DNA of 64,000 nucleotides from contig NZ_JADQDD010000001.1 of the NCBI RefSeq assembly GCF_019263595.1, positions 62,001-126,000 of the forward strand, given 5' to 3'. The position numbers and the translations under genes are program-made. Of the stretch, positions 1 to 64,000 are shown one piece after another. The notes below the pieces were generated by a model. It was not told the DNA's origin and did not search any database. It saw nothing but the letters and a program-made list of their open reading frames with translations. Within the stretch, counting starts at the first letter, position 1. The number at the start of each line of letters is the position of its first letter. The DNA is from Pseudonocardia sp. KRD291 (GTDB lineage Bacteria > Actinomycetota > Actinomycetes > Mycobacteriales > Pseudonocardiaceae).

Positions 1-279
1 CGGATGGACGACGCCTGGCTGGGCAGCGTCGATATCTCGATCAACAAAGCGTTCACCGCCCGCGCGTTCGACACCGCCACGGCCGACCTGGCCACCAACG
101 CCCAACCCGGCGGCCAGTTCTTCGGCATCAGCGATTCCAACCACGGCCGCGTCATGATCTTCGCCGGCGGGGTACCGCTACGCAGCAGCGACGGCATCGT
201 GGTCGGCGCGGTGGGGGTCAGCGGCGGCACCGGCGAACAGGACCAGACCATCGCCGACACCGCGGCCGCCGCGTTCTGA
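1..279 (+). CDS. GlcG/HbpS-like heme-binding domain protein, C-terminal part
   Basis: The reading frame is open from the window edge, so the 5' end is missing. The last 90 or so residues resemble the GlcG/HbpS family (DUF336): a stretch with FFGI followed by IFAGGVPL, then a glycine-rich VVGAVGVSGG segment and a closing D-x-x-IADTAAAAF helix. Family members are small heme-binding or redox-stress proteins, often encoded next to oxidoreductases or glycolate genes. The partner genes lie outside the window, so the role here is open. The next gene is on the opposite strand and convergent, 258 bases away. Confidence 0.75.
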   Translation, partial: RMDDAWLGSVDISINKAFTARAFDTATADLATNAQPGGQFFGISDSNHGRVMIFAGGVPLRSSDGIVVGAVGVSGGTGEQDQTIADTAAAAF

Positions 280-537
280 GCCGGGCGGGTAACAGCGACA
301 GCACGTCAGCAGGACTGACGACATCGAGCCTCGGGCGCGCCCAAGGCTCGATCGCCCGACCATCGTCAACGACGACGCAGCGGGCCAGACGGAGCCGACT
401 GGCCGAGGACGGCGGGGCGTTAACGTGGGGCCACGAGTGCCTCGGTGTATATGTCGCAATACACACCGGACCCGAAGGCCCTGCCAAACGTCAAGATCAA
501 CCCACCTGACCGGACGTACTCAACCTCTGTGGCCAGT
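280..537. other. Intergenic stretch between convergent genes
   Basis: No convincing gene lies here. The short open frames on both strands lack family resemblance and ribosome binding sites. I see no strong terminator hairpin. Confidence 0.4.
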
Positions 538-1437
538 TCAGCTAGAGAGGTTGTTCTGGTCTCGCCGATGCCGCATCCGCTCGGCACTGGCGACGAAGTC
601 CGCGACCAGCGGATGCGCGGCCAGCCGCGGCCAGGCCAGCGTGATCGGCACCCGCGGAGAGTCTGCGACGAGCCGGTAGCGGATCTGCGGGTGAGTGTAG
701 AGCCGTCCGGTGGAGGCCGGGGTCAGTCCGACACCCCGCCCCGCGGCGATCGCCTCCATCCACTCGTCGACGTTGCGGACCCGCACGACGGTGTCCGGTC
801 GCCGGGTCGACGCCCACAGCTCGAGCGTGGTCGTGCCGGAGACCACGTTGATCACGATCGTTTCGCCCGCGAGGTCGGCCAGTACGACCTCCTCGCCGGA
901 CAGCAGCGGGTGATCGGCCGGGAGGGCCACGACGCGGGGTTCGTCGGCCAGCACCAGCGTCCCGAACCGGGGGGCACCGGGGTCGCCCGGCAGGAACCCC
1001 ACGTGGGTGCGACCGTCGTCGAGCCCGGCCACCGTGTCGTCGTAGCGCCGGATCTCCACCGTCACCTCCGGATGGGCGCGCTCGAAGTCACGCACGATCG
1101 GCGCCGTGTACTCGGCCGTGGAGCCCCAGGTGAACCCGACCCGCAGGACGGGTGACCCGCCGGTCGCGGCACCGACCGCCTCGTCGAGCACGGCCAGCAC
1201 GCGATGCGCGTGCGCCAGGAACTGCTGACCGGCCGCGGTGAGCGCAACCGTGCGGCGGTTCCGCGACAGCAGCGCCGTACCGACCAGGCGCTCCAGGGAC
1301 GCGACGGTGCGGCTCATGGCGGGCTGGGTGATCTGCAGGGTCTGCGCGGCGCGGGTGAAGTTGCGCTCCCGCGCGACGGCCACGAACGCGCGCAGATGCC
1401 TTATCTCCACCCCGTGCTCGGCCGGCATCTCACTCAT
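538..1437 (-). CDS. LysR-family transcriptional regulator
   Basis: A 299-residue LysR-type regulator, the normal length. The N-terminal winged helix-turn-helix is at about residues 12-65 (LRAFVAVARERNFTRAA, then QPAMSRTVASLE, with a L-x-R-N-R-R wing). The effector-binding domain starts near residue 90 (LRVGFTWGS) and has the usual two-lobed pattern. I chose the ATG at 1437 because the helix-turn-helix begins right after it; the frame stays open for another 118 codons upstream, but that part is antisense to the start of the divergent gene. It is divergent from the operon beginning at 1562, the classic arrangement for a LysR activator of that operon, whose inducer is unknown. Confidence 0.9.
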   Translation of the reverse strand: MSEMPAEHGVEIRHLRAFVAVARERNFTRAAQTLQITQPAMSRTVASLERLVGTALLSRNRRTVALTAAGQQFLAHAHRVLAVLDEAVGAATGGSPVLRVGFTWGSTAEYTAPIVRDFERAHPEVTVEIRRYDDTVAGLDDGRTHVGFLPGDPGAPRFGTLVLADEPRVVALPADHPLLSGEEVVLADLAGETIVINVVSGTTTLELWASTRRPDTVVRVRNVDEWMEAIAAGRGVGLTPASTGRLYTHPQIRYRLVADSPRVPITLAWPRLAAHPLVADFVASAERMRHRRDQNNLSS

Positions 1438-1561
1438 GCGTCGGAAGCATAAGTGGTGCTGGATCGGCATTTCCACCCGCGCCGAACGCGGGCCTAGCGT
1501 CGTCTCATCGCCGATCCCGACGAGGAGAGGCGCAACTGACGAAGAGAGGACGGGACCGACG
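1438..1561. promoter_or_regulatory. Divergent promoter region with candidate LysR site
   Basis: The 124 bases between the divergent LysR gene and the lyase operon must hold both promoters. An imperfect inverted repeat at 1453-1476 (GTGG and TGC, seven bases, then GCA and CCAC) has the shape of a LysR recognition site. GAGAGG at about 1543 is a plausible ribosome binding site for the operon. The site call is an inference from position and symmetry. Confidence 0.35.
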
Positions 1562-2488
1562 ATGGTCTCCTTCCGCGGTGTGATCCCGGCGCATCTGCTC
1601 CCGTTCACCGAGGACCTACAGATCGACGAGCACAATCTGCGCCGCCACCTGCGTTCCCTGCTCGACGTCGAGGGCGTCGCGGGCATCACGACCAACGCGC
1701 ACGCGTCGGAGGTGGCCACGCTGACCGCCGACGAGCAGCGCCGCCAGCTCGACATCGTCCTCGACGAGGTCGCCGGACGGGTCCCGGTCATCTCCGGGGT
1801 CTACCAGGACGGCTCCGCCGAGGCCGGGCGGATCGCCGCGAACGCCGAGGCGGCGGGCGCCGACGGCCTGCTGGTGTTCCCCACGGTGGTGTTCGACGGC
1901 GGCGCGCAGCTGCGCCCGGAGATGGCGGTGGGGCACTACGCCGCGATCGCCGACGCCACCTCCCTGCCGATGATCGCGTTCGTCTACCCGGCGACGTCCG
2001 GGCTGCGGCTGGGCACCGACGCCCTGGTCCGGGTCTGTTCCGAGATCGACAACGTGGTCGCGGTCAAGGAGTGGTCGAACGACATCATCGCCTACGAGCG
2101 CAACCTGCGTGCGCTGCGAGCGCTGGACAAGCCGGTCTCGGTGCTGTCCAGCTTCAGCCGCTCACTGCTCGCCTCGCTCGTGCTGGGCGCGGACGGCATC
2201 CTCTCCGGGCACGGCAGCGTCGTGGTGGACCTGCAGGTGGAGCTGTTCCGAGCCGTGGAGAAGCATGACCTGGCCGACGCCCGCCGGGTCTGGGACCGCA
2301 TACAGCCCTTCGCCGAGGCCTGCTACGCCGACCCGTTCCTGGACGGGCACAACCGGATGAAGGTCGCGCTGGCGCAGCTGGGCCGGATCGACGCCGCGCA
2401 CGTCCGGCCACCGCTGCAGCCGGTGTCCGACACCGAGCGGGCGACGCTGCGGGCCGCCGTCGAGCGGGCGGAGCTGCCCCGTGGGTGA
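1562..2488 (+). CDS. DapA/N-acetylneuraminate lyase-family aldolase or dehydratase
   Basis: A 308-residue class I TIM-barrel lyase of the dihydrodipicolinate synthase superfamily. The Schiff-base lysine is K169 in VAVKEW, the catalytic tyrosine is Y142 in FVYPATSG, and the tandem threonines that bind the keto-acid carboxylate are T43-T44 (GITTNAHAS). Members condense or cleave pyruvate-type keto acids, or act as dehydratases on keto-sugar acids. The next genes (flavoprotein, MHS transporter, two SDRs) suggest a catabolic lyase rather than lysine biosynthesis. The ATG at 1562 follows a GAGAGG motif; the frame is open far upstream but that is antisense to the LysR gene. The stop overlaps the next start by eight bases, so translation is probably coupled. 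Confidence 0.85.
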   Translation: MVSFRGVIPAHLLPFTEDLQIDEHNLRRHLRSLLDVEGVAGITTNAHASEVATLTADEQRRQLDIVLDEVAGRVPVISGVYQDGSAEAGRIAANAEAAGADGLLVFPTVVFDGGAQLRPEMAVGHYAAIADATSLPMIAFVYPATSGLRLGTDALVRVCSEIDNVVAVKEWSNDIIAYERNLRALRALDKPVSVLSSFSRSLLASLVLGADGILSGHGSVVVDLQVELFRAVEKHDLADARRVWDRIQPFAEACYADPFLDGHNRMKVALAQLGRIDAAHVRPPLQPVSDTERATLRAAVERAELPRG

Positions 2489-4217
2489 GAGCGCCGACCT
2501 GTTCGACCCGATCGAGATCGGCGGCGTCCGGCTCCGCAATCGCACCCTGCTGCCCTCGATGACCACCCGCCTCGCCGACGACGCCGGGCACGTCACCGAC
2601 GCCACCCTCGCCTACTACCGGGCCCGCGCCGAGGGCGGCGTCGGGCTGGTGACCGTCGAGATGGCCTCCCCCGAGATCGCCGGCAAGCACCGCTTCCGCG
2701 AGCTGGGCATCTACGACGACATGTTCCTGCCCGGCCTGCGCCGGCTGGTGGACGCGCTGCACGAGGCCGGGGCGTGCGCGTCGATCCAGCTCGGGCACGG
2801 CGGCAGCCGGGCCCGGTCCGCGGTCTCCGGCACCACCCCCGTGGCGCCATCGGCCGTGCCCACCCCGGTCTTCGAGGTGGAGAGCGAGATCGCCGTCCCG
2901 GAGGCCATGTCGCCCGCCCGGATCCGCGAGACGGTCGACGCGTACGTGGCCGCGGCGGCCCGCGCGCAGCGGGCCGGGTTCGACCTGGTGGAGCTGCACG
3001 GCGCGCACGGTTATCTGATCTCGCAGTTCCTGTCCCCGCTGGAGAACACCCGCACCGACTCCTACGGCGGATCGTTGGAGAACCGGGCCCGGTTCGGCCT
3101 GGACATCCTGCGCCGCATCAAGACCGAGGTCCCGGGCCTGCCGGTGATCTTCCGGATCGGGGTGGAGGACTTCTTCCAAGGCGGGCTCACCGCCGACGAG
3201 GGCATGCAGGTCGGCCGATGGTCCGAGCAGAACGGTGCCGACGCGGTCAGTGTGACCGCCGGGCACTACCGCTCGCTGCCGGCCGCCGAGCGGATGATCC
3301 CGCCGATGGCCTACCCCGCGGCGACGTTCGTGGAGTACGCGGCACAGATGAAGCAGCTCGTCGACGTCCCGGTGATCGGGGTCGGGCGCCTCGGCGATCC
3401 CGCCCTCGCCGCCCGTGCCGTGGCCGACGGCAAGCTCGACATCGTGGCCCTGGGCCGCCCGCTGATCGCCGACCCGCACTGGGTGGCCAAGGCACAGGCC
3501 GGAGCCCCGGTCCGGCGCTGCCTGGCCTGCAACCACTGCATCACGAACATGCGCTCCGGCGCACAGCTGTCCTGTGTGGTCAACCCGGCGACCGGTCGGG
3601 AAGAAACCTACGCCGGCACGAGCGCGCCAGGGGGCCGCCGGATCGTGGTGCTCGGCGCCGGACCGGCCGGGTTGACCTACGCCTCGCTGGTCGCCGAGGG
3701 CAACGACGTCACCGTGATCGACACGGCGGAACGCGCCGGCGGGGCGTTCCGGCTCACCGGGCTCGCACCCCGGTTCAACGACGTCGCCGCGGCCGAACCG
3801 ACATTCGCCGCCTACGTCGGCGATCTCGAACGAACCTGCCGGCTCGGCGGTGTCCGGTTCCGCTACGGCTCCGAGGCCACCCGCGACGACCTGCGTGGCG
3901 CCGACCTGGTCGCGGTGGCGACCGGCGCGGACTACCGGTTCGGCCTCGGCGCCGTGGTCCCCCGCCTGCTGCGCACCCGGGCCGCCCGCTCCGGGGCCGC
4001 CGCCCGGCTGTTCGCCTCGACCCGGGTCCGCGACAGCCTCTACTACCGGCTGCGCACCGGACGCGGCGCCGCCCTGGCCCGCCGTCTCCCCCTCGAGCCG
4101 GGCACCGAGGTGCTCGTGCTCGGCGACGCCGCCCGGGCCGGCAAGGCCCGCGAGGCCATCACGAGCGCGTTCGACGCCGCCCTGGCGCCCAGCACCCACA
4201 CCGCGCCCACCCCCTGA
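2481..4217 (+). CDS. Old-yellow-enzyme-like NADH:flavin oxidoreductase with Fe-S and FAD domains
   Basis: A 578-residue member of the 2,4-dienoyl-CoA reductase / trimethylamine dehydrogenase family. The FMN TIM barrel fills residues 1-340 (DLFDPIEIGGV start, HGAHGYLI active-site segment, and a NTRTDSYGGS loop). A 4Fe-4S site follows with cysteines 347, 350, 353 and 365. A dinucleotide-binding domain begins near residue 388 (VVLGAGPAG). Typical members have about 650-690 residues; here the part after the first dinucleotide fold is short and ends in LVLGDAARAGKAREAI. It may therefore lack a complete NAD(P)H domain, or belong to a compact subgroup. Reactions in the family are reductions of enones or oxidative demethylations. 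The start is a GTG overlapping the preceding stop. A 726-codon antisense frame over this gene is a codon-bias shadow. Confidence 0.85.
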   Translation: MGESADLFDPIEIGGVRLRNRTLLPSMTTRLADDAGHVTDATLAYYRARAEGGVGLVTVEMASPEIAGKHRFRELGIYDDMFLPGLRRLVDALHEAGACASIQLGHGGSRARSAVSGTTPVAPSAVPTPVFEVESEIAVPEAMSPARIRETVDAYVAAAARAQRAGFDLVELHGAHGYLISQFLSPLENTRTDSYGGSLENRARFGLDILRRIKTEVPGLPVIFRIGVEDFFQGGLTADEGMQVGRWSEQNGADAVSVTAGHYRSLPAAERMIPPMAYPAATFVEYAAQMKQLVDVPVIGVGRLGDPALAARAVADGKLDIVALGRPLIADPHWVAKAQAGAPVRRCLACNHCITNMRSGAQLSCVVNPATGREETYAGTSAPGGRRIVVLGAGPAGLTYASLVAEGNDVTVIDTAERAGGAFRLTGLAPRFNDVAAAEPTFAAYVGDLERTCRLGGVRFRYGSEATRDDLRGADLVAVATGADYRFGLGAVVPRLLRTRAARSGAAARLFASTRVRDSLYYRLRTGRGAALARRLPLEPGTEVLVLGDAARAGKAREAITSAFDAALAPSTHTAPTP

Positions 4218-4242
4218 CACAACCGACAAGAGGTCCAGTGCC

Positions 4243-5583
4243 ATGACAGAGACGTCAATGAGCGCAGTACATGCCCCGCCGGGCAGCCGGCGGCAGAGCG
4301 GCAAGGTCGCCTTCGCCAGCCTGATCGGCACCACCGTCGAGTGGTACGACTTCTACATCTACGGCACCGCCGCCGCCCTGGTGTTCCCGAAGCTGTTCTT
4401 CCCCGAGTTCTCACCGGGGGCGGGCCTGCTCGCGGCGCTGTCCACCTACGCGGTGGGCTTCGCCGCCCGCCCGCTCGGCGGCATCGTGTTCGGTCACTAC
4501 GGCGACCGGCTCGGGCGCAAGAAGATGCTGGTGATCTCGCTACTCGCGATGGGCTTCGGGACCCTGGCGATGGGCTTGGTCCCGGGCTTCGCCGAGGTCG
4601 GCATCCTGGCCCCGATCCTCATCGTGGCGCTCCGGTTCATCCAGGGCGTCGCCGTCGGCGGTGAATGGGGCGGGGCGGTGCTGATGGCCGTCGAGCACGC
4701 ACCGCCGGGCAAGGCCGGCCTGTACGGGTCGTGGCCGCAGGTCGGCAGCCCGCTCGGGCTGGTGCTCTCCACCGCGGCCTTCTCCGCGGTGAGCGTGCTG
4801 CCCGACGAGGACTTCCTGTCCTGGGGCTGGCGGATACCGTTCCTGGCCAGCGCGGTACTGATCATCGTCGGGCTCGTCGTGCGGCTGCGGCTGATGGAGT
4901 CCCCGGTGTTCGCACAGATGCAGGCGGCCGGCGACACCGCCCGACTGCCGGTGCGCGACGCACTGGCCAAGCACCCGGGCAGCGTGCTCGGCGCCGCCGG
5001 CGCGTTCGTCGTGATCAACACCGTCTTCTACCTGGTCACCGTGCTCGGCCTGTCCTGGGCCACCTCGCACCTGGGCATCCCGCGCGGCACCTTCCTGGCC
5101 GCCGTCCTGGTCGCTGCGGTGATCATGTGCGGCACGGTGCCGCTGTTCGGTGCGCTGTCCGACCGGGTCGGCCGACGCCCGGTGTTCGCGGCCGGGGCGA
5201 TCCTGGTTGCGCTGTTCGCGTTCCCGCTGTTCTGGCTGATCGAGACGATGTCGACGCCGCTGCTGTTCCTCGGCGTCATCGTGATCATGGGCATCGGGCA
5301 CCCGCTGATGTACGGGCCACAGGCCGCGCTGTACTCGGAGATGTTCCCGCCCGCGCTGCGCTACTCGGGCGCGTCGCTGGGTTACCAGATCGGCGGCATG
5401 CTCGGCGGGCTCGTCCCGCTCGTGGCCAGCGCCCTGCTGATCAGCTACGACAACGCGTCGTGGCCGATGGCCACGCTGCTCGCCGTCACCGCCGTGATCA
5501 GCCTGCTGTCGCTGCTCACGATCCGCGCCCGCTACGCCGACCACACCGGCACCGACCACACCGCCGGGGAGGTCACGCCGTGA
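4243..5583 (+). CDS. MFS transporter, metabolite:H+ symporter (MHS) type
   Basis: A 446-residue membrane protein with twelve predicted hydrophobic helices. It starts with the MHS signature GTTVEWYDFYIYG, and has the MFS loop motif GHYGDRLGRKK after helix 2 and its repeat GALSDRVGRR between helices 8 and 9. RFIQGVAVGGEWGGA in helix 4 is also typical of this branch (ShiA, KgtP, ProP relatives), which imports organic acids or zwitterions with protons. The ATG at 4243 has AAGAGG ten bases upstream. It sits inside the lyase/SDR operon, so it probably imports the substrate of that pathway; which acid this is cannot be told from sequence. Confidence 0.92.
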   Translation: MTETSMSAVHAPPGSRRQSGKVAFASLIGTTVEWYDFYIYGTAAALVFPKLFFPEFSPGAGLLAALSTYAVGFAARPLGGIVFGHYGDRLGRKKMLVISLLAMGFGTLAMGLVPGFAEVGILAPILIVALRFIQGVAVGGEWGGAVLMAVEHAPPGKAGLYGSWPQVGSPLGLVLSTAAFSAVSVLPDEDFLSWGWRIPFLASAVLIIVGLVVRLRLMESPVFAQMQAAGDTARLPVRDALAKHPGSVLGAAGAFVVINTVFYLVTVLGLSWATSHLGIPRGTFLAAVLVAAVIMCGTVPLFGALSDRVGRRPVFAAGAILVALFAFPLFWLIETMSTPLLFLGVIVIMGIGHPLMYGPQAALYSEMFPPALRYSGASLGYQIGGMLGGLVPLVASALLISYDNASWPMATLLAVTAVISLLSLLTIRARYADHTGTDHTAGEVTP

Positions 5584-6353
5584 CCGCACTCGATCTCACC
5601 GGCCGCACCGCCGCCGTCACCGGCGCGGCCCGCGGCATCGGCCAGGCCATCGCCACGGCGCTGGCCGACGCCGGAGCCCGGGTAGCCGTGATCGACAAGG
5701 ACGCCGACGGTGCCCAGCTGGTCGCCGAGAAGATCGGCGGCGTGCCGGTGTCGGCCGACCTCACCGAGGCCGCCGCCGTGGAGCGGGCCTTCGCCGAGGT
5801 CGTCGAGCAGCTCGGCGCCCCCGACGTGTTCGTCAACAACGCCGGCATCCTGCGGGCCGGTGACCTGATCACCTCCGGGATCGACGACTGGGACGCCCAG
5901 TTCGCCGTCAACACCCGTGCGGCGTTCCTGTCCGTGCGGGCCGCCGCGGGACACATGCGGGCCCGCGGCGGGCCGGGCTCGATCGTCGTGGTCACCTCGA
6001 ACTGCGCCCGCACCCCGCGGATGGACCTGGGCGCCTACTGCGCGTCCAAGGCGGCCACCGACATGATGGCCCGCTGCCTGGCCCTCGAGCTCGCCGGCGA
6101 GGGCATCCGGGTCAACACGCTCTGCCCGGGCTCCTGCGACACCGAGCTGCAACGCGTCCAGTGGCGCAAGCTCGGCGTCGGCCCGGAGCGCCAGATCCAC
6201 GGTGACCCCGCGAAGTACCGCACCGGCATCCCGATGGGACGCCTCACCACACCCCAGGACGTCGCCGACCTGGCCCTCGTACTCGCCTCGGACGCCACCC
6301 GGTTCGTCACCGGACAGTCCTGGCACGTCGACGGAGGACAGACCCTGCCATGA
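5580..6353 (+). CDS. Short-chain dehydrogenase/reductase
   Basis: A 257-residue classical SDR. The cofactor motif is TGAARGIG at residues 14-21, NNAG follows in the Rossmann fold, and the catalytic pair is Y153/K157 in YCASK with a serine in the preceding strand (VVTSN). D39-type acidic residue after the second strand (VIDKD) suggests NAD rather than NADP. The ending DGGQTLP is usual. The GTG start overlaps the transporter stop by four bases (GTGA). It is presumably an alcohol or diol dehydrogenase acting in the same pathway as the lyase; the general look is near 2,3-dihydrodiol/EntA-type SDRs, but the substrate is not determined. Confidence 0.9.
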   Translation: MTALDLTGRTAAVTGAARGIGQAIATALADAGARVAVIDKDADGAQLVAEKIGGVPVSADLTEAAAVERAFAEVVEQLGAPDVFVNNAGILRAGDLITSGIDDWDAQFAVNTRAAFLSVRAAAGHMRARGGPGSIVVVTSNCARTPRMDLGAYCASKAATDMMARCLALELAGEGIRVNTLCPGSCDTELQRVQWRKLGVGPERQIHGDPAKYRTGIPMGRLTTPQDVADLALVLASDATRFVTGQSWHVDGGQTLP

Positions 6354-7126
6354 ACGACGCCACCACCGCCTCCCTCGCGAACGACTTCGCCGGGCTGACC
6401 GCCGTCGTCACCGGCGGGGCCTCCGGGATCGGCGCCGCGACGGCGGCCCTGTTCGCCGCACGCGGCGCCCAGGTCGCAGTCCTCGACCTCGACCCGGGCG
6501 GCGTGCCCGGCCCGTTGCTGGGGGTGCCCGCCGACGTCACCGACGGCGGCTCTGTCACCACCGCCGTCGACGAGGTCGTGGCGGCGTTCGGCGGGATCGA
6601 CATCCTCGTCAACAACGCCGGAGTCGGTGCGGCCGGCACGGTGGAGGCCAACGAACTCGACGAGTGGCGGCGGGTACTCGACGTGAACCTGCTCGGGCTG
6701 GTGCGCACCACCAGGGCCGCGCTGCCGGCCCTGCGCCGTGCGGGCTCGGCAGCAGTGGTCAACGTCTGCTCCATCGTGGCCACCGCCGGGCTGCCCGACC
6801 GAGCGCTGTACTCGGCGAGCAAGGGCGCCGTGCTGTCCCTGACCCGGGCCATGGCAGCGGACCACGTCGGCGAGGGGATCCGGGTCAACTGCGTATGCCC
6901 CGGCACCGTCGACACCCCGTGGATCGGTCGGTTACTCGATGCCGCCGACGACTCCGACGCCGAGCTCGCGGCGCTGCGCGCCCGTCAACCGACCGGTGGA
7001 CTCGTCGGGATGGACGAGATCGCCCGGTCCATCCTTCATCTCGCCGACCCGCACCTGCCCTCACTCACCGGCATCGACCTCGCCGTCGACGGTGGGATGT
7101 CGGGCCTCCGCGTCCCGCGGCGGTGA
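6350..7126 (+). CDS. Short-chain dehydrogenase/reductase
   Basis: A 258-residue classical SDR, last gene of the operon, overlapping the previous SDR by four bases (ATGA). Motifs are TGGASGIG at residues 21-28, NNAG, a serine in CSIVATAG, and Y154/K158 in YSASK. The acidic LDLD after strand two suggests NAD. It is only distantly like the preceding SDR, so the two probably oxidise different hydroxyls of one substrate or successive intermediates. It is convergent with the GntR gene at 7295 across 168 bases in which I find no clear terminator. Confidence 0.9.
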   Translation: MNDATTASLANDFAGLTAVVTGGASGIGAATAALFAARGAQVAVLDLDPGGVPGPLLGVPADVTDGGSVTTAVDEVVAAFGGIDILVNNAGVGAAGTVEANELDEWRRVLDVNLLGLVRTTRAALPALRRAGSAAVVNVCSIVATAGLPDRALYSASKGAVLSLTRAMAADHVGEGIRVNCVCPGTVDTPWIGRLLDAADDSDAELAALRARQPTGGLVGMDEIARSILHLADPHLPSLTGIDLAVDGGMSGLRVPRR

Positions 7127-7294
7127 ACGACCAGCCCGGTCCCGTCCCGCCCCATTCCGCCCGTCCCGTAACGGAACACCCCCGGCGACAGGTCCGTCGC
7201 GATTCGCCGGCCGCCGCGTCCGCCTTGCCGCCGAATGGATCGGAACGGAATGGGCGGCTGCTCAACTTCTGACGCACGGGTCCGGCATGGTCAT

Positions 7295-8026
7295 CTACGA
7301 GGTCACCCGATCGGACTCGTCCAGGAGGTTCGCGATGATATCTCGCTCGACGTCGCGAATGTGCTTGACGGCCGCGGTTCGGGCCTCACGGACACGTTTT
7401 CCAGCTACTGCATCGACGATCGCGCAATGCCCCTTGTGCGCAGTTTCTCGACGACCCGGCAAGCCGATGACCTGCAGGGAGTAGTCCACGAACAAGGGCT
7501 CGATCGACGAGTGAAGGGTGAGCAACAGCGGGTTGTTGGTCATCTTCGTGATAGTCCGGTGGAGATCAGCGTCAAGCGCGACGAAAGCTTCGTCGCTCAG
7601 ACCGGTGTCCGCCATCGCCGTGATGATGTTGTGGAGGGTGTCGGCACCTTCCGGTGCGATGCGTTGAGCTGCAAAGCCTGCGGCGTCGCGCTCGAGAGTG
7701 ATCCGGGCCTCGAAGAGCTCCGGCACCGTGTACTCGTTGAGCACCAACAAGTGCGACAGGTCAGGAGTGCGACGTGTCTTGCTGACGACGAAGACTCCGA
7801 TCCCGTGGTCGGTCCGGAGCATTCCGTTCGCTTCGACAATTCTGATCGCCTCCCGCATCGAACTACGGCCGACCCCGAATTGCTCGGCGAGCACCCGTTC
7901 CGGCGGCAACTTGTCCCCGGGCGAGAAGTCCCCTCGGCCGATCATCGACTCGAGCTGCTCGGCGACGGAGTCCGCCACCTTCAGACGCCGGATCGGCTCG
8001 ATCTTGCCGTGGCTCATGTCGACCAT
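7295..8026 (-). CDS. GntR-family regulator, FadR/FCD subfamily
   Basis: A 243-residue regulator with an N-terminal winged helix at residues 10-75 (PGDKLPPERVLAEQFGVGRSS, then REAIRIVEANGML and a G-x-G-x-FV wing) and an all-helical FCD ligand domain after residue 85 (LFEARITLERDAAGFAA ... DADLHRTITKMTNNP). FCD domains often bind sugar acids or other carboxylates, usually with a metal. The ATG at 8026 has AAGAGGGG just upstream; a second ATG at 8017 is possible. It lies directly downstream of the sugar-acid operon and is probably its repressor; a FadR-type palindrome sits in that operon's promoter at 18018. Confidence 0.9.
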   Translation of the reverse strand: MVDMSHGKIEPIRRLKVADSVAEQLESMIGRGDFSPGDKLPPERVLAEQFGVGRSSMREAIRIVEANGMLRTDHGIGVFVVSKTRRTPDLSHLLVLNEYTVPELFEARITLERDAAGFAAQRIAPEGADTLHNIITAMADTGLSDEAFVALDADLHRTITKMTNNPLLLTLHSSIEPLFVDYSLQVIGLPGRRETAHKGHCAIVDAVAGKRVREARTAAVKHIRDVERDIIANLLDESDRVTS

Positions 8027-8097
8027 TCGGTCCCCTCTTGCTGTGCCCGGGATGTCGGGTGGTCGTCGTCGCGTCTGACGAGGTCGTCTGTGGTCCG

Positions 8098-8106
8098 GTG
8101 GTCTGA
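8098..8106. promoter_or_regulatory. Half-site of the candidate GntR operator
   Basis: GTGGTCTGA here repeats the left half and centre of the palindrome at 18018-18030, 72 bases upstream of the GntR start. A second GTGGTC lies six bases to the left. This could allow autoregulation. It is short and could be chance in this sequence composition. Confidence 0.3.
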
Positions 8107-8144
8107 AGAGTAGTGTCCCGTCGTCTGCGTCCGCCAGCGCTGCA

Positions 8145-9137
8145 CTAGGCGGTATCCAGGGCCGCTTCGGCCGGGTCACGTCGCGGAATGACCTCTTCAG
8201 GCAAGATCGCTCCGGGCCCGCCTACGACTCGGGCGGCCAGCAGATGTGCACGCTCGGCTGCTCGCAATGGTCGTTCGCCGTGCAGCCTGGCTGCGAGGTA
8301 CCCCGCGTTGAAGGAATCGCCGGCTGCGGTCGTGTCGACGACGGGAACGTCGGGTTGTGCCGGTACGGATGCGACGCCGTCATCGGTCAGCACCAGACAC
8401 CCCCGTGCCCCGTCCTTGATGACGCATTCCGAGACTCCGAGGCCCGCGATACGGTGTGCGCATGCTGGTCCGTCCCGGTCGCCGAAGACAGCTTGTTCGT
8501 CGGCCAGGGTAGGCAGGTAGAGGTCGGTCGATGCGACCGTGCGCTCGATGGCCGCACGCGCATCGCCGACCGTCGACCAGCCTCGCGGCCTGAAGTTGCT
8601 GTCGAACGCGACCCTCGCTCCCCGGGCACGGGCGGTCGAGAGCATCGACCAGAGTCGCTCCCGGGCCGACGCGGAGAGGATCTGGAGTGTGATCGCCGAC
8701 AGATAGATCAGGTCACTCTCCACGACGGCGCGGTTGATCCGTTCCGGCCAGCCCTGGTCGAACAGGTGTCGCGCTGCTGATTCCGACCGGTGGTAGGTGA
8801 AGGTGCGTTCTCCCTGGTCGTCGGTCCGGACCAGATACAGCCCTGGGGAGTGGCCTGGTAGGCGCGCGACCAGTTCGGTACCGATACCCTCGGCCTCGAC
8901 CGCCGAGACGAGCTCATTGCTGTACCAGTCGTCGCCCACGGCGGTGACGTAGTCGATGCGCACATCGCGGGCCCGCGTGCCGCGGGCCAAATAGACTGCG
9001 GTGTTGAAGGTGTCGCCGGCGAAGCCCAGTGCGAGCGTTCGGTCGCTGCGGTGGGTTAGTTCGACCATGCATTCGCCGATGACGGCCACCCGGGTCGGTG
9101 GGGTGTTCGCGGAGGTAGGCCTGGTGAACCCGGTCAT
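8145..9137 (-). CDS. kdgK: PfkB-family sugar kinase, probable 2-keto-3-deoxygluconate kinase
   Basis: A 330-residue ribokinase-fold kinase. It has an N-terminal GECMVEL strand, the substrate-side GDTFNTA motif (41-47) typical of KDG kinases, and the PfkB signature DTTAAGDSFNAGY with catalytic base D274. It would phosphorylate 2-keto-3-deoxygluconate or the galacto epimer at C6, giving KDPG for the aldolase encoded immediately upstream (four-base ATGA overlap). The run of lactonase, dehydratase, aldolase and kinase in one operon strongly supports the assignment; the exact sugar epimer is inferred only in general terms. Confidence 0.9.
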   Translation of the reverse strand: MTGFTRPTSANTPPTRVAVIGECMVELTHRSDRTLALGFAGDTFNTAVYLARGTRARDVRIDYVTAVGDDWYSNELVSAVEAEGIGTELVARLPGHSPGLYLVRTDDQGERTFTYHRSESAARHLFDQGWPERINRAVVESDLIYLSAITLQILSASARERLWSMLSTARARGARVAFDSNFRPRGWSTVGDARAAIERTVASTDLYLPTLADEQAVFGDRDGPACAHRIAGLGVSECVIKDGARGCLVLTDDGVASVPAQPDVPVVDTTAAGDSFNAGYLAARLHGERPLRAAERAHLLAARVVGGPGAILPEEVIPRRDPAEAALDTA

Positions 9138-9757
9138 GAGTGTCCCGCGCCGACGAGCTCTCGCAGCTCCGATACCTTCGCCTCCAGGTTGTCGGCCGCG
9201 TACAGGTCGCTACCGACCCCCACCGCGAACGCGCCAGCGTCGAGCCACGTGGGGACGTCGCTCACGGCGATGCCTCCGGTGGGGACGATCCGGGCTCCGG
9301 GCAGGATCGAGAGCAAGGACTTCAGGTACTGCGGTCCGCCGAGGTGGGCAGGGAACATCTTGGCGACACCACGCTCGGCGGCCTCCCCGATCTCGGCCGG
9401 AGTGGTTCCGCCCTCGACGAACAGCACGTCCTGCGCACGGGCGGTCGCTCGGGCTGCCGCAACCGGGTGCGGGCTGACCAGGAAGTCGGCGCCTCGTGCC
9501 AGCGCGCGCCCGACGTCAGCCCCGGTGCGGACGGTGCCCAGGCCCACCAGTGCGTTCGGGGCCTCGGCCTTCACCGCGGCGAGGAGGTCGTGCCAGCCGG
9601 GGATGGTCGCGGTCAGCTCGAGAACGTCGAGGCCGGCCGCGATCAGCCGCAGGGCGACGGCGTAACCGGTGTCGTCGTCGGGGGCTCGCAGGACCGGAAC
9701 GATCCGGGCGCTGCGTATCCGCTCGGCGCTGCGTTCCATCGCCGGGGAGAGGGTCAT
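9134..9757 (-). CDS. eda: KDPG/KDPGal aldolase
   Basis: A 207-residue class I aldolase of the Eda family, cleaving 2-keto-3-deoxy-6-phosphogluconate (or galactonate) to pyruvate and glyceraldehyde 3-phosphate. The Schiff-base lysine is K133 in AKMFPAH, the general base E47 in VLELTATIP, and the glycine loop GLGTV binds the keto acid. Length is normal. AGAGGA precedes the ATG. It overlaps the kinase start by four bases and follows the SMP-30 lactonase, completing the lower part of an Entner-Doudoroff-type route. Confidence 0.92.
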   Translation of the reverse strand: MTLSPAMERSAERIRSARIVPVLRAPDDDTGYAVALRLIAAGLDVLELTATIPGWHDLLAAVKAEAPNALVGLGTVRTGADVGRALARGADFLVSPHPVAAARATARAQDVLFVEGGTTPAEIGEAAERGVAKMFPAHLGGPQYLKSLLSILPGARIVPTGGIAVSDVPTWLDAGAFAVGVGSDLYAADNLEAKVSELRELVGAGHS

Positions 9758-9772
9758 TGTTGGGTCCTCTTT

Positions 9773-10663
9773 TCAGAACGCCCGGGTCCCGGGAACCCGG
9801 GTCCGGAACCGATGGAGCGTGCTACCGGCGCATACGTAGAGCGTGCGCATGTCGTCGTCGCCCCAGGTGAAGTTGGCCGTCACCTCGGGGACGCGGATGA
9901 CTCCGAGCGCGCTCCCTGCGGCGTCGAAGACGTGGATGCCACCGGGCCCACAGCTGAACAGGTTCCCTGCGCTGTCGATTTTCAGGCCGTCGGGCTCGCC
10001 GGGTCCGGTGCCCGTGGTGCGTACCCATCCCGGACCAGCTCCGACGCCACGGTCGGTGAGCTCGAAACGGCGGATGTGCATCCGTTCTGTGTCGGCCACG
10101 AAGAGATGTTGCTCGTCGAGGGACAGGCACAGCCCGTTGGGCCCCTCGACCTCGTCGGTCAACAACTCGAGGCCGTGGGCGTCGAGCCGGTAGACCCCGC
10201 AGAAGGGGAGTTCGCGTGGGCGCGGGACGCCGTAGGGCCGGGTGCGGCAGTAGGCGGAGTCGGTGAAGAAGATCGTCCCGTCGCGCGCCACCACCACATC
10301 GTTCGGGCTGTTGAGCTCCCTACCGTTGTAGCGGTCCGCCAGCGTGACCGGCCGGCTTCCGGGTTCCTGCCGGACCAGCCTGCTCGTCGCGTGCTCGCAG
10401 GTCAGTAGCCGACCCCGCCGATCGTAGGCGTTCCCGTTCGCCATGTTGCTGGGGTCCCGGAAGACTGACAGCTGACCGTCGGCGGAGCGTCGGTACATCC
10501 GTCCGGCCGGGATGTCGCTGAACACGAGCGAGCGCTCCCGCGGATGCCATACCGGGCCCTCGAGGAACCGGAACCCCGTGGCGGCCCGGCGCGGTGGCTC
10601 GTCGACCACCACGTCGTACAGCCGGGGGTCCCGGACCTCGAGGGCGGACACGGCAGGGGTCAC
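9773..10663 (-). CDS. SMP-30/gluconolactonase-family lactonase
   Basis: A 296-residue six-bladed beta-propeller of the SMP-30/regucalcin family. The expected metal ligands are visible: glutamate in FLEGPVWH, asparagine in NSPNDVVV, asparagine in GPNGLCLS, and aspartate in EPDGLKID. It would hydrolyse the aldonolactone formed by the upstream flavin dehydrogenases. The GTG at 10663 overlaps the dehydratase stop (GTGA) and gives a normal family length; a further 50 codons upstream are antisense-like and arginine-rich, so I rejected them. Confidence 0.9.
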   Translation of the reverse strand: MTPAVSALEVRDPRLYDVVVDEPPRRAATGFRFLEGPVWHPRERSLVFSDIPAGRMYRRSADGQLSVFRDPSNMANGNAYDRRGRLLTCEHATSRLVRQEPGSRPVTLADRYNGRELNSPNDVVVARDGTIFFTDSAYCRTRPYGVPRPRELPFCGVYRLDAHGLELLTDEVEGPNGLCLSLDEQHLFVADTERMHIRRFELTDRGVGAGPGWVRTTGTGPGEPDGLKIDSAGNLFSCGPGGIHVFDAAGSALGVIRVPEVTANFTWGDDDMRTLYVCAGSTLHRFRTRVPGTRAF

Positions 10664-11814
10664 CGCCCGCCGTCGGTGGGGCGCGTGGACTCCGCGGAGA
10701 GGGCGAACCGCTCGTCGGCGTCCGCTGCAAGCTCGACGCCCAGTCCGGGCGCATCGTGCACGCTCAGGTACCCGTCCTTCACCACCAGTGGATCGATGAG
10801 CATTCCGTCCCAACCCGGACCGCCGTACGCATCGACCTCGATCAGAGGGGTGTTCTCGCAGGCCAGGATCAGATGTAGGCCAGCCGCGAGCGCGATTCCG
10901 GTGCCCGAGGAGCAGGCAATGTGCGGGATGCAGCTGAGGTTCCAGGTGCTGGCCATGTCGGCCACGCGCTTGGCCTCGGAGATCCCGCCGACACTGGTGG
11001 CGTCGGGCTGCAGAATGTCGAAAGTCCGCCGGTTGAGCAGGTCAATGAACTCGAACCGGGTCAGCAGCGATTCACCACCCGAGAGCCGCAGCGAGACCCG
11101 GTCCGCCAACCACGTGTGGTCGTCGATGTACTGGGTCAGGCTGCGCGCGAGGATCGGCTCCTCGAGCCACGCCACCTGCAGTCCCTCGAGTTCTCGGGCG
11201 AGCTGCAGGGCTCCGCGTCGGTCGTAGGACATGTTCGCGTCCACACCGAGCTCGACACTGTCGCCGACCGCGTCGCGTACCGCGCCAACCAATTCTACGG
11301 CGGCACCGATGTCGCCCAGGACGCGCAGCTTCATCGCGGTGTAGCCGTCGGCCACCGCACGTCGAGCCTCTTCGACAATCCGGTCGACCGGCTTGACCGA
11401 GGGCGCGAAGTAGGCGCGCACTGTCTGCTTGGACGCTCCCAGCAGGCGGTGCACCGGCTGGTCGGAGATCTTGCCCAGCAGATCCCACAGCGCGATATCG
11501 ATGCCGCTGAGGGCGTAGGTCTCGATACCGCGGCGGCCCCACATGTGGGTCGCGTCGAGCATCTGTTGCCAGAGGGCGCCGATGTTGCGTGGGTCTTGAC
11601 CGACGAGCATCGGCGCTAGCTGCTGGTTGATGATCGGGCCGACGGTCGGGAAGTACTCCGAGGAGAACCCCGCTTCTCCGATCCCGACCAGACCCTCATC
11701 GGTGGTGACCCGCACGACGATGCCGCCCTTCGAGGTGACCACCATGGCGCCCCACCGAAGTGGTTCGTCCAGCGGTGACCCGAGTGGCCTCGCCTCGATA
11801 CTGGTGATTCGCAT
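10660..11814 (-). CDS. Mandelate racemase/muconate lactonizing-family sugar-acid dehydratase
   Basis: A 384-residue enolase-superfamily protein. After the capping domain come K162-x-R164 (MKLRV), metal ligands D192 (VDAN), E218 (WLEEP) and E248 (SGGES), D271, and H298 (IPHIA), the set of the mandelate-racemase subgroup. That group includes D-galactonate, D-gluconate and rhamnonate dehydratases, which yield 2-keto-3-deoxy acids. The gene order, just before lactonase, KDPG aldolase and KDG kinase, supports an aldonate dehydratase; a galactonate-like substrate is possible. The start shares one base with the preceding stop (TGATG). Confidence 0.88.
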   Translation of the reverse strand: MRITSIEARPLGSPLDEPLRWGAMVVTSKGGIVVRVTTDEGLVGIGEAGFSSEYFPTVGPIINQQLAPMLVGQDPRNIGALWQQMLDATHMWGRRGIETYALSGIDIALWDLLGKISDQPVHRLLGASKQTVRAYFAPSVKPVDRIVEEARRAVADGYTAMKLRVLGDIGAAVELVGAVRDAVGDSVELGVDANMSYDRRGALQLARELEGLQVAWLEEPILARSLTQYIDDHTWLADRVSLRLSGGESLLTRFEFIDLLNRRTFDILQPDATSVGGISEAKRVADMASTWNLSCIPHIACSSGTGIALAAGLHLILACENTPLIEVDAYGGPGWDGMLIDPLVVKDGYLSVHDAPGLGVELAADADERFALSAESTRPTDGGR

Positions 11815-12515
11815 CAGCCGACCTTTCCAAGATGCGGGACGAGCTCGTTCCAGTCGTAGCCACCGACGTGGAAGAACTCCGTTGTGTTGTAGGTTCCGTC
11901 CATCGTGTCCTTCAGAGTCGTGGGGCCCGGAAAGCCGATGACGTCCCAGTCGACCCGGTTACGGTTGCCGCCGTAGACGGGGTCGCAGTAGAAGCCCTGT
12001 CGGGTGTGCAGGCACAGGGCCTCGAAGAAGGGCAGGCCCTGGTCGAACACGCCCTGCAGGAAGGTCTGGACGGCCTCGCTCGTGCCAAGGGTGACCGGCC
12101 CCGGCTTGACAGAACCGGACAGCGCTTCCAGCACTGTGTCCTGCTCGGACTCGCTGAGCGCAACAAACTGTCGATCGAATTGTTCTTGGGCGAGGGAATC
12201 GAGTGTTCGGATGCCTTCGCGGTAAGTCCGTTGCATGTCGGACATCCGAGCCCGCCACGCGTCGGCGAACTTGCCGGTCAGCTTGAGGAATCCGCTGCCG
12301 TCGGCGGCGGCGAATATGTAGTCGATCCCCGACAGGTAGCGGTCGAGGAACACGACCACCCGCGCCTCGCGGGCGCCCGGGTCGTGGTCCGTGGGAATGA
12401 TGCGGGCGGTGGCCGCTTCGATCGTGTCCCACTCGTGGTCGGCAAAGAACAGCCGCTCGTCGGAATCGGGATCGACCGGGGAACCGACGATCTCCCAGTC
12501 GGCCTTCAGCGTCAT
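11814..12515 (-). CDS. Gluconate 2-dehydrogenase subunit 3-family protein
   Basis: A 233-residue protein of the gluconate-2-dehydrogenase subunit 3 family (Pfam PF13618), with the usual early FFADHEWDTIEAATARIIPTD segment and the C-terminal part with GFYCDPVYGGN and WDVIGFPGP. In the family this small subunit binds the GMC flavoprotein and is often exported by Tat with it. Here the N-terminus has no twin-arginine signal, so the pair may stay in the cytoplasm or the complex may differ. It lies directly downstream of a GMC flavoprotein gene (37 bases) and is probably its partner. Confidence 0.88.
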   Translation of the reverse strand: MTLKADWEIVGSPVDPDSDERLFFADHEWDTIEAATARIIPTDHDPGAREARVVVFLDRYLSGIDYIFAAADGSGFLKLTGKFADAWRARMSDMQRTYREGIRTLDSLAQEQFDRQFVALSESEQDTVLEALSGSVKPGPVTLGTSEAVQTFLQGVFDQGLPFFEALCLHTRQGFYCDPVYGGNRNRVDWDVIGFPGPTTLKDTMDGTYNTTEFFHVGGYDWNELVPHLGKVG

Positions 12516-12552
12516 GACGTCCTCGTTTCCGTGGGGGTAGGCGGTGGCGGTT

Positions 12553-14220
12553 TCAGGCGACCGTGATGTGCTCGTCGCGACCCTTGGACCAGACGTCGGT
12601 GATGTACTCCGACACGCGCCAGGCGTTGGCCATCATCGTCAACGTAGGGTTGACGCCAGTGGAGCTCGGGAAGCAGGACCCGTCGACGATGAAGAGATTC
12701 TCCACGTCGTGGGACTGGCACCACTCGTTCAGAACGGTCGTGGTCGGGTCTGTTCCCATCCGGGCGGTGCCGTGTTGGTGACAGGTGTTCCCGGTCATCC
12801 GGTCCAGGTAGACGGGCACGGTCTTGCTCGCGCCGGCGACCTGAAGGATCTCCGCGTTCTTGTCAACCTGCCACTTGCTCATTGCCACGTCGTTGACGTG
12901 GGGCTTGTGCGTGATCCGGGCAACCGGCAGTCCCCAGGCGTCCTTGACAGTCGGGTCGAGGTCGACGCGATTCGACTCGACCGGCATGTCGTGCAGGATC
13001 GCTCCGATCTTCATTGCGAAATTGAAGTAGCTACGGTCGGCGTCCTTGAGCGCCTGCCCCCAGGACGGGCGGCCGGGGAAGACCCAGTTGATCGGGTGGC
13101 AGGTCTGCGAGGCAGAGATGAGGCAGCCGCCGATGTGTCCGCGATCCTCGTCGGTCTCGTAGAACTCGAAGGTGCCGCCGCTGATGTAGTTGCCGGCCCA
13201 GCCGTGTAGCGGGTCGTCGATCTCCTGGTCGAACAGGCCGACCGCGAAGACGTACTCGTGGAAGGTCGCGTTCTTGCCAACCATGCCGCTGGAGTTGCCC
13301 AGGCCGTCGGGGAACTGCGGGGACGTCGACATCAGCATCAGTCGGGCGGACTCGATCGCGCCGAGGCCGAGGACGACGACCTTCGCCTCCTGGACGACCT
13401 CCACGCCGTCCGGGTCCACGTAGACCACGCCGGTCGCCCGGCCGTCCTTGCCGACCGTGACCTCGCGGACGAATGACTCCGAGCGGAGCTCGAAGTTCCC
13501 TGTGGCCACCGCCTCCGGGATGAACGTGGTCAGCGTGTTCGAGCGCGCGGTGCTCGGGTCGCCGTACTGGTTCCAGAAGCTGGTGGTGTTGAACGGGTCC
13601 CTGCCCTTGTGGTCATGGGTGACCATCGCGTGCGGGATCGGAAAGCCGTTGACACCCATCGTGTTACAGGCGTCGTAGAAGCGCTTGCCGAACTTCGTCG
13701 GACGCAGCGGCGCGCTCGGGTAGCCCTTACTCCGGAACGGCTCGTACTTGTCCGCCCCGGCGATGCCGGAGATCCCGAACTCCCACTCCACCTTGGTCAG
13801 GTAGGGCTCGAGGTGCTCATATCGGATCGGCCAGTCCGCCAGGCTCGCGCCGTCGAGGTCGCCGTGCAGGCTGCGCTGCAGGAAATCTGACTCGCGAGGC
13901 CGCGGCACCCAGCCCGCCCAGTGGTTCGTGCCGCCGCCGACGAGCTGCGGGGTGGGCGAGAACGGGAAGCGCTCGGCCTCGGAGACCTCGTCGTGGCGCA
14001 GCGTGCGGGGGAAAAGGTTCGGGTCCGGCCACAAGTAGTTGCGGTTGACGAACTTGAGCTCGTCACCGGAGTAGTGGTCCTTCGCGGACAGCCAGGGGCC
14101 ACGGTCGAAGCCCACGACCTTGAGGCCGGCCTCGCTGAGTACTTTCGCGGCCGTAGCACCGGTGGCCCCGAGTCCGACGACGATCGCGTCGACCGGGCCG
14201 GGCTTCTTGGCGTGACGCAC
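12553..14220 (-). CDS. GMC-family FAD-dependent sugar/polyol dehydrogenase (pair 1)
   Basis: A 555-residue GMC oxidoreductase. The FAD-binding GxGxxG is at residues 16-21 (GLGATG), VGGGTNHWAGW contacts the flavin, and the C-terminal active site has HQHGTARMG with the catalytic histidine and the NPTLTMMANA asparagine segment. It resembles gluconate-2-dehydrogenase-like flavoproteins, which pass electrons to a quinone or cytochrome rather than to oxygen. I chose the GTG at 14220, preceded by GGAGAGGAG; the frame stays open for 268 codons further but that is antisense to the second GMC gene. The partner subunit is encoded just downstream. No cytochrome c subunit is present in the operon. Confidence 0.9.
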   Translation of the reverse strand: MRHAKKPGPVDAIVVGLGATGATAAKVLSEAGLKVVGFDRGPWLSAKDHYSGDELKFVNRNYLWPDPNLFPRTLRHDEVSEAERFPFSPTPQLVGGGTNHWAGWVPRPRESDFLQRSLHGDLDGASLADWPIRYEHLEPYLTKVEWEFGISGIAGADKYEPFRSKGYPSAPLRPTKFGKRFYDACNTMGVNGFPIPHAMVTHDHKGRDPFNTTSFWNQYGDPSTARSNTLTTFIPEAVATGNFELRSESFVREVTVGKDGRATGVVYVDPDGVEVVQEAKVVVLGLGAIESARLMLMSTSPQFPDGLGNSSGMVGKNATFHEYVFAVGLFDQEIDDPLHGWAGNYISGGTFEFYETDEDRGHIGGCLISASQTCHPINWVFPGRPSWGQALKDADRSYFNFAMKIGAILHDMPVESNRVDLDPTVKDAWGLPVARITHKPHVNDVAMSKWQVDKNAEILQVAGASKTVPVYLDRMTGNTCHQHGTARMGTDPTTTVLNEWCQSHDVENLFIVDGSCFPSSTGVNPTLTMMANAWRVSEYITDVWSKGRDEHITVA

Positions 14221-14323
14221 GTGCTCTCCTCTCCACGCCGGCAACCGGGCCGGTGCGTGATGGCGTGCCCGGCCCGAGGGAGGCGTCCTCGGGCCGGGAG
14301 ACGGGTGGGGATGGACCGAGCCG

Positions 14324-15985
14324 CTACAGCGCGGGAGCGTCCGCGTTGCTCGGGGTAATGGTCTGCGACGCGATGTCTCGGTGGCGTCGTTTGATGTACT
14401 CGGCGGCGCGCACCGCGACGGCTTGCAGCGTGCTGGTGGGGTTGACCGCAGCGCCCGTGGTGAGCGAGCTGGCGTCGGTGATGAACAGGTTGGGGACATC
14501 CCAGGTCTGGTTCCACTTGTTGGTGACCGAGTCCTCAGCCGTGTTGCCCATCCGGCAGGTACCCATGATGTGCCAGCCGGGCGGTGGCGCGTCGATGCCG
14601 CCGATTCCGGTCGTGGTGGTGTCGATGACGCCACCCGCCGCATCCGCGGCCTCGCGGGCCCGGTGCTGCCCCCACTCGACGAGCCTGCGATCGTTCTCGT
14701 GCAGGCCGTAGTTGATGTGAGGCGCGGGTAGCCCGCTGGAGTCCTTTGCGTCCGGATCCAGTGTGACCCGGTTGGTCCGCACCGGAAGATCCTCTCCCTG
14801 CACGTAGATGAGCGCGTGCCGGCCGAAGTGGTCGTCGAAGAACCCGCGGTGCCCGGCGCCCCAGGGCGCGAGGTTGCCGGTGTTGGTCCCGAGCGCGCTC
14901 GTGGCGGCGCCCAGAGCGGTGCCGACCTGCAGCGAGAACCCGTTGACGAAGCCCCGCGACGTGTCGGTGTCGTAGAACTCCTGGCTGTAGAGCACGGCAG
15001 GCTCCGGGCCCTTGAAGCCCTCAAGCGGCTCGTCGAACCAGAAGTCCACGAAGGACCAGCTGTGAAACATCAAGTGCGTGCCGACGAGGCCGTTGGAGTT
15101 CGCCAGCCCGTCCGGGTGCCCGTTCTGGGCGGACATCAGCAGCAGACGCGGCGTGCCGATCGAGTTCGCGGCGACCACCACGGCCCCCGCCCGCACCTCG
15201 TGGCGCCGGCCGGTGACCCGGTCGACGTAGGTGGCACCGGTGGCGCGGCCGTTCTTGGCATTGATCTGCTCAACCCGGGCGTTCACTCGCAGGTCGACGC
15301 CGTTGCGCAGGGCCGCGGGCCAGTACGACACATCGGTCGAGGCAATGGAGTGCCGCGGACAGCCTGCGAGGCAGAACCCGCAGTCGTTGCACGCCAGACG
15401 GGCGTCCTTGGTGCGGGTGAGGATCGCGTTGTCGGCGGGCCACCAGTGCCAGCCGAGCTTGTCGAAGCCCGAGCCCATCTTGTGGCCGACCTTGCCGCCG
15501 CGGCTCGCCGGGCCCCAACCCTCGGGGCGCACCGGGTTGCCCGGATCCCCGGTGCGCCGCGCGACCCCGATCTCGGCGTCGTTGATCGCGTAGAACGGCT
15601 CGAGCTCCTCGTAGGAGATCGGCCAGTCGATCGTGCCCTCGACGCCGTGCTCGGTTCCCTTGCGGAAGTCGACGGGCTTGAACCGCGGCCAGGCCGCCGC
15701 GTAGTGTAGCGTGGAACCGCCCACCCCGGTGAAGATGTAGGGCGTCGTGTTTCCGGTGGTCGGGTAGTCCTCCGGGAACTGCCGGACGTTGGGCTCGAAC
15801 GACCAGGTGCGCTTGCGCTCGATCTCCCAGCCGTCGTACATGTGCGGGTGGTCCATCGCGTGGACCCAGTCGCCCTGCTCGAGGCAGACAACCTTGAGGC
15901 CGCCGTCGCTGAGCCGCTTGCTCATCGCGCCCCCGCCCGCGCCGGCCCCGATCACCAGGACGTCGGTCTCGGTGTATGCCGCCAT
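14324..15985 (-). CDS. GMC-family FAD-dependent dehydrogenase with cysteine cluster (pair 2)
   Basis: A 553-residue GMC oxidoreductase with GAGAGG at residues 13-18, a GVGGSTLHYAAAW flavin segment, and a C-terminal active site of HIMGTCRMGN and NPTSTLQ. Unlike its neighbour it carries a cysteine cluster, C199, C202, C205 and C209 (CNDCGFCLAGC), which looks like an Fe-S binding motif and is seen in some long-chain alcohol oxidase-like and FAD-dependent sugar dehydrogenases. The start shares one base with the stop of the small-subunit gene (TGATG), so the two are surely co-translated. The substrate is probably a sugar or sugar-like polyol, oxidised to lactone or ketone. Confidence 0.9.
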   Translation of the reverse strand: MAAYTETDVLVIGAGAGGGAMSKRLSDGGLKVVCLEQGDWVHAMDHPHMYDGWEIERKRTWSFEPNVRQFPEDYPTTGNTTPYIFTGVGGSTLHYAAAWPRFKPVDFRKGTEHGVEGTIDWPISYEELEPFYAINDAEIGVARRTGDPGNPVRPEGWGPASRGGKVGHKMGSGFDKLGWHWWPADNAILTRTKDARLACNDCGFCLAGCPRHSIASTDVSYWPAALRNGVDLRVNARVEQINAKNGRATGATYVDRVTGRRHEVRAGAVVVAANSIGTPRLLLMSAQNGHPDGLANSNGLVGTHLMFHSWSFVDFWFDEPLEGFKGPEPAVLYSQEFYDTDTSRGFVNGFSLQVGTALGAATSALGTNTGNLAPWGAGHRGFFDDHFGRHALIYVQGEDLPVRTNRVTLDPDAKDSSGLPAPHINYGLHENDRRLVEWGQHRAREAADAAGGVIDTTTTGIGGIDAPPPGWHIMGTCRMGNTAEDSVTNKWNQTWDVPNLFITDASSLTTGAAVNPTSTLQAVAVRAAEYIKRRHRDIASQTITPSNADAPAL

Positions 15986-16590
15986 CAGCTGCCTTCCCCT
16001 CGGAGCTTCCGGGCCGGTCCCACCGGGAGGTCCGCCGGGACCATGACCCGCCGCACGTCCTCGGTACGGGTGTAGGTGCCGCGCACCCTGCTCAGCAGCT
16101 CGTCGTCCCAGTCGTCCATGACGTCGGAGTAGCCGTACGGCTGGGGGGTCGGGCGGTAGTCCCGGCCCGCGGGCAGGTTCCGGTTCATCGCCCGGACGAC
16201 CTCGGGGCGGGAGTAGTACGCGTGGTAGACGAGGTCCCGCACCCGGACGAAGAATTCGGACTCGTCGCGCTCGAGGCCTTCCATTACCCGAACACGCGCC
16301 AACGAACCGCCGTTGACGAACCCGTCGCCCAGCGCGTCGAGCCGAGCGCGGAGATCGTTCTCCCCGAGAAACGGGAACCACCGAGCCGGAGTGCCAGCCG
16401 GTGCCACGTACCGCGCGATGAACGAGATCACGTCGATCTCGCTGGGCGCCGGGAAGCCGTCGCCACCGGGGATGAGCTCGTCGGCTACGGCATTCAGCAC
16501 CGCGGCCTGCGCCTCGGTCAGCCGGACCCCCGGCAGCCAGCCGCCCAGCGGCGGCTTGGTGTCACCGGAGGTCAGTCTCAGATCCGTCAC
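15985..16590 (-). CDS. Gluconate 2-dehydrogenase subunit 3-like protein (pair 2)
   Basis: A 201-residue protein, shorter than but similar in layout to the subunit 3 encoded at 11814: an opening LTEAQAAVLNAVADELIPGGDGFPAPSEID helix pair, a middle VRDLVYHAYYSRPEVVRAMN segment, then YGYSDVMDDWDDELLSRVRGTYTRTEDVR. No Tat or Sec signal is visible. The GTG start at 16590 has GAGAGG seven bases upstream. It is one-base coupled to the second GMC gene and should be its small subunit. Confidence 0.8.
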   Translation of the reverse strand: MTDLRLTSGDTKPPLGGWLPGVRLTEAQAAVLNAVADELIPGGDGFPAPSEIDVISFIARYVAPAGTPARWFPFLGENDLRARLDALGDGFVNGGSLARVRVMEGLERDESEFFVRVRDLVYHAYYSRPEVVRAMNRNLPAGRDYRPTPQPYGYSDVMDDWDDELLSRVRGTYTRTEDVRRVMVPADLPVGPARKLRGEGS

Positions 16591-16628
16591 GTTCCCTCTC
16601 CTTTGCGGGACGTCGTCTACCCCGTGGG

Positions 16629-17153
16629 TCAGGCGCGCTCGAGATAGTTGACGATCGCCCGGCCGAAGTCGGGGAGATCGACCGGTGTGCGGGAGGTGAT
16701 GACGTTGCCGTCCTCGACCACCGGCTCGTCGACCCACGTGCCGCCTGCGTTCTCGACGTCGGTCTTGATCGGCAGGTAGCCGGTGATCTTGCGGCCCTTC
16801 GTGGCGCCCGCGGAGGCGAGCATCCAGCCGCCGTGGCAGATCGCGGCGACCAGCTTGCCGGACTCGTAAGCGTCCTTCACCAGGTCGATCATCTCCGGGT
16901 GCAGGCGCATGTTGTCCGGCGCGAATCCGCCGGGAATGACCACCGCGTCGAAGTCGGCGGCCGAGACCTCGGAGGCGGCGGCGTCCGCCTCCATCGGGTA
17001 GTGCTCCTTGCTTTCGTAGCTGCCCTTGGTGCCGCTACCGATCACCTTGATGTCGGCTCCCGACTCCTGCAGCCGCAGGTAGGGATACCAACCCTCGAGG
17101 ATCTGGTACTCGTCCTCGATCAGCAGGGCGACCTTCTTGCCGGAAATCGACAT
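16629..17153 (-). CDS. DJ-1/PfpI-family protein
   Basis: A 174-residue type 1 glutamine-amidotransferase-like protein of the PfpI/YhbO branch. The nucleophile is C106 in AAICHGGW, with E13 positioned as the conserved acidic partner. Family members are reported as glyoxalase/deglycase, chaperone or protease-like proteins. In this operon a role against reactive dicarbonyls from keto-sugar metabolism is reasonable but only inferred. GAGG precedes the ATG. Confidence 0.88.
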   Translation of the reverse strand: MSISGKKVALLIEDEYQILEGWYPYLRLQESGADIKVIGSGTKGSYESKEHYPMEADAAASEVSAADFDAVVIPGGFAPDNMRLHPEMIDLVKDAYESGKLVAAICHGGWMLASAGATKGRKITGYLPIKTDVENAGGTWVDEPVVEDGNVITSRTPVDLPDFGRAIVNYLERA

Positions 17154-17215
17154 GTCACGTCCTCGCGTTCGTCGGTTCGTCGGTTCGTCGGGGAAAGCGA
17201 AGTCTCGGACGCCGC

Positions 17216-17917
17216 TCAGGCGTCGAGCATCTTCAGGAACTCGATGCTGGTGCGCACGTCGCCGTGGTTGGCCTGGATCTGGCGCAACGCCTCCCAGTGC
17301 TGGCCGTAGCCCATCGGGTCGTCCTTACCGGAGGGAATGGCAGCCGTGGTGTCGGCCAGTACGACGATCCTGAAATCCTGGTTGGCACCGTCGATCGCAG
17401 TCGCGATCTGACAGTTGCCGGTGGACAGACCCGCGACTACGAGGGTGTCGCAGCCGGCCTTGCGCATGTATTCGGTCAGCGCGGTCCCGTAGAACGAGCT
17501 GAAACGGTGCTTCCGGAACACCGGCTCGTCCGGAAGCGGCTCGAGTTCGTCGACCAGCTCGTCGCCGCCGTTACCCCAGGCGCCCGGGAACTGCGCCAGC
17601 GCGCCTTGCAGGCCCCACTTCACGTCGGCGAATCCGGCGTCCTTGCCGTCAGGGCGAAGTCCCCACAGCGACCACACCACGGGGATGCCCTTGGCGCGGC
17701 ATGCCTCCAGGACGTTGACGACCGGTTGTACGACGTCCTTGCCCTCGGGGGCACCGCCGGTGCTGGGGATGTACATAGCTCCGCCGGGCTGCGCACAAGC
17801 CTTCTGCATGTCCAGGACCAGCAGCATCGTCTTCTTCGGGTCGATCGTCGGCGCCACCCAGGCCGAGCGGTCGATGTGCGTGTCGATGTGGGTGTAGGTG
17901 TAGTCGAGCGAGGACAT
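17216..17917 (-). CDS. Isochorismatase-family cysteine hydrolase
   Basis: A 233-residue alpha/beta hydrolase of the isochorismatase-like family. The catalytic triad is visible as D36 (VLDMQKA), K136 (FRKHRFSSF) and C169 (STGNCQIAT). Members hydrolyse amides or vinyl ethers (nicotinamidase, N-carbamoylsarcosine amidase, isochorismatase). It is the first gene of the oxidative sugar operon; AAAGGAG stands nine bases before the ATG at 17917. Its role in sugar breakdown is not obvious, which may mean the true substrate is an amide- or carbamoyl-bearing sugar-like compound. Confidence 0.88.
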   Translation of the reverse strand: MSSLDYTYTHIDTHIDRSAWVAPTIDPKKTMLLVLDMQKACAQPGGAMYIPSTGGAPEGKDVVQPVVNVLEACRAKGIPVVWSLWGLRPDGKDAGFADVKWGLQGALAQFPGAWGNGGDELVDELEPLPDEPVFRKHRFSSFYGTALTEYMRKAGCDTLVVAGLSTGNCQIATAIDGANQDFRIVVLADTTAAIPSGKDDPMGYGQHWEALRQIQANHGDVRTSIEFLKMLDA

Positions 17918-18262
17918 CGCTGCTCCTTTGCATTGACGTGGATCGTCGAGACGACCAGGGACACCCGACCCGAGCACCCGCGATGGGATCACACTCGGAT
18001 CACCGTCAGGTGACCAGGTGGTCTGACCACTAGGTAACCGGACCAGGCTCCCTGTGTCAACAGTCGATCCGTCTCGCACGGCTCATCGTCCGCGCTGACG
18101 CGGTTAGCCGCCCCAGGTCTCGATGTCGATCCGATCTAAGGGCGACGCCAGCGATCAGACCTGGCACCAACAGCCCAATCGCGAGCAGGCGACTACGTCC
18201 AGGCCCTACATCACAGTGAGCTGCCATAAATCCGGCGGCCATGTCCTGCCGGCTGCGCAGAT
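17918..18262. promoter_or_regulatory. Promoter region of the sugar-oxidation operon
   Basis: These 345 bases separate the operon start from the mobile-element region. They hold the palindrome at 18018-18030. No gene is evident. The left boundary of the mobile element probably lies between here and 18260, but no tRNA or att-like repeat is visible. Confidence 0.5.
18018..18030. promoter_or_regulatory. Candidate FadR/FCD-type operator
   Basis: GTGGTC, one base, GACCAC: a perfect 13-base palindrome with the TGGT...ACCA core known for FadR-subfamily GntR regulators. It lies about 100 bases upstream of the first operon gene. GGTGACC and GGTAACC flank it on either side. The FCD regulator at 7295-8026 is the natural candidate to bind it. 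Confidence 0.6.
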
Positions 18263-18604
18263 ATGGATTGCATCTCCACGATGGAGGACACTGCTGCGAT
18301 GAGGCTGCGCGCGAACCACTCCCAAGGCCACTTGGCGCGCGGCGGTCTCCTCACCGTCACACCTGGGTTGTTGCTGTTCGAGCCGCACCACTATGAGCAG
18401 AGACTGGGCGGTGCAACCGTTCAACTCTCCGCGAACGAGGTCACTGGCATCGAGGTCGCACCACGAGCCTTGCGGCGTCCTCTTAGCGGCGGTCTTCGTC
18501 GACGTCTGCGGATCACCACCGCGGAAAGCTCGGTGCACCTGTTCATCGTTTCCGGGGTGGAGCGAGTGGTTGCTCGCGTCAACGACGTTCTTCGGCGCTC
18601 GTAG
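18263..18604 (+). CDS. Small hypothetical protein, GRAM/PH-like pattern
   Basis: A 113-residue frame (starts at 18263, 18281 or 18299 are all possible). The core reads like a short beta-rich domain: GGLLTVTPGLLLFEPH, then ATVQLSANEVTGIEV, then RRLRITTAESSVHLFIV and a closing helix ERVVARVNDVLRR. This strand-strand-strand-helix order resembles GRAM or bacterial PH-like domains, a fold guess only. It is isolated on the plus strand beside the relaxase remnant. Confidence 0.5.
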   Translation: MDCISTMEDTAAMRLRANHSQGHLARGGLLTVTPGLLLFEPHHYEQRLGGATVQLSANEVTGIEVAPRALRRPLSGGLRRRLRITTAESSVHLFIVSGVERVVARVNDVLRRS

Positions 18605-18750
18605 TGCCCGGCCGGCCGTGCCGAGTACGTGCCGAAGTCGGCCGCCGCTGAGCACGCAGGCCCTCGTTCATGCCGGTCAGCGGTAATTTTCGCGCAGGCG
18701 ACGCGGCTCCCCTGAACGGACCACGCTGTCGCTGAGCCTACGGATCGAAC

Positions 18751-19865
18751 TCAACTACGCTGAGCGGCCCGCCTGGCTATCTCATGGACAGGAGCCAAGC
18801 TGTGGTTGGACTCAGCAGATACCGACGATACGGGCGTGTCCATCCGGGCACACGCCCTCAGGGGGTCCTTGCACAGCGGTGTGGCGATGCCGTTACCCCC
18901 CCACGGTGGCGACGTGGTCGCGCGCGGCCGTCGTTTCCGGCACTGCCGTAGTCCGCTTCGCCGCCGAACGGCCAGCTGGTCCGCGGCGTCCCGGGCGGCC
19001 GACGCCTGGTGTACCCGATCGCGTTCCTGTTGCCAGGCCCCGATCTCCTCCAGCAACGCCGCCAGCAACACGACCAACGCAACCGCCGCAGGCCCCGCGT
19101 CGTCCTGCACACCCAACGTTCGGCGCCGCCGGATCAGCTGACGAGCGACCCGCCGCAAACCTGCCGATGCCTGCCCATCCTGGCACTGCCCGCCACGCGG
19201 AGGTCGGGCCGATCGATCGAAGCGTTCGGCCGCTGAGCCCAACTCGTCGGACCACTCCCCCACCGCGGTCAGGAGATCCCGTGTCGCGTGGGCCACGCCG
19301 TCCGGGTTCTCGGCGCTGTCACCGCGGCGAGCAGCTCCTACCCGTGCTCGGGCACCGTCGACACGCCTGCGCGCCGCGGCCACAGGGTCGACAGCATCGC
19401 GCGGCTGGGCCAGAACCGGCGCGAGGTGTCCTGCCGGACCAGAAAGGCCGCGATATGGATGTGGTCGTCCGCGTGCCGGATCGCGACCCACCGTGGCCCG
19501 CCGGAGTCGCCCGCGACGGCGACTCCCGAGCCGTCGAGCAGCTCGCGTGCGATTGACGCCCACTGCTCGTCGGACAACACCCGATCGCCGGCCGCTACTC
19601 GCGCCGAGCAGTGCCACACGTAACCCCGCTTGCCGTCCTCGTCGGACTCGCGCAGTCCGGCCGCGACCGCAGGAGCGCGCAGCGCCCGGATCAGCGGGCC
19701 CAACTCGAGGCGGCCCTCCTCGTTCTCTCGTGGCAGGCGTCCTACGTCCTGGCCGCCCCAGCTCGCGATGACGCGTGGTCGTACGTGCTCCTGCGCTCGC
19801 CCGGGCCCCATCAAGTAGGCCACCAGCCCACCGACCCGCCACCCGTGCACGACCTTCGTGATCAC
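18751..19865 (-). pseudogene. Decayed relaxase/mobilization nuclease
   Basis: The N-terminal part (GTG at 19865 to a stop at 19338) begins VITKVVHGWRVGGLVAYLMG and carries the relaxase histidine motif RHADDHIHI, as in relaxases of actinobacterial mobilizable elements. Its frame ends soon after the motif. The normal C-terminal part continues in a different frame from about 19400 to 18751 (SAENPDGVAHATRDLL, then a long helical GVQDDAGPAAVALVVLLAALLEEIGAWQ region). Compared with typical relaxases the middle third is missing, so an out-of-frame internal deletion around 19340-19420 is likely. The GTG start overlaps the MobC-like stop by four bases, which confirms the original operon. The element should no longer mobilize itself. 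Confidence 0.75.
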
Positions 19866-20182
19866 CGGCGACCTCGCTCGAACTCGGCCGTCACCGCGTC
19901 GATGACCGCGTCGAGCCGGAGCAGCATGCCCTCGATGCGCGCGATCTCCACACCCGAGGCTGCGGCGGCCTGCTGCGTTCGCACGACATCCGAGTGCAGG
20001 CACAGGAGATCCGGCAGCCCCGCCGAAGCTCCGTCACGACCGGCTGCGGCGTCCATCGCGGTCTGCCCGATCCACGCCCCGACAGCGAGGCCGGCCAACG
20101 TCGCGCGGTTCCGAACCACGTCGAGCTCCTCGGTCGAGAACCGCACCACGACCTGTCGAGTCCTCGGCGTTGCGCTGCGCAT
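19862..20182 (-). CDS. MobC-like relaxosome protein, ribbon-helix-helix type
   Basis: A 106-residue protein if the ATG at 20182 is used; an upstream GTG at 20245 is also in frame. It begins RQVVVRFSTEELDVVRNRATLAGLAVGAWIGQTAMDAAA, the usual ribbon-helix-helix opening of MobC-type mobilization accessory proteins, and continues with a long helical region ending AVTAEFERG. Such proteins bind oriT and help the relaxase nick. The last four bases overlap the relaxase start. Confidence 0.75.
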   Translation of the reverse strand: MRSATPRTRQVVVRFSTEELDVVRNRATLAGLAVGAWIGQTAMDAAAGRDGASAGLPDLLCLHSDVVRTQQAAAASGVEIARIEGMLLRLDAVIDAVTAEFERGRR

Positions 20183-20239
20183 GCGACGACGGCGAGCGGG
20201 TTCGTCGTCGCGCGGCTCGTAGTGCACAGTCCGGCACAG

Positions 20240-20393
20240 GACCACGGCGACGCTGCCACACCGTGGTCGGCAGCGCCTCGTCTCTGGTGAACGGGCCTAC
20301 TCCTCAGCCGACCCGGACGCCGTTGGACCTCGGAACGCCCCCGTTCCGATCTTCAGGCCGCCCACGGCCAGCGCCGGAAGCATCGCTTCCGGC
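20240..20393. repeat. Cluster of inverted repeats, candidate oriT
   Basis: Three perfect inverted repeats lie in the gap upstream of the mobC-relaxase pair: 8-base arms at 20240-20247/20261-20268, CGGAACG/CGTTCCG at 20331-20348 with a four-base loop, and GCCGGAAGC/GCTTCCGGC at 20373-20393 with a three-base loop. Origins of transfer usually lie just upstream of mobC and have such hairpins. No nic site can be assigned by eye. Confidence 0.4.
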
Positions 20394-20458
20394 ATATCTC
20401 GCTGCGCCCGAACCAAAGCAGCACGACCTCATGAACCTCCGCCCCGCTGCCGGTGCTG

Positions 20459-20692
20459 TTAGTCGACCGGGTCGTCGAGCTCCGGGGACGAGTCCAGGAA
20501 CGGGCGAGCGAGGTCGTAGACAGTGGTCTGGCGGACCTCGGTCATCCGCGCGATAGCCGGCCACGACAGCCCCTGACGACGGTGGAGCTCGGCCAGGAGT
20601 CGACCGCTGTTCTCCCGGCCGGCGCGCCGCAGCTCTTCCGAGCGCTGCACCGCGGAGACGAGCTCGTCCACCGACATCCCGGCGAGGTCCAC
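20459..20692 (-). CDS. Small helix-turn-helix protein
   Basis: A 77-residue protein with an N-terminal helix (GMSVDELVSAVQRSEELRRAGRE) and a helix-turn-helix GLSWPAIARMTEVRQTTVYDLARPFL that fits a sigma-4-like or Xre-like DNA reader. It lies between the mob genes and the divergent gene at 20785 in the element and may regulate transfer or excision. Recognised only by fold, not by family. Confidence 0.6.
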   Translation of the reverse strand: MDLAGMSVDELVSAVQRSEELRRAGRENSGRLLAELHRRQGLSWPAIARMTEVRQTTVYDLARPFLDSSPELDDPVD

Positions 20693-20784
20693 CGCGCCAT
20701 CCTCGCCGACCCCACCGTCGCTGACCTATCCACACATCCGAAGTTCGTCCCGCCAACACTTTCGGACGCCCGAAAGCTCAACAC

Positions 20785-21123
20785 ATGACGTCCGACCAGA
20801 CTCGGCGGCGCATGGCCGTCTTCTCCGTGCACACATCGAAGCCCGACGACATCGGAGCCATCGAGGTGGTCTTCGACAACCAGCTCGCAGCCGAGGAGTT
20901 CGCCGCCGGCCGCTCCAAGGACCCGGGAGTCCTGTCCGCATCGGTGACCCGGTACTTCCTGAGCGAACTCGGCAGTCGCAGGCCGATCAGCTGGTTCGTC
21001 GACGGGATCGAACAACCTCGCCGATTCGACCGTCATCCCTATCCCACGGACGGAAGCGAAAGCCCGCCAACAAATCCGGCCACACGGCAGCAACGCAGCC
21101 GGACACCTCGACCGGAAGCGTGA
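20785..21123 (+). CDS. Hypothetical protein of mobile elements
   Basis: A 112-residue protein with a compact domain MAVFSVHTSKPDDIGAIEVV ... EEFAAGRSKDPGVLSASVTRYFL and a proline/arginine-rich tail. I cannot name the family; its site upstream of the xis-int genes on the same strand suggests an element maintenance or regulatory gene. Confidence 0.6.
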   Translation: MTSDQTRRRMAVFSVHTSKPDDIGAIEVVFDNQLAAEEFAAGRSKDPGVLSASVTRYFLSELGSRRPISWFVDGIEQPRRFDRHPYPTDGSESPPTNPATRQQRSRTPRPEA

Positions 21124-21188
21124 TCGTGCACCAGCAGACGATTAGGGTGCCCCCGGCTTGGCGCTCGTGGCGACACGGAGACGACCTC

Positions 21189-21398
21189 ATGGCGGACAAG
21201 GAGCTCTACCGGGTCGACGAGGCGATGACGATCCTGTCTCTCAAGCGCAGCACGATCTACGAGCAGCTCCGATGTGGAAGGTTGCGCTCGGTCCATGTCG
21301 GCCGGACCCGGCTGATTCCCGCAGCCGCCATCGCCGAGTACGTCGCCCTGCTCGAGGGCGAGGCGGGAGCCTCAGGTCGATTCGGCGTTGCGTCATGA
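21189..21398 (+). CDS. xis: Excisionase-type helix-turn-helix protein
   Basis: A 69-residue protein of the excisionase (MerR-like wHTH) family: YRVDEAMTILSLKRSTIYEQLRCGRLRSVHVGRTRLIPAAAIAEYV. The layout, a helix-turn-helix plus an arginine wing, is that of recombination directionality factors. I start at the ATG at 21189; the frame is open upstream without resemblance. It overlaps the integrase start by four bases (ATGA at 21395), the usual xis-int arrangement. Confidence 0.85.
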   Translation: MADKELYRVDEAMTILSLKRSTIYEQLRCGRLRSVHVGRTRLIPAAAIAEYVALLEGEAGASGRFGVAS

Positions 21399-22530
21399 CG
21401 GTGCGGCGCAGCCGCGGTGAAGGCTTCACTGGGACGAATCCCGGCAGCGCTGGATCGCCACCGCGACGATCGGGTTCGACGGCCGCGGGAAGCGGATCAC
21501 CCGGAAGGCCAGCGGAGCCACGAAGACGGCTGCCAAGACCAAGCTGCGAGAGATCCTCCGCGATCATGAGGACGGCACGACCGTCGCTCCCGGCCACTAC
21601 ACGGTGCGAGAGACGGTGATGGACTGGTTGTCCTACGGGCTTTCCGGGCGGGCACCGGCGACGGTCAAGAACTACATGACGATCGCCGGGCAGCACATCG
21701 TCGGGCCGCTCGGCGCGCACAGGCTCCGAGATCTCTCCGCTGACGATGTCGACCGCTGGTTGAAGGCCGAGTCCCGATCGGTGAGCACCCGGACGCTTCG
21801 CCTGATGCACTCGATTCTGATCCGGGCGGTCAACCACGCCATGGCCCGCGACAAGGTCAAACGCAACGTCGTGAGCGTGTGCCGTCCTCCGACCGGCCGG
21901 CCTGGGCGGCGGTCCAAGTCACTCGATCTCGCACAGGCAGGCGCTCTCCTCGATGCAGCTGAGTCGAGCTCCTTGCACGCCTATATCGTGCTGTCGCTGC
22001 TGACCGGCGCCCGTACCGAGGAGCTTCGCGCACTGCGGTGGGGAGACGTTGACCTCGTCGGACAACCCGAGGCATCGCCCCCGATCCCCCCGTCGATCTC
22101 CGTGGTGCGATCGGTGCGCATCGGTGGGGACACCAAGACACGCAAATCACGGCGCCGGCTCGGTATGCCGCACCGATGCGTGACGGCGCTCCGACGCCAG
22201 GCGGCCCGGTCGATGCCCTCACCAGATCCGGATCAGTTGGTCTTCGCGACCCGGAGTGGCTCCGAGATGGATGCCCACAATGTGCGTCGCGCCTTCCGGC
22301 GTGTCACCGCGAGCGCCGGTCTCGACGCCACCGAATGGACCCCTCGAGAAATGCGGCACAGCTTCGTGTCCCTGCTCTCGGACTCTGGAATGCCCCTCGA
22401 GCACATCTCGCGTCTCGTCGGGCACAGCGGCACCGCCATCACAGAAGCCGTCTACCGCCAGCAGCTCCGTCCGGTCCTGGAGCACGGTGCAGCTGCCATG
22501 GACGACATCTTCCCGGTCGCCGATTCATAA
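21395..22530 (+). pseudogene. int: Tyrosine integrase with an N-terminal frameshift
   Basis: The gene begins ATG at 21395 with MTVRRSRGEG and then loses one base near 21422-21424. In the shifted frame the expected arm-binding domain resumes at once (LHWDESRQRWIATATIGFDG, then KRITRKASGATKTAAKTKL) and joins the open frame running to 22530. The catalytic domain is intact: arginine in LTGARTEELRALRW, lysine in TKTRKSRRRL, REMRHSF, LVGHSG and the nucleophile tyrosine in AVYRQQLRP. A start at the GTG at 21604 would give 308 residues without the arm-binding domain. Either the element cannot integrate normally or the base is a reading error. Confidence 0.8.
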
Positions 22531-22651
22531 CGTCCGAGTCGCGACCCGAGCAGTCGCATGCTCTATCCCGAGCGCACCGTGTCGCCTTCTCCGCGGCGCC
22601 CGGCCCCTCGACGGCGACGATCACGGCTGGCCCTCGTCTCGAACGATAGAC

Positions 22652-22669
22652 ACTCAGTTAGTCACTCAG
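22652..22669 (+). repeat. 18-base arm-type repeat, left copy
   Basis: CACTCAGTTAGTCACTCA. It matches the copy at 22948-22965 in 17 of 18 bases, in the same orientation. The two copies flank the tRNA-Pro core and may be arm sites for the integrase. Confidence 0.6.
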
Positions 22670-22764
22670 CACCCGCCCTGCAGCTGACCAAGATCACGAA
22701 CGCACGAGGGTCGGGCTCATCCTGGGACCACGACGAAGTCGCGAACCCGCAGGTCAAATGAGTA

Positions 22765-22799
22765 GAGGCCGGTACCCGACGTTCTCGGATACCGGCCTC
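22765..22799 (-). terminator. Hairpin downstream of the tRNA-Pro fragment
   Basis: A perfect 10-base-pair stem (GAGGCCGGTA with TACCGGCCTC) around a 15-base loop that can itself pair (CCGA with TCGG). On the minus strand it begins eight bases after the tRNA 3' end and looks like a tRNA terminator that was carried along with the tRNA piece. Confidence 0.55.
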
Positions 22800-22806
22800 C
22801 GGCCTG

Positions 22807-22848
22807 TCGGGACGACAGGATTTGAACCTGCGACCCCTTGACCCCCAG
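22807..22848 (-). repeat. tRNA-Pro(GGG) 3' fragment, attachment core
   Basis: Read on the minus strand it runs from the anticodon loop (CTGGGGG) through the 3' anticodon stem TCAAG, the T arm (GCAGG, loop TTCAAAT, CCTGT) to the 3' acceptor strand CGTCCCG and discriminator A. The 5' half of the tRNA is absent: the bases beyond position 32 do not pair. This is the core used by tyrosine integrases that insert in the tRNA-Pro 3' half. It is not a functional tRNA. Confidence 0.8.
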
Positions 22849-22947
22849 GCACTTATACGCTGTCCCTGACCTGCGCCCAATCCGGGTCCGCGCTGGTCAC
22901 GAGTCCGGCGGTGTCCGTGGTCGTCCGGCGGGCCGTCGGTCGGTTGT

Positions 22948-22965
22948 CACTCAGTTAGACACTCA
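22948..22965 (+). repeat. 18-base arm-type repeat, right copy
   Basis: CACTCAGTTAGACACTCA, one mismatch from the copy at 22652-22669 and on the other side of the tRNA core. Confidence 0.6.
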
Positions 22966-23210
22966 CCGGCCGCCGTACGCCCCGACCGGCACCGTGCTGC
23001 CTACTCCCCGGCTTGCCCCGATAGAGGCCATCCCGAGCGTGGTTCGGGTGGCGTGCAGGGTCGCCGGAGGCGATCGCGTAGCGACGGCTCTGTGTTGGGA
23101 CCACGGGTCTCCGCGCAGGTTCGCCCTGGACGGCGCCCGAATCACAGGCGACCCTTCGGCCGGCTCAGGGCAAGCACGACACGCCCGAAGCGAAGACCTC
23201 AGAGTCGGAC

Positions 23211-23236
23211 ACGAACACATGGGAACATGTGTTCGT
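23211..23236. repeat. Large perfect palindrome with 11-base arms
   Basis: ACGAACACATG, four bases GGAA, CATGTGTTCGT. Its right part contains GAACATGTGTTC, which matches the GAAC-N4-GTTC core of actinobacterial LexA boxes. It may be an operator for a gene separated from it by the IS, or an att-region structure. Confidence 0.5.
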
Positions 23237-23304
23237 CACCGCTCCTCAGCGAGGAGGAAGCCTACTGATCAGCCTGAGTGAACCGCCCCGGCGTGTCCGG
23301 AGAG

Positions 23305-24246
23305 CTATCGGTTTGAGTGCTCCGGCTCCGGTTGGGCCTCGTGGTGACGGTAGTGGGCCGTCTCCAGCTCGGCGGGTGGCAGGTCTGCGGCGGAGCCGTG
23401 AAGGCGTCGGTGGTTGAACCAGTCGACGTATTCGAGGGTGGCGATCTCTACCTGCTCAACGGTGCGCCATGGTCCCCGCGGTTTGATCAGTTCGGTCTTG
23501 AACAGCCCGATCGTCGACTCTGCCAGCGCGTTGTCGTAGGCGTCGCCGACGGATCCGACCGAGGGCGCGACACTGGCGCTGGCCAGGCGTTCGGTGTAGG
23601 AGATGGACGTATATTGGGAGCCCGCATCGGAGTGGGCGATGAGTCCGGACAGGTCTTGCTGGCCTTGTCGGCCACGTGTCCAGACGGCCTGTTCGAGGGC
23701 GTCGAGGACCAGTTCTGTGCGCATCGTCGTGGCCGCGCGCCAGCCCAGGATCCGTCGTGAGTAGGCGTCGATGACGAACGCGACGTAAACCATGCCCGAC
23801 CAGGTCGGCACGTAGGTGAAGTCGGCGACCCAGAGCTGGTCCGGGGCCGGTGGGTTGAACCGGCGGCCGACCAGGTCCGCGGCCCGGACTTCGGGCCCGG
23901 CGATCGTGGTGCGGATCCGCTTGCCGCGCCGAGCGCCGACCAGGCCGTGGGCTCGCATCAGCCGTTCCACGGTGCAGCGGGCGACCGTGATGTCCTCGCG
24001 GTTGAGCTGGGTCCAGACCTTGCGGGCGCCGTAGACGCCGTAGTTCTCGGCGTGTACGCGCACGACCTCCGCGCTCAGCTCCTCGTCACGCTGCTGCGCC
24101 CGGGACGGACCCGCGGCGCGGGCGGCGTAGTAGGTCGACGGGGCGATCGCCGCGCCCAGCTCGCCGAGCTGGGCACAGATCGACGCGACACCCCACCGCC
24201 GCCCGCCGGTGCTGCGGGCGGCGTGCTGGTCGATGAACCTCACCAA
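23305..24246 (-). CDS. IS3-family transposase OrfB (DDE domain)
   Basis: A 313-residue IS3 OrfB. The HTH_21-like segment precedes the integrase core; the DDE residues are D in LWVADFTYVP, D in IAHSDAGSQY and E in DNALAESTIG, with the closing YVDWFNHRRLHG motif typical of IS3. It starts inside the end of orfA in the -1 frame, so the active product is probably an OrfAB fusion made by ribosomal frameshifting near 24246. It ends inside the IS just before the left inverted repeat. Confidence 0.93.
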   Translation of the reverse strand: MVRFIDQHAARSTGGRRWGVASICAQLGELGAAIAPSTYYAARAAGPSRAQQRDEELSAEVVRVHAENYGVYGARKVWTQLNREDITVARCTVERLMRAHGLVGARRGKRIRTTIAGPEVRAADLVGRRFNPPAPDQLWVADFTYVPTWSGMVYVAFVIDAYSRRILGWRAATTMRTELVLDALEQAVWTRGRQGQQDLSGLIAHSDAGSQYTSISYTERLASASVAPSVGSVGDAYDNALAESTIGLFKTELIKPRGPWRTVEQVEIATLEYVDWFNHRRLHGSAADLPPAELETAHYRHHEAQPEPEHSNR

Positions 24247-24572
24247 CGCGTGCGTGGCCGGTCGATCTCGGCCGCGAAGAAAGCCGACGCCGCCTTCAGG
24301 ATCTCGTTGGCGCGCTTGAGTTCCGCGTTCTCCCGCTTGAGCCGGCGCAGCTCATCGGACTCCTCAGTGGTTGTCCCGGCCCGGGCACCGCCGTCGGTCT
24401 CGGCCTGGCGGACCCACTTGCGCACCGTCTCCCCGGTCCCGACTCCGAGCTTCTCCGCAACGGCGTTCATCGCCGCCCACGGCGACTCGTAATCGGCCTG
24501 GACCTCGGCGACCATGCGCACCGCCCGCTCACGCAACTCCGGCGGATAGGGCGGCTGGGAACGACGTGTCAT
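24240..24572 (-). CDS. IS3-family transposase OrfA (HTH and leucine zipper)
   Basis: A 110-residue OrfA. The helix-turn-helix lies in PPELRERAVRMVAE ... VAEKLGVGTGETVRKWVRQAE, followed by a coiled coil ELRRLKRENAELKRANEILKAASAFFAAE used for dimerisation. Overlaps orfB by seven bases. Confidence 0.93.
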   Translation of the reverse strand: MTRRSQPPYPPELRERAVRMVAEVQADYESPWAAMNAVAEKLGVGTGETVRKWVRQAETDGGARAGTTTEESDELRRLKRENAELKRANEILKAASAFFAAEIDRPRTRW

Positions 24573-24625
24573 GACTCCATCTCCTCAGAAGATCAAGTCT
24601 CCGGACACGCCGGGGCGGTTCAGAG

Positions 24626-24842
24626 AGGACCCGACGATGGTGCATGAGTCGCGACCCACGGGACAACCCCCAACGACCGCACAACTGATCTGTCGAATAC
24701 CGAGCGCAAGGATGGGTCGCACACGATCCAGACCGCAGGCTTTCCGGACGGGTTCGTACCGCCGTCTGCGTCGCTTGAACCGCAGCCTCAGTCGAACGCC
24801 CCGACGGCAAGCACTGACATCCAGGCGAAGAATAACGAGTAG
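24626..24842. other. Gap between IS and DUF6338-like gene
   Basis: 217 bases with no clear gene. An open frame starting with an ATG at 24637 encodes an arginine-rich sequence without resemblance and runs out of frame into the next gene. Confidence 0.4.
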
Positions 24843-25580
24843 ATGCTGCCGACTAGCATTTGGATCGGCGCAATCCTCTTGGCGCTGGTTCCAGGCTGGC
24901 TTTACACGCAGTTGCGCGAGCGCTTATCGCCGCGTCCACCGATGTCTAACCTGAGTGAGCTCTTGAGCGCCTTATCGGTCGGCCTTGCCACTACAGGCGT
25001 AGGCATCGCGCTTCTCGTTCTAATCCCTCATCAGTGGTTACCGTTCCTGGTTGATGTTGACGCTTGGCCTTCGGGCGGGAATGTGTACTTGCGGGGCAAT
25101 GCTCGCGAGGCAGTATGGACAGTGGCCGTCGTCCTGATGCTCGCGACCGCAATCTCGCTGGTCCTGTACATTCCACAGCGCTTACGGCGCAAAACCGAGT
25201 TTAGCGCCAACCGGAGCGTGTGGGTCTCGTCGCTCGGCGCCAGACCGAAGCGCCAGATACCGTGGGTTGGCATAAAGCTACAGGATGGCTCACTCATTGA
25301 GGGAATTCTATACAGCTACAGTGTCGCAGAACGCCCGCCGGAAGAACGAGATATCACGCTACAGAAGCCGCTCCGGCGAACCGCCCCAGAGCCCGGATGC
25401 ACCCCAACACCCGTCCAGGTTGACCGCGCCATGTTCTCCGGAACAAACATCGCCTATGTTACCGTTAGCAACTACCCGGAGAAAGAATCGCGGTCGAGGC
25501 AGGCGCGTAGATCCGTCTACCGATGGTGCGCCGCGCAAGCGGCAAAGCTCCGGCGCATTGATACGAGATGGAAAGGCTAG
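24843..25580 (+). CDS. DUF6338-like membrane protein
   Basis: A 245-residue protein with an N-terminal signal-anchor helix (SIWIGAILLALVPGWLYTQL), a second hydrophobic helix at about 42-64 and a third at about 88-110 (VWTVAVVLMLATAISLVLYIP), followed by a soluble domain with WVGIKLQDGSLIEGILYSYS and DITLQKP, a small beta-barrel-like module. This layout is that of DUF6338-type proteins, whose function is unknown. Codon use is less GC-biased than the surrounding catabolic genes, a sign of transfer. It converges on the HEPN gene. Confidence 0.7.
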   Translation: MLPTSIWIGAILLALVPGWLYTQLRERLSPRPPMSNLSELLSALSVGLATTGVGIALLVLIPHQWLPFLVDVDAWPSGGNVYLRGNAREAVWTVAVVLMLATAISLVLYIPQRLRRKTEFSANRSVWVSSLGARPKRQIPWVGIKLQDGSLIEGILYSYSVAERPPEERDITLQKPLRRTAPEPGCTPTPVQVDRAMFSGTNIAYVTVSNYPEKESRSRQARRSVYRWCAAQAAKLRRIDTRWKG

Positions 25581-25777
25581 AAGCAGTGAGCCGTGCGAGC
25601 GCTGCCGTATGGCACCGCGTGGGCGCCTGAACTGCGCTTCCGGTCAGACAAGGGCAGCGGACGCGACGAGCACCCATTGGGCGGCTCGATCGGATCCGTG
25701 TCGGCTGCTTCGTCGAACCAAACAGTTCGAACTCATTCTTGATGAGGTAGATTCATGCGACCCTGCCATGGAGGTGC
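25581..25777. other. Intergenic between convergent cargo genes
   Basis: 197 bases between the DUF6338-like and HEPN genes; no clear terminator or gene. Confidence 0.4.
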
Positions 25778-27232
25778 TCAGCTACCCGACCCGTTATTCG
25801 ATCCGAGCGCACTTAACAGTCGTTCGTCCAGCGACTGCGGAGTCCAGGGAACTTCGGCTCGAAACAGGTTCAGCAGGAGAGCACGCAAGAGCACGACTCC
25901 GACTTCATTAGCTGGATACGCCTTACCCTCTAATACAACGTTCATCGTCTTCCACGAACGACCGTGGACAATTTTCGAACGCTGCTCGTAGAACTTCTTC
26001 ACCAGTCGATAGACAACCGATGGATCGACCCCGTCGACCGAGAGCACCACCGCAGCACGTTGAGCCATTCGATGCGTCATCTCGTCGCGATCACTATCGG
26101 CGAGGAGAAGTGCTTCGATCCCTATCGCTGCATCCAATACTTCGTCTTCTTCAGCGACTCGAAGCAGCGCCCGAACCGCACGCCGGGAAGCCAACTTGAC
26201 GTTCGCGGGCGCCACGCTCAGAGCGGCAAACGTCGCAGGTAGCACCTCCAGCTCTTTGGCCGAAATTGGCTCGACCTCTTCGTTCCACCGTCCTTGATCA
26301 AATTCGTGCGGATACCGCTCGAAAGTCTGCACCTTCCAGACAGCCGGAAGATCGTGCTCCCAATCATCAGCCCAATCGAGCGGACGAACGACTGCCTGCG
26401 CGTAGCCCGTACGCCGACTAGAAATGACATGGAGACACTCGAATACGCGATCAACCACCTCGTAATCTATACCTGATTGGCGGTAGCGCCGCTCAAACGG
26501 GTCTTGATTATCGATCGCAATATCGCAAACCACTACAGCATGCGTCGAAGCTGCAACGACATGAGCGGATACTCGACCGCCATACATCGTGGAGACCGCC
26601 CGCGCGCGCTGCATTGATTCGTCTAACTTCTCGATCCTTACACCGTGACCCAGCTCAATCGGCCCAGCATGGTCGAGGGGAGTTAGAGATATCGGCACAA
26701 GCAGGTCCCCCCTTAGCTCATTCGCGAACCGCGCTCGCTCTAGCTGCAGATAGATCGCCAGCAAGTCCACATCGGCTTCAACTCCGACAGCCTCTGCTCG
26801 AGATATGATGTCACACACAAACCGCATATATTCGAAGACGAACTGCTTCTTGCGAGATTCGGCGTCAGATTCGCTATGTGAGAGCAGACTGATGCGTCGC
26901 TCGAACGATTCATCGCTGGCAGCAACTTCCCAGACGCCGTCTGCGGCAGCCTCCAGCTCGGGAACGTTACTGTACTTGATTTGCGCAAATAGTCCGACAT
27001 CTGAGCCAAACATGTGGTCCCAGTTGACCGGAGCAGAGTCAGGCGGAAAGAAGGTGTCGGCTGCGGTCGTGGTTGACCAGCCTACTGAACTCGATGTGTA
27101 CTGCGTAACGGCTTTCCGAGGGATGTATCGGTTCGATCTCAAATGCTCGCGGGCCCGCTCGCGGGCAGCCCGAACAGCGGGCAGCGTCAGACTCCACAAA
27201 TCCGGCTGCAGGGGTGCATCCACGCTGCACAT
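25778..27232 (-). CDS. HEPN-domain protein, ApeA-like
   Basis: A 484-residue protein from the ATG at 27232 (a TTG at 27250 is also in frame; no good ribosome binding site at either). The first 300 residues form a mixed domain that I do not recognise. The C-terminal 170 residues match the ApeA-type HEPN pattern: AAIGIEALLLADSDRDEMTHRMAQRAA, then VVYRLVKKFYEQRSKIVHGRSW. R418 and H423 form the R-x4-H ribonuclease motif. ApeA-like proteins are known as antiphage abortive-infection factors that cut RNA. Base composition is clearly lower in GC than its neighbours, with rare-type codons, so it was probably acquired with the element. An antiphage role is inferred. Confidence 0.75.
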   Translation of the reverse strand: MCSVDAPLQPDLWSLTLPAVRAARERAREHLRSNRYIPRKAVTQYTSSSVGWSTTTAADTFFPPDSAPVNWDHMFGSDVGLFAQIKYSNVPELEAAADGVWEVAASDESFERRISLLSHSESDAESRKKQFVFEYMRFVCDIISRAEAVGVEADVDLLAIYLQLERARFANELRGDLLVPISLTPLDHAGPIELGHGVRIEKLDESMQRARAVSTMYGGRVSAHVVAASTHAVVVCDIAIDNQDPFERRYRQSGIDYEVVDRVFECLHVISSRRTGYAQAVVRPLDWADDWEHDLPAVWKVQTFERYPHEFDQGRWNEEVEPISAKELEVLPATFAALSVAPANVKLASRRAVRALLRVAEEDEVLDAAIGIEALLLADSDRDEMTHRMAQRAAVVLSVDGVDPSVVYRLVKKFYEQRSKIVHGRSWKTMNVVLEGKAYPANEVGVVLLRALLLNLFRAEVPWTPQSLDERLLSALGSNNGSGS

Positions 27233-27431
27233 GATCCCGCAGTCGCCCAAGGAGCGGTGAGGCAGGGTGTCTCACCGCTCCCTCCGTGTTATCGCGGCCG
27301 ACGACCGCGCTGCGGTAAAGCTCAGCCGAGCCTCGTCGTCCATGGTGCTCGCTGGGGGCGACCGCGATGCGGCCCCCCGACAGGCGGCCGGTGAGAAGTG
27401 CCGGCCCAACCTGTCTGGTCGAAAGGACGCG

Positions 27432-29210
27432 TCAGGTGATGCCGAATTCCCGCATCTTTCGGTAGAGGGTGTTACGACCGATTCCGAGTAACCGCGCTGC
27501 CTCGCTGCGGTTTCCGTCGGCTACTCGAAGCGCGTCGGCTACCGCTTCTCGTTCGGCCGCTTCCATTCGGTTCAGAGTGCGGGGCGTGCAGAGCTCATCG
27601 GGCAGATCGTGTGCGTCGACGGTTTCGCCGTCCGCGCGTCGGGCCAGGAGGATGACCGTGTTGCGCAGTTCTGCGAGGTTGCCGGGCCAGCGCCAGTCCA
27701 TCAGCCGGCCCCAGGCCGAGGAGGAGAACCGCGTTTCCGACTGCGGGGACGGCAGCTCGTCGAGGACGGTTCGCACCAGAGCGGGTAAGTGGTCCAGCCT
27801 GTGCGCCAGCGCGGGCAGGCGGACGGTAGTAGCGACCCGTCGGATCACACCGACCGCCATGTCGTCTGCGGCGTCGAGGTCCGCTGTGAGCGCGAGCGGA
27901 GCACGTGAGTTGGCGAGCGCCTGTAGCTGCGCAACTGTCGGTGATGGGGTCGCGTGCACTCGGCGGACGACGACAGCACGTCCGACGCTTGTGGCCGCTC
28001 TCGCAGTCTCGAACCAACCGGGATCGAGGTGAGGCTCGACGACCAACGGGTCGTCCGCGCCCTGCATGCGCAGCATGCGCAGCGTGGTCCGCAGCTTTCC
28101 AGTGCCACCCGCACCGGTCACCGCGACCATCTCGCCGTACCGCACGGCCGTTGCAAGCTGGCGGTCGACGTCATGGTCGAAATGCAGCGGCTCCGCCGAT
28201 ATGTCGGGTGCAGCCGCACCGACCACGCGCACCGGGGGCGGCTGTGTACTCCCGCCAGGGTGGCGGTCCGGTCGCCTTGGGAGCAGCCGGATGCTGAAGG
28301 CCAAGGCTCCGGCCTCGTCGATCGGTTCGACCAGGGCGTCATGCCGACCGTCCGAGAGCGGTACCTGCATCCGCCGCGCGCTGGTCGGCCCGTGCTCGCT
28401 GAGGAACCGCCACAGCGTCGGGTGTAACTCCGGGCCTGTGTGGTCGAGCCCGAGTCGATTGGCGAGGACGGTGTGCTCGTCGACGACGAGTGCTCCGGTC
28501 GTCCCCCGTTCGGTAGCCAGGTAGGCGTGGACGAGTCGACGATGCCGTTCGCCAGCTTCATCGAGGATCCGTGACGCGATCTGGCGCCCGATGTCCTCTG
28601 CCATGACCGTCATCAGGGGGTGGACGTCGCGTAGCGAGCAGGCCAGCGCGAAGGACCCGATCATCCGCCCGGTGTAGGGCTCCATGATCGGCGTGCCGGC
28701 GCAGGTGAAGTCTGCCAGCAGGGCGTTGTAGTGCTCGGGTCCGCGGACGAGCACCGGACGGCGCTCGACGAGCACCGTGCCGAGGCCGTTGGTTCCGACC
28801 GAGTGCTCCGAGAAGTCGAATCCCTCCGCCGCGCTGGCGCGATCCATGGTGTCCCGCTGACGACGAACGTCGGCATGTCGCATCAGGATCCGTCCGGTTG
28901 CATCGGACAGCACCATCGCCACGGGCACATCGGCAAAGCTGTCCTTGAGCCGGTCCAACACCGGCTCCGCAGCACGGCGCAGCACCGGGAGGACGTCGGC
29001 GGGTTCGCGGTAGTCGACGCCGTTGGGGGCTACCGGTACCGCGTCGCCGACGCATCGCCGCCAGCTCTTCTCGATGTACTGCGGCACACCGCTGGTGCCC
29101 GGCGACTCGGTCAGCAGCCCGCCGTCGACGAGCGCCTCCCGACTGACCCGGGTGCGCTCGCGCTCGACCGACGTCAGGAACATTGGGAACCGGATCTCGT
29201 CTCGACGCAT
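27432..29210 (-). CDS. GAF-domain Fis-family activator (AcoR-like)
   Basis: A 592-residue regulator. The N-terminal region has a GAF-type sensor (SAAEGFDFSEHSVGTNGLGT, then FTCAGTPIMEPYTGRMIGSFAL). The central domain is a reduced AAA+ module with an altered P-loop (GAGGTGKLRTT) and no GAFTGA loop, so it cannot work with sigma-54. A Fis-type helix-turn-helix ends the protein (GNRSEAARLLGIGRNTLYRKMREFGI). Relatives in actinobacteria control alcohol, acetoin and monooxygenase genes. It is divergent from the esterase-BVMO pair and probably activates it. Confidence 0.9.
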   Translation of the reverse strand: MRRDEIRFPMFLTSVERERTRVSREALVDGGLLTESPGTSGVPQYIEKSWRRCVGDAVPVAPNGVDYREPADVLPVLRRAAEPVLDRLKDSFADVPVAMVLSDATGRILMRHADVRRQRDTMDRASAAEGFDFSEHSVGTNGLGTVLVERRPVLVRGPEHYNALLADFTCAGTPIMEPYTGRMIGSFALACSLRDVHPLMTVMAEDIGRQIASRILDEAGERHRRLVHAYLATERGTTGALVVDEHTVLANRLGLDHTGPELHPTLWRFLSEHGPTSARRMQVPLSDGRHDALVEPIDEAGALAFSIRLLPRRPDRHPGGSTQPPPVRVVGAAAPDISAEPLHFDHDVDRQLATAVRYGEMVAVTGAGGTGKLRTTLRMLRMQGADDPLVVEPHLDPGWFETARAATSVGRAVVVRRVHATPSPTVAQLQALANSRAPLALTADLDAADDMAVGVIRRVATTVRLPALAHRLDHLPALVRTVLDELPSPQSETRFSSSAWGRLMDWRWPGNLAELRNTVILLARRADGETVDAHDLPDELCTPRTLNRMEAAEREAVADALRVADGNRSEAARLLGIGRNTLYRKMREFGIT

Positions 29211-29498
29211 CGTTGCCTCGTTGTCTGTGCTCGACGCGCCCTGCTGGCTCGCATGCCCCTCGTGCAGCCGGATACCTGGCGACGGCGCCCCGGCTGCACG
29301 TCGGGCTGCCTCTCGTGGCGAGCGTGTAGCCGGCAGGGCCGTCGGTACCCAATGAGGGCTGGCTCAGACGGTAGTCCGAGACCGATGCGCAAGCTGTCCC
29401 GTTTCGGAACACCCATGAGGCGTCTGCATTCCCCACAGTGATCCCACACCGGGAATGTGGCCACCGAGGTCCGCGGCACGGTTCGAGGAGGGATCCAG
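29211..29498. promoter_or_regulatory. Divergent control region of the esterase-BVMO operon
   Basis: 288 bases between the divergent regulator and esterase. They contain the inverted repeat at 29395-29411. GAGGAGGGA at 29485-29493 is the ribosome binding site of the esterase. Confidence 0.5.
29395..29411. promoter_or_regulatory. Candidate activator binding site
   Basis: TGTCCCG, three bases, CGGAACA: an inverted repeat with one mismatch, 88 bases before the esterase start. Site spacing and symmetry suit a Fis-type activator dimer such as the divergent regulator. Confidence 0.5.
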
Positions 29499-30425
29499 AT
29501 GACAACGGCGCCATCGACCCGCCCTGCGGGGACATCCGCCCAGTCCGACGCCTTGCGCGCGCTCTACGCCGACTGGTCCAGCATCCTGGCCAGTACGCCG
29601 GACATGACGATCCGGCTGTTCCGCAGCGTTTTCGACGAGTGGCACCAGCCCACTCGTGAGCCCGAGGACGTGACCTACCGCGAAGAGACGGTCGGTGGCG
29701 TGCCCGGAATCTGGACGTTGCCGGCGGACGCCGACACCTCGAAGGTCTTGCTCTACACCCACGGCGGCGGTTTCGCCGTCGGCTCGGCCGCGAGTCACCG
29801 CAAGCTCGCCGGGCACGTGGCCAAGGCACTCGGCGTGACGTCGTTCGTGCTGGACTACCGCCGCGCTCCGGAGCACCCGCACCCGGCGCAGGTCGAGGAC
29901 GGCGTCGCCGTGTTCACGGCGCTGACCGGACGCGGTGTCGACGCGCGCGACATCACGACGATCGGGGACTCGGCGGGCGGCAACCTCGCCGTCGCGATCC
30001 CGCTGTCGCTGCGCGAGCAGGGACTCCCTCTGCCCGGGAGGGTCATTGCGTTCTCGCCGTGGCTGGACATGGAGAACGCCGGTGAGACGCTGGTGATCAA
30101 CGACGCGAGCGACGCACTGATCACCGTCCCACTGCTCGAAGGCATGATCGCCGGCGTCCTCGGGGAGTCGATCGACCCGACGACGCCTCTCGCGAACCCT
30201 CTGTATGCAGACCTGACCGGCCTTCCGCAGCTCTACATCAACGCGGGCTCGGCGGAGTCGCTGGTCGACAACGCGACCCGTCTCGCCGAGCGCGCGAAGG
30301 CGGCGGGTGTCGACGTGACCCTCGCCGTCGCAGACGGGATGCAGCACGTCTTCCCGTTCCTCGCCGGCAACGCACCCGAGGCCGACGACGAGATCGCGGC
30401 TATCGCGAAGTGGTACCACGGCTGA
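29499..30425 (+). CDS. Alpha/beta hydrolase, HSL-type lactonase/esterase
   Basis: A 308-residue hormone-sensitive-lipase-family hydrolase. The oxyanion motif is HGGGFAVGS, the nucleophile serine is in GDSAGGN, and the catalytic histidine is in GMQHVFPF. It resembles epsilon-lactone hydrolases that follow Baeyer-Villiger oxygenases in terpene and cyclic-ketone breakdown. The next gene is a BVMO 69 bases downstream, so it probably opens the lactone that enzyme makes. The ATG at 29499 has a strong GAGGAGG; the 14 upstream codons are discounted. Confidence 0.88.
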   Translation: MTTAPSTRPAGTSAQSDALRALYADWSSILASTPDMTIRLFRSVFDEWHQPTREPEDVTYREETVGGVPGIWTLPADADTSKVLLYTHGGGFAVGSAASHRKLAGHVAKALGVTSFVLDYRRAPEHPHPAQVEDGVAVFTALTGRGVDARDITTIGDSAGGNLAVAIPLSLREQGLPLPGRVIAFSPWLDMENAGETLVINDASDALITVPLLEGMIAGVLGESIDPTTPLANPLYADLTGLPQLYINAGSAESLVDNATRLAERAKAAGVDVTLAVADGMQHVFPFLAGNAPEADDEIAAIAKWYHG

Positions 30426-30494
30426 TCGCTGCCACACCCCGGCCTCACGTCCCTGCGGCGTCACTCTCTCCGCGACACGATTCTGGAGCAACCA

Positions 30495-32120
30495 ATGAGC
30501 ACAACACGTACCCCTGACGTCGATGCGATCGTCATCGGCGCCGGTTTCGGCGGCATCTACATGCTGCACAAGCTGCGCAACGAGCTGGGCCTGACCGTGC
30601 AGGGCTTCGAGAAGGGGGGCGGTGTCGGCGGTACCTGGTACTTCAACCGCTACCCCGGCGCCAAATCCGACACCGAGGGGTTCGTCTACCGCTACTCCTT
30701 CGACAAGGACCTGCTCCAGGAGTGGGACTGGACCACCCGCTACCTCGGGCAGCCGGAGGTTGAGCGCTACCTCAACCACGTCGTCGACCGCTTTGACCTG
30801 CGTCGCGACATCCAGCTCAACACCGAGGTGACCGGAGCGACGTTCGACGAGGACGCCGACCTGTGGGCGGTGACCACCGCCGACGGGAAGTGCCTGACCA
30901 GCCGCTACGTCGTCAACGGGCTCGGCCTGCTCGCCAAGAGCAACATCCCCGACATCCCCGGCCGGGACAGCTTCGCCGGCCCGCTCGTGCACACCAACGC
31001 CTGGCCCGAGGACCTCGACATCACCGGCAAGCGGGTCGGCGTGATCGGCACCGGCTCGACCGGGGTCCAGTTCATCACCGCCGCTGCATCGCGGGTCGGG
31101 CACCTCACGGTATTCCAGCGCTCGCCGCAGTACGTCGTGCCCTCGGGCAACCGCCCGGTCGACCAGTCCGAGGTCGACGAGACCAAGCAGAACTTCGACG
31201 CGATCTGGGACCAGGTCAAGAACTCCGTCGTCGCGTTCGGTTTCCAGGAGAGCGGCGTCGAGGCGACGAGCGTCTCCGCCGACGAGCGACGGCGGGTGTT
31301 CCAGGAGAACTGGGACAAGGGCAACGGGTTCCGGTTCATGTTCGGCACGTTCTGCGACATCGCCATCGACCCGGACGCGAACGCAGCCGCCGCTGCGTTC
31401 ATCCGCTCCAAGATCGCCGAGACCGTCGACGACCCGGAGACCGCCCGCAAGCTCACCCCGGAAGACCTCTACGCGAAGCGACCGCTGTGCGACCAGGGTT
31501 ACTACGAGACCTACAACCGCGACAACGTCGAGCTGGTCTCTATCCTGGAGAACCCGATCCACACGATCACCCCCAACGGCGTGCGCACCGCCGACGGGGT
31601 CGAACACGAGCTCGACGTGCTGGTGTTCGCAACCGGCTTCGATGCCGTGGACGGCAACTACCGGGCGATGGACCTTCGTGGGCGCGGCGGACGGCACATC
31701 GGCGAGCACTGGACCGACGGCCCGACCAGCTACCTCGGCCTGTCGAAGGCCGGTTTCCCCAACATGTTCATGATCCTCGGCCCGAACGGCCCGTTCACGA
31801 ACCTGCCGCCGAGCATCGAGGCCCAGGTCGACTGGATCGGCGAGCTCATCAGCCATGCCCAGCGCAACGGGGTGCGCATGGTCGAGCCGACCCCGGAGGC
31901 AGAGGACGGCTGGACCGCAACCTGCACCGAGATCGCGCACATGACGCTGTTCCCGAAAGCCGAGTCCTGGATCTTCGGGGCGAACATCCCCGGCAAGAAG
32001 AACGCGGTCATGTTCTATATGGCCGGGATCGGCGCCTACCGGCAGAAGCTCGCCGAGGTCGCCGGGAACGACTACGAGGGCTTCGTGCAGACCAAGCAGA
32101 ACGACACCGCTAGCGTCTGA
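30495..32120 (+). CDS. Baeyer-Villiger monooxygenase (type I, CHMO-like)
   Basis: A 541-residue FAD- and NADPH-dependent BVMO. The first GxGxxG is at residues 15-20 (GAGFGG), the BVMO fingerprint F-x-G-x3-H-x3-W is residues 160-170 (FAGPLVHTNAW), and the second Rossmann motif GTGSTG follows near residue 184. GVGGTWYFNRYPGAKSD and FATGFDAVDG are typical of cyclohexanone and related ketone oxygenases. It inserts oxygen next to a ketone to give an ester or lactone. It forms a two-gene unit with the upstream hydrolase and ends at a strong hairpin. Confidence 0.93.
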   Translation: MSTTRTPDVDAIVIGAGFGGIYMLHKLRNELGLTVQGFEKGGGVGGTWYFNRYPGAKSDTEGFVYRYSFDKDLLQEWDWTTRYLGQPEVERYLNHVVDRFDLRRDIQLNTEVTGATFDEDADLWAVTTADGKCLTSRYVVNGLGLLAKSNIPDIPGRDSFAGPLVHTNAWPEDLDITGKRVGVIGTGSTGVQFITAAASRVGHLTVFQRSPQYVVPSGNRPVDQSEVDETKQNFDAIWDQVKNSVVAFGFQESGVEATSVSADERRRVFQENWDKGNGFRFMFGTFCDIAIDPDANAAAAAFIRSKIAETVDDPETARKLTPEDLYAKRPLCDQGYYETYNRDNVELVSILENPIHTITPNGVRTADGVEHELDVLVFATGFDAVDGNYRAMDLRGRGGRHIGEHWTDGPTSYLGLSKAGFPNMFMILGPNGPFTNLPPSIEAQVDWIGELISHAQRNGVRMVEPTPEAEDGWTATCTEIAHMTLFPKAESWIFGANIPGKKNAVMFYMAGIGAYRQKLAEVAGNDYEGFVQTKQNDTASV

Positions 32121-32136
32121 CCGCGCCACCGCCACG

Positions 32137-32167
32137 ACGGGGCCCCGACCGACGGCCGGGGCCCCGT
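32137..32167 (+). terminator. Strong hairpin after the BVMO gene
   Basis: ACGGGGCCCC pairs with GGGGCCCCGT, a perfect 10-base-pair GC stem around an 11-base loop, starting 16 bases after the BVMO stop. No T-run follows, as is common for actinobacterial terminators. Confidence 0.7.
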
Positions 32168-32579
32168 TCGCGTGACAGGCAAGACTGAAAGGAACCATCC
32201 GCGCGCACGCCGAGTCACCATCGGTCCCGTTGCTGCTCCACGTGCTCACGCCTTGCCAACTCGTCCGCTGTGGCGCCGCAGACGTCCCGGTCCGGTCGTC
32301 TGGACCGTGCAGGATCGCGTCATCCCATTCGCGCACATCTGGCACCGATGAGGGAGCGCGGGCCGGGGGCCGGTGCTCGCCCGCGTCGCCAGCATCCGGT
32401 CACGTTCCCACATTTGACGATGCCGACGCCGTCGACCGGACGACCCTCGACGTGATGGGTACGGCGGACGGTCCGCCGAACACGACCCACGTTGTTCGGC
32501 TTCTCCGACATATGCAATGCCATTCGACATTTTGTGCTACCCTCCGAATATCTGTCGTAACTCGGCACAGGGAGCGCCC
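32168..32579. promoter_or_regulatory. Upstream region of the TetR gene
   Basis: 412 bases without a supported gene. The last 70 hold the candidate TetR operator at 32510-32530 and are AT-richer than the rest, as expected for the promoter. GGGAGC is the likely ribosome binding site. Confidence 0.5.
32510..32530. promoter_or_regulatory. Candidate TetR operator, site 1
   Basis: The right arm is CATTCGACAT, the left arm ATATGCAATG, around one base: 7 of 10 pairs. The perfect half matches the complement of the left arm of the site before the Rieske gene (43392-43412). It is 50-70 bases before the TetR start. Confidence 0.5.
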
Positions 32580-33224
32580 ATGACAAGAACTGGTAACCCG
32601 GGCGTACCCGGCGTCGACCGGCGTGGACGGCGCGCGGCCACCCGCCGCAGCATGATCCTCAACGCCGCCGCCACCTCGATGGCCGAGCACGGCTACGAGC
32701 GGGTGACTTTGGAGCAGATCGGCGAGCAGGTCGGGCTCTCGGCCACCGGCCTATACCACTACGTCAGCGGCAAGGAGGACATCCTCGCCCAGCTGATGAC
32801 CGACACGATCGAGGAGATCGGCCGTGAGACCGATTTGCTCGCCGCCGGTTCCTCCGACCCGGAGGTGTTGTTGCGGGCCTTCGTTCGCGCGCACCTGCGG
32901 GTCGCGGTGACGACGCCAGCAGGACGGGTACTGAGCAGCCATCAGGACATCGTGGTCAGCGAGACTTACAGCGATGCCATTCGTGACGCACGCCGCCGAC
33001 ACGAGCGGAGGCTCGAGTCGATTATCGCAGATGGTGCAGCGAGGCGGGCCTTCCGTGCTTCCGACCCCCGCACCACCGCTCGGTTCGTTCTAGGCGCGCT
33101 CAACGGCGTCCCCCGGTGGGCCGGCTCCCAGGCCACCACGGTCCTGACCGACTCGATCGCCGAACAACTCGTCGACCATCTGATCAGCGGCATCGGAACT
33201 GAGCCTGGCGCAGCCGGGTCCTGA
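32580..33224 (+). CDS. TetR-family transcriptional regulator
   Basis: A 214-residue TetR regulator. The helix-turn-helix is at residues 20-65 (RSMILNAAATSMAEHGYERVTLEQIGEQVGLSATGLYHYVSGKEDIL), followed by the C-terminal ligand domain of the fatty-acid/steroid-regulator type. It heads the gene run to 37353, and palindromes before it and before the Rieske gene suggest it represses both transcription units; the ligand is probably an acyl-CoA or ring intermediate. The ATG at 32580 follows GGGAGC. Confidence 0.9.
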   Translation: MTRTGNPGVPGVDRRGRRAATRRSMILNAAATSMAEHGYERVTLEQIGEQVGLSATGLYHYVSGKEDILAQLMTDTIEEIGRETDLLAAGSSDPEVLLRAFVRAHLRVAVTTPAGRVLSSHQDIVVSETYSDAIRDARRRHERRLESIIADGAARRAFRASDPRTTARFVLGALNGVPRWAGSQATTVLTDSIAEQLVDHLISGIGTEPGAAGS

Positions 33225-33261
33225 CTACGGCATACGCCGCGGCGATCCACGAAGGAGTGGC

Positions 33262-34074
33262 ATGACAGAACTACGAGACAGCTCGCTCGAACAGTCGCGC
33301 TTCTCCGAGTTGCTCTATGCCGTCACCGACGGCGTCGCCCGGATCACACTGAACCGTCCCGCCGAGCTGAACTCCTTCAGCACCAACCTCTATCGAGAGC
33401 TCCGCGACGCCGTCCGGTTGGCCACCATCGACGACGTGGTCGACATTGTCGTCATCACCGGCACCGGACGCGCCTTCGCCACCGGCGGCGACCTCAAAGA
33501 AGTGCTGGCCTACCTCCAACCCGGAGCGGACCCGCTCGACATCTACCGCTTCGAGGACAACCTGCCCTTCGAGACGGTGCGACAGTGCCCGAAGGTCACG
33601 ATCGCGGCAGTCAACGGGATCTGCATGGCCGGGGGGCTCATCACGACGATGTCGTGCGATATCTCGGTGGCGGTGGCCGACGCGGTCTTCGCCGCTCCGG
33701 AGGGCAAGGTCGGTGTCGCCGAGGGCTGGATGCCGGCCGTCATGTTCGGGCGGGTGAGCGTGTCGAAGATGCGTTACCTCGTCCTGACCGGCGCCGCGAT
33801 CCCGGCCGAGAAGGCCGAGCGCTGGGGTCTGATCACCGAGGTCGTGCCCGATGCCGGCGCCCTCGACCGCCGCGTCAACGAAATCATCGAGGAGGTCCGC
33901 GGCACGTCACCCGCCGTGCGTCGGTCCTACAAGCAGACGATCAATGACATCGCGCCTGCCGGGAGGATGGGCGACTTCCGCGAGGGAACCGGCACCCCCG
34001 ACGGCATCGAGGGGCTGAGCGCGTTCGCCGAGAAGCGCCGGCCCCAATACCGCAACGGCATAGCCCACGCCTGA
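33262..34074 (+). CDS. Enoyl-CoA hydratase/isomerase-family protein
   Basis: A 270-residue crotonase. The CoA-binding ARITLNRPAELNSF segment, the oxyanion ATGGDLKE and the second oxyanion loop NGICMAGG are present. At the active-site helix it reads AAPEGKVGVAEGWMPAV: only one of the two usual ECH glutamates is clear, so it may be an isomerase, hydrolase or ring-cleaving relative rather than a simple hydratase. AAGGAG precedes the ATG. It is followed closely by a CoA ligase. Confidence 0.88.
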   Translation: MTELRDSSLEQSRFSELLYAVTDGVARITLNRPAELNSFSTNLYRELRDAVRLATIDDVVDIVVITGTGRAFATGGDLKEVLAYLQPGADPLDIYRFEDNLPFETVRQCPKVTIAAVNGICMAGGLITTMSCDISVAVADAVFAAPEGKVGVAEGWMPAVMFGRVSVSKMRYLVLTGAAIPAEKAERWGLITEVVPDAGALDRRVNEIIEEVRGTSPAVRRSYKQTINDIAPAGRMGDFREGTGTPDGIEGLSAFAEKRRPQYRNGIAHA

Positions 34075-34095
34075 CCGCCCGGACGGGAGACGACG

Positions 34096-35757
34096 ATGCG
34101 CGACTGGAACGGACTGCTCACCCAGCTCACACCGGAGAAGGCTGCGGAACTCCGGTCGCAGGGGTACTGGGGCGAGCAGCGGCTCTGCCACCAGGTCGAC
34201 AAGGCGGCGTTGCAAACGCCGGACCGGGCAGCCGTCGTGGACCGGGGTGGCTCCACCAGCTACCTGGAGCTGCAACGGCTGAGTCACGTTGTCGCGGCGG
34301 GCCTGGCCGGACTCGGGGTTAGGCCCGGAGACCTCGTGAGCTGGCAGTTGCCCAACCGGCTCGAGGTGGTCGCGTTGATGGTGGCCTGCACGCGCCTCGG
34401 CGCGGTGTTCAACTCGCTGGCGCCGATCTTCCGCGAACGCGAAGTGTCGACGATGCTGGCGCTGGGCGCCCCTAAGGTCGTCGTCACCGTGGAATCCTTT
34501 CGCGACTTCGGCCACGCCAAGATGATGAGCGCGATCGCTCAGGACCTGTCCGAGGTACCCACCGTGGTCGTCATCGAGGGAGCCGGCGGCGACCGCGGCT
34601 GGCCGCAGCTGTTGGCTGACGGGCAAGCCCGGTTCGACGCCGAGGGTCCGGTCGACGCCGGGACCAGCGCCGACGCCGTCGCGCAGCTGGCGTTCACCTC
34701 CGGTACCACGGGTGAGCCCAAGGGAATTCTGCACACCCACAACAGCCTCTACTACGGCGGCCGCATCATCGTCGAGCGGCGCGCGTTGACCACCGACGAC
34801 GTTTACCACATGGCCTCCACCCTCGGGCACCAGACCGGAATCCTGTTCGGCGTCCTGGCCCCGGTCCAGCTCGGAGCGACCGTGGTCCTGCAGGACGTGT
34901 GGGACGCGGGCGATTACCTGGACATGGTCGAGGCGAACGGAATCACCATCACCAGCGGCGCGACCCCCTACCTGCAGGACACCCTGGAGCGCCCCGACTT
35001 CGCGGCCAAGGACACCTCGACGTTGCGGCAGGTCGGATGCTTCGGGTCGGGCTTCCCCAGCCCGCTGGCCCGGCGGGCTGCGCAGATGCTGCCCGGCGTC
35101 GAGTTCTACGGAATCTGGGGGATGACCGAGGTCGGCCTCGCCACCGCGCACTCCCCCGGCGACCCGCCCGAGATCGTGTGCGACACCGACGGCCACGCCG
35201 TATTCCCGATCGAGGTGGCGATCCGCAGCGACGACCTGGCCGAGGAGCTCGGACCCGACGAAGTGGGCGAGATGGTCGTGCGCGGCCCGTCGCGGCACCT
35301 GGGCTTCCTGCAGCCCGGTCTGGCGCCATCGCACTTCCTCGACGGCGACTGGTACCTCACCGGCGACCGGGGCCGGATCCGTTCCGACGGCCGGTTGGTG
35401 ATGACCGCCCGCAGCAAGGACATCATCATCCGAGGCGGCGAGAACGTACCTGTTCTGGAGGTCGAGAACGTCCTGATCGAGCACCCCGACGTCTGGTCCG
35501 CCGCCGTGGTGGCCGTGCCCGACGAGCGACTCGGCGAGAAGGCCTGCGCCTGCCTCGTCCTGCGCGACGGCGCCTCGTTCGACGTGGCCGAGCTGCGCCG
35601 CTGGCTGGCGGAGAAGAAGGTCACCCGACAGTTCTGGCCCGAGTACGTGCAGGTCTACCCGGAGTTCCCGGTCACACCGAGCGGAAAGATCAAGAAATTC
35701 GCCCTGCGCGAGCAGGTGGCGACAATCGCCTCCAGACCCATCGACGAAGGAGCGTGA
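34096..35757 (+). CDS. AMP-forming acyl-CoA ligase (cyclohexanecarboxylate-CoA ligase-like)
   Basis: A 553-residue ANL-superfamily enzyme. Core motifs are TSGTTGEPKG (ATP loop), GIWGMTE, WYLTGDRG and the C-terminal lysine in TPSGKIKKF. The opening (LTPEKAAELRSQGYWG) and overall layout resemble ligases for alicyclic acids such as cyclohexane-1-carboxylate. It would activate the carboxylic acid left after BVMO and lactonase steps. Between an ECH and a thiolase-like gene. Confidence 0.88.
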   Translation: MRDWNGLLTQLTPEKAAELRSQGYWGEQRLCHQVDKAALQTPDRAAVVDRGGSTSYLELQRLSHVVAAGLAGLGVRPGDLVSWQLPNRLEVVALMVACTRLGAVFNSLAPIFREREVSTMLALGAPKVVVTVESFRDFGHAKMMSAIAQDLSEVPTVVVIEGAGGDRGWPQLLADGQARFDAEGPVDAGTSADAVAQLAFTSGTTGEPKGILHTHNSLYYGGRIIVERRALTTDDVYHMASTLGHQTGILFGVLAPVQLGATVVLQDVWDAGDYLDMVEANGITITSGATPYLQDTLERPDFAAKDTSTLRQVGCFGSGFPSPLARRAAQMLPGVEFYGIWGMTEVGLATAHSPGDPPEIVCDTDGHAVFPIEVAIRSDDLAEELGPDEVGEMVVRGPSRHLGFLQPGLAPSHFLDGDWYLTGDRGRIRSDGRLVMTARSKDIIIRGGENVPVLEVENVLIEHPDVWSAAVVAVPDERLGEKACACLVLRDGASFDVAELRRWLAEKKVTRQFWPEYVQVYPEFPVTPSGKIKKFALREQVATIASRPIDEGA

Positions 35758-35761
35758 CGGG

Positions 35762-36925
35762 TTGACCGTCAGTCCACTGCGGGACGCGATCGCCATCGTC
35801 GGCGTCGGGGAGTCCGTCTACTCGCGCCGGTCCGCGGTGCCGGTGCCGACGCTGATGGTCCAGGCGGTGCGCGACGCCATCGCTGACGCCGGCATCGACA
35901 TCGACGAGGTGGATGGAATCGTCTCCGACGCCGCGGTCGCCCCCCACCTCCTCCCCGCAGACGAGCTCGCTGCCAACCTCGGGCTGAGCGACCGGGTCTT
36001 CACCGCGCAGATGTCGGTAGGCGGCGCGGGAAGCGTCGGGGCGCCCCTTCTCGCGGCCCAGGCGATCGCGACCGGTGCGGCGAAGACCGTGGTGTGCTAT
36101 TTCGGCGTCGACTGGGGCTCGGCACCCGGCGGTCCGTACCGGTTCCACGGCACCGACCCGTACAAGGCCAGCCTCGAGATGCCGTTCGGCTTCTACGGGC
36201 AGCCGGTCTACTTCGCCGCCGTGGCGCGCCGTTACATGCACCGCTACGGGCTCACCCCCGAGGATCTCGCCGACGTCGCGATCTCCACCCGCGCCTGGGC
36301 GGCGCTGCACCCGGGGGCGATGAAGCGCACGCCGATCACCCGCGCGGACCACCGGTCCTCGCCCATGATCGCCGACCCCCTGCGGGTGCTGGACTGCTGC
36401 CTCCTCACCGACGGCGCCGCCGCCTTCGTGATGACCTCGACCGCGCGCGCGCGCGACTGCCGGCACCGTCCGGTCTCGGTGGCGGGCGTGTCGTTCAGCG
36501 GGGCGGCCATGTCCGGGCACTCCTACCTGGCCCAGCACGAGGACTATCTGTCCACGCCGGCCCAGGTGACCGGCCCGCGCGCGCTGGGGATGGCCGGGGT
36601 CGGTCCGGAGGACGTCGACTTCGCCGAGATCTACGACTGCTTCACCATCAGCTGCCTGCTGCAGGCGGAGGACCTCGGCTTCGCGCCCAAGGGCGCCGGC
36701 GCCACCCTGTTCGCCGACGGACACGCCGCGCCGGGGGGATCGCTGCCCATCAACACGCACGGGGGCCTGCTGTCGCACGCCTACGTGCTGGGGATCAACC
36801 ACGTCGTCGAGGCGGTGGCGCAGCTGCGCGGGGGCTGCGGCGACCGGCAGGTGCCCGCCGCCGAGGTCGGACTCGTGTCGGGGTATGCGGCCTGGGAACA
36901 CGCGAGCCTGGTGCTGACCGCATGA
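35762..36925 (+). CDS. Thiolase-like / SCP-x-type acetyl-CoA acetyltransferase family protein
   Basis: A 387-residue thiolase-superfamily protein of the lipid-transfer or Ltp2-like type. It opens IAIVGVGESVYSRRS; the usual first catalytic cysteine position is replaced (TAQMSVGGAGSVGAPL lacks Cys), and the end has the GGLLSHAYVLGINH motif with a histidine. Such proteins in steroid degradation pair with DUF35 proteins and act as aldolases. The start is a TTG at 35762 with GAAGGAG upstream. The following DUF35 gene overlaps by four bases, the typical pairing. Confidence 0.85.
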   Translation: MTVSPLRDAIAIVGVGESVYSRRSAVPVPTLMVQAVRDAIADAGIDIDEVDGIVSDAAVAPHLLPADELAANLGLSDRVFTAQMSVGGAGSVGAPLLAAQAIATGAAKTVVCYFGVDWGSAPGGPYRFHGTDPYKASLEMPFGFYGQPVYFAAVARRYMHRYGLTPEDLADVAISTRAWAALHPGAMKRTPITRADHRSSPMIADPLRVLDCCLLTDGAAAFVMTSTARARDCRHRPVSVAGVSFSGAAMSGHSYLAQHEDYLSTPAQVTGPRALGMAGVGPEDVDFAEIYDCFTISCLLQAEDLGFAPKGAGATLFADGHAAPGGSLPINTHGGLLSHAYVLGINHVVEAVAQLRGGCGDRQVPAAEVGLVSGYAAWEHASLVLTA

Positions 36926-37353
36926 GCGCCATCACCGTGCCGAACTCCGGACCTTGGGTCCCCGACATCACGTGGCCGGTCCTCGAGGAGTTCTGGGCCG
37001 CCGCCCGCGAGGGGCGTCTGGTCTTCCCGCGCTGCACGGCGTGCGGCCGGTACCAGTGGTATCCACAGGCGATGTGCCCGGACTGCCGGGCGATGGCCTT
37101 CGAGTGGGACGACGTCCGCCCAGAGGGCTACGTGTTCAGCCACACGACGCTGCGGCGCAGCTTCGTCCCCGGTGAGGACGGCGAGCAGGCCCGGCACATC
37201 GTGCTGGTCAAGTTCGTGCACGTGCCGGGCGTCACCCTGGTCACGAACGTGCGCGGAGACATGGCGCCCCGGGTCGACCTGCGGGCGCGGATCATCTTCG
37301 ACCAGGTGGCGCCCGGGGTGTGGCTGCCGGTCAGCGAGCTGTCCGAGGACTGA
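36922..37353 (+). CDS. DUF35 OB-fold zinc-ribbon protein, thiolase partner
   Basis: A 143-residue Zn-ribbon/OB-fold protein. The ribbon is CTACGRYQWYPQAMCPDC (two C-x2-C pairs), followed by an OB-fold (GYVFSHTTLRRSF ... HIVLVKFVHVPGVTLVTNV). DUF35 proteins form a complex with thiolase-like or hydratase partners (as in Ltp2 aldolase or ChsH2). It overlaps the thiolase-like stop by ATGA, so the two are translationally coupled. Convergent with the LLM gene, nine bases apart. Confidence 0.9.
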   Translation: MSAITVPNSGPWVPDITWPVLEEFWAAAREGRLVFPRCTACGRYQWYPQAMCPDCRAMAFEWDDVRPEGYVFSHTTLRRSFVPGEDGEQARHIVLVKFVHVPGVTLVTNVRGDMAPRVDLRARIIFDQVAPGVWLPVSELSED

Positions 37354-37361
37354 TCGCCAGG

Positions 37362-38300
37362 TCAGATCATCGCGCCGAGCCGGTCCCGTACGCCGGCGAG
37401 TCGCTCATACTGGCCCAGCACATCGACCGCGGTCGGCATCATCACGAACGCCTCGGCTCCGGCCTCGCGGTACCGGGCCAGCTCGTCAGCCACGCGGTCC
37501 TCGCCACCGATCACACACCACCGCTCGATGGCCTCGACGGGCATGCCGTACTGGCCGGCGACAAACCGCTCCAGCTCGCGGCGACCGGTCTCGGCATCGT
37601 CGGTGACGTGTACGAACACCAGCATCACGGTGGTGCAGACCGGCCGGCCGAACTCCTCCGCCTGGGCCCGCAGATCGGCGACCGCCCGGCGCACCCGCTC
37701 AGGTTCGAGCCACACCGCGATCCAGCCCTCGGCGAATCGGGCGGCGCGGCGCACCGCGTGTGCGGACCGGCCGCCGACCACCAGCGGAGGTCGCGAGGAC
37801 GGCACCGGTTCCAGCTTCGGCGAGCGCACCGGCAACAGCGGGCCGGGATGGTCCACGGCCTCGCCGCGCAGCAGCGCATCGACAACGCCGATGGCCTCCT
37901 CGAGCCGGCGACCCCGCTGGGCCACAGGGTAGCCGGCGGCCTCGAACTCGGCCGGGTTCTCACCGCCCACGCCGACACCGACTATCAGGCGGTCCGGCGC
38001 GAGCGCGGCGACCGTGCCGAGCTGCTTGGCGGTCCACACCGGGTTGCGCATCGGCAGCAGCAGCACCCCGGTGCCCAGGACCAGCCGCTCCGTGACCGCG
38101 GCGACAGCTGCCAGCGCTCCGCACGGTTCCAGGACCGGTGGGTGGAAGCTCAGGTGGTCACCGACCCAGCCCGAGTCGAACCCGAGATCCTCCGCCAGCC
38201 GCGCGGCGGCCAGCAGCGGCGGTGCGCCCAGACGCAGCGGGTCGAAGTTCGGCAGCATCACTCCGAACCCGGACGCCCGTACCGCCAGCGGTGTACTCAC
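37362..38300 (-). CDS. LLM-class, probably F420-dependent, oxidoreductase
   Basis: A 312-residue luciferase-like TIM barrel. It has the LAEDLGFDSGWVGDH, LGTGVLLLP, RLIVGVGVG and VVGGRS segments of F420-dependent or flavin-dependent LLM enzymes. The GTG at 38300 overlaps the CoA-ligase stop (GTGA). Members reduce enones or oxidise alcohols with F420, or hydroxylate. As the last gene of the Rieske-BVMO operon, it may reduce a ring double bond or a ketone. Confidence 0.87.
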   Translation of the reverse strand: MSTPLAVRASGFGVMLPNFDPLRLGAPPLLAAARLAEDLGFDSGWVGDHLSFHPPVLEPCGALAAVAAVTERLVLGTGVLLLPMRNPVWTAKQLGTVAALAPDRLIVGVGVGGENPAEFEAAGYPVAQRGRRLEEAIGVVDALLRGEAVDHPGPLLPVRSPKLEPVPSSRPPLVVGGRSAHAVRRAARFAEGWIAVWLEPERVRRAVADLRAQAEEFGRPVCTTVMLVFVHVTDDAETGRRELERFVAGQYGMPVEAIERWCVIGGEDRVADELARYREAGAEAFVMMPTAVDVLGQYERLAGVRDRLGAMI

Positions 38301-39847
38301 ACGGTACCGACCTGGCCGAGCTCGCCGTCGTTGATACGCGCGGTGAGCTCCCGCTTGAGGATCTTCCCGACCGGGTTGACCGGGAGTGCGTCGATGAGAT
38401 GATAAGTCTTGGGGATCTCGAACCCGGCGAGCCTGCCGCGGCAGAACGCGGTGAGCTCCCTCGGATCCACTGCCGTCCCCTCGGCCGGCACGACGCAGGC
38501 GCACACCCGCTCGCCCCACTTCTCGTCGTGCGCACCGACGACCGCCACCTCGCGCACCGCAGGATGCTCGACCAGAACGCTCTCGACGCGCACGGCATAG
38601 ACGTTCTCACCGCCGGTCTTGATCACCTCCTTGCCGCGACCCTCGAAGTAGAAGTACCCGTCCGGGTCGCGGCGCAGTATGTCGCCGGTGTGGAACCACC
38701 CGCCGCGCCATGCACGAGCGGTCTCCTCGGGGTCGGCGTAGTACTCGGGTATCACCGACGCGCCACGCAGCAACAGCTCACCGGGCGTGCCCGGTGGCAC
38801 GTCACGGTCCTCCTCATCCGCCAGGCGCCACTCGAGCCGCGCGTCCAGTCGCCCGACGGACTGGCGGCGTTCGAAGATGTCCTTGCCGCGCAGCAGGCAG
38901 GTCGTGGTGTTCTCGGTCTGGGAGTACAGGTAGAACAGCTCGGTGTCGGGCAGGTACTTCGCGACGACATCGCGGTTGAAGAAGTTTCCGCCGGGGACGA
39001 ACAGCTTCGTGATGCTTGACAGGTCGTAGTCGTCGATGCCGGCCTCGACGAGCCAGTTGAACAGCACCGGCGGCATCAGGAAGACGTAGCTGACCCGCTC
39101 CCGGTCGATGATCGAGAGGAACTCGGTGGGGTCGAACTTGGGGGTGACGATCGTGGATGCCCCGATGATCATGTGCGTCAGGGTGGTGACCAGAATGGAC
39201 GCATGATAGGGCGGCATCGGGTGCAGGCAGATGTCATGCGGCCGGAAGCCGATGTTCCACTGGAACGCGTAGTGGTTCTGCAGCACGGTCGCGTGGGTGT
39301 GCACGGCCAGCTTGGGCAGGCCGGTCGTGCCGCCGGTGGAGAACAGGATCACCGGGTCGTCGTCGCCGACGCCGACAGGGAGCGGCACCCCCGAACCCGA
39401 CGCCACCAGCTCCTCGTAGGCCAGCACGCCTTCCGCGGCTGGCGGTGGCCCGATCTCCACAACCGTCGCGATCCCGGCCAGCCTTCCCGTTGCGCGCATC
39501 GCCGCGACGCGGTCGCGGTGGTCGGGCCCGACCACCAGTACGCGGGCGCCGCACTTGGCGACCAGCGCGTCGACCTCGTCGTCGATGCGGCGGGTGACCA
39601 TCGGCGCCAGGACCGTGCCGGCCTTCGCGCAGGCGAAGAACAGCTCCGGCATCTCCACGCAGTTCTCCAGGACCGCCGCGACCGTGTCGCCGCGCCCGAG
39701 ACCCAGCCCGGCGAAACCACCGGCCAGCCCGGTGGTCCGGTGTTCCAGCTCGGCGTAGGTCAGGGAGCACATGCCGACCGTGATCGCCTTCTTGGCGGGG
39801 AACTCCTGTGCGTGCGAGGTGATGAAACGCCCGAGGTTCATCGTCAT
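38297..39847 (-). CDS. AMP-forming acyl-CoA ligase
   Basis: A 516-residue ANL enzyme. The ATP loop is FSTGGTTGLPK (STGGTTG rather than TSGTTG), YSQTENTT stands in the A5 position, WFHTGDI and a lysine in NPVGKILKRE complete the set. It lies between the second BVMO and the LLM gene with four-base overlaps at both ends. It probably activates the acid formed after ring opening in this operon. Differs from the ligase at 34096, so the pathway may involve two distinct acids. Confidence 0.88.
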   Translation of the reverse strand: MTMNLGRFITSHAQEFPAKKAITVGMCSLTYAELEHRTTGLAGGFAGLGLGRGDTVAAVLENCVEMPELFFACAKAGTVLAPMVTRRIDDEVDALVAKCGARVLVVGPDHRDRVAAMRATGRLAGIATVVEIGPPPAAEGVLAYEELVASGSGVPLPVGVGDDDPVILFSTGGTTGLPKLAVHTHATVLQNHYAFQWNIGFRPHDICLHPMPPYHASILVTTLTHMIIGASTIVTPKFDPTEFLSIIDRERVSYVFLMPPVLFNWLVEAGIDDYDLSSITKLFVPGGNFFNRDVVAKYLPDTELFYLYSQTENTTTCLLRGKDIFERRQSVGRLDARLEWRLADEEDRDVPPGTPGELLLRGASVIPEYYADPEETARAWRGGWFHTGDILRRDPDGYFYFEGRGKEVIKTGGENVYAVRVESVLVEHPAVREVAVVGAHDEKWGERVCACVVPAEGTAVDPRELTAFCRGRLAGFEIPKTYHLIDALPVNPVGKILKRELTARINDGELGQVGTV

Positions 39848-41520
39848 GCCGGGGCACCTTCCGGTCGGCGCCGCACCGGCGCGCTGGGGGTGAGCTCGAA
39901 ACCGTCGTAGCCGCTCGCAGCGACCGCGTCACACGCCGTTCGGTACGCCCCGACACCGGCGACGTAGGGGTACACGACGCGCGGTTTGCCGGGCACGTTG
40001 GCGCCGGTCCACCAGGAGTCCACTGCTCCGAGCAGGGTGTGCGCCGCGACGCGCGCGGCGTGCGCGACCCAACCGTCCTCTGCCTCGACCGTCGGCTCGA
40101 TGAGAGCGTGACCGTTGCGCTGCAGGTGGTCGAGGCACCCGGCGATCCAGTCGACGTGCTGCTCGATGCAGGTGGGCATGTTGGAGAACACCGACGGGCT
40201 GAGCGGGCCGGTGATCGTAAAGAGGTTCGGGAAGCCCGCGGACATCAGCCCCAGGAGGTTGCGGGGTCCGTCGATCCACTTCTGGCGGAGCTCGACACCC
40301 TCCCGTCCGACGATGTTTATCGCCAGCAACGATCCGGTCATGGCGTCGAATCCGGTGGCCAACACGAGCACGTCGAGCGGGTACTCAGCCTCTGTGGTGC
40401 GCAGACCACCTTCCGTCACCTCCACGACGGGGGTTCGGCGCAGGTCGACCAGCGTCACGTCGTCGCGGTTGTAGGTCTCGTAGTAGCGGGTGTCGAGGGC
40501 CGGGCGCCGAGTACCGAAGGGATGGTCACGCGGGGTGAGCGCCTCCGCAGTTGCCGGATCGCGCACCACCTCACCGATCCGGGCGCGCACGAAGTCCGCG
40601 GCCACGTCGTTGGCGGCGCGGTCAGTCAGCACGTCGGCGAATCCGCCGAAGACGAACCGCATCCCCCCGGTGTCCCAGAGGCCGCGATAGAGGTCCTCCC
40701 GCTCCGCCGGTGACACCGATAGTGCCGAGCGAGGGTCGACATCGAACGGGAAGCCGCCCAGGGAACGCCGGCAACGTTCGCGGATCGCGTCGTACTCGGC
40801 CTTAACCGCCGCACTGACCATCGGGTCGGTCGGTGCGTTGCGCGCGGGAACGCTGTAGTTGGGGGTGCGCTGGAAGACGGTCAGGTGCTCGGCCTGCTCG
40901 GCGAGCAGCGGGATCGCCTGCACCCCCGACGAGCCGGTGCCGAGCACCCCGACCCTGTGACCGGCGACGTCCACCGGTTCGTGCGGCCAACGACCGGTGT
41001 GCAGCACCGGGCCGCGGAATCGCCCGACACCGGGCACGGCGGGGACGTTCGGCGTGGACAGACAGCCGACCGCGGAGATCAGGAAGCGGGTACGCACCTG
41101 CTCGCCGGTGTCCGTACGGACCGACCAGCGGGATCCCGCCTCGTCGAACGTCGCCGCCACGACCCAGGTGTCGAACTGGATGTCACGGCGCAGGTCGAAC
41201 CGGTCGGCGACGTGCTCGAGGTAGCGCAGGATCTCCGGCTGCGACGCATACCGTTCGCTCCACTCCCACTCCTGTTGGAGCTCCTCGGAGAAGGAGTACG
41301 AGTAGTAGACGCTCTCGGAGTCGCAGCGGGCACCCGGGTAGCGGTTCCAATACCAGGTGCCACCCACCCCGGCACCCGCCTCGTAGCCCCGAGCGCTGAG
41401 ACCGAGCTGCCGCAGCTTGTGGAGCATGTAGAGCCCGGCGAATCCGGCCCCGACCACGACCGCATCGACGACGTCATCGGCGTCTGTGCGGTCCTCGTCA
41501 GGGCCGCCTATCGGGCTCAC
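39844..41520 (-). CDS. Baeyer-Villiger monooxygenase (second copy, CHMO-like)
   Basis: A 558-residue BVMO with GAGFAG, GVGGTWYWNRYPGARCDSES, fingerprint FRGPVLHTGRW and a second GTGSSG. It differs clearly from the BVMO at 30495, so they are not recent duplicates and may act on different ketones. The GTG start overlaps the preceding gene's stop (GTGA) and its stop overlaps the CoA ligase start (ATGA). It is in one operon with the Rieske oxygenase. Confidence 0.92.
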   Translation of the reverse strand: MSPIGGPDEDRTDADDVVDAVVVGAGFAGLYMLHKLRQLGLSARGYEAGAGVGGTWYWNRYPGARCDSESVYYSYSFSEELQQEWEWSERYASQPEILRYLEHVADRFDLRRDIQFDTWVVAATFDEAGSRWSVRTDTGEQVRTRFLISAVGCLSTPNVPAVPGVGRFRGPVLHTGRWPHEPVDVAGHRVGVLGTGSSGVQAIPLLAEQAEHLTVFQRTPNYSVPARNAPTDPMVSAAVKAEYDAIRERCRRSLGGFPFDVDPRSALSVSPAEREDLYRGLWDTGGMRFVFGGFADVLTDRAANDVAADFVRARIGEVVRDPATAEALTPRDHPFGTRRPALDTRYYETYNRDDVTLVDLRRTPVVEVTEGGLRTTEAEYPLDVLVLATGFDAMTGSLLAINIVGREGVELRQKWIDGPRNLLGLMSAGFPNLFTITGPLSPSVFSNMPTCIEQHVDWIAGCLDHLQRNGHALIEPTVEAEDGWVAHAARVAAHTLLGAVDSWWTGANVPGKPRVVYPYVAGVGAYRTACDAVAASGYDGFELTPSAPVRRRPEGAPA

Positions 41521-42260
41521 CGCCGCCCCGCACCCGTGGCGGCGAAGCGGGGCACGGCGAAGGATGTGCGTCCCGCCTTCCAGAACAACCGCTCGCCGAG
41601 GTGGGCGGCTACCTCACGACGCTGCCGCTCGAGCGGGTCGGCACCGGTCGGTGGCTGCGTGAGATGCTCACTCAGCTGCAGCCAGTAGGTCGCCGGGCCG
41701 AGCCTGGTCACCTCGCGCGCGGGCGTCGACGCCACGACGTCGCCGCCGATCAGATCGACGTAGGCGGGCCCGAGCACCATTCCCCACCAGATTTCCGGAA
41801 GCCAGGCCTGCAGGTTCTGCGGCGTCAGGTAGACGAAGCCGGGTGGCTCGCCGTTCGCTGCGGCTGGGCCGGGCAGGACGTCGACATAGCCGAAGTCGGC
41901 CCCGAACGTCGTCGAGGCCTCCCGCACGAAGCCGACGAGGCCGTCCGGGCCCGCTACTGCGTTGTTGCACTCGAGCGTGATCGTGGCATGAGTGTCGGTG
42001 GGGTAGAACATCGGATGCACCCCTCCCCTGACCCGCATGGGCGAAGGTGAGTCCCAGAAGATCTCCCCCGAGGACTCGGCATGCGCGGAGCGCAGCGCCC
42101 GCGCGGAGCCGCCGCCGTCCCCGCGCGGTCCGGGGACCGCACCGGGAGCGTGTCGCGCGAGGATCGAGAACAGCCGGGCCAGCGTGCCGGGTCCGGTGAG
42201 CGGGTCCCGGGTGAAGACCTGGGCCACGTGGGTTGCCGTGCCCATATCAATGACCGTCAC
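41517..42260 (-). CDS. Unrecognised protein in the Rieske-BVMO operon
   Basis: A 247-residue protein I do not recognise. It starts at GTG 42260 or ATG 42245 (no good ribosome binding site). No signal or membrane segment is seen. The middle reads GFVREASTTFGADFGYVDVLPG, then PGFVYLTPQNLQAWLPEIWWGMVLGPAYVDLIGG, with several tryptophans, and the end LGERLFWKAGRTSFAVPRF. The WWGMVLGPAYVDLIGG part faintly recalls DUF3396/immunity-type folds, but this is weak. It lies 16 bases after the Rieske gene and overlaps the BVMO, so it is coupled to ring oxidation and may be an accessory or new enzyme. Confidence 0.6.
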   Translation of the reverse strand: MTVIDMGTATHVAQVFTRDPLTGPGTLARLFSILARHAPGAVPGPRGDGGGSARALRSAHAESSGEIFWDSPSPMRVRGGVHPMFYPTDTHATITLECNNAVAGPDGLVGFVREASTTFGADFGYVDVLPGPAAANGEPPGFVYLTPQNLQAWLPEIWWGMVLGPAYVDLIGGDVVASTPAREVTRLGPATYWLQLSEHLTQPPTGADPLERQRREVAAHLGERLFWKAGRTSFAVPRFAATGAGRR

Positions 42261-42276
42261 CGTGGGGTCGTACTGG

Positions 42277-43335
42277 TCACGACCGACCTGTCACGGCCGA
42301 TACCGCGGGAGTCGCCGCCTCGGGATAGAACTGGTCCGCCCACCGCCGGTAAGCCAGGTACGGCTTGGCCTCCTCGGGAGGCAGCGGGGGCCGTGCGACA
42401 TAGGTCATGTGCTCCCACACCACAAGATCCCTGCCGACCTGCCGACGCAGGTGCTCGATGCGCTTGGCCGCACGTTCGGTCGGTACTACGGCGTCGGGCT
42501 CGTGGCGCGGCACGAAGTTGGTCATCCGCAGGTCCGAGACGGTGTCGTCGACGGGCGTGATCGACTGGATCTGGACCGTGTCGTCGATGCCTTCGAAGCG
42601 GAACAGGGCGATGCCTATCCCCCAGCCCTGGATGTCGAGGTGACCGACCTTCCCACCGGAGGGCGTCAACCAGGTGTCGCCCTTGCCGCGTCCCCAGACC
42701 ATCCGCTGCCGGGAGTGCCACAACGGGCCCTCTCCGGAGAACTCGACGATCTCCGGCACATCCGTCGCCTCGTGGACGTACTTCTGATGCGCCGAGTCGG
42801 CGAGATTCTCGCCGAGGAACTGTGGCGCAACCGGGCGGTTGAGCCACTCACCGGTGCAATGCGGATGTACAGGGTAGAAGGTATCGGTGTCATAGCCGGC
42901 AATCAGGGGCAGCTCCCACGTCGGCTCGGCGCCGGTCGCGTCGTACCAGAGCATGACCAAGCCGTTGACCTCGTGGACCGGCCACACGGTCACGCGCTGC
43001 CCGCGGTTAGGCCTGCTGCTGTAGGGGATCTCGGCATTGCGTCCCTCGGCGGTCCACTGCCAGCCGTGGAACGGGCAGACGAGATTGTCGCCGCATACCG
43101 ACCCGCCGTAGCCCATGTGCGCCCCGAGGTGCGGACAGTAGGCATCCATGATCGACAACGTGCCGGACTTACCACGGAAGGCGACGAGATCACGGCTGAA
43201 GTAGCGCAGCGGCATGACCTCGCCAGCCTCGAACTCTGCCGACCAGCCCACGTGGAACCAGCCGGTGGGATGGCTGCGGTAGGGAAAGCCGCGGTTCGAC
43301 GCACTCAGCATCGGCGGTGACGCAGTGTTGACCAC
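42277..43335 (-). CDS. Rieske [2Fe-2S] oxygenase, KshA-like
   Basis: A 352-residue terminal oxygenase. The Rieske cluster is bound by CPHLGAHMG and CPFHGW (C-x-H ... C-x2-H). The mononuclear iron site has the D-x2-H-x4-H pattern in ADSAHQKYVH. It resembles 3-ketosteroid 9-alpha-hydroxylase oxygenases (KshA) that open steroid or terpenoid rings. The GTG at 43335 has GGAGG seven bases before it; a GTG at 43386 would also be in frame. A candidate TetR operator lies 57-77 bases upstream. No reductase (KshB) gene is in the window. Confidence 0.9.
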   Translation of the reverse strand: MVNTASPPMLSASNRGFPYRSHPTGWFHVGWSAEFEAGEVMPLRYFSRDLVAFRGKSGTLSIMDAYCPHLGAHMGYGGSVCGDNLVCPFHGWQWTAEGRNAEIPYSSRPNRGQRVTVWPVHEVNGLVMLWYDATGAEPTWELPLIAGYDTDTFYPVHPHCTGEWLNRPVAPQFLGENLADSAHQKYVHEATDVPEIVEFSGEGPLWHSRQRMVWGRGKGDTWLTPSGGKVGHLDIQGWGIGIALFRFEGIDDTVQIQSITPVDDTVSDLRMTNFVPRHEPDAVVPTERAAKRIEHLRRQVGRDLVVWEHMTYVARPPLPPEEAKPYLAYRRWADQFYPEAATPAVSAVTGRS

Positions 43336-43391
43336 TCGAGAACCTCCATCGATCACGACCGGCCAGCACGCCGGTTTCAATATCACTCGTG

Positions 43392-43412
43392 ATGTCGAAT
43401 GTCATTCGAGCA
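43392..43412. promoter_or_regulatory. Candidate TetR operator, site 2
   Basis: The left arm is ATGTCGAATG; the core TCGAATG, one base, CATTCGA (43395-43409) is perfectly symmetric. The arm is the complement of the right arm of site 1 at 32521-32530. It is 57 bases from the Rieske start codon. Confidence 0.55.
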
Positions 43413-43987
43413 TTGAGCTCTTCCTCTGTCAAGGTGGCTGAGTGGTCGGTCCCGCACCGCCTTACCTGCAGTTCAGCTGAGCGCAAATGCGCCTTCTTGC
43501 TGCTGTGACTGTCACCATCTGAGGTGGCATCGAGCCCAGCGCCTGTCTCGACACGCGTTGACCGCGGACAGCCCAAATGCTGGGGCGTCGGCCGGCGTGG
43601 CGCAGCCGTCTCCGCTACGCCCCCCGGGAGGGCAGGTGTACCCCTACGCCACAGGGCTCGCCGCCACCGACGGTCGGACAGATTCGGTGGCGGCAACGGT
43701 TGCACCGCAGCCGTCGTCGCGTCGAGGTCGGACCAGGTCGCGTTAACCCGCCGCACATTGCGTCTACGTCCGCCTGACCGGACGGAACTGCTGCCTGGTT
43801 CGGTTGACTCCTACCCCGGGAAGACTCAGCCACTCAGGAAGGAGCCTCATCGTGCCCCAAGCCGTGCCCTGCGGCGTTGCCCCCGCGAACTGGCCTTGCG
43901 TCTGATGGAAGACTCCGTACCACCCGTCGCACGTCACCCGCGCTGTCGGCCGTCGCGTCGACCGGCTCGAGGCTCCGTCGCTGGCTG
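43413..43987. other. Non-coding region before the istB remnant
   Basis: 575 bases with no supported gene; several short arginine- and serine-rich open frames lack resemblance. Part may be further IS21 debris (istA end) but I cannot show it. Confidence 0.4.
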
Positions 43988-44630
43988 GGGCAGTCGAGCT
44001 GGATCCACGACGAGTTCCTGGCCGCCTGCCTACAGCGCGAGGTAGCCGCCCGCGAGGCCCACGGCGGCGAGAGCCGCGTCCGCGCCTACCGGTTCCGTCC
44101 ACGGAAGTCGTTGGAGGACTCCGACTTCGACGACCAGCGCGCTCCGTGAAACGGGAGGCGATCACGCATCTGGGTACGTTGGACTTCATCATCGTCCGAG
44201 GCAACTGTCACGGTCCTCGGCCCTCCCGGGCGCTGAGAAGACGCACCTCCCGGTCGAGCTCGGATCCGGGTCCTCAGGCTGGGCGCCGCACCCTGTTCGC
44301 CACCGCCGCCGAATGGGTCGCCCGTCTCGCCGACGCCCACCACGCCAACCGCTTGCAGGACGAACTCGTCAACTCGCCCAGGTCCCGCTACTGATGATCG
44401 GTGAGGTCGGCTACATACCGTCGAGGCCGAAACGGTCAACCTGATCTACCACCTCGTCATCCTGCTGCGCATGGGCCAGCATGATCGTCACCAGCAACAA
44501 CCCCTCGGTCGCTCGGGCCCAGCCTTCGGCGACGACGTCTTGGCCGCCGCAATGATCAACCCGCCTCGACTCATCGGTCTGATCGGCGGCGACACGTTCA
44601 GGCGCCCAGCCACCGTTCCTTCGGAAGCAC
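43988..44630 (+). pseudogene. Degenerate IS21-family istB (ATPase) remnant
   Basis: Pieces in several frames follow IstB in order: WIHDEFLAACLQREVAAREAHGGE ending in ALKREAITHLGTLDFI, then a disrupted P-loop (NCHGPRPSR), RTLFATAAEWVARLADAHHANRLQDELV, IGEVGYIP, EAETVNLIYHLV and GDDVLAAAMIN. Frame changes and lost bases separate them. No intact istA partner or end repeats can be seen. The remnant separates the Rieske operon promoter from the GntR gene. Confidence 0.75.
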
Positions 44631-45395
44631 CGGTTGGTCAAGACGGCCGTTCGCTCCGAGCACACGCTCGAACTGCTGGAGATGGCGGAGCATCGCCTTC
44701 GACGCACGGTCGGCATCGCCTGCCGCGACCGCTCGGGCGATGCTCCGATGAGCTCGTCGGGTGTCGGTCATGTCCTGTCCGGACAGCTGCTCCCCCGGGA
44801 CGTGCCATGTCAGCTCCTGCCCGAACGCTGCGATGACGACACGAAGGATCTCGTTGTTGCTGCACACTCCGAGCGCCTCATGAAACTCCACCGACGGTGC
44901 CCATGCCTCGCTCGGCGAGGTGCCGGCCTCGGCCAACGCGAGCAACCAGCCGCGCTGTTCGTCCGACGCGGAACGGGCGGCCGCTGCGGCAGCGGCCGGC
45001 TCGACGAGCTGGCGGAACTCGGAGAACGCCCGCATCGACGTCTCGGCGAGAGTCAACAGGAGCGCCAACGAGCGCGTCACCTGACTCAGATCGGGCCGGG
45101 CCACGCGAATCCCGCCGTGCGGGCCGCGCCTGATCTCGATCAGCCCATCGGACTCGAGCAGCCGCAGGGCTTCTCGCACGGTTCCGCGGCTGAAGCCGTG
45201 CTCGGCGATCAGGCTGGCCTCAGGGGGCAGAGGCTCCCCGACCTGCATCCCGCGTCCGAGGATCTGCCCGCGCAGCCGGTCGGCAAGCACGTCGGAAGCC
45301 TTCGGAAGACGAGGTTGCCGCCTCGTCGGGGATGACGTGGGCACGTCCGAATCCGCAGGTTTCACGCCGTCCACGTCATGCTCCGCCACAGTCAT
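44598..45395 (-). CDS. GntR-family regulator, FadR/FCD subfamily
   Basis: A 265-residue regulator. A 30-residue N-terminal tail precedes the winged helix (GEPLPPEASLIAEHGFSRGTVREALRLLESDGLIEIRRGPHGGI), and an FCD domain follows (FRQLVEPAAAAAAAR ... SVEFHEALGVCSNNEIL). The ATG at 45395 is the best start; upstream codons run antisense to nothing clear but lack resemblance. Target and ligand unknown; the neighbours are an MBL hydrolase and acyl-CoA genes. Confidence 0.88.
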   Translation of the reverse strand: MTVAEHDVDGVKPADSDVPTSSPTRRQPRLPKASDVLADRLRGQILGRGMQVGEPLPPEASLIAEHGFSRGTVREALRLLESDGLIEIRRGPHGGIRVARPDLSQVTRSLALLLTLAETSMRAFSEFRQLVEPAAAAAAARSASDEQRGWLLALAEAGTSPSEAWAPSVEFHEALGVCSNNEILRVVIAAFGQELTWHVPGEQLSGQDMTDTRRAHRSIARAVAAGDADRASKAMLRHLQQFERVLGANGRLDQPVLPKERWLGA

Positions 45396-45477
45396 ACACT
45401 CCGGGCGTGCCCTGCCCCGCAGGAGCCCCTTCCGCTGGAAAGCATAATGAACCACACGGATAGGCCCCCACCCGGGC

Positions 45478-47208
45478 TCAATGGATCTCGAGGCCCGCGG
45501 CCTCCAACTTGCGGTAGAGCGTCGAGCGCGAGATACCCAGCAGCGCTGCCGCGGCCCTCTTGTTGCCACGGGTCTCGCTCATCGCGTCCATGATGGCGCT
45601 CAGCTCTGCCTGCTCGAACCTGCTCATCCTCCGTCGATAGGCACTGGTCCGCAGCTCTACCGGCAGATCGCCCACCCGCACCTCCGCCCGACGCGACGTG
45701 GCGACCGCGCGCTCGATCGCAGCACGCAGTCCTCCGGTGTTCGCCGGCCACGGCATACGAAGCAGCAGCGCGACAACCTCTGGCGCCAGCCGGCGGGAAT
45801 CGGCGAAGTGCCGGGCCAGTGCCGGCACGTCGCCGATGCGGTTGCTCAGCGGTGGGAGCACGACGACAACGGCTCTCTGCTGCCCGTTCCCGGCCGGCAG
45901 AGCCATGACCTCGACACCGGCTGTCGCCAGACAGCGCCAACCACCCGCTCGGGCCTCGTCGAGTAGCGCCGTCACGCAGCTGATCGCGGACGGCGACAGC
46001 CTGTCGATATGCCGGACGATCACGCTGCCCGGCTCGCCGTCGAGCTGCGCGCGCAGGCGCCCAATCCACCAGGACGGGCCGTCGACCGACATGGTCGAGG
46101 CGTCCTGGACGACCAGACTCCCACCGCCGCAGTGCTCGTGTGCGGCCACCGCCACGGCCGTCTTGCCCACTCCGGGCTCACCGCACACCACGACGATCTG
46201 GTGAGCCGCGGTGGCGGCGACCTCGCCGCAGGCCCGCAACCAGGCCGGGTCGGAGCCGACCAGTCCGGGCAGTGGCCGCACACGAGGACTGACGCACCCG
46301 GGTTCCCGCATCCCGGGCGCCTCCTTGATCTCGACGATGGCGCCGATCGATGTGCCGCCGTCATACAACTCCTCGCTGCGCACAACGAGCTGACGGCCAC
46401 CCGGAAGCTCGAGGTCGGACGAGGCGGAGTCGGAGGACATCAGCAGACGCGAGATGTGCTCCCACAGCAGAGCCTGCTCGGTGGCATCGAGAAGCTGCGC
46501 AGCGCGCGGTGACGTGATGAGCATCTGATCGCTGATCACGAAGAAGTCCCGTCGCCCGCGACGGGACGCAGCCAGGAACCGGTCGAGCAACGCGCGCTCC
46601 CGGGCCGACTGCTGTGCGAGCAGTCGCTGTCCGATCGTCTCGGCGGTCTGCTCGGCGATGAAGTTGATCACCTTGTTGTCGTGGTTGGCCACGCACGTGA
46701 CGTCCAGCAGACCCTGCAGCCGCAGATCTGCCCCGAAGATGGGCACACCGACGCAGGTGAACTGACGAAGCTCCTCCGCGTAATGCTCGTGCCCGTCGAC
46801 CCGCACACGACGGCCGAGCTCGATCGCCGTGCCGACTCCGTTCGTACCGACCTCCCGCTCGGCGAAGATGAACCCCGTTGCGGCCGACACCGCGTCGAGG
46901 CGGGAGAGCAACTGCGTCGTGGCCGACCGGCGGTCGATGATGCGACCTGCGGGATCGGTCAGGAGGAAGGAGAGCCCGACGTCCCCAAGGCGCTCGTTGA
47001 CGTGATCCAGAACCGGCTTCGCTGCCCGGATGAGGGGGGCCTCCGCATCGACGTCGGGGGCGTAGCGGGGAGAGATGTGGTCGGCCGAGACGTCGAGGTA
47101 CGAGCAACGCCGCCACGACACGGCGATGTCAGGCCGAGCCGATCGGGGGATGTCGCCAGCGAGGAAACGCTCGCGATCGCGCTCGACGGAGCGCTCCCGG
47201 ATCGTCAT
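45478..47208 (-). CDS. GAF-domain Fis-family activator (second copy)
   Basis: A 576-residue regulator of the same layout as that at 27432. The GAF sensor has FIFAEREVGTNGVGTAIELG and FTCVGVPIFG; the AAA+ part has a P-loop-like CGEPGVGKT but no GAFTGA and is short; the C-terminal Fis helix-turn-helix is GNKRAAAALLGISRSTLYRKLEAAGL. It is not a sigma-54 activator. It starts at 47208 with GAGG upstream and lies just downstream of, and on the same strand as, the MBL hydrolase, probably with its own promoter. Confidence 0.9.
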   Translation of the reverse strand: MTIRERSVERDRERFLAGDIPRSARPDIAVSWRRCSYLDVSADHISPRYAPDVDAEAPLIRAAKPVLDHVNERLGDVGLSFLLTDPAGRIIDRRSATTQLLSRLDAVSAATGFIFAEREVGTNGVGTAIELGRRVRVDGHEHYAEELRQFTCVGVPIFGADLRLQGLLDVTCVANHDNKVINFIAEQTAETIGQRLLAQQSARERALLDRFLAASRRGRRDFFVISDQMLITSPRAAQLLDATEQALLWEHISRLLMSSDSASSDLELPGGRQLVVRSEELYDGGTSIGAIVEIKEAPGMREPGCVSPRVRPLPGLVGSDPAWLRACGEVAATAAHQIVVVCGEPGVGKTAVAVAAHEHCGGGSLVVQDASTMSVDGPSWWIGRLRAQLDGEPGSVIVRHIDRLSPSAISCVTALLDEARAGGWRCLATAGVEVMALPAGNGQQRAVVVVLPPLSNRIGDVPALARHFADSRRLAPEVVALLLRMPWPANTGGLRAAIERAVATSRRAEVRVGDLPVELRTSAYRRRMSRFEQAELSAIMDAMSETRGNKRAAAALLGISRSTLYRKLEAAGLEIH

Positions 47209-47279
47209 CTGTGACCTCGCGATCTCCGGCCGGCGAGAGGTATCGGCCTCGTGGACGGCGCCCGACTCCGCCCATTTAG

Positions 47280-47285
47280 ATTATA
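47280..47285 (-). promoter_or_regulatory. Candidate -10 element for the Fis regulator
   Basis: On the minus strand TATAAT lies in a short AT-rich island (47274-47292), about 70 bases before the regulator start. No clear -35 is seen at the usual distance. Confidence 0.4.
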
Positions 47286-47311
47286 CTAATTGACCGCCGA
47301 CTGACCATCAG

Positions 47312-48100
47312 TCACTCGAAGCAGTTCGGTGCGTGCTTGAACTCGGCCCAGTCCTCCGGGTCGTGGCTGATCCAGATGGTGGCGTCGGCGGAGTCGCGGA
47401 GCAGGTTGAGCCGCCGGATCGATCTCAGCGCCTGGACCGTGTCGGCGTCGTGGGGCATCGGGGCGATCATCGTCAGCGCGTCCCGCAGGTGCACCGTGTC
47501 GCCGGTGAGGATGAAGTTGCGACCCGGCAGCCGAACCAGAAGGCTCAGCTCGCCCGGGGTGTGGCCCGGGGTGAACAGGATGACGATGCTTCCGTCGCCG
47601 AACACGTCATGATCGATGCCTGGTACCTCGAGCACGTTACGACCGCGGAGCGGCTCGATGTCGGCCTGCCGGAAGAACCCCGCCCCGGCCGGGTCGGGCC
47701 AGAACCCGAACCTCATGTCGCCCTCGCCCACGTAGAACTGGGCGTCCGGGAAGAGGTACAGCCCGCCGGTATGGTCGAAGTGCGTGTGCGAGGCGATCAC
47801 GTACTTGATATCGGACAGCTTGTAACCCAGGGCTTTGAGCTGAGCGTCCACCGTCTGGTCCGGGGTGAACCGCAGGCCGAGATGCTCGGCGAGTGGCCCG
47901 TAGACTCCCTCGGGATCGGTGGCCGCCGCCGGGACCAGGCCGGTGTCGAAAAGCACCAGCCCCCTCGGGTGTTCGATGAGGTAGGCGGGCATCGGGATCG
48001 TGCACTCGCCTGCTGCACCGAGTAGGAGCAGGGACTTGTCGACGGTGAAGGTGGGCGAGTCAAGCGCCCACATCCGCTTGGCCGTTCCAGGGGAAGCCAT
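47312..48100 (-). CDS. MBL-fold hydrolase, N-acyl homoserine lactonase-like
   Basis: A 262-residue metallo-beta-lactamase-fold protein. The zinc motif is SHTHFDHTGG (H-x-H-x-D-H), with further ligands H in TPGHTPGELS, D in TGDTVHL and H in WISHDPED. The layout (EHPRGLVLFDTGL opening) resembles AttM/AiiA-type lactonases. It may quench quorum lactones, or hydrolyse lactones made by BVMOs nearby. AAGGAG precedes the ATG. Confidence 0.88.
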   Translation of the reverse strand: MASPGTAKRMWALDSPTFTVDKSLLLLGAAGECTIPMPAYLIEHPRGLVLFDTGLVPAAATDPEGVYGPLAEHLGLRFTPDQTVDAQLKALGYKLSDIKYVIASHTHFDHTGGLYLFPDAQFYVGEGDMRFGFWPDPAGAGFFRQADIEPLRGRNVLEVPGIDHDVFGDGSIVILFTPGHTPGELSLLVRLPGRNFILTGDTVHLRDALTMIAPMPHDADTVQALRSIRRLNLLRDSADATIWISHDPEDWAEFKHAPNCFE

Positions 48101-48119
48101 GATCGTCTCCTTCTTGGGA

Positions 48120-48340
48120 TCAGCTGTTGACCGGGATTCCGGTTGGGACGTTCAGAGCGACGCTGCTGGGCCCGCGCTCGACCCGGCCACACTCCTTGCG
48201 CGGCACCGGCATGATCTGCTCGGCGAAGTACTGCATCTGAGCCTCGATCACCCTCTGGCTGTAAGTGGTGCTCGGTCTGGAACCAGCAGTCGAAGCCGGG
48301 CTGGTCGGCGATGATGTCTTGGCGCACCAGGGACTGGCCG
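48120..48340 (-). pseudogene. Collapsed luciferase-like (LLM) flavoprotein remnant
   Basis: On the minus strand an N-terminal-type LLM piece (VRQDIIADQPGFDCWFQTEHH) is followed directly, in another frame, by a C-terminal-type piece (SQRVIEAQMQYFAEQIMPVPRK) ending at a stop at 48120. Almost the whole TIM barrel between them is gone, which is an internal deletion. The remnant sits 20 bases upstream of the MBL gene and on the same strand, so it was probably in its operon. Confidence 0.65.
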
Positions 48341-48455
48341 GGGCTCTGTTATGGACCCTCCGATTTCGATCGCCACGGCGGTGCTCCGTTCTCCAGCCGA
48401 GGCCGATCGCTGGTCGTGTCCCTGTCGGGCCGGACGCCTTAACGTCCCGGTCGGG

Positions 48456-49208
48456 TCATTGGGTCGAGTAGCCGCCGTCGATCACGAGCTCTGAACCGGT
48501 CACGTACGACGCCTCGTCCGAGGCCAGGAAGAGCACGCCGTAGGAGATCTCCTCAGGCCGCCCCATACGTTGCAGCGGCGTCGCGCCGACGATGATCGGG
48601 ATGACCTCGGCCGGTACGTCGTCGGACACCATCGGGGTGTCGACGATCCCGGGGTGCACCGAGTTGACGCGGATGCCCGCACCGGCGAATTCGATGGCCG
48701 CGGTCTTGGTGAGCAGCCGAACAGCACCCTTGGTGGCCTGGTAGGCGGTGGCCCCGCCGCTGCCGATGAGGCCGTAGATCGAGGAGGTGTTGATGATGGA
48801 CCCGCCGCCCGCCCGGCGCATCGCCGCGGCCGCGGCCTTCATCCCCAGCCAGACCCCCGTCTGGTTGGTCGCGATGACCCGGTCCCAGCTCTCGCGGGCG
48901 GTCGCCTCGACGCCGGCCATGTCGAGGACTCCGGCGTTGTTGACCAGGATGTCGAGCCGTCCGAAGCGCTCCTCGGCCAGCGCCACCGCAGCGTCCCAGC
49001 CGTCCTCGTCGCGGACGTCGAACACGTGAGCGACGACCTCGTGCCCCTTCGCCGTGAGAGTCTCCGCCACAGCGCCCAGCTCATCGGCGCGAATGTCCCC
49101 GATCACCAGCCGCGCGCCCTCGGAGGCGAGCAGCGACGCGTGCGCGGCCCCTTGCCCCCGCGCCGCGCCGCTGATCAGCGCGACCTTGCCGGCAAGCCTG
49201 TCAGCCAT
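48456..49208 (-). CDS. Short-chain dehydrogenase/reductase
   Basis: A 250-residue classical SDR with SGAARGQG, NNAG, a serine in INTSSIYG and YQATK (Y-x3-K); the end is VIDGGYSTQ. IGDIR after strand two points to NAD. Resembles 3-alpha/20-beta-hydroxysteroid and cyclic-alcohol dehydrogenases. The ATG at 49208 has AAGGAG upstream and lies inside the end of the FmdB-like gene (eight-base overlap). Confidence 0.9.
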   Translation of the reverse strand: MADRLAGKVALISGAARGQGAAHASLLASEGARLVIGDIRADELGAVAETLTAKGHEVVAHVFDVRDEDGWDAAVALAEERFGRLDILVNNAGVLDMAGVEATARESWDRVIATNQTGVWLGMKAAAAAMRRAGGGSIINTSSIYGLIGSGGATAYQATKGAVRLLTKTAAIEFAGAGIRVNSVHPGIVDTPMVSDDVPAEVIPIIVGATPLQRMGRPEEISYGVLFLASDEASYVTGSELVIDGGYSTQ

Positions 49209-49683
49209 CTCGTTCTCCTTCGGTCGTCGACATGGTCGGCGCACCGCGTTCACGGGGGCCACTGCGGGCTGCGGGTGTCGAATGTGTGTGGGTATGCCCT
49301 CCCCCGCGGGAGTGCCCGTGGTCGTGAGACACCGGATCGGCCGCTGGTCCGGCGCTCTCTTTGAGGGAGCGTTCCTGGCGCTCCAGCTCCCGGTCGAGGC
49401 TGCGGTTGTCCCCCCTGGCCCTGGCGACCCACGTGCGGGCGGCGTCGGGCGTCATGTGGCAGAGCCCGGGCACGTCCCGGTTGTCCAGGCACAGCGATCG
49501 TTCGGACGCGGCCGGCGTGCGCTCGACCGGCGGTGCCGCCCGACCGGAGAGCCCGACCGCGGAGAACCGGCGCCGGGCGGGTGCCCGGCAGGCCGGGCAC
49601 TGCATCGTCGGTGGCACCGGTCTGGACACGAAGTGCTCGCTCACGCCGTCGCAGGCCTCGCACCGGTAGTCGACGATGATCAT
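49201..49683 (-). CDS. FmdB-like zinc-ribbon protein with histidine-rich tail
   Basis: A 160-residue protein. The first 45 residues are a zinc ribbon (DYRCEACDGVSEHFVSRP, then MQCPACRAPARRRFS; two C-x2-C pairs) as in FmdB regulatory proteins. The rest is low-complexity with a histidine-rich stretch (HDHGHSRGGGHTHTHS) that could bind metal. It overlaps the CoA-ligase stop (ATGA) and the SDR start, so it is expressed with them. Role unknown. Confidence 0.75.
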   Translation of the reverse strand: MIIVDYRCEACDGVSEHFVSRPVPPTMQCPACRAPARRRFSAVGLSGRAAPPVERTPAASERSLCLDNRDVPGLCHMTPDAARTWVARARGDNRSLDRELERQERSLKESAGPAADPVSHDHGHSRGGGHTHTHSTPAARSGPRERGAPTMSTTEGERDG

Positions 49684-51326
49684 CGCGGTGCCTCCGCCCG
49701 GTGCCGGTCGCGGGCGTCGGCCTCGCCGAACCTGGCCCGCAGGACCTTCTTGTCGAACTTGCCCACCCCGGTTTTCGGGATGGCATCGACGAACAGGAAC
49801 TCCTCGGGAACCCACCACCGGGGGAAGTGCTCCAGCAAGTACGCCGTGAGCTCGTCGGAGGTGACCGGTGAGCGGGTCACGACACAGGCGAGCGGGCGTT
49901 CCATCCACTTGTCGTGCGGCACGGCCACCACCGATGCCTCCACGACCGCCGGGTGCGCCATCAGGGAGTTCTCCAGCTCCACCGAGGAGATCCACTCCCC
50001 ACCGCTCTTGATCAGGTCTTTGGAACGGTCGGTCAGCTGCACGTAGCCGTCCGGGTCAATCACCCCGACGTCGCCGGTCTTGAACCAGCCCTGCGCGTCG
50101 TAGCTGGCCGGGCTGCGTGGGTCGTCGTAGTAGGCGCTGGCCATCCACGGCGAGCGCAGGTGGTACTCGCCGACGGCCTTGCCATCCCACGGCAGGTCGG
50201 TTCCGCCCTCGTCGACGAGCCTGACCTCGCACAGTGGTAGCGGCAGACCCTGCTTGCCGCGGATGTCGTAGACCTCGTCCTCGGGGACGTGGTCGTGCTT
50301 GCTCTTCAACGCCGTGAACGTGACCAACGGCGACGCCTCCGTCATGCCCCAGCCCTGCGGCACCACGATGTCGTGCGTGTCCTTGAACCACTTCATCAGC
50401 CCGCGGGGTGGGGCCTGCCCACCCAGCCAGAGCACGTCTAGGGAGGAGACGTCGTAGTGCGGGTCGTCGCGTTCGAGCAGGTCGCGCATCATCACGCCGA
50501 TCGTCACCGCGCCGACGGCGTGGGTGATCTTGTGCCGGTCGATGAGCTCCAGATAGTGCTTCGGCTCGGGGTGCGGACCGGGCAGCACCAACGTCGCACC
50601 CTGCAGGGCGGCGGCGAAGGGGATGCCCCAGCTGTTGGCGTGGAACATCGGGCTGATCGCGAGGAAGGTCGCCTCCTCGCGCACCCCGATCGAGCCGTGC
50701 AGGCACAGGGCCAGGGTGTGCAGCACCACGCTTCGGTGGCTGTAGAGCACACCCTTGGGGTCCCCGGTCGTGCCCGACGTGTAACACATCGCGGACGCGG
50801 TTGTCTCGGGGAGGTCGGGGAACTCCAGCTTTCCGTCCTGTGCGGCGAGCAGCTCCTCGTAGGAGTGGACGGGACTCAGCGTGGTCTCGGGCACCTGGTC
50901 GGCGAGCACGACGAAGGCCTGCACACCGGGCAGTTCCGGGGCGAGCCGCTCGATCAGCGGGATCTGGTCGGGTTCGATCAGCAGCACCCGGTCGCCGGCG
51001 TGGTTGATGATGTAGGCGATCTGCTCGTCGAACAGCCGCAGGTTCACGGTATGCAGCACGGCACCCATGCACGGCACGCCGAAGTAGGCCTCGTAATGGC
51101 GGTGGGTATTCCAGGCCAGCGTCCCGACCCGATCGCCGGGGCCCACGCCCAGCGCGGCCAATGCTTGGGCGAGCTTGCGCGCTCGCACCGCGTACTCGGC
51201 GTAGGTGTAGCTGGTGTCCGCACCGTCACCGGTCCGGGAGATGACGCACTTGTCGCCGAACAGCCGTTCCGCACGCCAGAGCAGCTGCTTTATCAACAGC
51301 GGCCGATCCATGATCAGGCCGTCCAT
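49680..51326 (-). CDS. Long/medium-chain acyl-CoA ligase (AMP-forming)
   Basis: A 548-residue ANL enzyme close to medium/long-chain fatty-acid ligases: YTSGTTGDPKGVLYSHRS, SPMFHANSWG, GWGMTEASP, WFKTGDVG, and KTGVGKFDKKVLR with the catalytic lysine. The ATG at 51326 has GGAGG five bases upstream (51332-51336), better than the upstream ATG at 51353. It heads an operon with the FmdB-like and SDR genes. A 17-base palindrome lies 63 bases upstream. Confidence 0.92.
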   Translation of the reverse strand: MDGLIMDRPLLIKQLLWRAERLFGDKCVISRTGDGADTSYTYAEYAVRARKLAQALAALGVGPGDRVGTLAWNTHRHYEAYFGVPCMGAVLHTVNLRLFDEQIAYIINHAGDRVLLIEPDQIPLIERLAPELPGVQAFVVLADQVPETTLSPVHSYEELLAAQDGKLEFPDLPETTASAMCYTSGTTGDPKGVLYSHRSVVLHTLALCLHGSIGVREEATFLAISPMFHANSWGIPFAAALQGATLVLPGPHPEPKHYLELIDRHKITHAVGAVTIGVMMRDLLERDDPHYDVSSLDVLWLGGQAPPRGLMKWFKDTHDIVVPQGWGMTEASPLVTFTALKSKHDHVPEDEVYDIRGKQGLPLPLCEVRLVDEGGTDLPWDGKAVGEYHLRSPWMASAYYDDPRSPASYDAQGWFKTGDVGVIDPDGYVQLTDRSKDLIKSGGEWISSVELENSLMAHPAVVEASVVAVPHDKWMERPLACVVTRSPVTSDELTAYLLEHFPRWWVPEEFLFVDAIPKTGVGKFDKKVLRARFGEADARDRHRAEAPR

Positions 51327-52056
51327 GCCCACCTCCGAGCTCGACCCATCCACCAGACGACGCTAACCGCGGGAGCGGGACGTGGCGTGTGTCACTTCGT
51401 GACACGCCTCCGCTTCGATACCCGGACCGGCCATCGCGCGGTCCGATGCGGGCCGGGCCCGGCTGTGGTGAGTGTTGGGCGTGTCGCATTCTGACGCACT
51501 CCCGGAGGAGCGGGTCGGCACACGACGTCCGAGGCGGCGGCGATCGTGATGCAGGCCGCATCCGCGGCGCCGGGCCGCACGACGCGTGGCCTACCGGCCA
51601 TTCACGGCCGGCGCCAGAAGGTGGGACGCGCGCCGGGAGTACACCCCGAAGTCCGGACTGACATTCACGTTCTGAATCTGACCCGCACACGCCACCCGCG
51701 GGGCGGACAAGTGTCGGGGGACCGCTCTCGCTCACCGCAGCGTGGTCGTCAGGTAGGCGATGTTGTCCGCATTCGGGGGCGAGAACCTGACCGCGACGCA
51801 GCTCGGTCAGCACGGGACCGACCTGGTGATCCTGGTCCGTCCAAGGCACGGGAGGAACGTTCGCGACGCCGACGTGTACGACAACGCGACACGGCGTCCT
51901 GACATCCGTTCAGGGAAGGCGCCGCATCCCCTGGTCCCGTCTCTTCCCGGTGCGGCTGGAGCGGGCGCCGCGTCGGGCCGGACTTGTGCGGTTCCAGGGG
52001 TCACGCTCAATCGCGGATCAGAGCTCCCGTTCCCGTCCCCAGCCCGCGGGCCGCCG
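51327..52056. other. Long non-coding stretch
   Basis: About 730 bases between the ligase start and the end of the hydrolase gene. It has the palindrome at 51389-51405 and otherwise only arginine-rich open frames with no resemblance. It could be a decayed gene; I cannot identify one. Confidence 0.4.
51389..51405. promoter_or_regulatory. Palindrome upstream of the CoA ligase
   Basis: GTGTCAC, three bases, GTGACAC: perfect seven-base arms, widened by GGC and GCC. The position fits an operator of the ligase-FmdB-SDR operon. Confidence 0.5.
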
Positions 52057-52965
52057 TCAGACGTCGGCGTCGGCCAGGAACGCCAGCACCGTGGAGGTGA
52101 AGGCGTCGTTGTCATCTCCCGCGACCATGTGCCCGGTCGCCGATACGTCCACATGCCGTGAACCGGGGATGAGCCGGAGGAACTCCGCGACACCCTCGTC
52201 GCTGACGATGTCGGACTGTTCCCCACGTACGAGCAGGGTCGGGACGGTGATCCGCCGTGCCGCCGCGGCGGCACGTTCGTGGGAGGTGGAGCGGCGCGGC
52301 TCGGAATCGATCTGCAGGAACGCCGGGTCCCAGTGCCAGTACCACCGGCCGTTCTCCCGCAGCCGCACGTTCTTGCGCAGACCTTCGGGCGTCGGCGCCC
52401 GCTTGCGGTGCGGATTGTAGGCCCGTACGGCCTCCGCGACCTCGTCCAGCGAACCGAACCCGTCGGGATTCGCGCTCATGAACGCCATGATCCTGGCGAC
52501 GCCTGCACGTTCCGCCCGCGGCACGATGTCGACGAGCACGAGCGCGCGGGCCACCTTCCCCAACTCGCCCTCCGCGACGAGCGAGGTCATCCCGCCCATC
52601 GACGCGCCGATCAGCAGGGGGCGCTCGCCCAAGGCCCCCACCACGGATGCCAGGTCAGCCACCAGCCCGTCGATGCCGTAGTCACCGTCGGGCGACCAGT
52701 CGCTGTCACCGTGCCCGCGGGCATCCAGGGCGACCGAGGTCCACCCGTTGTCGGCGAGCGCGGCGGCCGTGCGGAACCAAGAGTGCCGGGTCTGGCCACC
52801 GCCGTGCAGCAGCACGACGGTTCCACGATGCTCACCTGCCCCGTCCCAACGGTCGCCGACAATCTTGCCGATGTCCCCGTCGAACACGACCCGTTCGCCC
52901 GGGCGGACGGCCTTCACGAGGGGGAACCGGTCGTCGTCGGTACGGGGCCAGGATCTGTTGACCAC
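52057..52965 (-). CDS. Alpha/beta-fold hydrolase
   Basis: About 302 residues from the GTG at 52965 (TTG at 52977 is also possible). The HGGG oxyanion segment is VVLLHGGGQTRHSW, the nucleophile serine is in GASMGGM, an aspartate follows near SDIVSD, and the histidine is in SATGHMVAGD. It is of the epoxide-hydrolase/esterase-like alpha/beta fold. Resembles carbon-carbon or ester hydrolases in degradation clusters; the substrate is unknown. Confidence 0.85.
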   Translation of the reverse strand: MVNRSWPRTDDDRFPLVKAVRPGERVVFDGDIGKIVGDRWDGAGEHRGTVVLLHGGGQTRHSWFRTAAALADNGWTSVALDARGHGDSDWSPDGDYGIDGLVADLASVVGALGERPLLIGASMGGMTSLVAEGELGKVARALVLVDIVPRAERAGVARIMAFMSANPDGFGSLDEVAEAVRAYNPHRKRAPTPEGLRKNVRLRENGRWYWHWDPAFLQIDSEPRRSTSHERAAAAARRITVPTLLVRGEQSDIVSDEGVAEFLRLIPGSRHVDVSATGHMVAGDDNDAFTSTVLAFLADADV

Positions 52966-53151
52966 GGCTGCAACCAAGAAGACCGGGGCCGACGAAGTCG
53001 GTGTGATCGAGTCAGGTTCGTATTCATGCGGCAGGCTCGGCCTCCTAGATGAGATGGTTGAGAGCGCACTGCGGTCGCGACGGCCGCGCGAGGCACCGTC
53101 GGTCCCGGTGGTGTCGGTGATCTGGCAGACCGATCACCGTTCGATCCGAGC

Positions 53152-53949
53152 TCAGTCCCGTCCCGAGCCCTGACCGAAACGCGGCGACCGCTTCTCGACG
53201 AACGCCGTGATCCCCTCTCTGGCGTCGGCGGTGCCGAAGAGTCGATCGATTCCGGACGTCTCGGCGCGCATCCCCGCTCTCCGGCCGCCGTCGAGATGGG
53301 CCAGCACGCACGCCTTGAGCTCCTGCAACGCCGGGCGGGCCCCCGCCGCGAGGCCTGCGGCGTACTCCACGGCCTCGGCCACCAGCCGGTCGACCGGGTG
53401 CACACTGTTGACCAGGCCCAACGCCAATGCCTCCGCGGCTGCGAGCTGACGACCGGTATAGAGCAGGTCCAGGGCTCTGCCCTTGCCCACGACCTCCACG
53501 AGCCGCTGCGTACCGCCCGCCCCAGGGAGCAGACCGAGCCGTACCTCGGGCAGCCCGATCCGCGCCTCGTCCGCGAGCATCCGCAGGTCGCACGCCAGTG
53601 CCAGCTCCATGCCGCCGCCCATGGCATGGCCGTTGACCGCGGCGACGGTCGGCAGCGGGATGGCCTCGATGTCATCCATCGCCCGCTGGATGCCACTAAT
53701 GAACCGGGGCATCTCGTCCGCACCGAGCGAGCTCATCATCTTGATGTCGGCACCCGCGACGAACCGTGGCCCGGCGCCGGTGATGACGAGCGCGCCCACG
53801 TCGTCGCGGGCCGCCGTCCGCGTCGCCGCCAGCGAGATCTCCTGGACGAGCGCGAGGTCCAGCGCGTTCGCCGGCGGCCGGTCCACGGTGAGCAGGCCGA
53901 CGCCGCGGTCGATCTCGATCCGGACGTGCTGGAACTCGGTCGCGGTCAT
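53152..53949 (-). CDS. Enoyl-CoA hydratase
   Basis: A 265-residue crotonase with GLLTVDRPPANALD, FVAGADIKMM (first oxyanion loop), NGHAMGGGMELALACD and IGLPEVRLGLLPGAGGTQRL, which has the expected glutamate near the active site. End VEKRSPRFGQGSG is typical. It hydrates enoyl-CoAs in beta-oxidation. GGAGG precedes the ATG. It lies 36 bases downstream of the hydrolase at 53986. Confidence 0.92.
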   Translation of the reverse strand: MTATEFQHVRIEIDRGVGLLTVDRPPANALDLALVQEISLAATRTAARDDVGALVITGAGPRFVAGADIKMMSSLGADEMPRFISGIQRAMDDIEAIPLPTVAAVNGHAMGGGMELALACDLRMLADEARIGLPEVRLGLLPGAGGTQRLVEVVGKGRALDLLYTGRQLAAAEALALGLVNSVHPVDRLVAEAVEYAAGLAAGARPALQELKACVLAHLDGGRRAGMRAETSGIDRLFGTADAREGITAFVEKRSPRFGQGSGRD

Positions 53950-53985
53950 CTCGTCGCCTCCGTCGTGGTCGGGTCGGGCGCGGCT

Positions 53986-54873
53986 TCAGCGGGCACCGAG
54001 CACCCGGTCCAGCCAGGCCACCAAGTCGGCGACCACCTCGGCACGGTTGGTCTCGTTCAGGATCTCGTGCCGGCCGCCCGCGTAGGTGGCGACCGTGACC
54101 TCGGTGAGCCCGGCCGCACGGTAGCGCTCAACGAGCAGGTCGAGCAGGGCAAGCCCGGCGTTGATCGGATCCTGGTCACCGGCGACCACGTAGAGCGGAA
54201 GGTCCTTGCGAATGCCGAGCAGCCGCTGCGGCTCGGCCAGCTGGGAGCCGGACCCGAACATGAGCTTGGACGAGGGGATGTCGGTACCGAATCCGCAGGC
54301 CGGGTCGGCGACGTAGGCGTCCACGATCGCCTCGTCGCGGCTGAGCCAGTCGAACTCGGTCCGGGCCGGTTCGAACGCGGCGTTGAACCCGGCGAGCTCC
54401 AGCGGCTGGTCCAGGTCTATCGCGGCCGCGAGCTGGTCCAGGGCTGTGGTTCCGGACAGCACAGCCGCATCGACCCGGTCGCTGTGGTCGAGCAGATACT
54501 GCTGAGTGGCCAGTGACCCCATGCTGTGCCCGAGCAGCACGACGGGCAGCCCCGGGTGGGCGTCGCGGACCATCTCCACCAGCGCTCCGACGTCCCCGAC
54601 CAGACGGCTCCACCCGTCCTCCCCGAGGACGCCGAACCGCGACGGGTCACCTGCGGTGGCGCCGTGACCGCGGTGGTCGTTGGCGTAGACCACGAAGCCG
54701 ACCGCGTTCAGCTCCGCCGCGGTCTGCGCGTACCGGCGCGCGTGTTCGCCCAGGCCGTGCGCGATCTGGACGGCGCCGCGCGGGGCGCCCACCGGATCCC
54801 ACCGGTAGACCACCACCCGGGTGCCGTCGGGGGACACCAGCTCCGAGGTGTGGGCCTGCTCGACGGTGCTCAT
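53986..54873 (-). CDS. Alpha/beta hydrolase, monoacylglycerol lipase-like
   Basis: A 295-residue serine hydrolase of the Hydrolase_4 family: HGLGEHARRYAQTA, YANDHRGHGAT, GHSMGSLATQQ with the nucleophile serine, an aspartate in GDQDPINAG and the histidine in YAGGRHEILNE. It would cleave monoglycerides or other esters and feed fatty acids to the neighbouring beta-oxidation genes. The ATG at 54873 has GAGGAGG. Divergent from the acyl-CoA dehydrogenase operon at 54985. Confidence 0.9.
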   Translation of the reverse strand: MSTVEQAHTSELVSPDGTRVVVYRWDPVGAPRGAVQIAHGLGEHARRYAQTAAELNAVGFVVYANDHRGHGATAGDPSRFGVLGEDGWSRLVGDVGALVEMVRDAHPGLPVVLLGHSMGSLATQQYLLDHSDRVDAAVLSGTTALDQLAAAIDLDQPLELAGFNAAFEPARTEFDWLSRDEAIVDAYVADPACGFGTDIPSSKLMFGSGSQLAEPQRLLGIRKDLPLYVVAGDQDPINAGLALLDLLVERYRAAGLTEVTVATYAGGRHEILNETNRAEVVADLVAWLDRVLGAR

Positions 54874-54984
54874 CCGGATCCTCCTCAGCAAGGTCGTGCG
54901 CAGCGGGTCGCGCCTAGTGACGCGGTCGCCGGAAGGCGCTAACGTACCGGGTGATCCTTATCAGGAAAACAGTGAGGTCCCAGG

Positions 54985-56127
54985 ATGACGGCCCTGCGCG
55001 AGCGACTCACCCCCGAGCAGACCGACTTCGTCAAGGCGGTGGACGCATTCTGCGAGCGGGAGTGTCCGTCCCACAAGCTTCGCGAGATCACGGCGAACGG
55101 CTCGGTCGCCCACGACGACGCGCTCTACCGCAAGCTGGCCGCCACCGGCTGGCTGGGGTTGACCATTCCCGAGGAGTACGGCGGATCGGGCGGGGAGTTG
55201 TCCGACGTCGCACTGCTCACCGAACGCCTCTCCTACCACCGCCTGCCGGTCACCGGGTACCTCACGACGGTCATCACCGCCCAGGCGCTGATCAGATTCG
55301 GTACCGAGGAGCAGAAGCAGCGGGTCCTCCCCGGGGTGGTGCGCGGTGACGTTCTGTCCATCGCGATCACCGAGCCCGACACCGGATCGGACGCCGCGGC
55401 CGTGCGGACCCATGCCCGCCGGGACGGCGACGGCTGGCGGATCAACGGCGAGAAGATCTACACCAGCAATGCCAACCACGCCCGCTGGGTCCTCGTGGTG
55501 ACGCGCACCAACCCCGACGCATCCAAGCACCGCGGCATCTCGCTGTTCCTGGTGTCGATGGACCAGGTCGATGTGACCAAGCTGAGCATGCTCGGGCACA
55601 TCGACACCACCGTCACCCGCTACACCGATGTCCCCGCCGACGACACCGACATCGTGGGCGGGCTCGACGCGGGTTGGCAGACACTGGTGCAGGGCCTCAA
55701 CAGCGAGCGGATGATCATCGGCGCCGAGGCGGTCGGGGTCGGCCAGCGCGCGTTCGACGACGTGCTGCGCTACGTGAAGGAACGCCACCAGTTCGGGCAG
55801 CCCATCGGCCGGTTCCAGGCGCTGCAGCACGGTCTGGCCGAGACGGCCACCAAACTGCTCGCCGCGCGACTGCTGGTCCGTCACGTCGCCGAGCTGCTGG
55901 ACGAGGGTGACCCGGCGCCGGCCGAGGCCTCGATGGCGAAGCTCTTCGCCACCGAAACGGCCAAGGAGGCCGCCCTGCAGGGCATGCAGTTCATGGGCGG
56001 GATGGGCTACAGCATGGAGAGCGACATGCAGTCCTACGTTCGCGACAGCCTCGTCATGACCATCTTCGGGGGCACGTCACAGATCCAGAAGAACATCATC
56101 GCCGGCCAGCTCGGCCTCAACGACTGA
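54985..56127 (+). CDS. Acyl-CoA dehydrogenase
   Basis: A 380-residue ACAD. The N-terminal helical part has LGLTIPEEYGGSGGELSD, the middle beta domain ITEPDTGSDAAAV and the C-terminal part LMTIF-like GGTSQIQKNIIAGQLG. At the usual catalytic glutamate near GGTSQIQ the residue is glycine, so the base may be elsewhere, as in several actinobacterial FadE types. Short intergenic distance (27 bases) to the CoA ligase suggests co-transcription. TGATCCTTATCA, a small palindrome, lies just before it. Confidence 0.9.
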   Translation: MTALRERLTPEQTDFVKAVDAFCERECPSHKLREITANGSVAHDDALYRKLAATGWLGLTIPEEYGGSGGELSDVALLTERLSYHRLPVTGYLTTVITAQALIRFGTEEQKQRVLPGVVRGDVLSIAITEPDTGSDAAAVRTHARRDGDGWRINGEKIYTSNANHARWVLVVTRTNPDASKHRGISLFLVSMDQVDVTKLSMLGHIDTTVTRYTDVPADDTDIVGGLDAGWQTLVQGLNSERMIIGAEAVGVGQRAFDDVLRYVKERHQFGQPIGRFQALQHGLAETATKLLAARLLVRHVAELLDEGDPAPAEASMAKLFATETAKEAALQGMQFMGGMGYSMESDMQSYVRDSLVMTIFGGTSQIQKNIIAGQLGLND

Positions 56128-56154
56128 CAACAGCCCACCGATGACCGGAGAACC

Positions 56155-57837
56155 ATGACCGACAAGCTCAGCGACAGACTCGACGAGCTGGCCGCCCGCG
56201 ACGACACCTGGGTCACCCGCGAGGTGCTGCAGCGCTACGTCGACGACGGCTCCTGGTCCGAGCGGAGTTTCGTGCACGACCTCGAGCGCCACGCGGCCGA
56301 GCGTCCGGACTCCCTTGCGATCATCGACGAGGACGGCCTGCGTACCAGCTACAGCGAGTACGAACAGCGGACCCGGCGGCTGGCGAGCTCGTTGCTGGAG
56401 CTCGGCCTGAAGCCCGGAGACCGGCTCGCCATGCAATTGCCCAACTCGAGCCAGTTCTGCGTGACGTTGATGGCGTGCGCCCGGGTCCGGGTCATCCCGG
56501 TCTTCCTGCATGTCGTCTACGACGAACACGACCTCGACTACGTGCTGAACCTGACGGGGGCGCGCGCGATCGTCGTGCCCGCCTCGTTCAACGGCCGCGA
56601 CTTCGTCCCGCTGGCCCGCACGATGTGCGAACGGATCGCCGTGTTGGAGCACATCGTGGTCGTCGGCGGCGACGGCGACGGCGACGGCGACGACGGGCTG
56701 CTCTCCTTCGAGGACATGACCGCGGCGGAGCCGGCGCACGACATCGAAGCACTGCGCCCCACCGGCGCCGACCCGTTCTTCATCATGTTCACCTCCGGTA
56801 CCACCGGGCGACCGAAGGCGGAGCTGCACACCCACGCCAACAATTTGTTCTGGATCGAGAGCTTCGAGCAGGGCCAGCAGTTCCCCCGCGACGCACAGTG
56901 GATCATCGTCACTCCCATCGCCCACCTGACCGGACTCGGCCTGGGCGTGCTGTCGGCGCTGCGCCGAGGAGCGGCCTTCACGCTGCTCACCGGTTGGGAC
57001 GTGAAGAGGTGCGTCGAGCTTCTCGAGCGCGACAAGCCGACCTACCTGCTCGGGGCGGCGCCGATGCTCATCGACCTCGCCCGCGTCCCCGACCTCGGCT
57101 CACGCGATGTCCAAAGCCTGCGCGGCATCTGCTACGCGGGCGCCCCCTGCCCGGCGGAGACACTCACTGCACTCAACACCCAGCTCGGGGCCGACATCGC
57201 CGCGTTCTACGGCTACACCGAGGCCGGCGTCACGCACATGACGCGGCCGGGCGATCCGATCTCGGTGACCAGCCGCAGCATCGGCTCCGTACTCGACGGG
57301 ATCGAGATGCGCCTGGTGGACGACGCGGGGAACGACGTCGAGTTGCCCGGGCAGGGCGAGCTCTGGTCGCGCGGCGCGAACTTCGTGGTCGGCTACTACG
57401 GCCAGCCGGAGACGACGACGAAGATGTTCACACCCGAGGGGTGGTTCCGCTCTGCCGACATCGTCCGCTTCGACGCCGAGGGCTACGGCTACTTCGTGTC
57501 GCGCCGCGACGATCTGATCAACCGGGGCGGCTACAAGATCGATCCCCGCGAGATCGAGGAGTTGCTCTACGAGCACCCGCGGGTCGGCCAGGCCGCAGTC
57601 GTCGCCATGCCCGACGAGCGGCTCGGTCAACGGGCTGCGGTCTTCGTCGTTCCCGCGACCCCCGGTGACGACGTCACGCTGGCCGACCTCACGGCTTTCC
57701 TCGAGGACAAGGGTCTGAGCCGGACCAAGTGGCCGGAGGCGGTCGAGCTGGTCGAGTCCTTCCCGATGACCAGCACCGGCAAGTTCATGCGGTACTCGCT
57801 GCGCGACCGGGCCGGGCGGCTGCGCCCGCAGCGATGA
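56155..57837 (+). CDS. AMP-forming acyl/aryl-CoA ligase
   Basis: A 560-residue ANL enzyme of the aryl/alicyclic acid group: FTSGTTGRPKAELHTH (P-loop), FYGYTEAGVTH, WFRSADIVRF and STGKFMRY with the terminal lysine. A tandem (Gly-Asp)x4 insertion occupies residues 172-179, coded by four copies of GGCGAC. Such a run is unusual for a catalytic protein and may vary by slippage; it lies in a loop before the ATP site, so probably tolerated. Confidence 0.9.
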   Translation: MTDKLSDRLDELAARDDTWVTREVLQRYVDDGSWSERSFVHDLERHAAERPDSLAIIDEDGLRTSYSEYEQRTRRLASSLLELGLKPGDRLAMQLPNSSQFCVTLMACARVRVIPVFLHVVYDEHDLDYVLNLTGARAIVVPASFNGRDFVPLARTMCERIAVLEHIVVVGGDGDGDGDDGLLSFEDMTAAEPAHDIEALRPTGADPFFIMFTSGTTGRPKAELHTHANNLFWIESFEQGQQFPRDAQWIIVTPIAHLTGLGLGVLSALRRGAAFTLLTGWDVKRCVELLERDKPTYLLGAAPMLIDLARVPDLGSRDVQSLRGICYAGAPCPAETLTALNTQLGADIAAFYGYTEAGVTHMTRPGDPISVTSRSIGSVLDGIEMRLVDDAGNDVELPGQGELWSRGANFVVGYYGQPETTTKMFTPEGWFRSADIVRFDAEGYGYFVSRRDDLINRGGYKIDPREIEELLYEHPRVGQAAVVAMPDERLGQRAAVFVVPATPGDDVTLADLTAFLEDKGLSRTKWPEAVELVESFPMTSTGKFMRYSLRDRAGRLRPQR

Positions 57838-58213
57838 CGCCGGCCCCACCGTGATCGACCTGCGGGGGTTCTCCCGCCCCGGGGACACGGGGCATGGCGG
57901 GACCGGCTCGCCGTGGCGGCCGCCGTGACGCTGCGCTCCTACGGCGGACCCGGCGTGCACTCGGGCCGGCTGGTCGACGTGCTGTGCGGCCACACGTCGT
58001 GCCCCCCGATCTCATCCGATAGTCGTCAGCCGGTGTGCGTGGTGTCCTGCCAGGTCTTACCCCCCGCCTGCCCCGGCCGGCCGGCTGGTACCCCGAGGGA
58101 GGTGCATGCCGTCGCCGACCCGGCCCGCCGGCCCTGCCTCGGTGATGTGGTCTTCACCCATTGCCCCACCACAGCCGGTATCTCATAATTCTTATGATGA
58201 ACGGAGGCACGCG
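57838..58213. promoter_or_regulatory. Promoter region of the third ligase operon
   Basis: 376 bases without a supported gene. The palindrome at 58183-58197 lies in an AT-rich island; ACGGAGG gives the ribosome binding site of the next gene. Confidence 0.45.
58183..58197. promoter_or_regulatory. AT-rich palindrome upstream of the acyl-CoA ligase operon
   Basis: TCATAA, three bases, TTATGA: a perfect repeat 17 bases before the ATG at 58214. It is unlike the GC-rich surroundings and may be an operator that overlaps the -10 region. Confidence 0.5.
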
Positions 58214-59863
58214 ATGGCGGCAGTGCACCTCTCCTTCCCGCTCCGCGAGGATGCGGGTGTCACGCGCATGTACGAGCTCGGCCTGTGGGACGAGCGGACA
58301 CTCGCCGACATCGTCGACGAGCACGCCCGCACCTGGCCCGACAAGCCCGCGGTGGTCGACGCGCGCGGTCGGCTGAGCTACAGCGAGCTCAGCGACCTCT
58401 CCGTACGGCTCGCGGCGGTGCTGCACGGGCTGGGGGTCGGGGCCGGCGCGCCGGTCGCGGCACAGCTGCCCGGCTGCACCCTGCTCCCGGCACTGCACCT
58501 CGCATGTGTCCGGATCGGTGCGCTGTTCATGCCAATGAGCACAGCGTGGCGCGGTGCGGAACTGCGCCCGCTCCTGGCCACGGTGGGTGCCTCGGTGCTG
58601 GTGGTGCCCGGCGGAGGCGGGATCACCGGTGACGACTTCGACTTTCCCGGCCTCGCCACCTCGATCCGTGCCGAGCTGCCCGGCATGCGCGCGGTGCTCC
58701 CCGCCCGCAGCGGGGGCAGCGAGACGATAGAGGCGCTGGCCGCCGCGGCCGACCCGCTCTCCGGTGAACAACTCGCGGCACTGCGCGTCCCGGCCGGGGC
58801 GCCCACGCTGGTGATGTCGTCGTCGGGCACGACCGGTACGCCGAAGGCTGCGGTGTGGGGTGGGAACGACCTCAAGGCCCTGCTGCTGCACAACGTCGTC
58901 CCCCGGCTGCGGATGACGGCCGACGACGTCGCCGCGGGCCTGGCCCCGGCGGGCACCGGTTCCACCGGCTACATCTTCCCGGTCCTGGCACCCCTGCTGC
59001 TCGGTGCCACCGCAGCGATCCTGGAACGGTGGTCACCCCAGGCCGCACTCGACCTCATCGTCGCCGAGGGCGCCACGTATGCCACCGCGATCCCGACCCA
59101 GATGGTGATGCTGCTGCCACTGGCCCTGGAGTCCGCCGACCTGTCCCGCTTCACCCGCTTCAACAACGCAGGTGCACCACTGCCGGCCAGTACCGCCGAG
59201 GAGCTGGAGGAGCGGATGGGCTGCCGGGTGCAGAGCATCTACGGCTCCACCGACGGCGGTGTGCCGGTGATGACATCCGTGGACGACGACGACGAGGTCC
59301 GCCGCACCACCGTCGGCGCAGTCTGCGCCGGTGTCGAGGTCAGGCTCGCCGGCGCCGACGGCGCCGCCCTGGCCTCGGGCGAGGCTGGCGAGGTCTGCTG
59401 GCGGGACGCCAAGTCGTACGGATACCTGAACCAACCGGACTACGACGCTGTCGCATTCGACGAAGAGCGTTGGTTCCACTCCGGCGACGTCGGACGGTTC
59501 GACGAGCGCGGCAACCTGCGAATCGTCGGACGCATCAAAGACATGATCCTGCGTGGGGGCACCAACATCTTCCCGGCCGAGATCGAGCACCTCGTGTCCC
59601 AGCATCCTGCCGTCGCCGACGTGGCGGTCGTCGGGGTGCCCGACGACCGTCTCGGGGAGCGCGCCTGCGCCGTCATCGTCCCCGCCGCAGGCGCGACACC
59701 GGATCTCGTCGGGCTCTGCGCGTTCCTGCGCGACCGCGAGGTGGCCGTCGTCAAGCTGCCCGAGGAGATCGTCCTCGTCCCGTCGCTACCCACCAACGCC
59801 GGCGGCAAGATCGACAAGGCGCAGGTGCGCGAGAGGGCCCTCCAGGAGCTGCGCTCCCGGTAG
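58214..59863 (+). CDS. AMP-forming acyl-CoA ligase
   Basis: A 549-residue ANL enzyme. Motifs are SSSGTTGTPKAAVWG, IYGSTDGGVPV, RWFHSGDVGRF and NAGGKIDKAQ with the catalytic lysine. The A5 motif has STDGG rather than the usual TE, so the adenylate pocket is somewhat divergent. First gene of an operon of three ACADs and an ECH. The ATG follows ACGGAGGCACGCG. Confidence 0.9.
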   Translation: MAAVHLSFPLREDAGVTRMYELGLWDERTLADIVDEHARTWPDKPAVVDARGRLSYSELSDLSVRLAAVLHGLGVGAGAPVAAQLPGCTLLPALHLACVRIGALFMPMSTAWRGAELRPLLATVGASVLVVPGGGGITGDDFDFPGLATSIRAELPGMRAVLPARSGGSETIEALAAAADPLSGEQLAALRVPAGAPTLVMSSSGTTGTPKAAVWGGNDLKALLLHNVVPRLRMTADDVAAGLAPAGTGSTGYIFPVLAPLLLGATAAILERWSPQAALDLIVAEGATYATAIPTQMVMLLPLALESADLSRFTRFNNAGAPLPASTAEELEERMGCRVQSIYGSTDGGVPVMTSVDDDDEVRRTTVGAVCAGVEVRLAGADGAALASGEAGEVCWRDAKSYGYLNQPDYDAVAFDEERWFHSGDVGRFDERGNLRIVGRIKDMILRGGTNIFPAEIEHLVSQHPAVADVAVVGVPDDRLGERACAVIVPAAGATPDLVGLCAFLRDREVAVVKLPEEIVLVPSLPTNAGGKIDKAQVRERALQELRSR

Positions 59864-59907
59864 GCCGCAGAGACCACGACCGTCCACCCCGCCACGGAGG
59901 GAACTGC

Positions 59908-61092
59908 ATGACCGCGCCCCTGGATCAGCTGACCGACGCGCAGGCCGACCTGGTCGCCCGCGCACGCTCGATCGCCCAGAACGAGTTGCGGCCCCGCGCC
60001 GCGGAGTGGGACCGCCGTGCGGAGTTCCCGGAGGAGCAGTTCGACCTCCTGCGCAAGGCCGGCCTGGCCGGGCTCACCGTCCCGGTCGAGTACGGCGGCC
60101 AGGGCCTCGGCACGTTCGAGGCGTGCCTGGTACTGGAGGAGCTGGCAGCGGGCTGCCTGGCCAGCGCGATGACAATCCAGATGCAGGTGAACGGGCCGCC
60201 CCGGGTGCTCGCCCGGATCGGCACCGACAGGCAGCGCAAGGACTACCTGCCGCGGGTCGCAGACGGTTCGGTGTGCTTTTCGATCGCCATGACCGAACCT
60301 CAGGCCGGCTCCGACGGCACCGCCCTGCAGACCACGCTCAGCCCGCACGGCGACGGCTTCCTGCTCACCGGCGAGAAGTGCCACATCACCGGTGCGCTGC
60401 GTTCGGACGCCTTCCTCGTGTTCTGCCGGGCACCGGACACCACGGGCCCTGACGGCATCGGCGCGGTCCTGATCGACCGTGAGGTCGAAGGCCTCGCACC
60501 GATCGAGACCGAGCCGAAGATGGGCGGTCGCGCCATCGCCGAGGGCATCATGCGCTTCACCGACGTCCCGGTTCGCGCCGACCAGGTCGTGCTCGAGCCG
60601 AAGACGGGCTCCCGTGACGGGGCCCGGTTCCTCATCCGCCAGTTCAACCCGGAACGTTGCGGCAATGCGGCGATGTCGGTGGGTCTGGCCCGCAATGCGC
60701 TGGATGACGCGGTCGCCTACGTCAAGGAGCGCGAGCAGTTCGGGCGCCCGATTGTCGAGTTCCAGGGCCTGCAGTGGAAGATCGCCGACATGGCCACGGC
60801 CATCGAGGGCGCCCGGCTGCTGCTGTGGCGCGCCGCCCGCACCGACGTCGAGGGCTTCCCCGGCATCCGTGAGACCGCGATGGCGAAGCTCGCCGCGAAC
60901 GAGGCGGCCGTGATGGTCACCTCCGAGGCCCTGCAACTACTCGGCCACAAGGGCTACCTGACCCGCTACCCCATGGAGCGCTACGTGCGCGACGCGTTTG
61001 GCCTGGGAATCGGCGGCGGCACCACCGCCGTGCTGCGCAACATGATCGCGGGCGAGGTCACCGGCGTGCGCGTCAGCCAGAGGAAGTCCTGA
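59908..61092 (+). CDS. Acyl-CoA dehydrogenase
   Basis: A 394-residue ACAD. The motifs AGLTVPVEYGGQGLG, IAMTEPQAGSDGTAL and GIGGGTTAVLRNMIAG are present. A catalytic glutamate at the usual C-terminal site is not visible; the position near IGGGTT has glycine. Ribosome binding site ACGGAGG. Shares one base with the next ACAD (TGATG). Confidence 0.9.
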   Translation: MTAPLDQLTDAQADLVARARSIAQNELRPRAAEWDRRAEFPEEQFDLLRKAGLAGLTVPVEYGGQGLGTFEACLVLEELAAGCLASAMTIQMQVNGPPRVLARIGTDRQRKDYLPRVADGSVCFSIAMTEPQAGSDGTALQTTLSPHGDGFLLTGEKCHITGALRSDAFLVFCRAPDTTGPDGIGAVLIDREVEGLAPIETEPKMGGRAIAEGIMRFTDVPVRADQVVLEPKTGSRDGARFLIRQFNPERCGNAAMSVGLARNALDDAVAYVKEREQFGRPIVEFQGLQWKIADMATAIEGARLLLWRAARTDVEGFPGIRETAMAKLAANEAAVMVTSEALQLLGHKGYLTRYPMERYVRDAFGLGIGGGTTAVLRNMIAGEVTGVRVSQRKS

Positions 61093-62231
61093 TGGACCTG
61101 GCACTCTCCGGCGAGGCCGCGGCGTACCGCGACCAGCTGCGGTCGTGGGTCGAGGAGCACCTGCCCGCGCAGTGGCGTGACGTGCCCGTCGGCTCCGGCG
61201 ACGACGCCGAGTACGTCCGGATGCGCCGCGAGTGGGGGCGCATGCTGCACCGCGGCGGCTGGTTGGCGCCGCACTGGCCGACGATCCACGGTGGGCGCGG
61301 GCTCGGCGTCGACGCGCAGCTGGCGTTCCTCGATGTGCTGGTGGCGGCGGGTGCCCCCGAGCAGATGAACACCAACGGGATGGGCATCTTCGCGCCGGCC
61401 CTGATGGCGTTCGGCACCGAGGCCCAGCAGGACCGCTACCTCGGCCCGATGCTGGCCCACGACGACATCTGGTGCCAGGGCTTCTCCGAGCCGGGAGCCG
61501 GATCCGACCTGGGTGGGCTGGCCACCCGGGCGGTTCCCGACGGCGACCGGTTCGTGGTCTCCGGGCAGAAGGTGTGGACTTCCTACGCGCTGTTCGCCCA
61601 ACGCTGCTATCTCATGGTGCGGGTCACCGGTGTGGCGAACGGCGTCACGATGGTGGTGCTGCACATGGACCGGCCGGGCGTCACCGTCCGGCCGCTACGG
61701 AACATCACCGGGAGCAGCGAGTTCTGCGAGGTCTTCCTCGACGACGTCACGGTCGACGCCGACGACGTCGTGGGCGGGATCGGCGCCGGGTGGAGGGTGG
61801 CCACCTACGCGCTCGCCCGGGAACGTTCCACCGGTCTGGCCCAGCGGGCCCTGCAGCTCTCCCGGGAGCTGGAACTGATGAACGCGCAGCTGCACCGCGA
61901 CGGACACGATGACGGCGTGCTGGTCGAGGCGTTCGTGCGCAGCCGCGTGGTGGACAGCACGGTGCGCCGGGTACTTGCGACGGTCGCCGACGGAGACGAG
62001 CCGGGAATGCTCGCACCGGTCGCCAAGGTGTTGTGGAGCGAGGGACACCAGGCCCAGCTCACAACCCTCGTCGAGGCAGCGGGCCCGGAGGTCACCGGGG
62101 CCGGCGGCGGCTGGTCGGACTGGCTCCGGGCGTTGCTGTTCAGCCGTGCGGAAACGATCTACGGCGGTACCTCGGAGATCCAACGCAATCTGATCGCGAA
62201 GTCGCTCGGCATGCCGAGCGACCGCGGCTGA
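61092..62231 (+). CDS. Acyl-CoA dehydrogenase (likely one half of a heteromer)
   Basis: A 379-residue ACAD of the FadE-type with APHWPTIHGGRGLG, CQGFSEPGAGSDLGG, and a C-terminal YGGTSEIQRNLIA. It is linked by 16 bases to a divergent ACAD (62248). In steroid degradation such paired genes code for alpha2-beta2 heterotetramers in which one subunit holds the catalytic residue. The pairing is inferred. Confidence 0.88.
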   Translation: MDLALSGEAAAYRDQLRSWVEEHLPAQWRDVPVGSGDDAEYVRMRREWGRMLHRGGWLAPHWPTIHGGRGLGVDAQLAFLDVLVAAGAPEQMNTNGMGIFAPALMAFGTEAQQDRYLGPMLAHDDIWCQGFSEPGAGSDLGGLATRAVPDGDRFVVSGQKVWTSYALFAQRCYLMVRVTGVANGVTMVVLHMDRPGVTVRPLRNITGSSEFCEVFLDDVTVDADDVVGGIGAGWRVATYALARERSTGLAQRALQLSRELELMNAQLHRDGHDDGVLVEAFVRSRVVDSTVRRVLATVADGDEPGMLAPVAKVLWSEGHQAQLTTLVEAAGPEVTGAGGGWSDWLRALLFSRAETIYGGTSEIQRNLIAKSLGMPSDRG

Positions 62232-62247
62232 ACGGACGAGGAGCGGG

Positions 62248-63429
62248 ATGGACTACCGGATCGACGACGAGACCGCCGCGCTGCGGTCGGCGCTGCTCGA
62301 GTTCCTGCGCGAGCGGATGCCCGACCCCGGCACGGAGCCCGCCCACGCCGTGCGGCGCACCGCCTGGCGCGAACTGGTCGGGTCGGAGTGGCTGGAGCAC
62401 TTCGCCACCGGAACCGAGCGGAATGCCGACCCTGCCGCGCGTGTCGCGGCGCTGCACGTGGCCGAGGCCTTCGGCGCGGCACCGGTCACCGGGCCCGTCG
62501 ACGGGGTCGCCGGCTACCTCCTGCCGCTGGCGCTGGCGACCGGCTGGAACGCGGGCCTCGCCGGGCTGCGCGACGGGTCGCTGGTCACGACGCTCGTACC
62601 GGAGATCGACACGCCCGGCCCAGACGCCGTCCCGCGCCGGCGGGCGCGGCGCCTGGCCGCGGTACGGGACGGGCACGAGTTACGGGTCAGCGGCGTCATG
62701 TCACAAGTGGCCTGCGCCGCCGGTGCCGACGCCGTCGTCGTCGCGGTGGAGATCGACGGCCGTCCCGGCCTGGCATTCGTCGAGCTCGGCCGAGCCGGCG
62801 TCGTCGTCGGCGAGCCGTCCGGTGTGGACCTGCGCCGGCCGGTCGCCGACGTCACCCTCGACGGGGTCGCGATCGACGCCGCCTCCGTCCACGCCCCACG
62901 CGACCTGCTCGAGCACGAGGACGCCTGCGCGGCCGGGCACAGCCTGTTCCTCGACGCCGAGGCCGTCGGCGGCAGCGCCGAGGTGATCGCCCGTACGGTG
63001 GCCTACTGCACCGACCGGGTCCAGTTCGGCCGCCCGATCGGCTCCTTCCAGGCCGTCCGGCACCGGGTGGCCGACGTGACAGCGAAGGTCGAGGGTGCCC
63101 GTTCACTCGCCTACCGCGTGGCGTGGGACCTCGCCACCGCCGCACCCGGCGCGCCCGCAGACGTGGTCGCCAGCCGGCTGTGGTCGTCGGGCGCCTACCT
63201 CGCGGCGGGAGAGGCAGCGGTGCAGTGTCACGGCGGCGCCGGCTTCACGTGGGAACAGGGCGTGCACCTGTTCTATCGTGCGGCCCTCTCCGGGCGCGGC
63301 GGCGCCGGCCTCGGCGCGGCCCGCATCGCACTCGCGGCGCACCTGGGTGCGCTCGCCGACCCGACCCCGCCCGGCCCGGACGCCGAGCGCGCGGCCGAAC
63401 CCGTCGGGGCGATCGACGGGGCGCGCTGA
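62248..63429 (+). CDS. Divergent acyl-CoA dehydrogenase (probable partner subunit)
   Basis: A 393-residue protein with only weak ACAD resemblance in the N-terminal half and a clear C-terminal part: QFGRPIGSFQAVRHRVADV, then QCHGGAGFTWEQGVHLFYRAA. There is no TEP or GSD loop in the middle domain and the usual catalytic residue is missing, so it may be a non-catalytic or FAD-side subunit for the preceding ACAD. One-base overlap with the following ECH. Confidence 0.8.
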   Translation: MDYRIDDETAALRSALLEFLRERMPDPGTEPAHAVRRTAWRELVGSEWLEHFATGTERNADPAARVAALHVAEAFGAAPVTGPVDGVAGYLLPLALATGWNAGLAGLRDGSLVTTLVPEIDTPGPDAVPRRRARRLAAVRDGHELRVSGVMSQVACAAGADAVVVAVEIDGRPGLAFVELGRAGVVVGEPSGVDLRRPVADVTLDGVAIDAASVHAPRDLLEHEDACAAGHSLFLDAEAVGGSAEVIARTVAYCTDRVQFGRPIGSFQAVRHRVADVTAKVEGARSLAYRVAWDLATAAPGAPADVVASRLWSSGAYLAAGEAAVQCHGGAGFTWEQGVHLFYRAALSGRGGAGLGAARIALAAHLGALADPTPPGPDAERAAEPVGAIDGAR

Positions 63430-64000
63430 TGAGCGAGCGGGTCGTACTGGTCGACCGACCGGAACCGGGTGTCGCGGTGATCACCCTGAACCGGCCGGCC
63501 GCGCGGAACGCGGTCGGATGGCAGACGTGGGAGGAGCTCGGTCCGGCGGTGGCCGAGGTGGCCGCCGATGACAGCTGCCGATCGGTCGTGCTGTCCGGAT
63601 CGGGCGGGTCGTTCTGCGCCGGTGGTGACGTCAAGTCGTCCCCATCGCGCGGCAACGGGATCGGGGCACCGGCGGCCCGCTTGCTGGTCGGACAGCGGGT
63701 GCTCGGGGACTTGCTCCGGCTGCCCAAGCCTGTGCTCGCCGCCGTCGAGGGCCCTGCCATGGGTATCGGCTGGAGCCTGGCGCTGGCCTGCGACGTCGTC
63801 TTGGCAGCCCGGAACTCGGTGTTCGGCGCCCCATTCGTGCTGCGTGGACTGGTGCCCGACGGTGGTGCGGCCTGGTTCCTGACCCGGGCGCTCGGCCGGC
63901 AACGGGCGTCCGCCCTCCTGTTGTCTGGTGGCCGGATGACCGCGGAGGAGGCCGAGTCGGCGGGCCTCGTCGGGCAGTTGACGGAGCCGGGTGCTGCACT
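63429..64000 (+). CDS. Enoyl-CoA hydratase-family protein, C-terminally cut by the window
   Basis: The frame begins ATG 63429 (MSERVVLVDRPEPGVAVITL), sharing one base with the previous stop, and runs off the window after about 190 residues. It has NRPAARNAV, SGSGGSFCAGGDVK (first oxyanion loop), EGPAMGIGWSLALACD, and GAPFVLRGLVPDGGAAWFL. At the usual catalytic-glutamate place it reads APFVLRG, so it may be a non-hydratase crotonase. It continues outside the window. Confidence 0.85.
   Translation, partial: MSERVVLVDRPEPGVAVITLNRPAARNAVGWQTWEELGPAVAEVAADDSCRSVVLSGSGGSFCAGGDVKSSPSRGNGIGAPAARLLVGQRVLGDLLRLPKPVLAAVEGPAMGIGWSLALACDVVLAARNSVFGAPFVLRGLVPDGGAAWFLTRALGRQRASALLLSGGRMTAEEAESAGLVGQLTEPGAA

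Follow-up and report, generated by a model that had tools for sequence, protein, structure and literature searches.

An Undivided Arm–Core–Arm Attachment Site of a Decayed, Putatively Mobilizable Element Within a Chromosomal Contig of Pseudonocardia sp. KRD291

Gene Content of the Locus

The window considered here is the whole analysed stretch of 64,000 nucleotides from Pseudonocardia sp. KRD291, i.e., bases 62001-126000 of contig C1 (139,490 bases) in an assembly of 6.57 Mb and 525 contigs. Unprefixed positions refer to the window; other genomes are given G numbers. The left part of the element contains a relaxase remnant (18863..19865, minus strand), which is MobA/VirD2-like in its intact relatives and lacks about 403 bp at 19399/19400; the same gap appears in BLASTN comparisons with G057, G036 and contig C2 of the own genome. 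The intact relatives match PF03432, the window ORF has no Pfam match, and the relaxase relatives in viral contigs are at 34-35%. At the downstream edge of the remnant, 167 bp (18696-18862) are 87% identical to C57:8922-9088 of the same genome and are possibly an oriT or a terminator. The next genes encode a MobC/NikA-like mobilization protein (19862..20245, minus strand; PF21983 at 26.5 bits, just below the cut-off of 27), a conserved 112-aa protein without a Pfam match (20785..21123, plus strand; 86% identical on C2 and 75% in G036) and an Xis-like protein (21120..21398, plus strand; HTH_17, E 1.3e-8; 92% on C2). The tyrosine integrase gene (21396..22530, plus strand; PF00589, E 2.1e-20) has its N-terminal part out of frame, with a short gap relative to G057 and C2, both of which carry intact copies. 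Its open frame at 21604-22530 contains the catalytic domain.

An element of Pseudonocardia sp. MAG 53_S67 (contig C211 of G057, 4,912 bases; L051/L121) shares 96.4% DNA identity with positions 19400-22848, and the integrases are 99% identical at the protein level over the 308 aa of the open frame. Unlike the window, this element has a whole integrase frame and a relaxase with the 403 bp, and its contig ends at the core, the far side being unseen. In blocks of 200 bases, identity to G057 is 81-91.5% until about 20.0 kb and 94-100% thereafter; because of this jump, the element is a mosaic. Judged from its gene content, it is a decayed, putatively mobilizable element with a frameshifted integrase, Xis, a MobC-like gene, a shortened relaxase and foreign cargo on the right. 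As is characteristic of IMEs, it has an integrase (here frameshifted) and an excisionase of its own. The relaxase remnant and the MobC-like gene have a putative role in mobilization. The FtsK/SpoIIIE-type tra gene and the rep gene of AICEs were not found by the Pfam scan among the ORFs at 18-27.4 kb; an ancestor could have lost them. Among phage integrases, the 10 listed of 333 records do not exceed 32.8% identity. In the plasmid collection, the best integrase match (59.3%) comes from Nonomuraea, the record being 11.85 Mb long, and the next one reaches 31.7%.

On the right of the attachment site, an IS3-family element (23279..24622, minus strand) has 25-base perfect ends and the 3-base duplication GAG on both sides, as read from the sequence. 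Since its ends are intact and the target duplication is present, an IS3-made rearrangement is ruled out as the cause of the join. Two cargo genes follow, namely a DUF6338 gene (24843..25580, plus strand; PF19865, E 5.2e-28) and a low-GC gene of 490 aa (25778..27250, minus strand; GC 0.56-0.58). The latter was detected in one of the 62 genus genomes searched, which is the own genome. Its product has one plasmid relative, a Rhodococcus protein of 38.8% identity annotated as HEPN domain-containing. Neither PADLOC nor NCBIfam names either of the two genes.

Flanking DNA

BLAST places the end of homology in the left gene block at 17931-17955, and inspection by eye places it at about 18075. Homology of the right block begins at 27430-27432, which is at a stop codon and is therefore a natural end of homology. 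Between these two conserved blocks lies a foreign segment of about 9.3 kb (~18.08 to 27.43 kb), in which each part of the element occurs once and in circular order. The first-pass annotation had proposed that the genes on the right could be element DNA as well; this is plausible from 22966 to about 27.3 kb, and the support does not extend beyond.

Neither an empty site nor the two flanks lying next to each other were seen in relatives. Insertion via end repeats was rejected: the best repeat has 13 bases and is inverted (E 0.026), and a 10-base direct match (18004/27430) has an E value of 1.6. When complete or near-complete genomes were compared with the left portion of C1 and with the right block, synteny was patchy and reordered, and the ancestral order was not recovered. 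Several relatives (G051, G026, G013, G004) share the sugar-acid/GMC-oxidoreductase/isochorismatase block at 7325-18075; its neighbours vary among them, and it looks as if it were exchanged as a unit. A gene pair adjoining this block in G051 and G026, one of the two being a catalase gene, has its paralogs of the own genome on C53 and C101, and the break was not placed. Homologs of the left flank of C1 (C1 56.6-59.4 and 69.3-79.9 kb) fall inside a 187-kb att-flanked region of G004, so the flanking DNA of C1 may itself be island DNA. In G036, other left-flank homologs lie outside the core-to-tRNA stretch, at 2763-2769 kb and in a different order.

Structure of the Attachment Site

The core (22806..22848, minus strand) consists of the last 43 bases of tRNA-Pro(GGG), one more than the 42 first assigned, and is identical to the 3' segment in relatives. 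An arm-type repeat is located on each side of it: arm1, GACACTCAGTTAGTCACTCA, on the integrase side (22649..22668, plus strand) and arm2, GTCACTCAGTTAGACACTCA, on the far side (22946..22965, plus strand). The two are identical at 18 of 20 bases. When the window was scanned with up to 3 mismatches, the repeat was found at these two places only, while 100 shuffled controls gave a mean of 0.00 matches; a chance origin of the arms is thus ruled out. A slightly wider arm pattern had 7 sites in the own genome and its reversed control had 0. The tRNA terminator on the integrase side is present as a hairpin at 22765-22799 (inverted repeat I1). ARAGORN found no tRNA genes in the window, no Rfam family reached its gathering score there, and a search for the tRNA 5' half at 22849 found none.

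Each arm has neighbouring bases specific to its side, ATAGACAC on the integrase side and CGGTTGTCAC on the opposite side, and the window carries each of them in its proper place. The bases to the right of the core are GGCAC, as at the arm2-type sites of G037, G027 and G020, whereas the tRNA has TCAAG there. Wherever the arms occur, the distance from the start of arm1 to the core motif is 166-171 bases, and arm2 follows the motif start by 123-128 bases. Because this spacing and the side-specific bases agree with the split sites of other Pseudonocardia, the window site is, on comparative grounds, a true arm1-core-arm2 attachment site of the pSAM2/pACPL type, with a 43-base tRNA-Pro 3' identity segment and one arm-type repeat per side. 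The initial description of an undivided site with the make-up of attP is thereby borne out.

In the published attP of pACPL from Actinoplanes sp. SE50/110, a repeat GTCACCCAGTTAGT(T/C)AC(C/T)CAG stands on either side of a 43-nt segment of tRNA-Pro (PMC3364876). These repeats were likened to the arm-type sites of pSAM2, which are bound by the pSAM2 integrase and needed for recombination (PMC3364876). By analogy with pSAM2, the window arms would be bound by the integrase. The window shares with the published description the 43-nt tRNA-Pro 3' end between two repeats and the int and xis genes beside attP; the pACPL repeat and GTCACTCAGTTAGACACTCA were compared by eye, and the likeness rests on the att design. 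pACPL is described with tra and rep genes, whereas the window has relaxase/MobC genes, a frameshifted integrase and an attP located inside a chromosome contig.

Attachment Sites in Related Genomes

In relatives, the same parts are found split, and the arm repeats are present at related att sites. In G037, core and arm2 (L050:2637-2783) lie at the far end of an element, and arm1 (16649) lies 14 kb away beside an intact tRNA-Pro(GGG) (16805-16879) that includes the core; the two halves have 46 bases in common. On contig C1 of G004, one half consists of a core at 633 and an arm2 with one mismatch at 761, and the other half of the tRNA-Pro core at 188107 and its arm1 at 187938; the halves are 187 kb apart, with 0 intervening cores. 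This stretch (L134:633-780, L143:7938-8168) is possibly a very large island of the same arm family; an integrase (67%) and Xis adjoin its tRNA-Pro(GGG) end. In G042, an element of roughly 5 kb (L057:12659-17947), whose integrase is 73.6% identical to that of the window, sits at tRNA-Ala(GGC). It has a core of 46 tRNA-Ala bases and is surrounded by arms related to those of the window, with 2 and 3 mismatches. The arms were kept and the target changed in this genome, which indicates that the arms track the integrase family and the core tracks the target. G053 was rejected as a second case of this kind: both arms occur beside tRNA-Ala(GGC), but the longest exact core has only 9 bases, which is not tRNA-length.

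A search of 390 family genomes for the exact two-arm pattern returned the own genome only; as 0 mismatches were allowed, diverged arms such as those on C17 (see below) were missed. Among 43 distinct core sites (core with up to 1 mismatch, arms with up to 4), both arms were present at 2, arm1 only at 7, arm2 only at 8 and neither at 26; these loci were fetched by similarity to the window region, and the counts are therefore not frequencies. Both two-arm sites, the window and C17, belong to the own genome. Three of the arm1-only cores are in a tRNA gene, two are at a contig end and two are without a tRNA half, which is likewise absent from all 8 arm2-only cores. Viral contigs contained 0 undivided sites, and each of the 10 plasmid records listed, of the 16 matching the att region, covers the core part only. 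Among the matches listed in a full-text literature search, no paper mentions this Pseudonocardia locus in its title or in the opening of its abstract. The unsplit site is unusual to see, yet of a known kind.

Within the own genome, the 139-kb C1 has no second core and no further arm. The 5' half of tRNA-Pro(GGG) was not found in the assembly; a search with 3 mismatches returned TGG and CGG tRNA-Pro genes, and a match on C203 is a tRNA-Ala. C2 starts one base beyond the core with a tRNA-type base, followed by the terminator and arm1 (one mismatch). Past arm1 it carries an Abi_C/AbiJ-like gene and then the integrase, Xis, 112-aa, MobC and relaxase genes; the Abi_C/AbiJ-like gene (L008:1-2615) is thus placed between the integrase gene of this related element and its arm1. 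C2 is probably a tRNA-proximal end, because the 23.7 kb of C2:5152-28851 run colinear with 2578766-2603811 of G036, a tRNA-proximal stretch that lies at least 8.5 kb from the tRNA-Pro(GGG) of that genome. An intact tRNA-Pro(GGG) without an element had been named as supporting evidence for the initial description. No such gene was found in the assembly, and at the single tRNA-type core end, that of C2, the contig breaks and carries a related element. On C57 (L018:12283-12424), a tRNA-Pro(CGG)-type core fragment is followed by an arm2-like repeat (2 mismatches), as seen by eye.

The second undivided site, C17:16138-16452, is also arm1-core-arm2 and is diverged (77-78% identical over the region). 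C17 matches G036 at 2717-2732 kb, past the second core of G036 at 2711093; between the flank of that core and C17:16228-16336 the likeness is 93.6%. An additional arm1-core is located at C17:1882-2073. It lies at the left edge of an 11.4-kb stretch (C17:1835-13234, L007) whose right edge is without a core. In G036, the genes that correspond to C17:804-1834 and C17:13235-14165 are separated by 9 bases and by no core, so this arm1-core seems to have come without a partner core, unless G036 lost the stretch. Truncated integrase tails precede arm1 at C17:16138 and at G014 2326276; a further one, of about ten residues as judged by eye, probably does so at C17:1882.

Origin of the Undivided Site

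The first-pass annotation had left two origins open, recombination and a tandem copy. The tandem origin is favoured here: the undivided site is taken, with confidence a little above even, to be the attP-like junction inside a tandem (accretion) array that once stood at tRNA-Pro(GGG). One element would already have been present at the 3' end of this tRNA gene, and another would have recombined through its own integrase at the core of the resident. Both arms are retained at the junction when an element inserts next to one with the same arms, and [int-arm1]-core-[arm2], of the same make-up as attP, would be left between the elements. Decay would then have shortened the relaxase, frameshifted the integrase, brought in the IS3 element and removed or displaced the outer ends. 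Given the observed arms, their geometry, their split state in relatives, the decay and the arrays in relatives, we infer that two elements were involved and that C1 belonged to such an array.

Similar arrangements have been described elsewhere. In SGI1 tandem arrays the junction was named an internal attP (PMC2297512), and a review of IMEs uses the term 'chimerical attI' for accreted elements (PMC5704250); like the window site, these junctions between adjoining integrated elements are built as an attP is. These accounts refer to Southern blot and PCR and to known outer junctions, whereas the outer junctions of the window are absent from the contig. AICE tandems and accretions in Actinobacteria include several elements per tRNA gene, with decay (PMC3218068, PMC9513070); TraB-type transfer genes are described there, whereas none were found in the window segment by the Pfam scan. 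Tandem prophages have also been described (PMC9934374).

In complete genomes, cores of one direction occur several per locus (four in G014, three in G056). Arm1-core junctions without a tRNA 5' half are found at C17 1882, C17 16138 and G014 2326276. Further points in favour are the split att pairs of G037 and G004, the undivided C17 site with its flank resembling that of the second G036 core, the colinearity of C2 with G036, and the C1 left-flank homologs within the 187-kb region of G004. Element DNA lies on both sides of the window core, with arm1 and int on the left and, on the right, arm2 and cargo that none of the 61 other genus genomes was found to carry. More than one element is suggested by the relaxase gap and the mosaic. 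On the 139-kb C1, neither the cores that would mark the outer ends of the neighbours nor the target tRNA was found, which lowers the claim of an array; C1 may be too short for them. In G056, about 1.3 Mb separate the right block from the tRNA-type core, and in G009 this block is likewise distant from core 1189417. This speaks against an array, as does the C17-G036 comparison, which favours insertion without flanking cores.

That comparison bears on a different explanation, unlikely but to be taken seriously, in which a single circular element with an intact attP entered at ~18.08-27.43 kb by homologous or illegitimate recombination rather than by its integrase and became permuted, its attP staying inside. 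The single-copy parts of the compact ~9.3-kb segment stand in the circular order that this would give, which counts against an array; the cargo restricted to one of the 62 genus genomes agrees with it, and so does C17:1835-13234, absent from G036, with arm1-core at its left edge and a right edge without a core. The ends of the segment, however, show no significant repeat (the 13-base inverted one being the best), no relative was seen with the flanks adjacent, and the relaxase gap and the mosaic suggest several elements. The broader view that the undivided sites of this genome mark elements able to settle by a non-integrase route, as whole permuted pieces with attP inside that provide later elements with landing sites away from the tRNA, is considered improbable.

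A chimeric contig, in which the assembler fused the arm1 end and the arm2 end of different elements at a common core, is held to be quite improbable. C1 and C2 have 48 exact bases at the core in common, C2 and two G057 contigs (C211, C751) end at the core, and the assembly is without the 5' half of tRNA-Pro(GGG), all of which would fit such a misjoin. But C17 is independently arm1-core-arm2 and would need a second one, and even then each side would be without its other end on C1. The G057 contigs end at the tRNA-Pro core at L118:9590-9664 and L051:4883-4912; the presence of excised forms or of repeated cores in the sample may account for these ends. It is hardly credible that the window is a free circular element or plasmid, even though the make-up of its site is that of the attP of a circle. 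C1 is linear, with no closed circle through attP, and continues beyond the site for 84 kb on the left and for 54 kb on the right; its flanking blocks are shared with long contigs of G051 (left) and of G056 and G009 (right). Furthermore, integrase and relaxase are damaged, and 0 plasmid records have 80% of 18000-27400. The favoured explanation remains a junction inside what was once a tandem array.

Significance

On this explanation, an undivided attachment site in the chromosome would be a record of the stacking of mobile elements. It points to tRNA-Pro(GGG) of Pseudonocardia as a hot spot used by elements of about 14 kb and by regions of up to 187 kb with the same arm pair. The window site has the form of a natural attP and, if still working, would be a landing site away from a tRNA gene.
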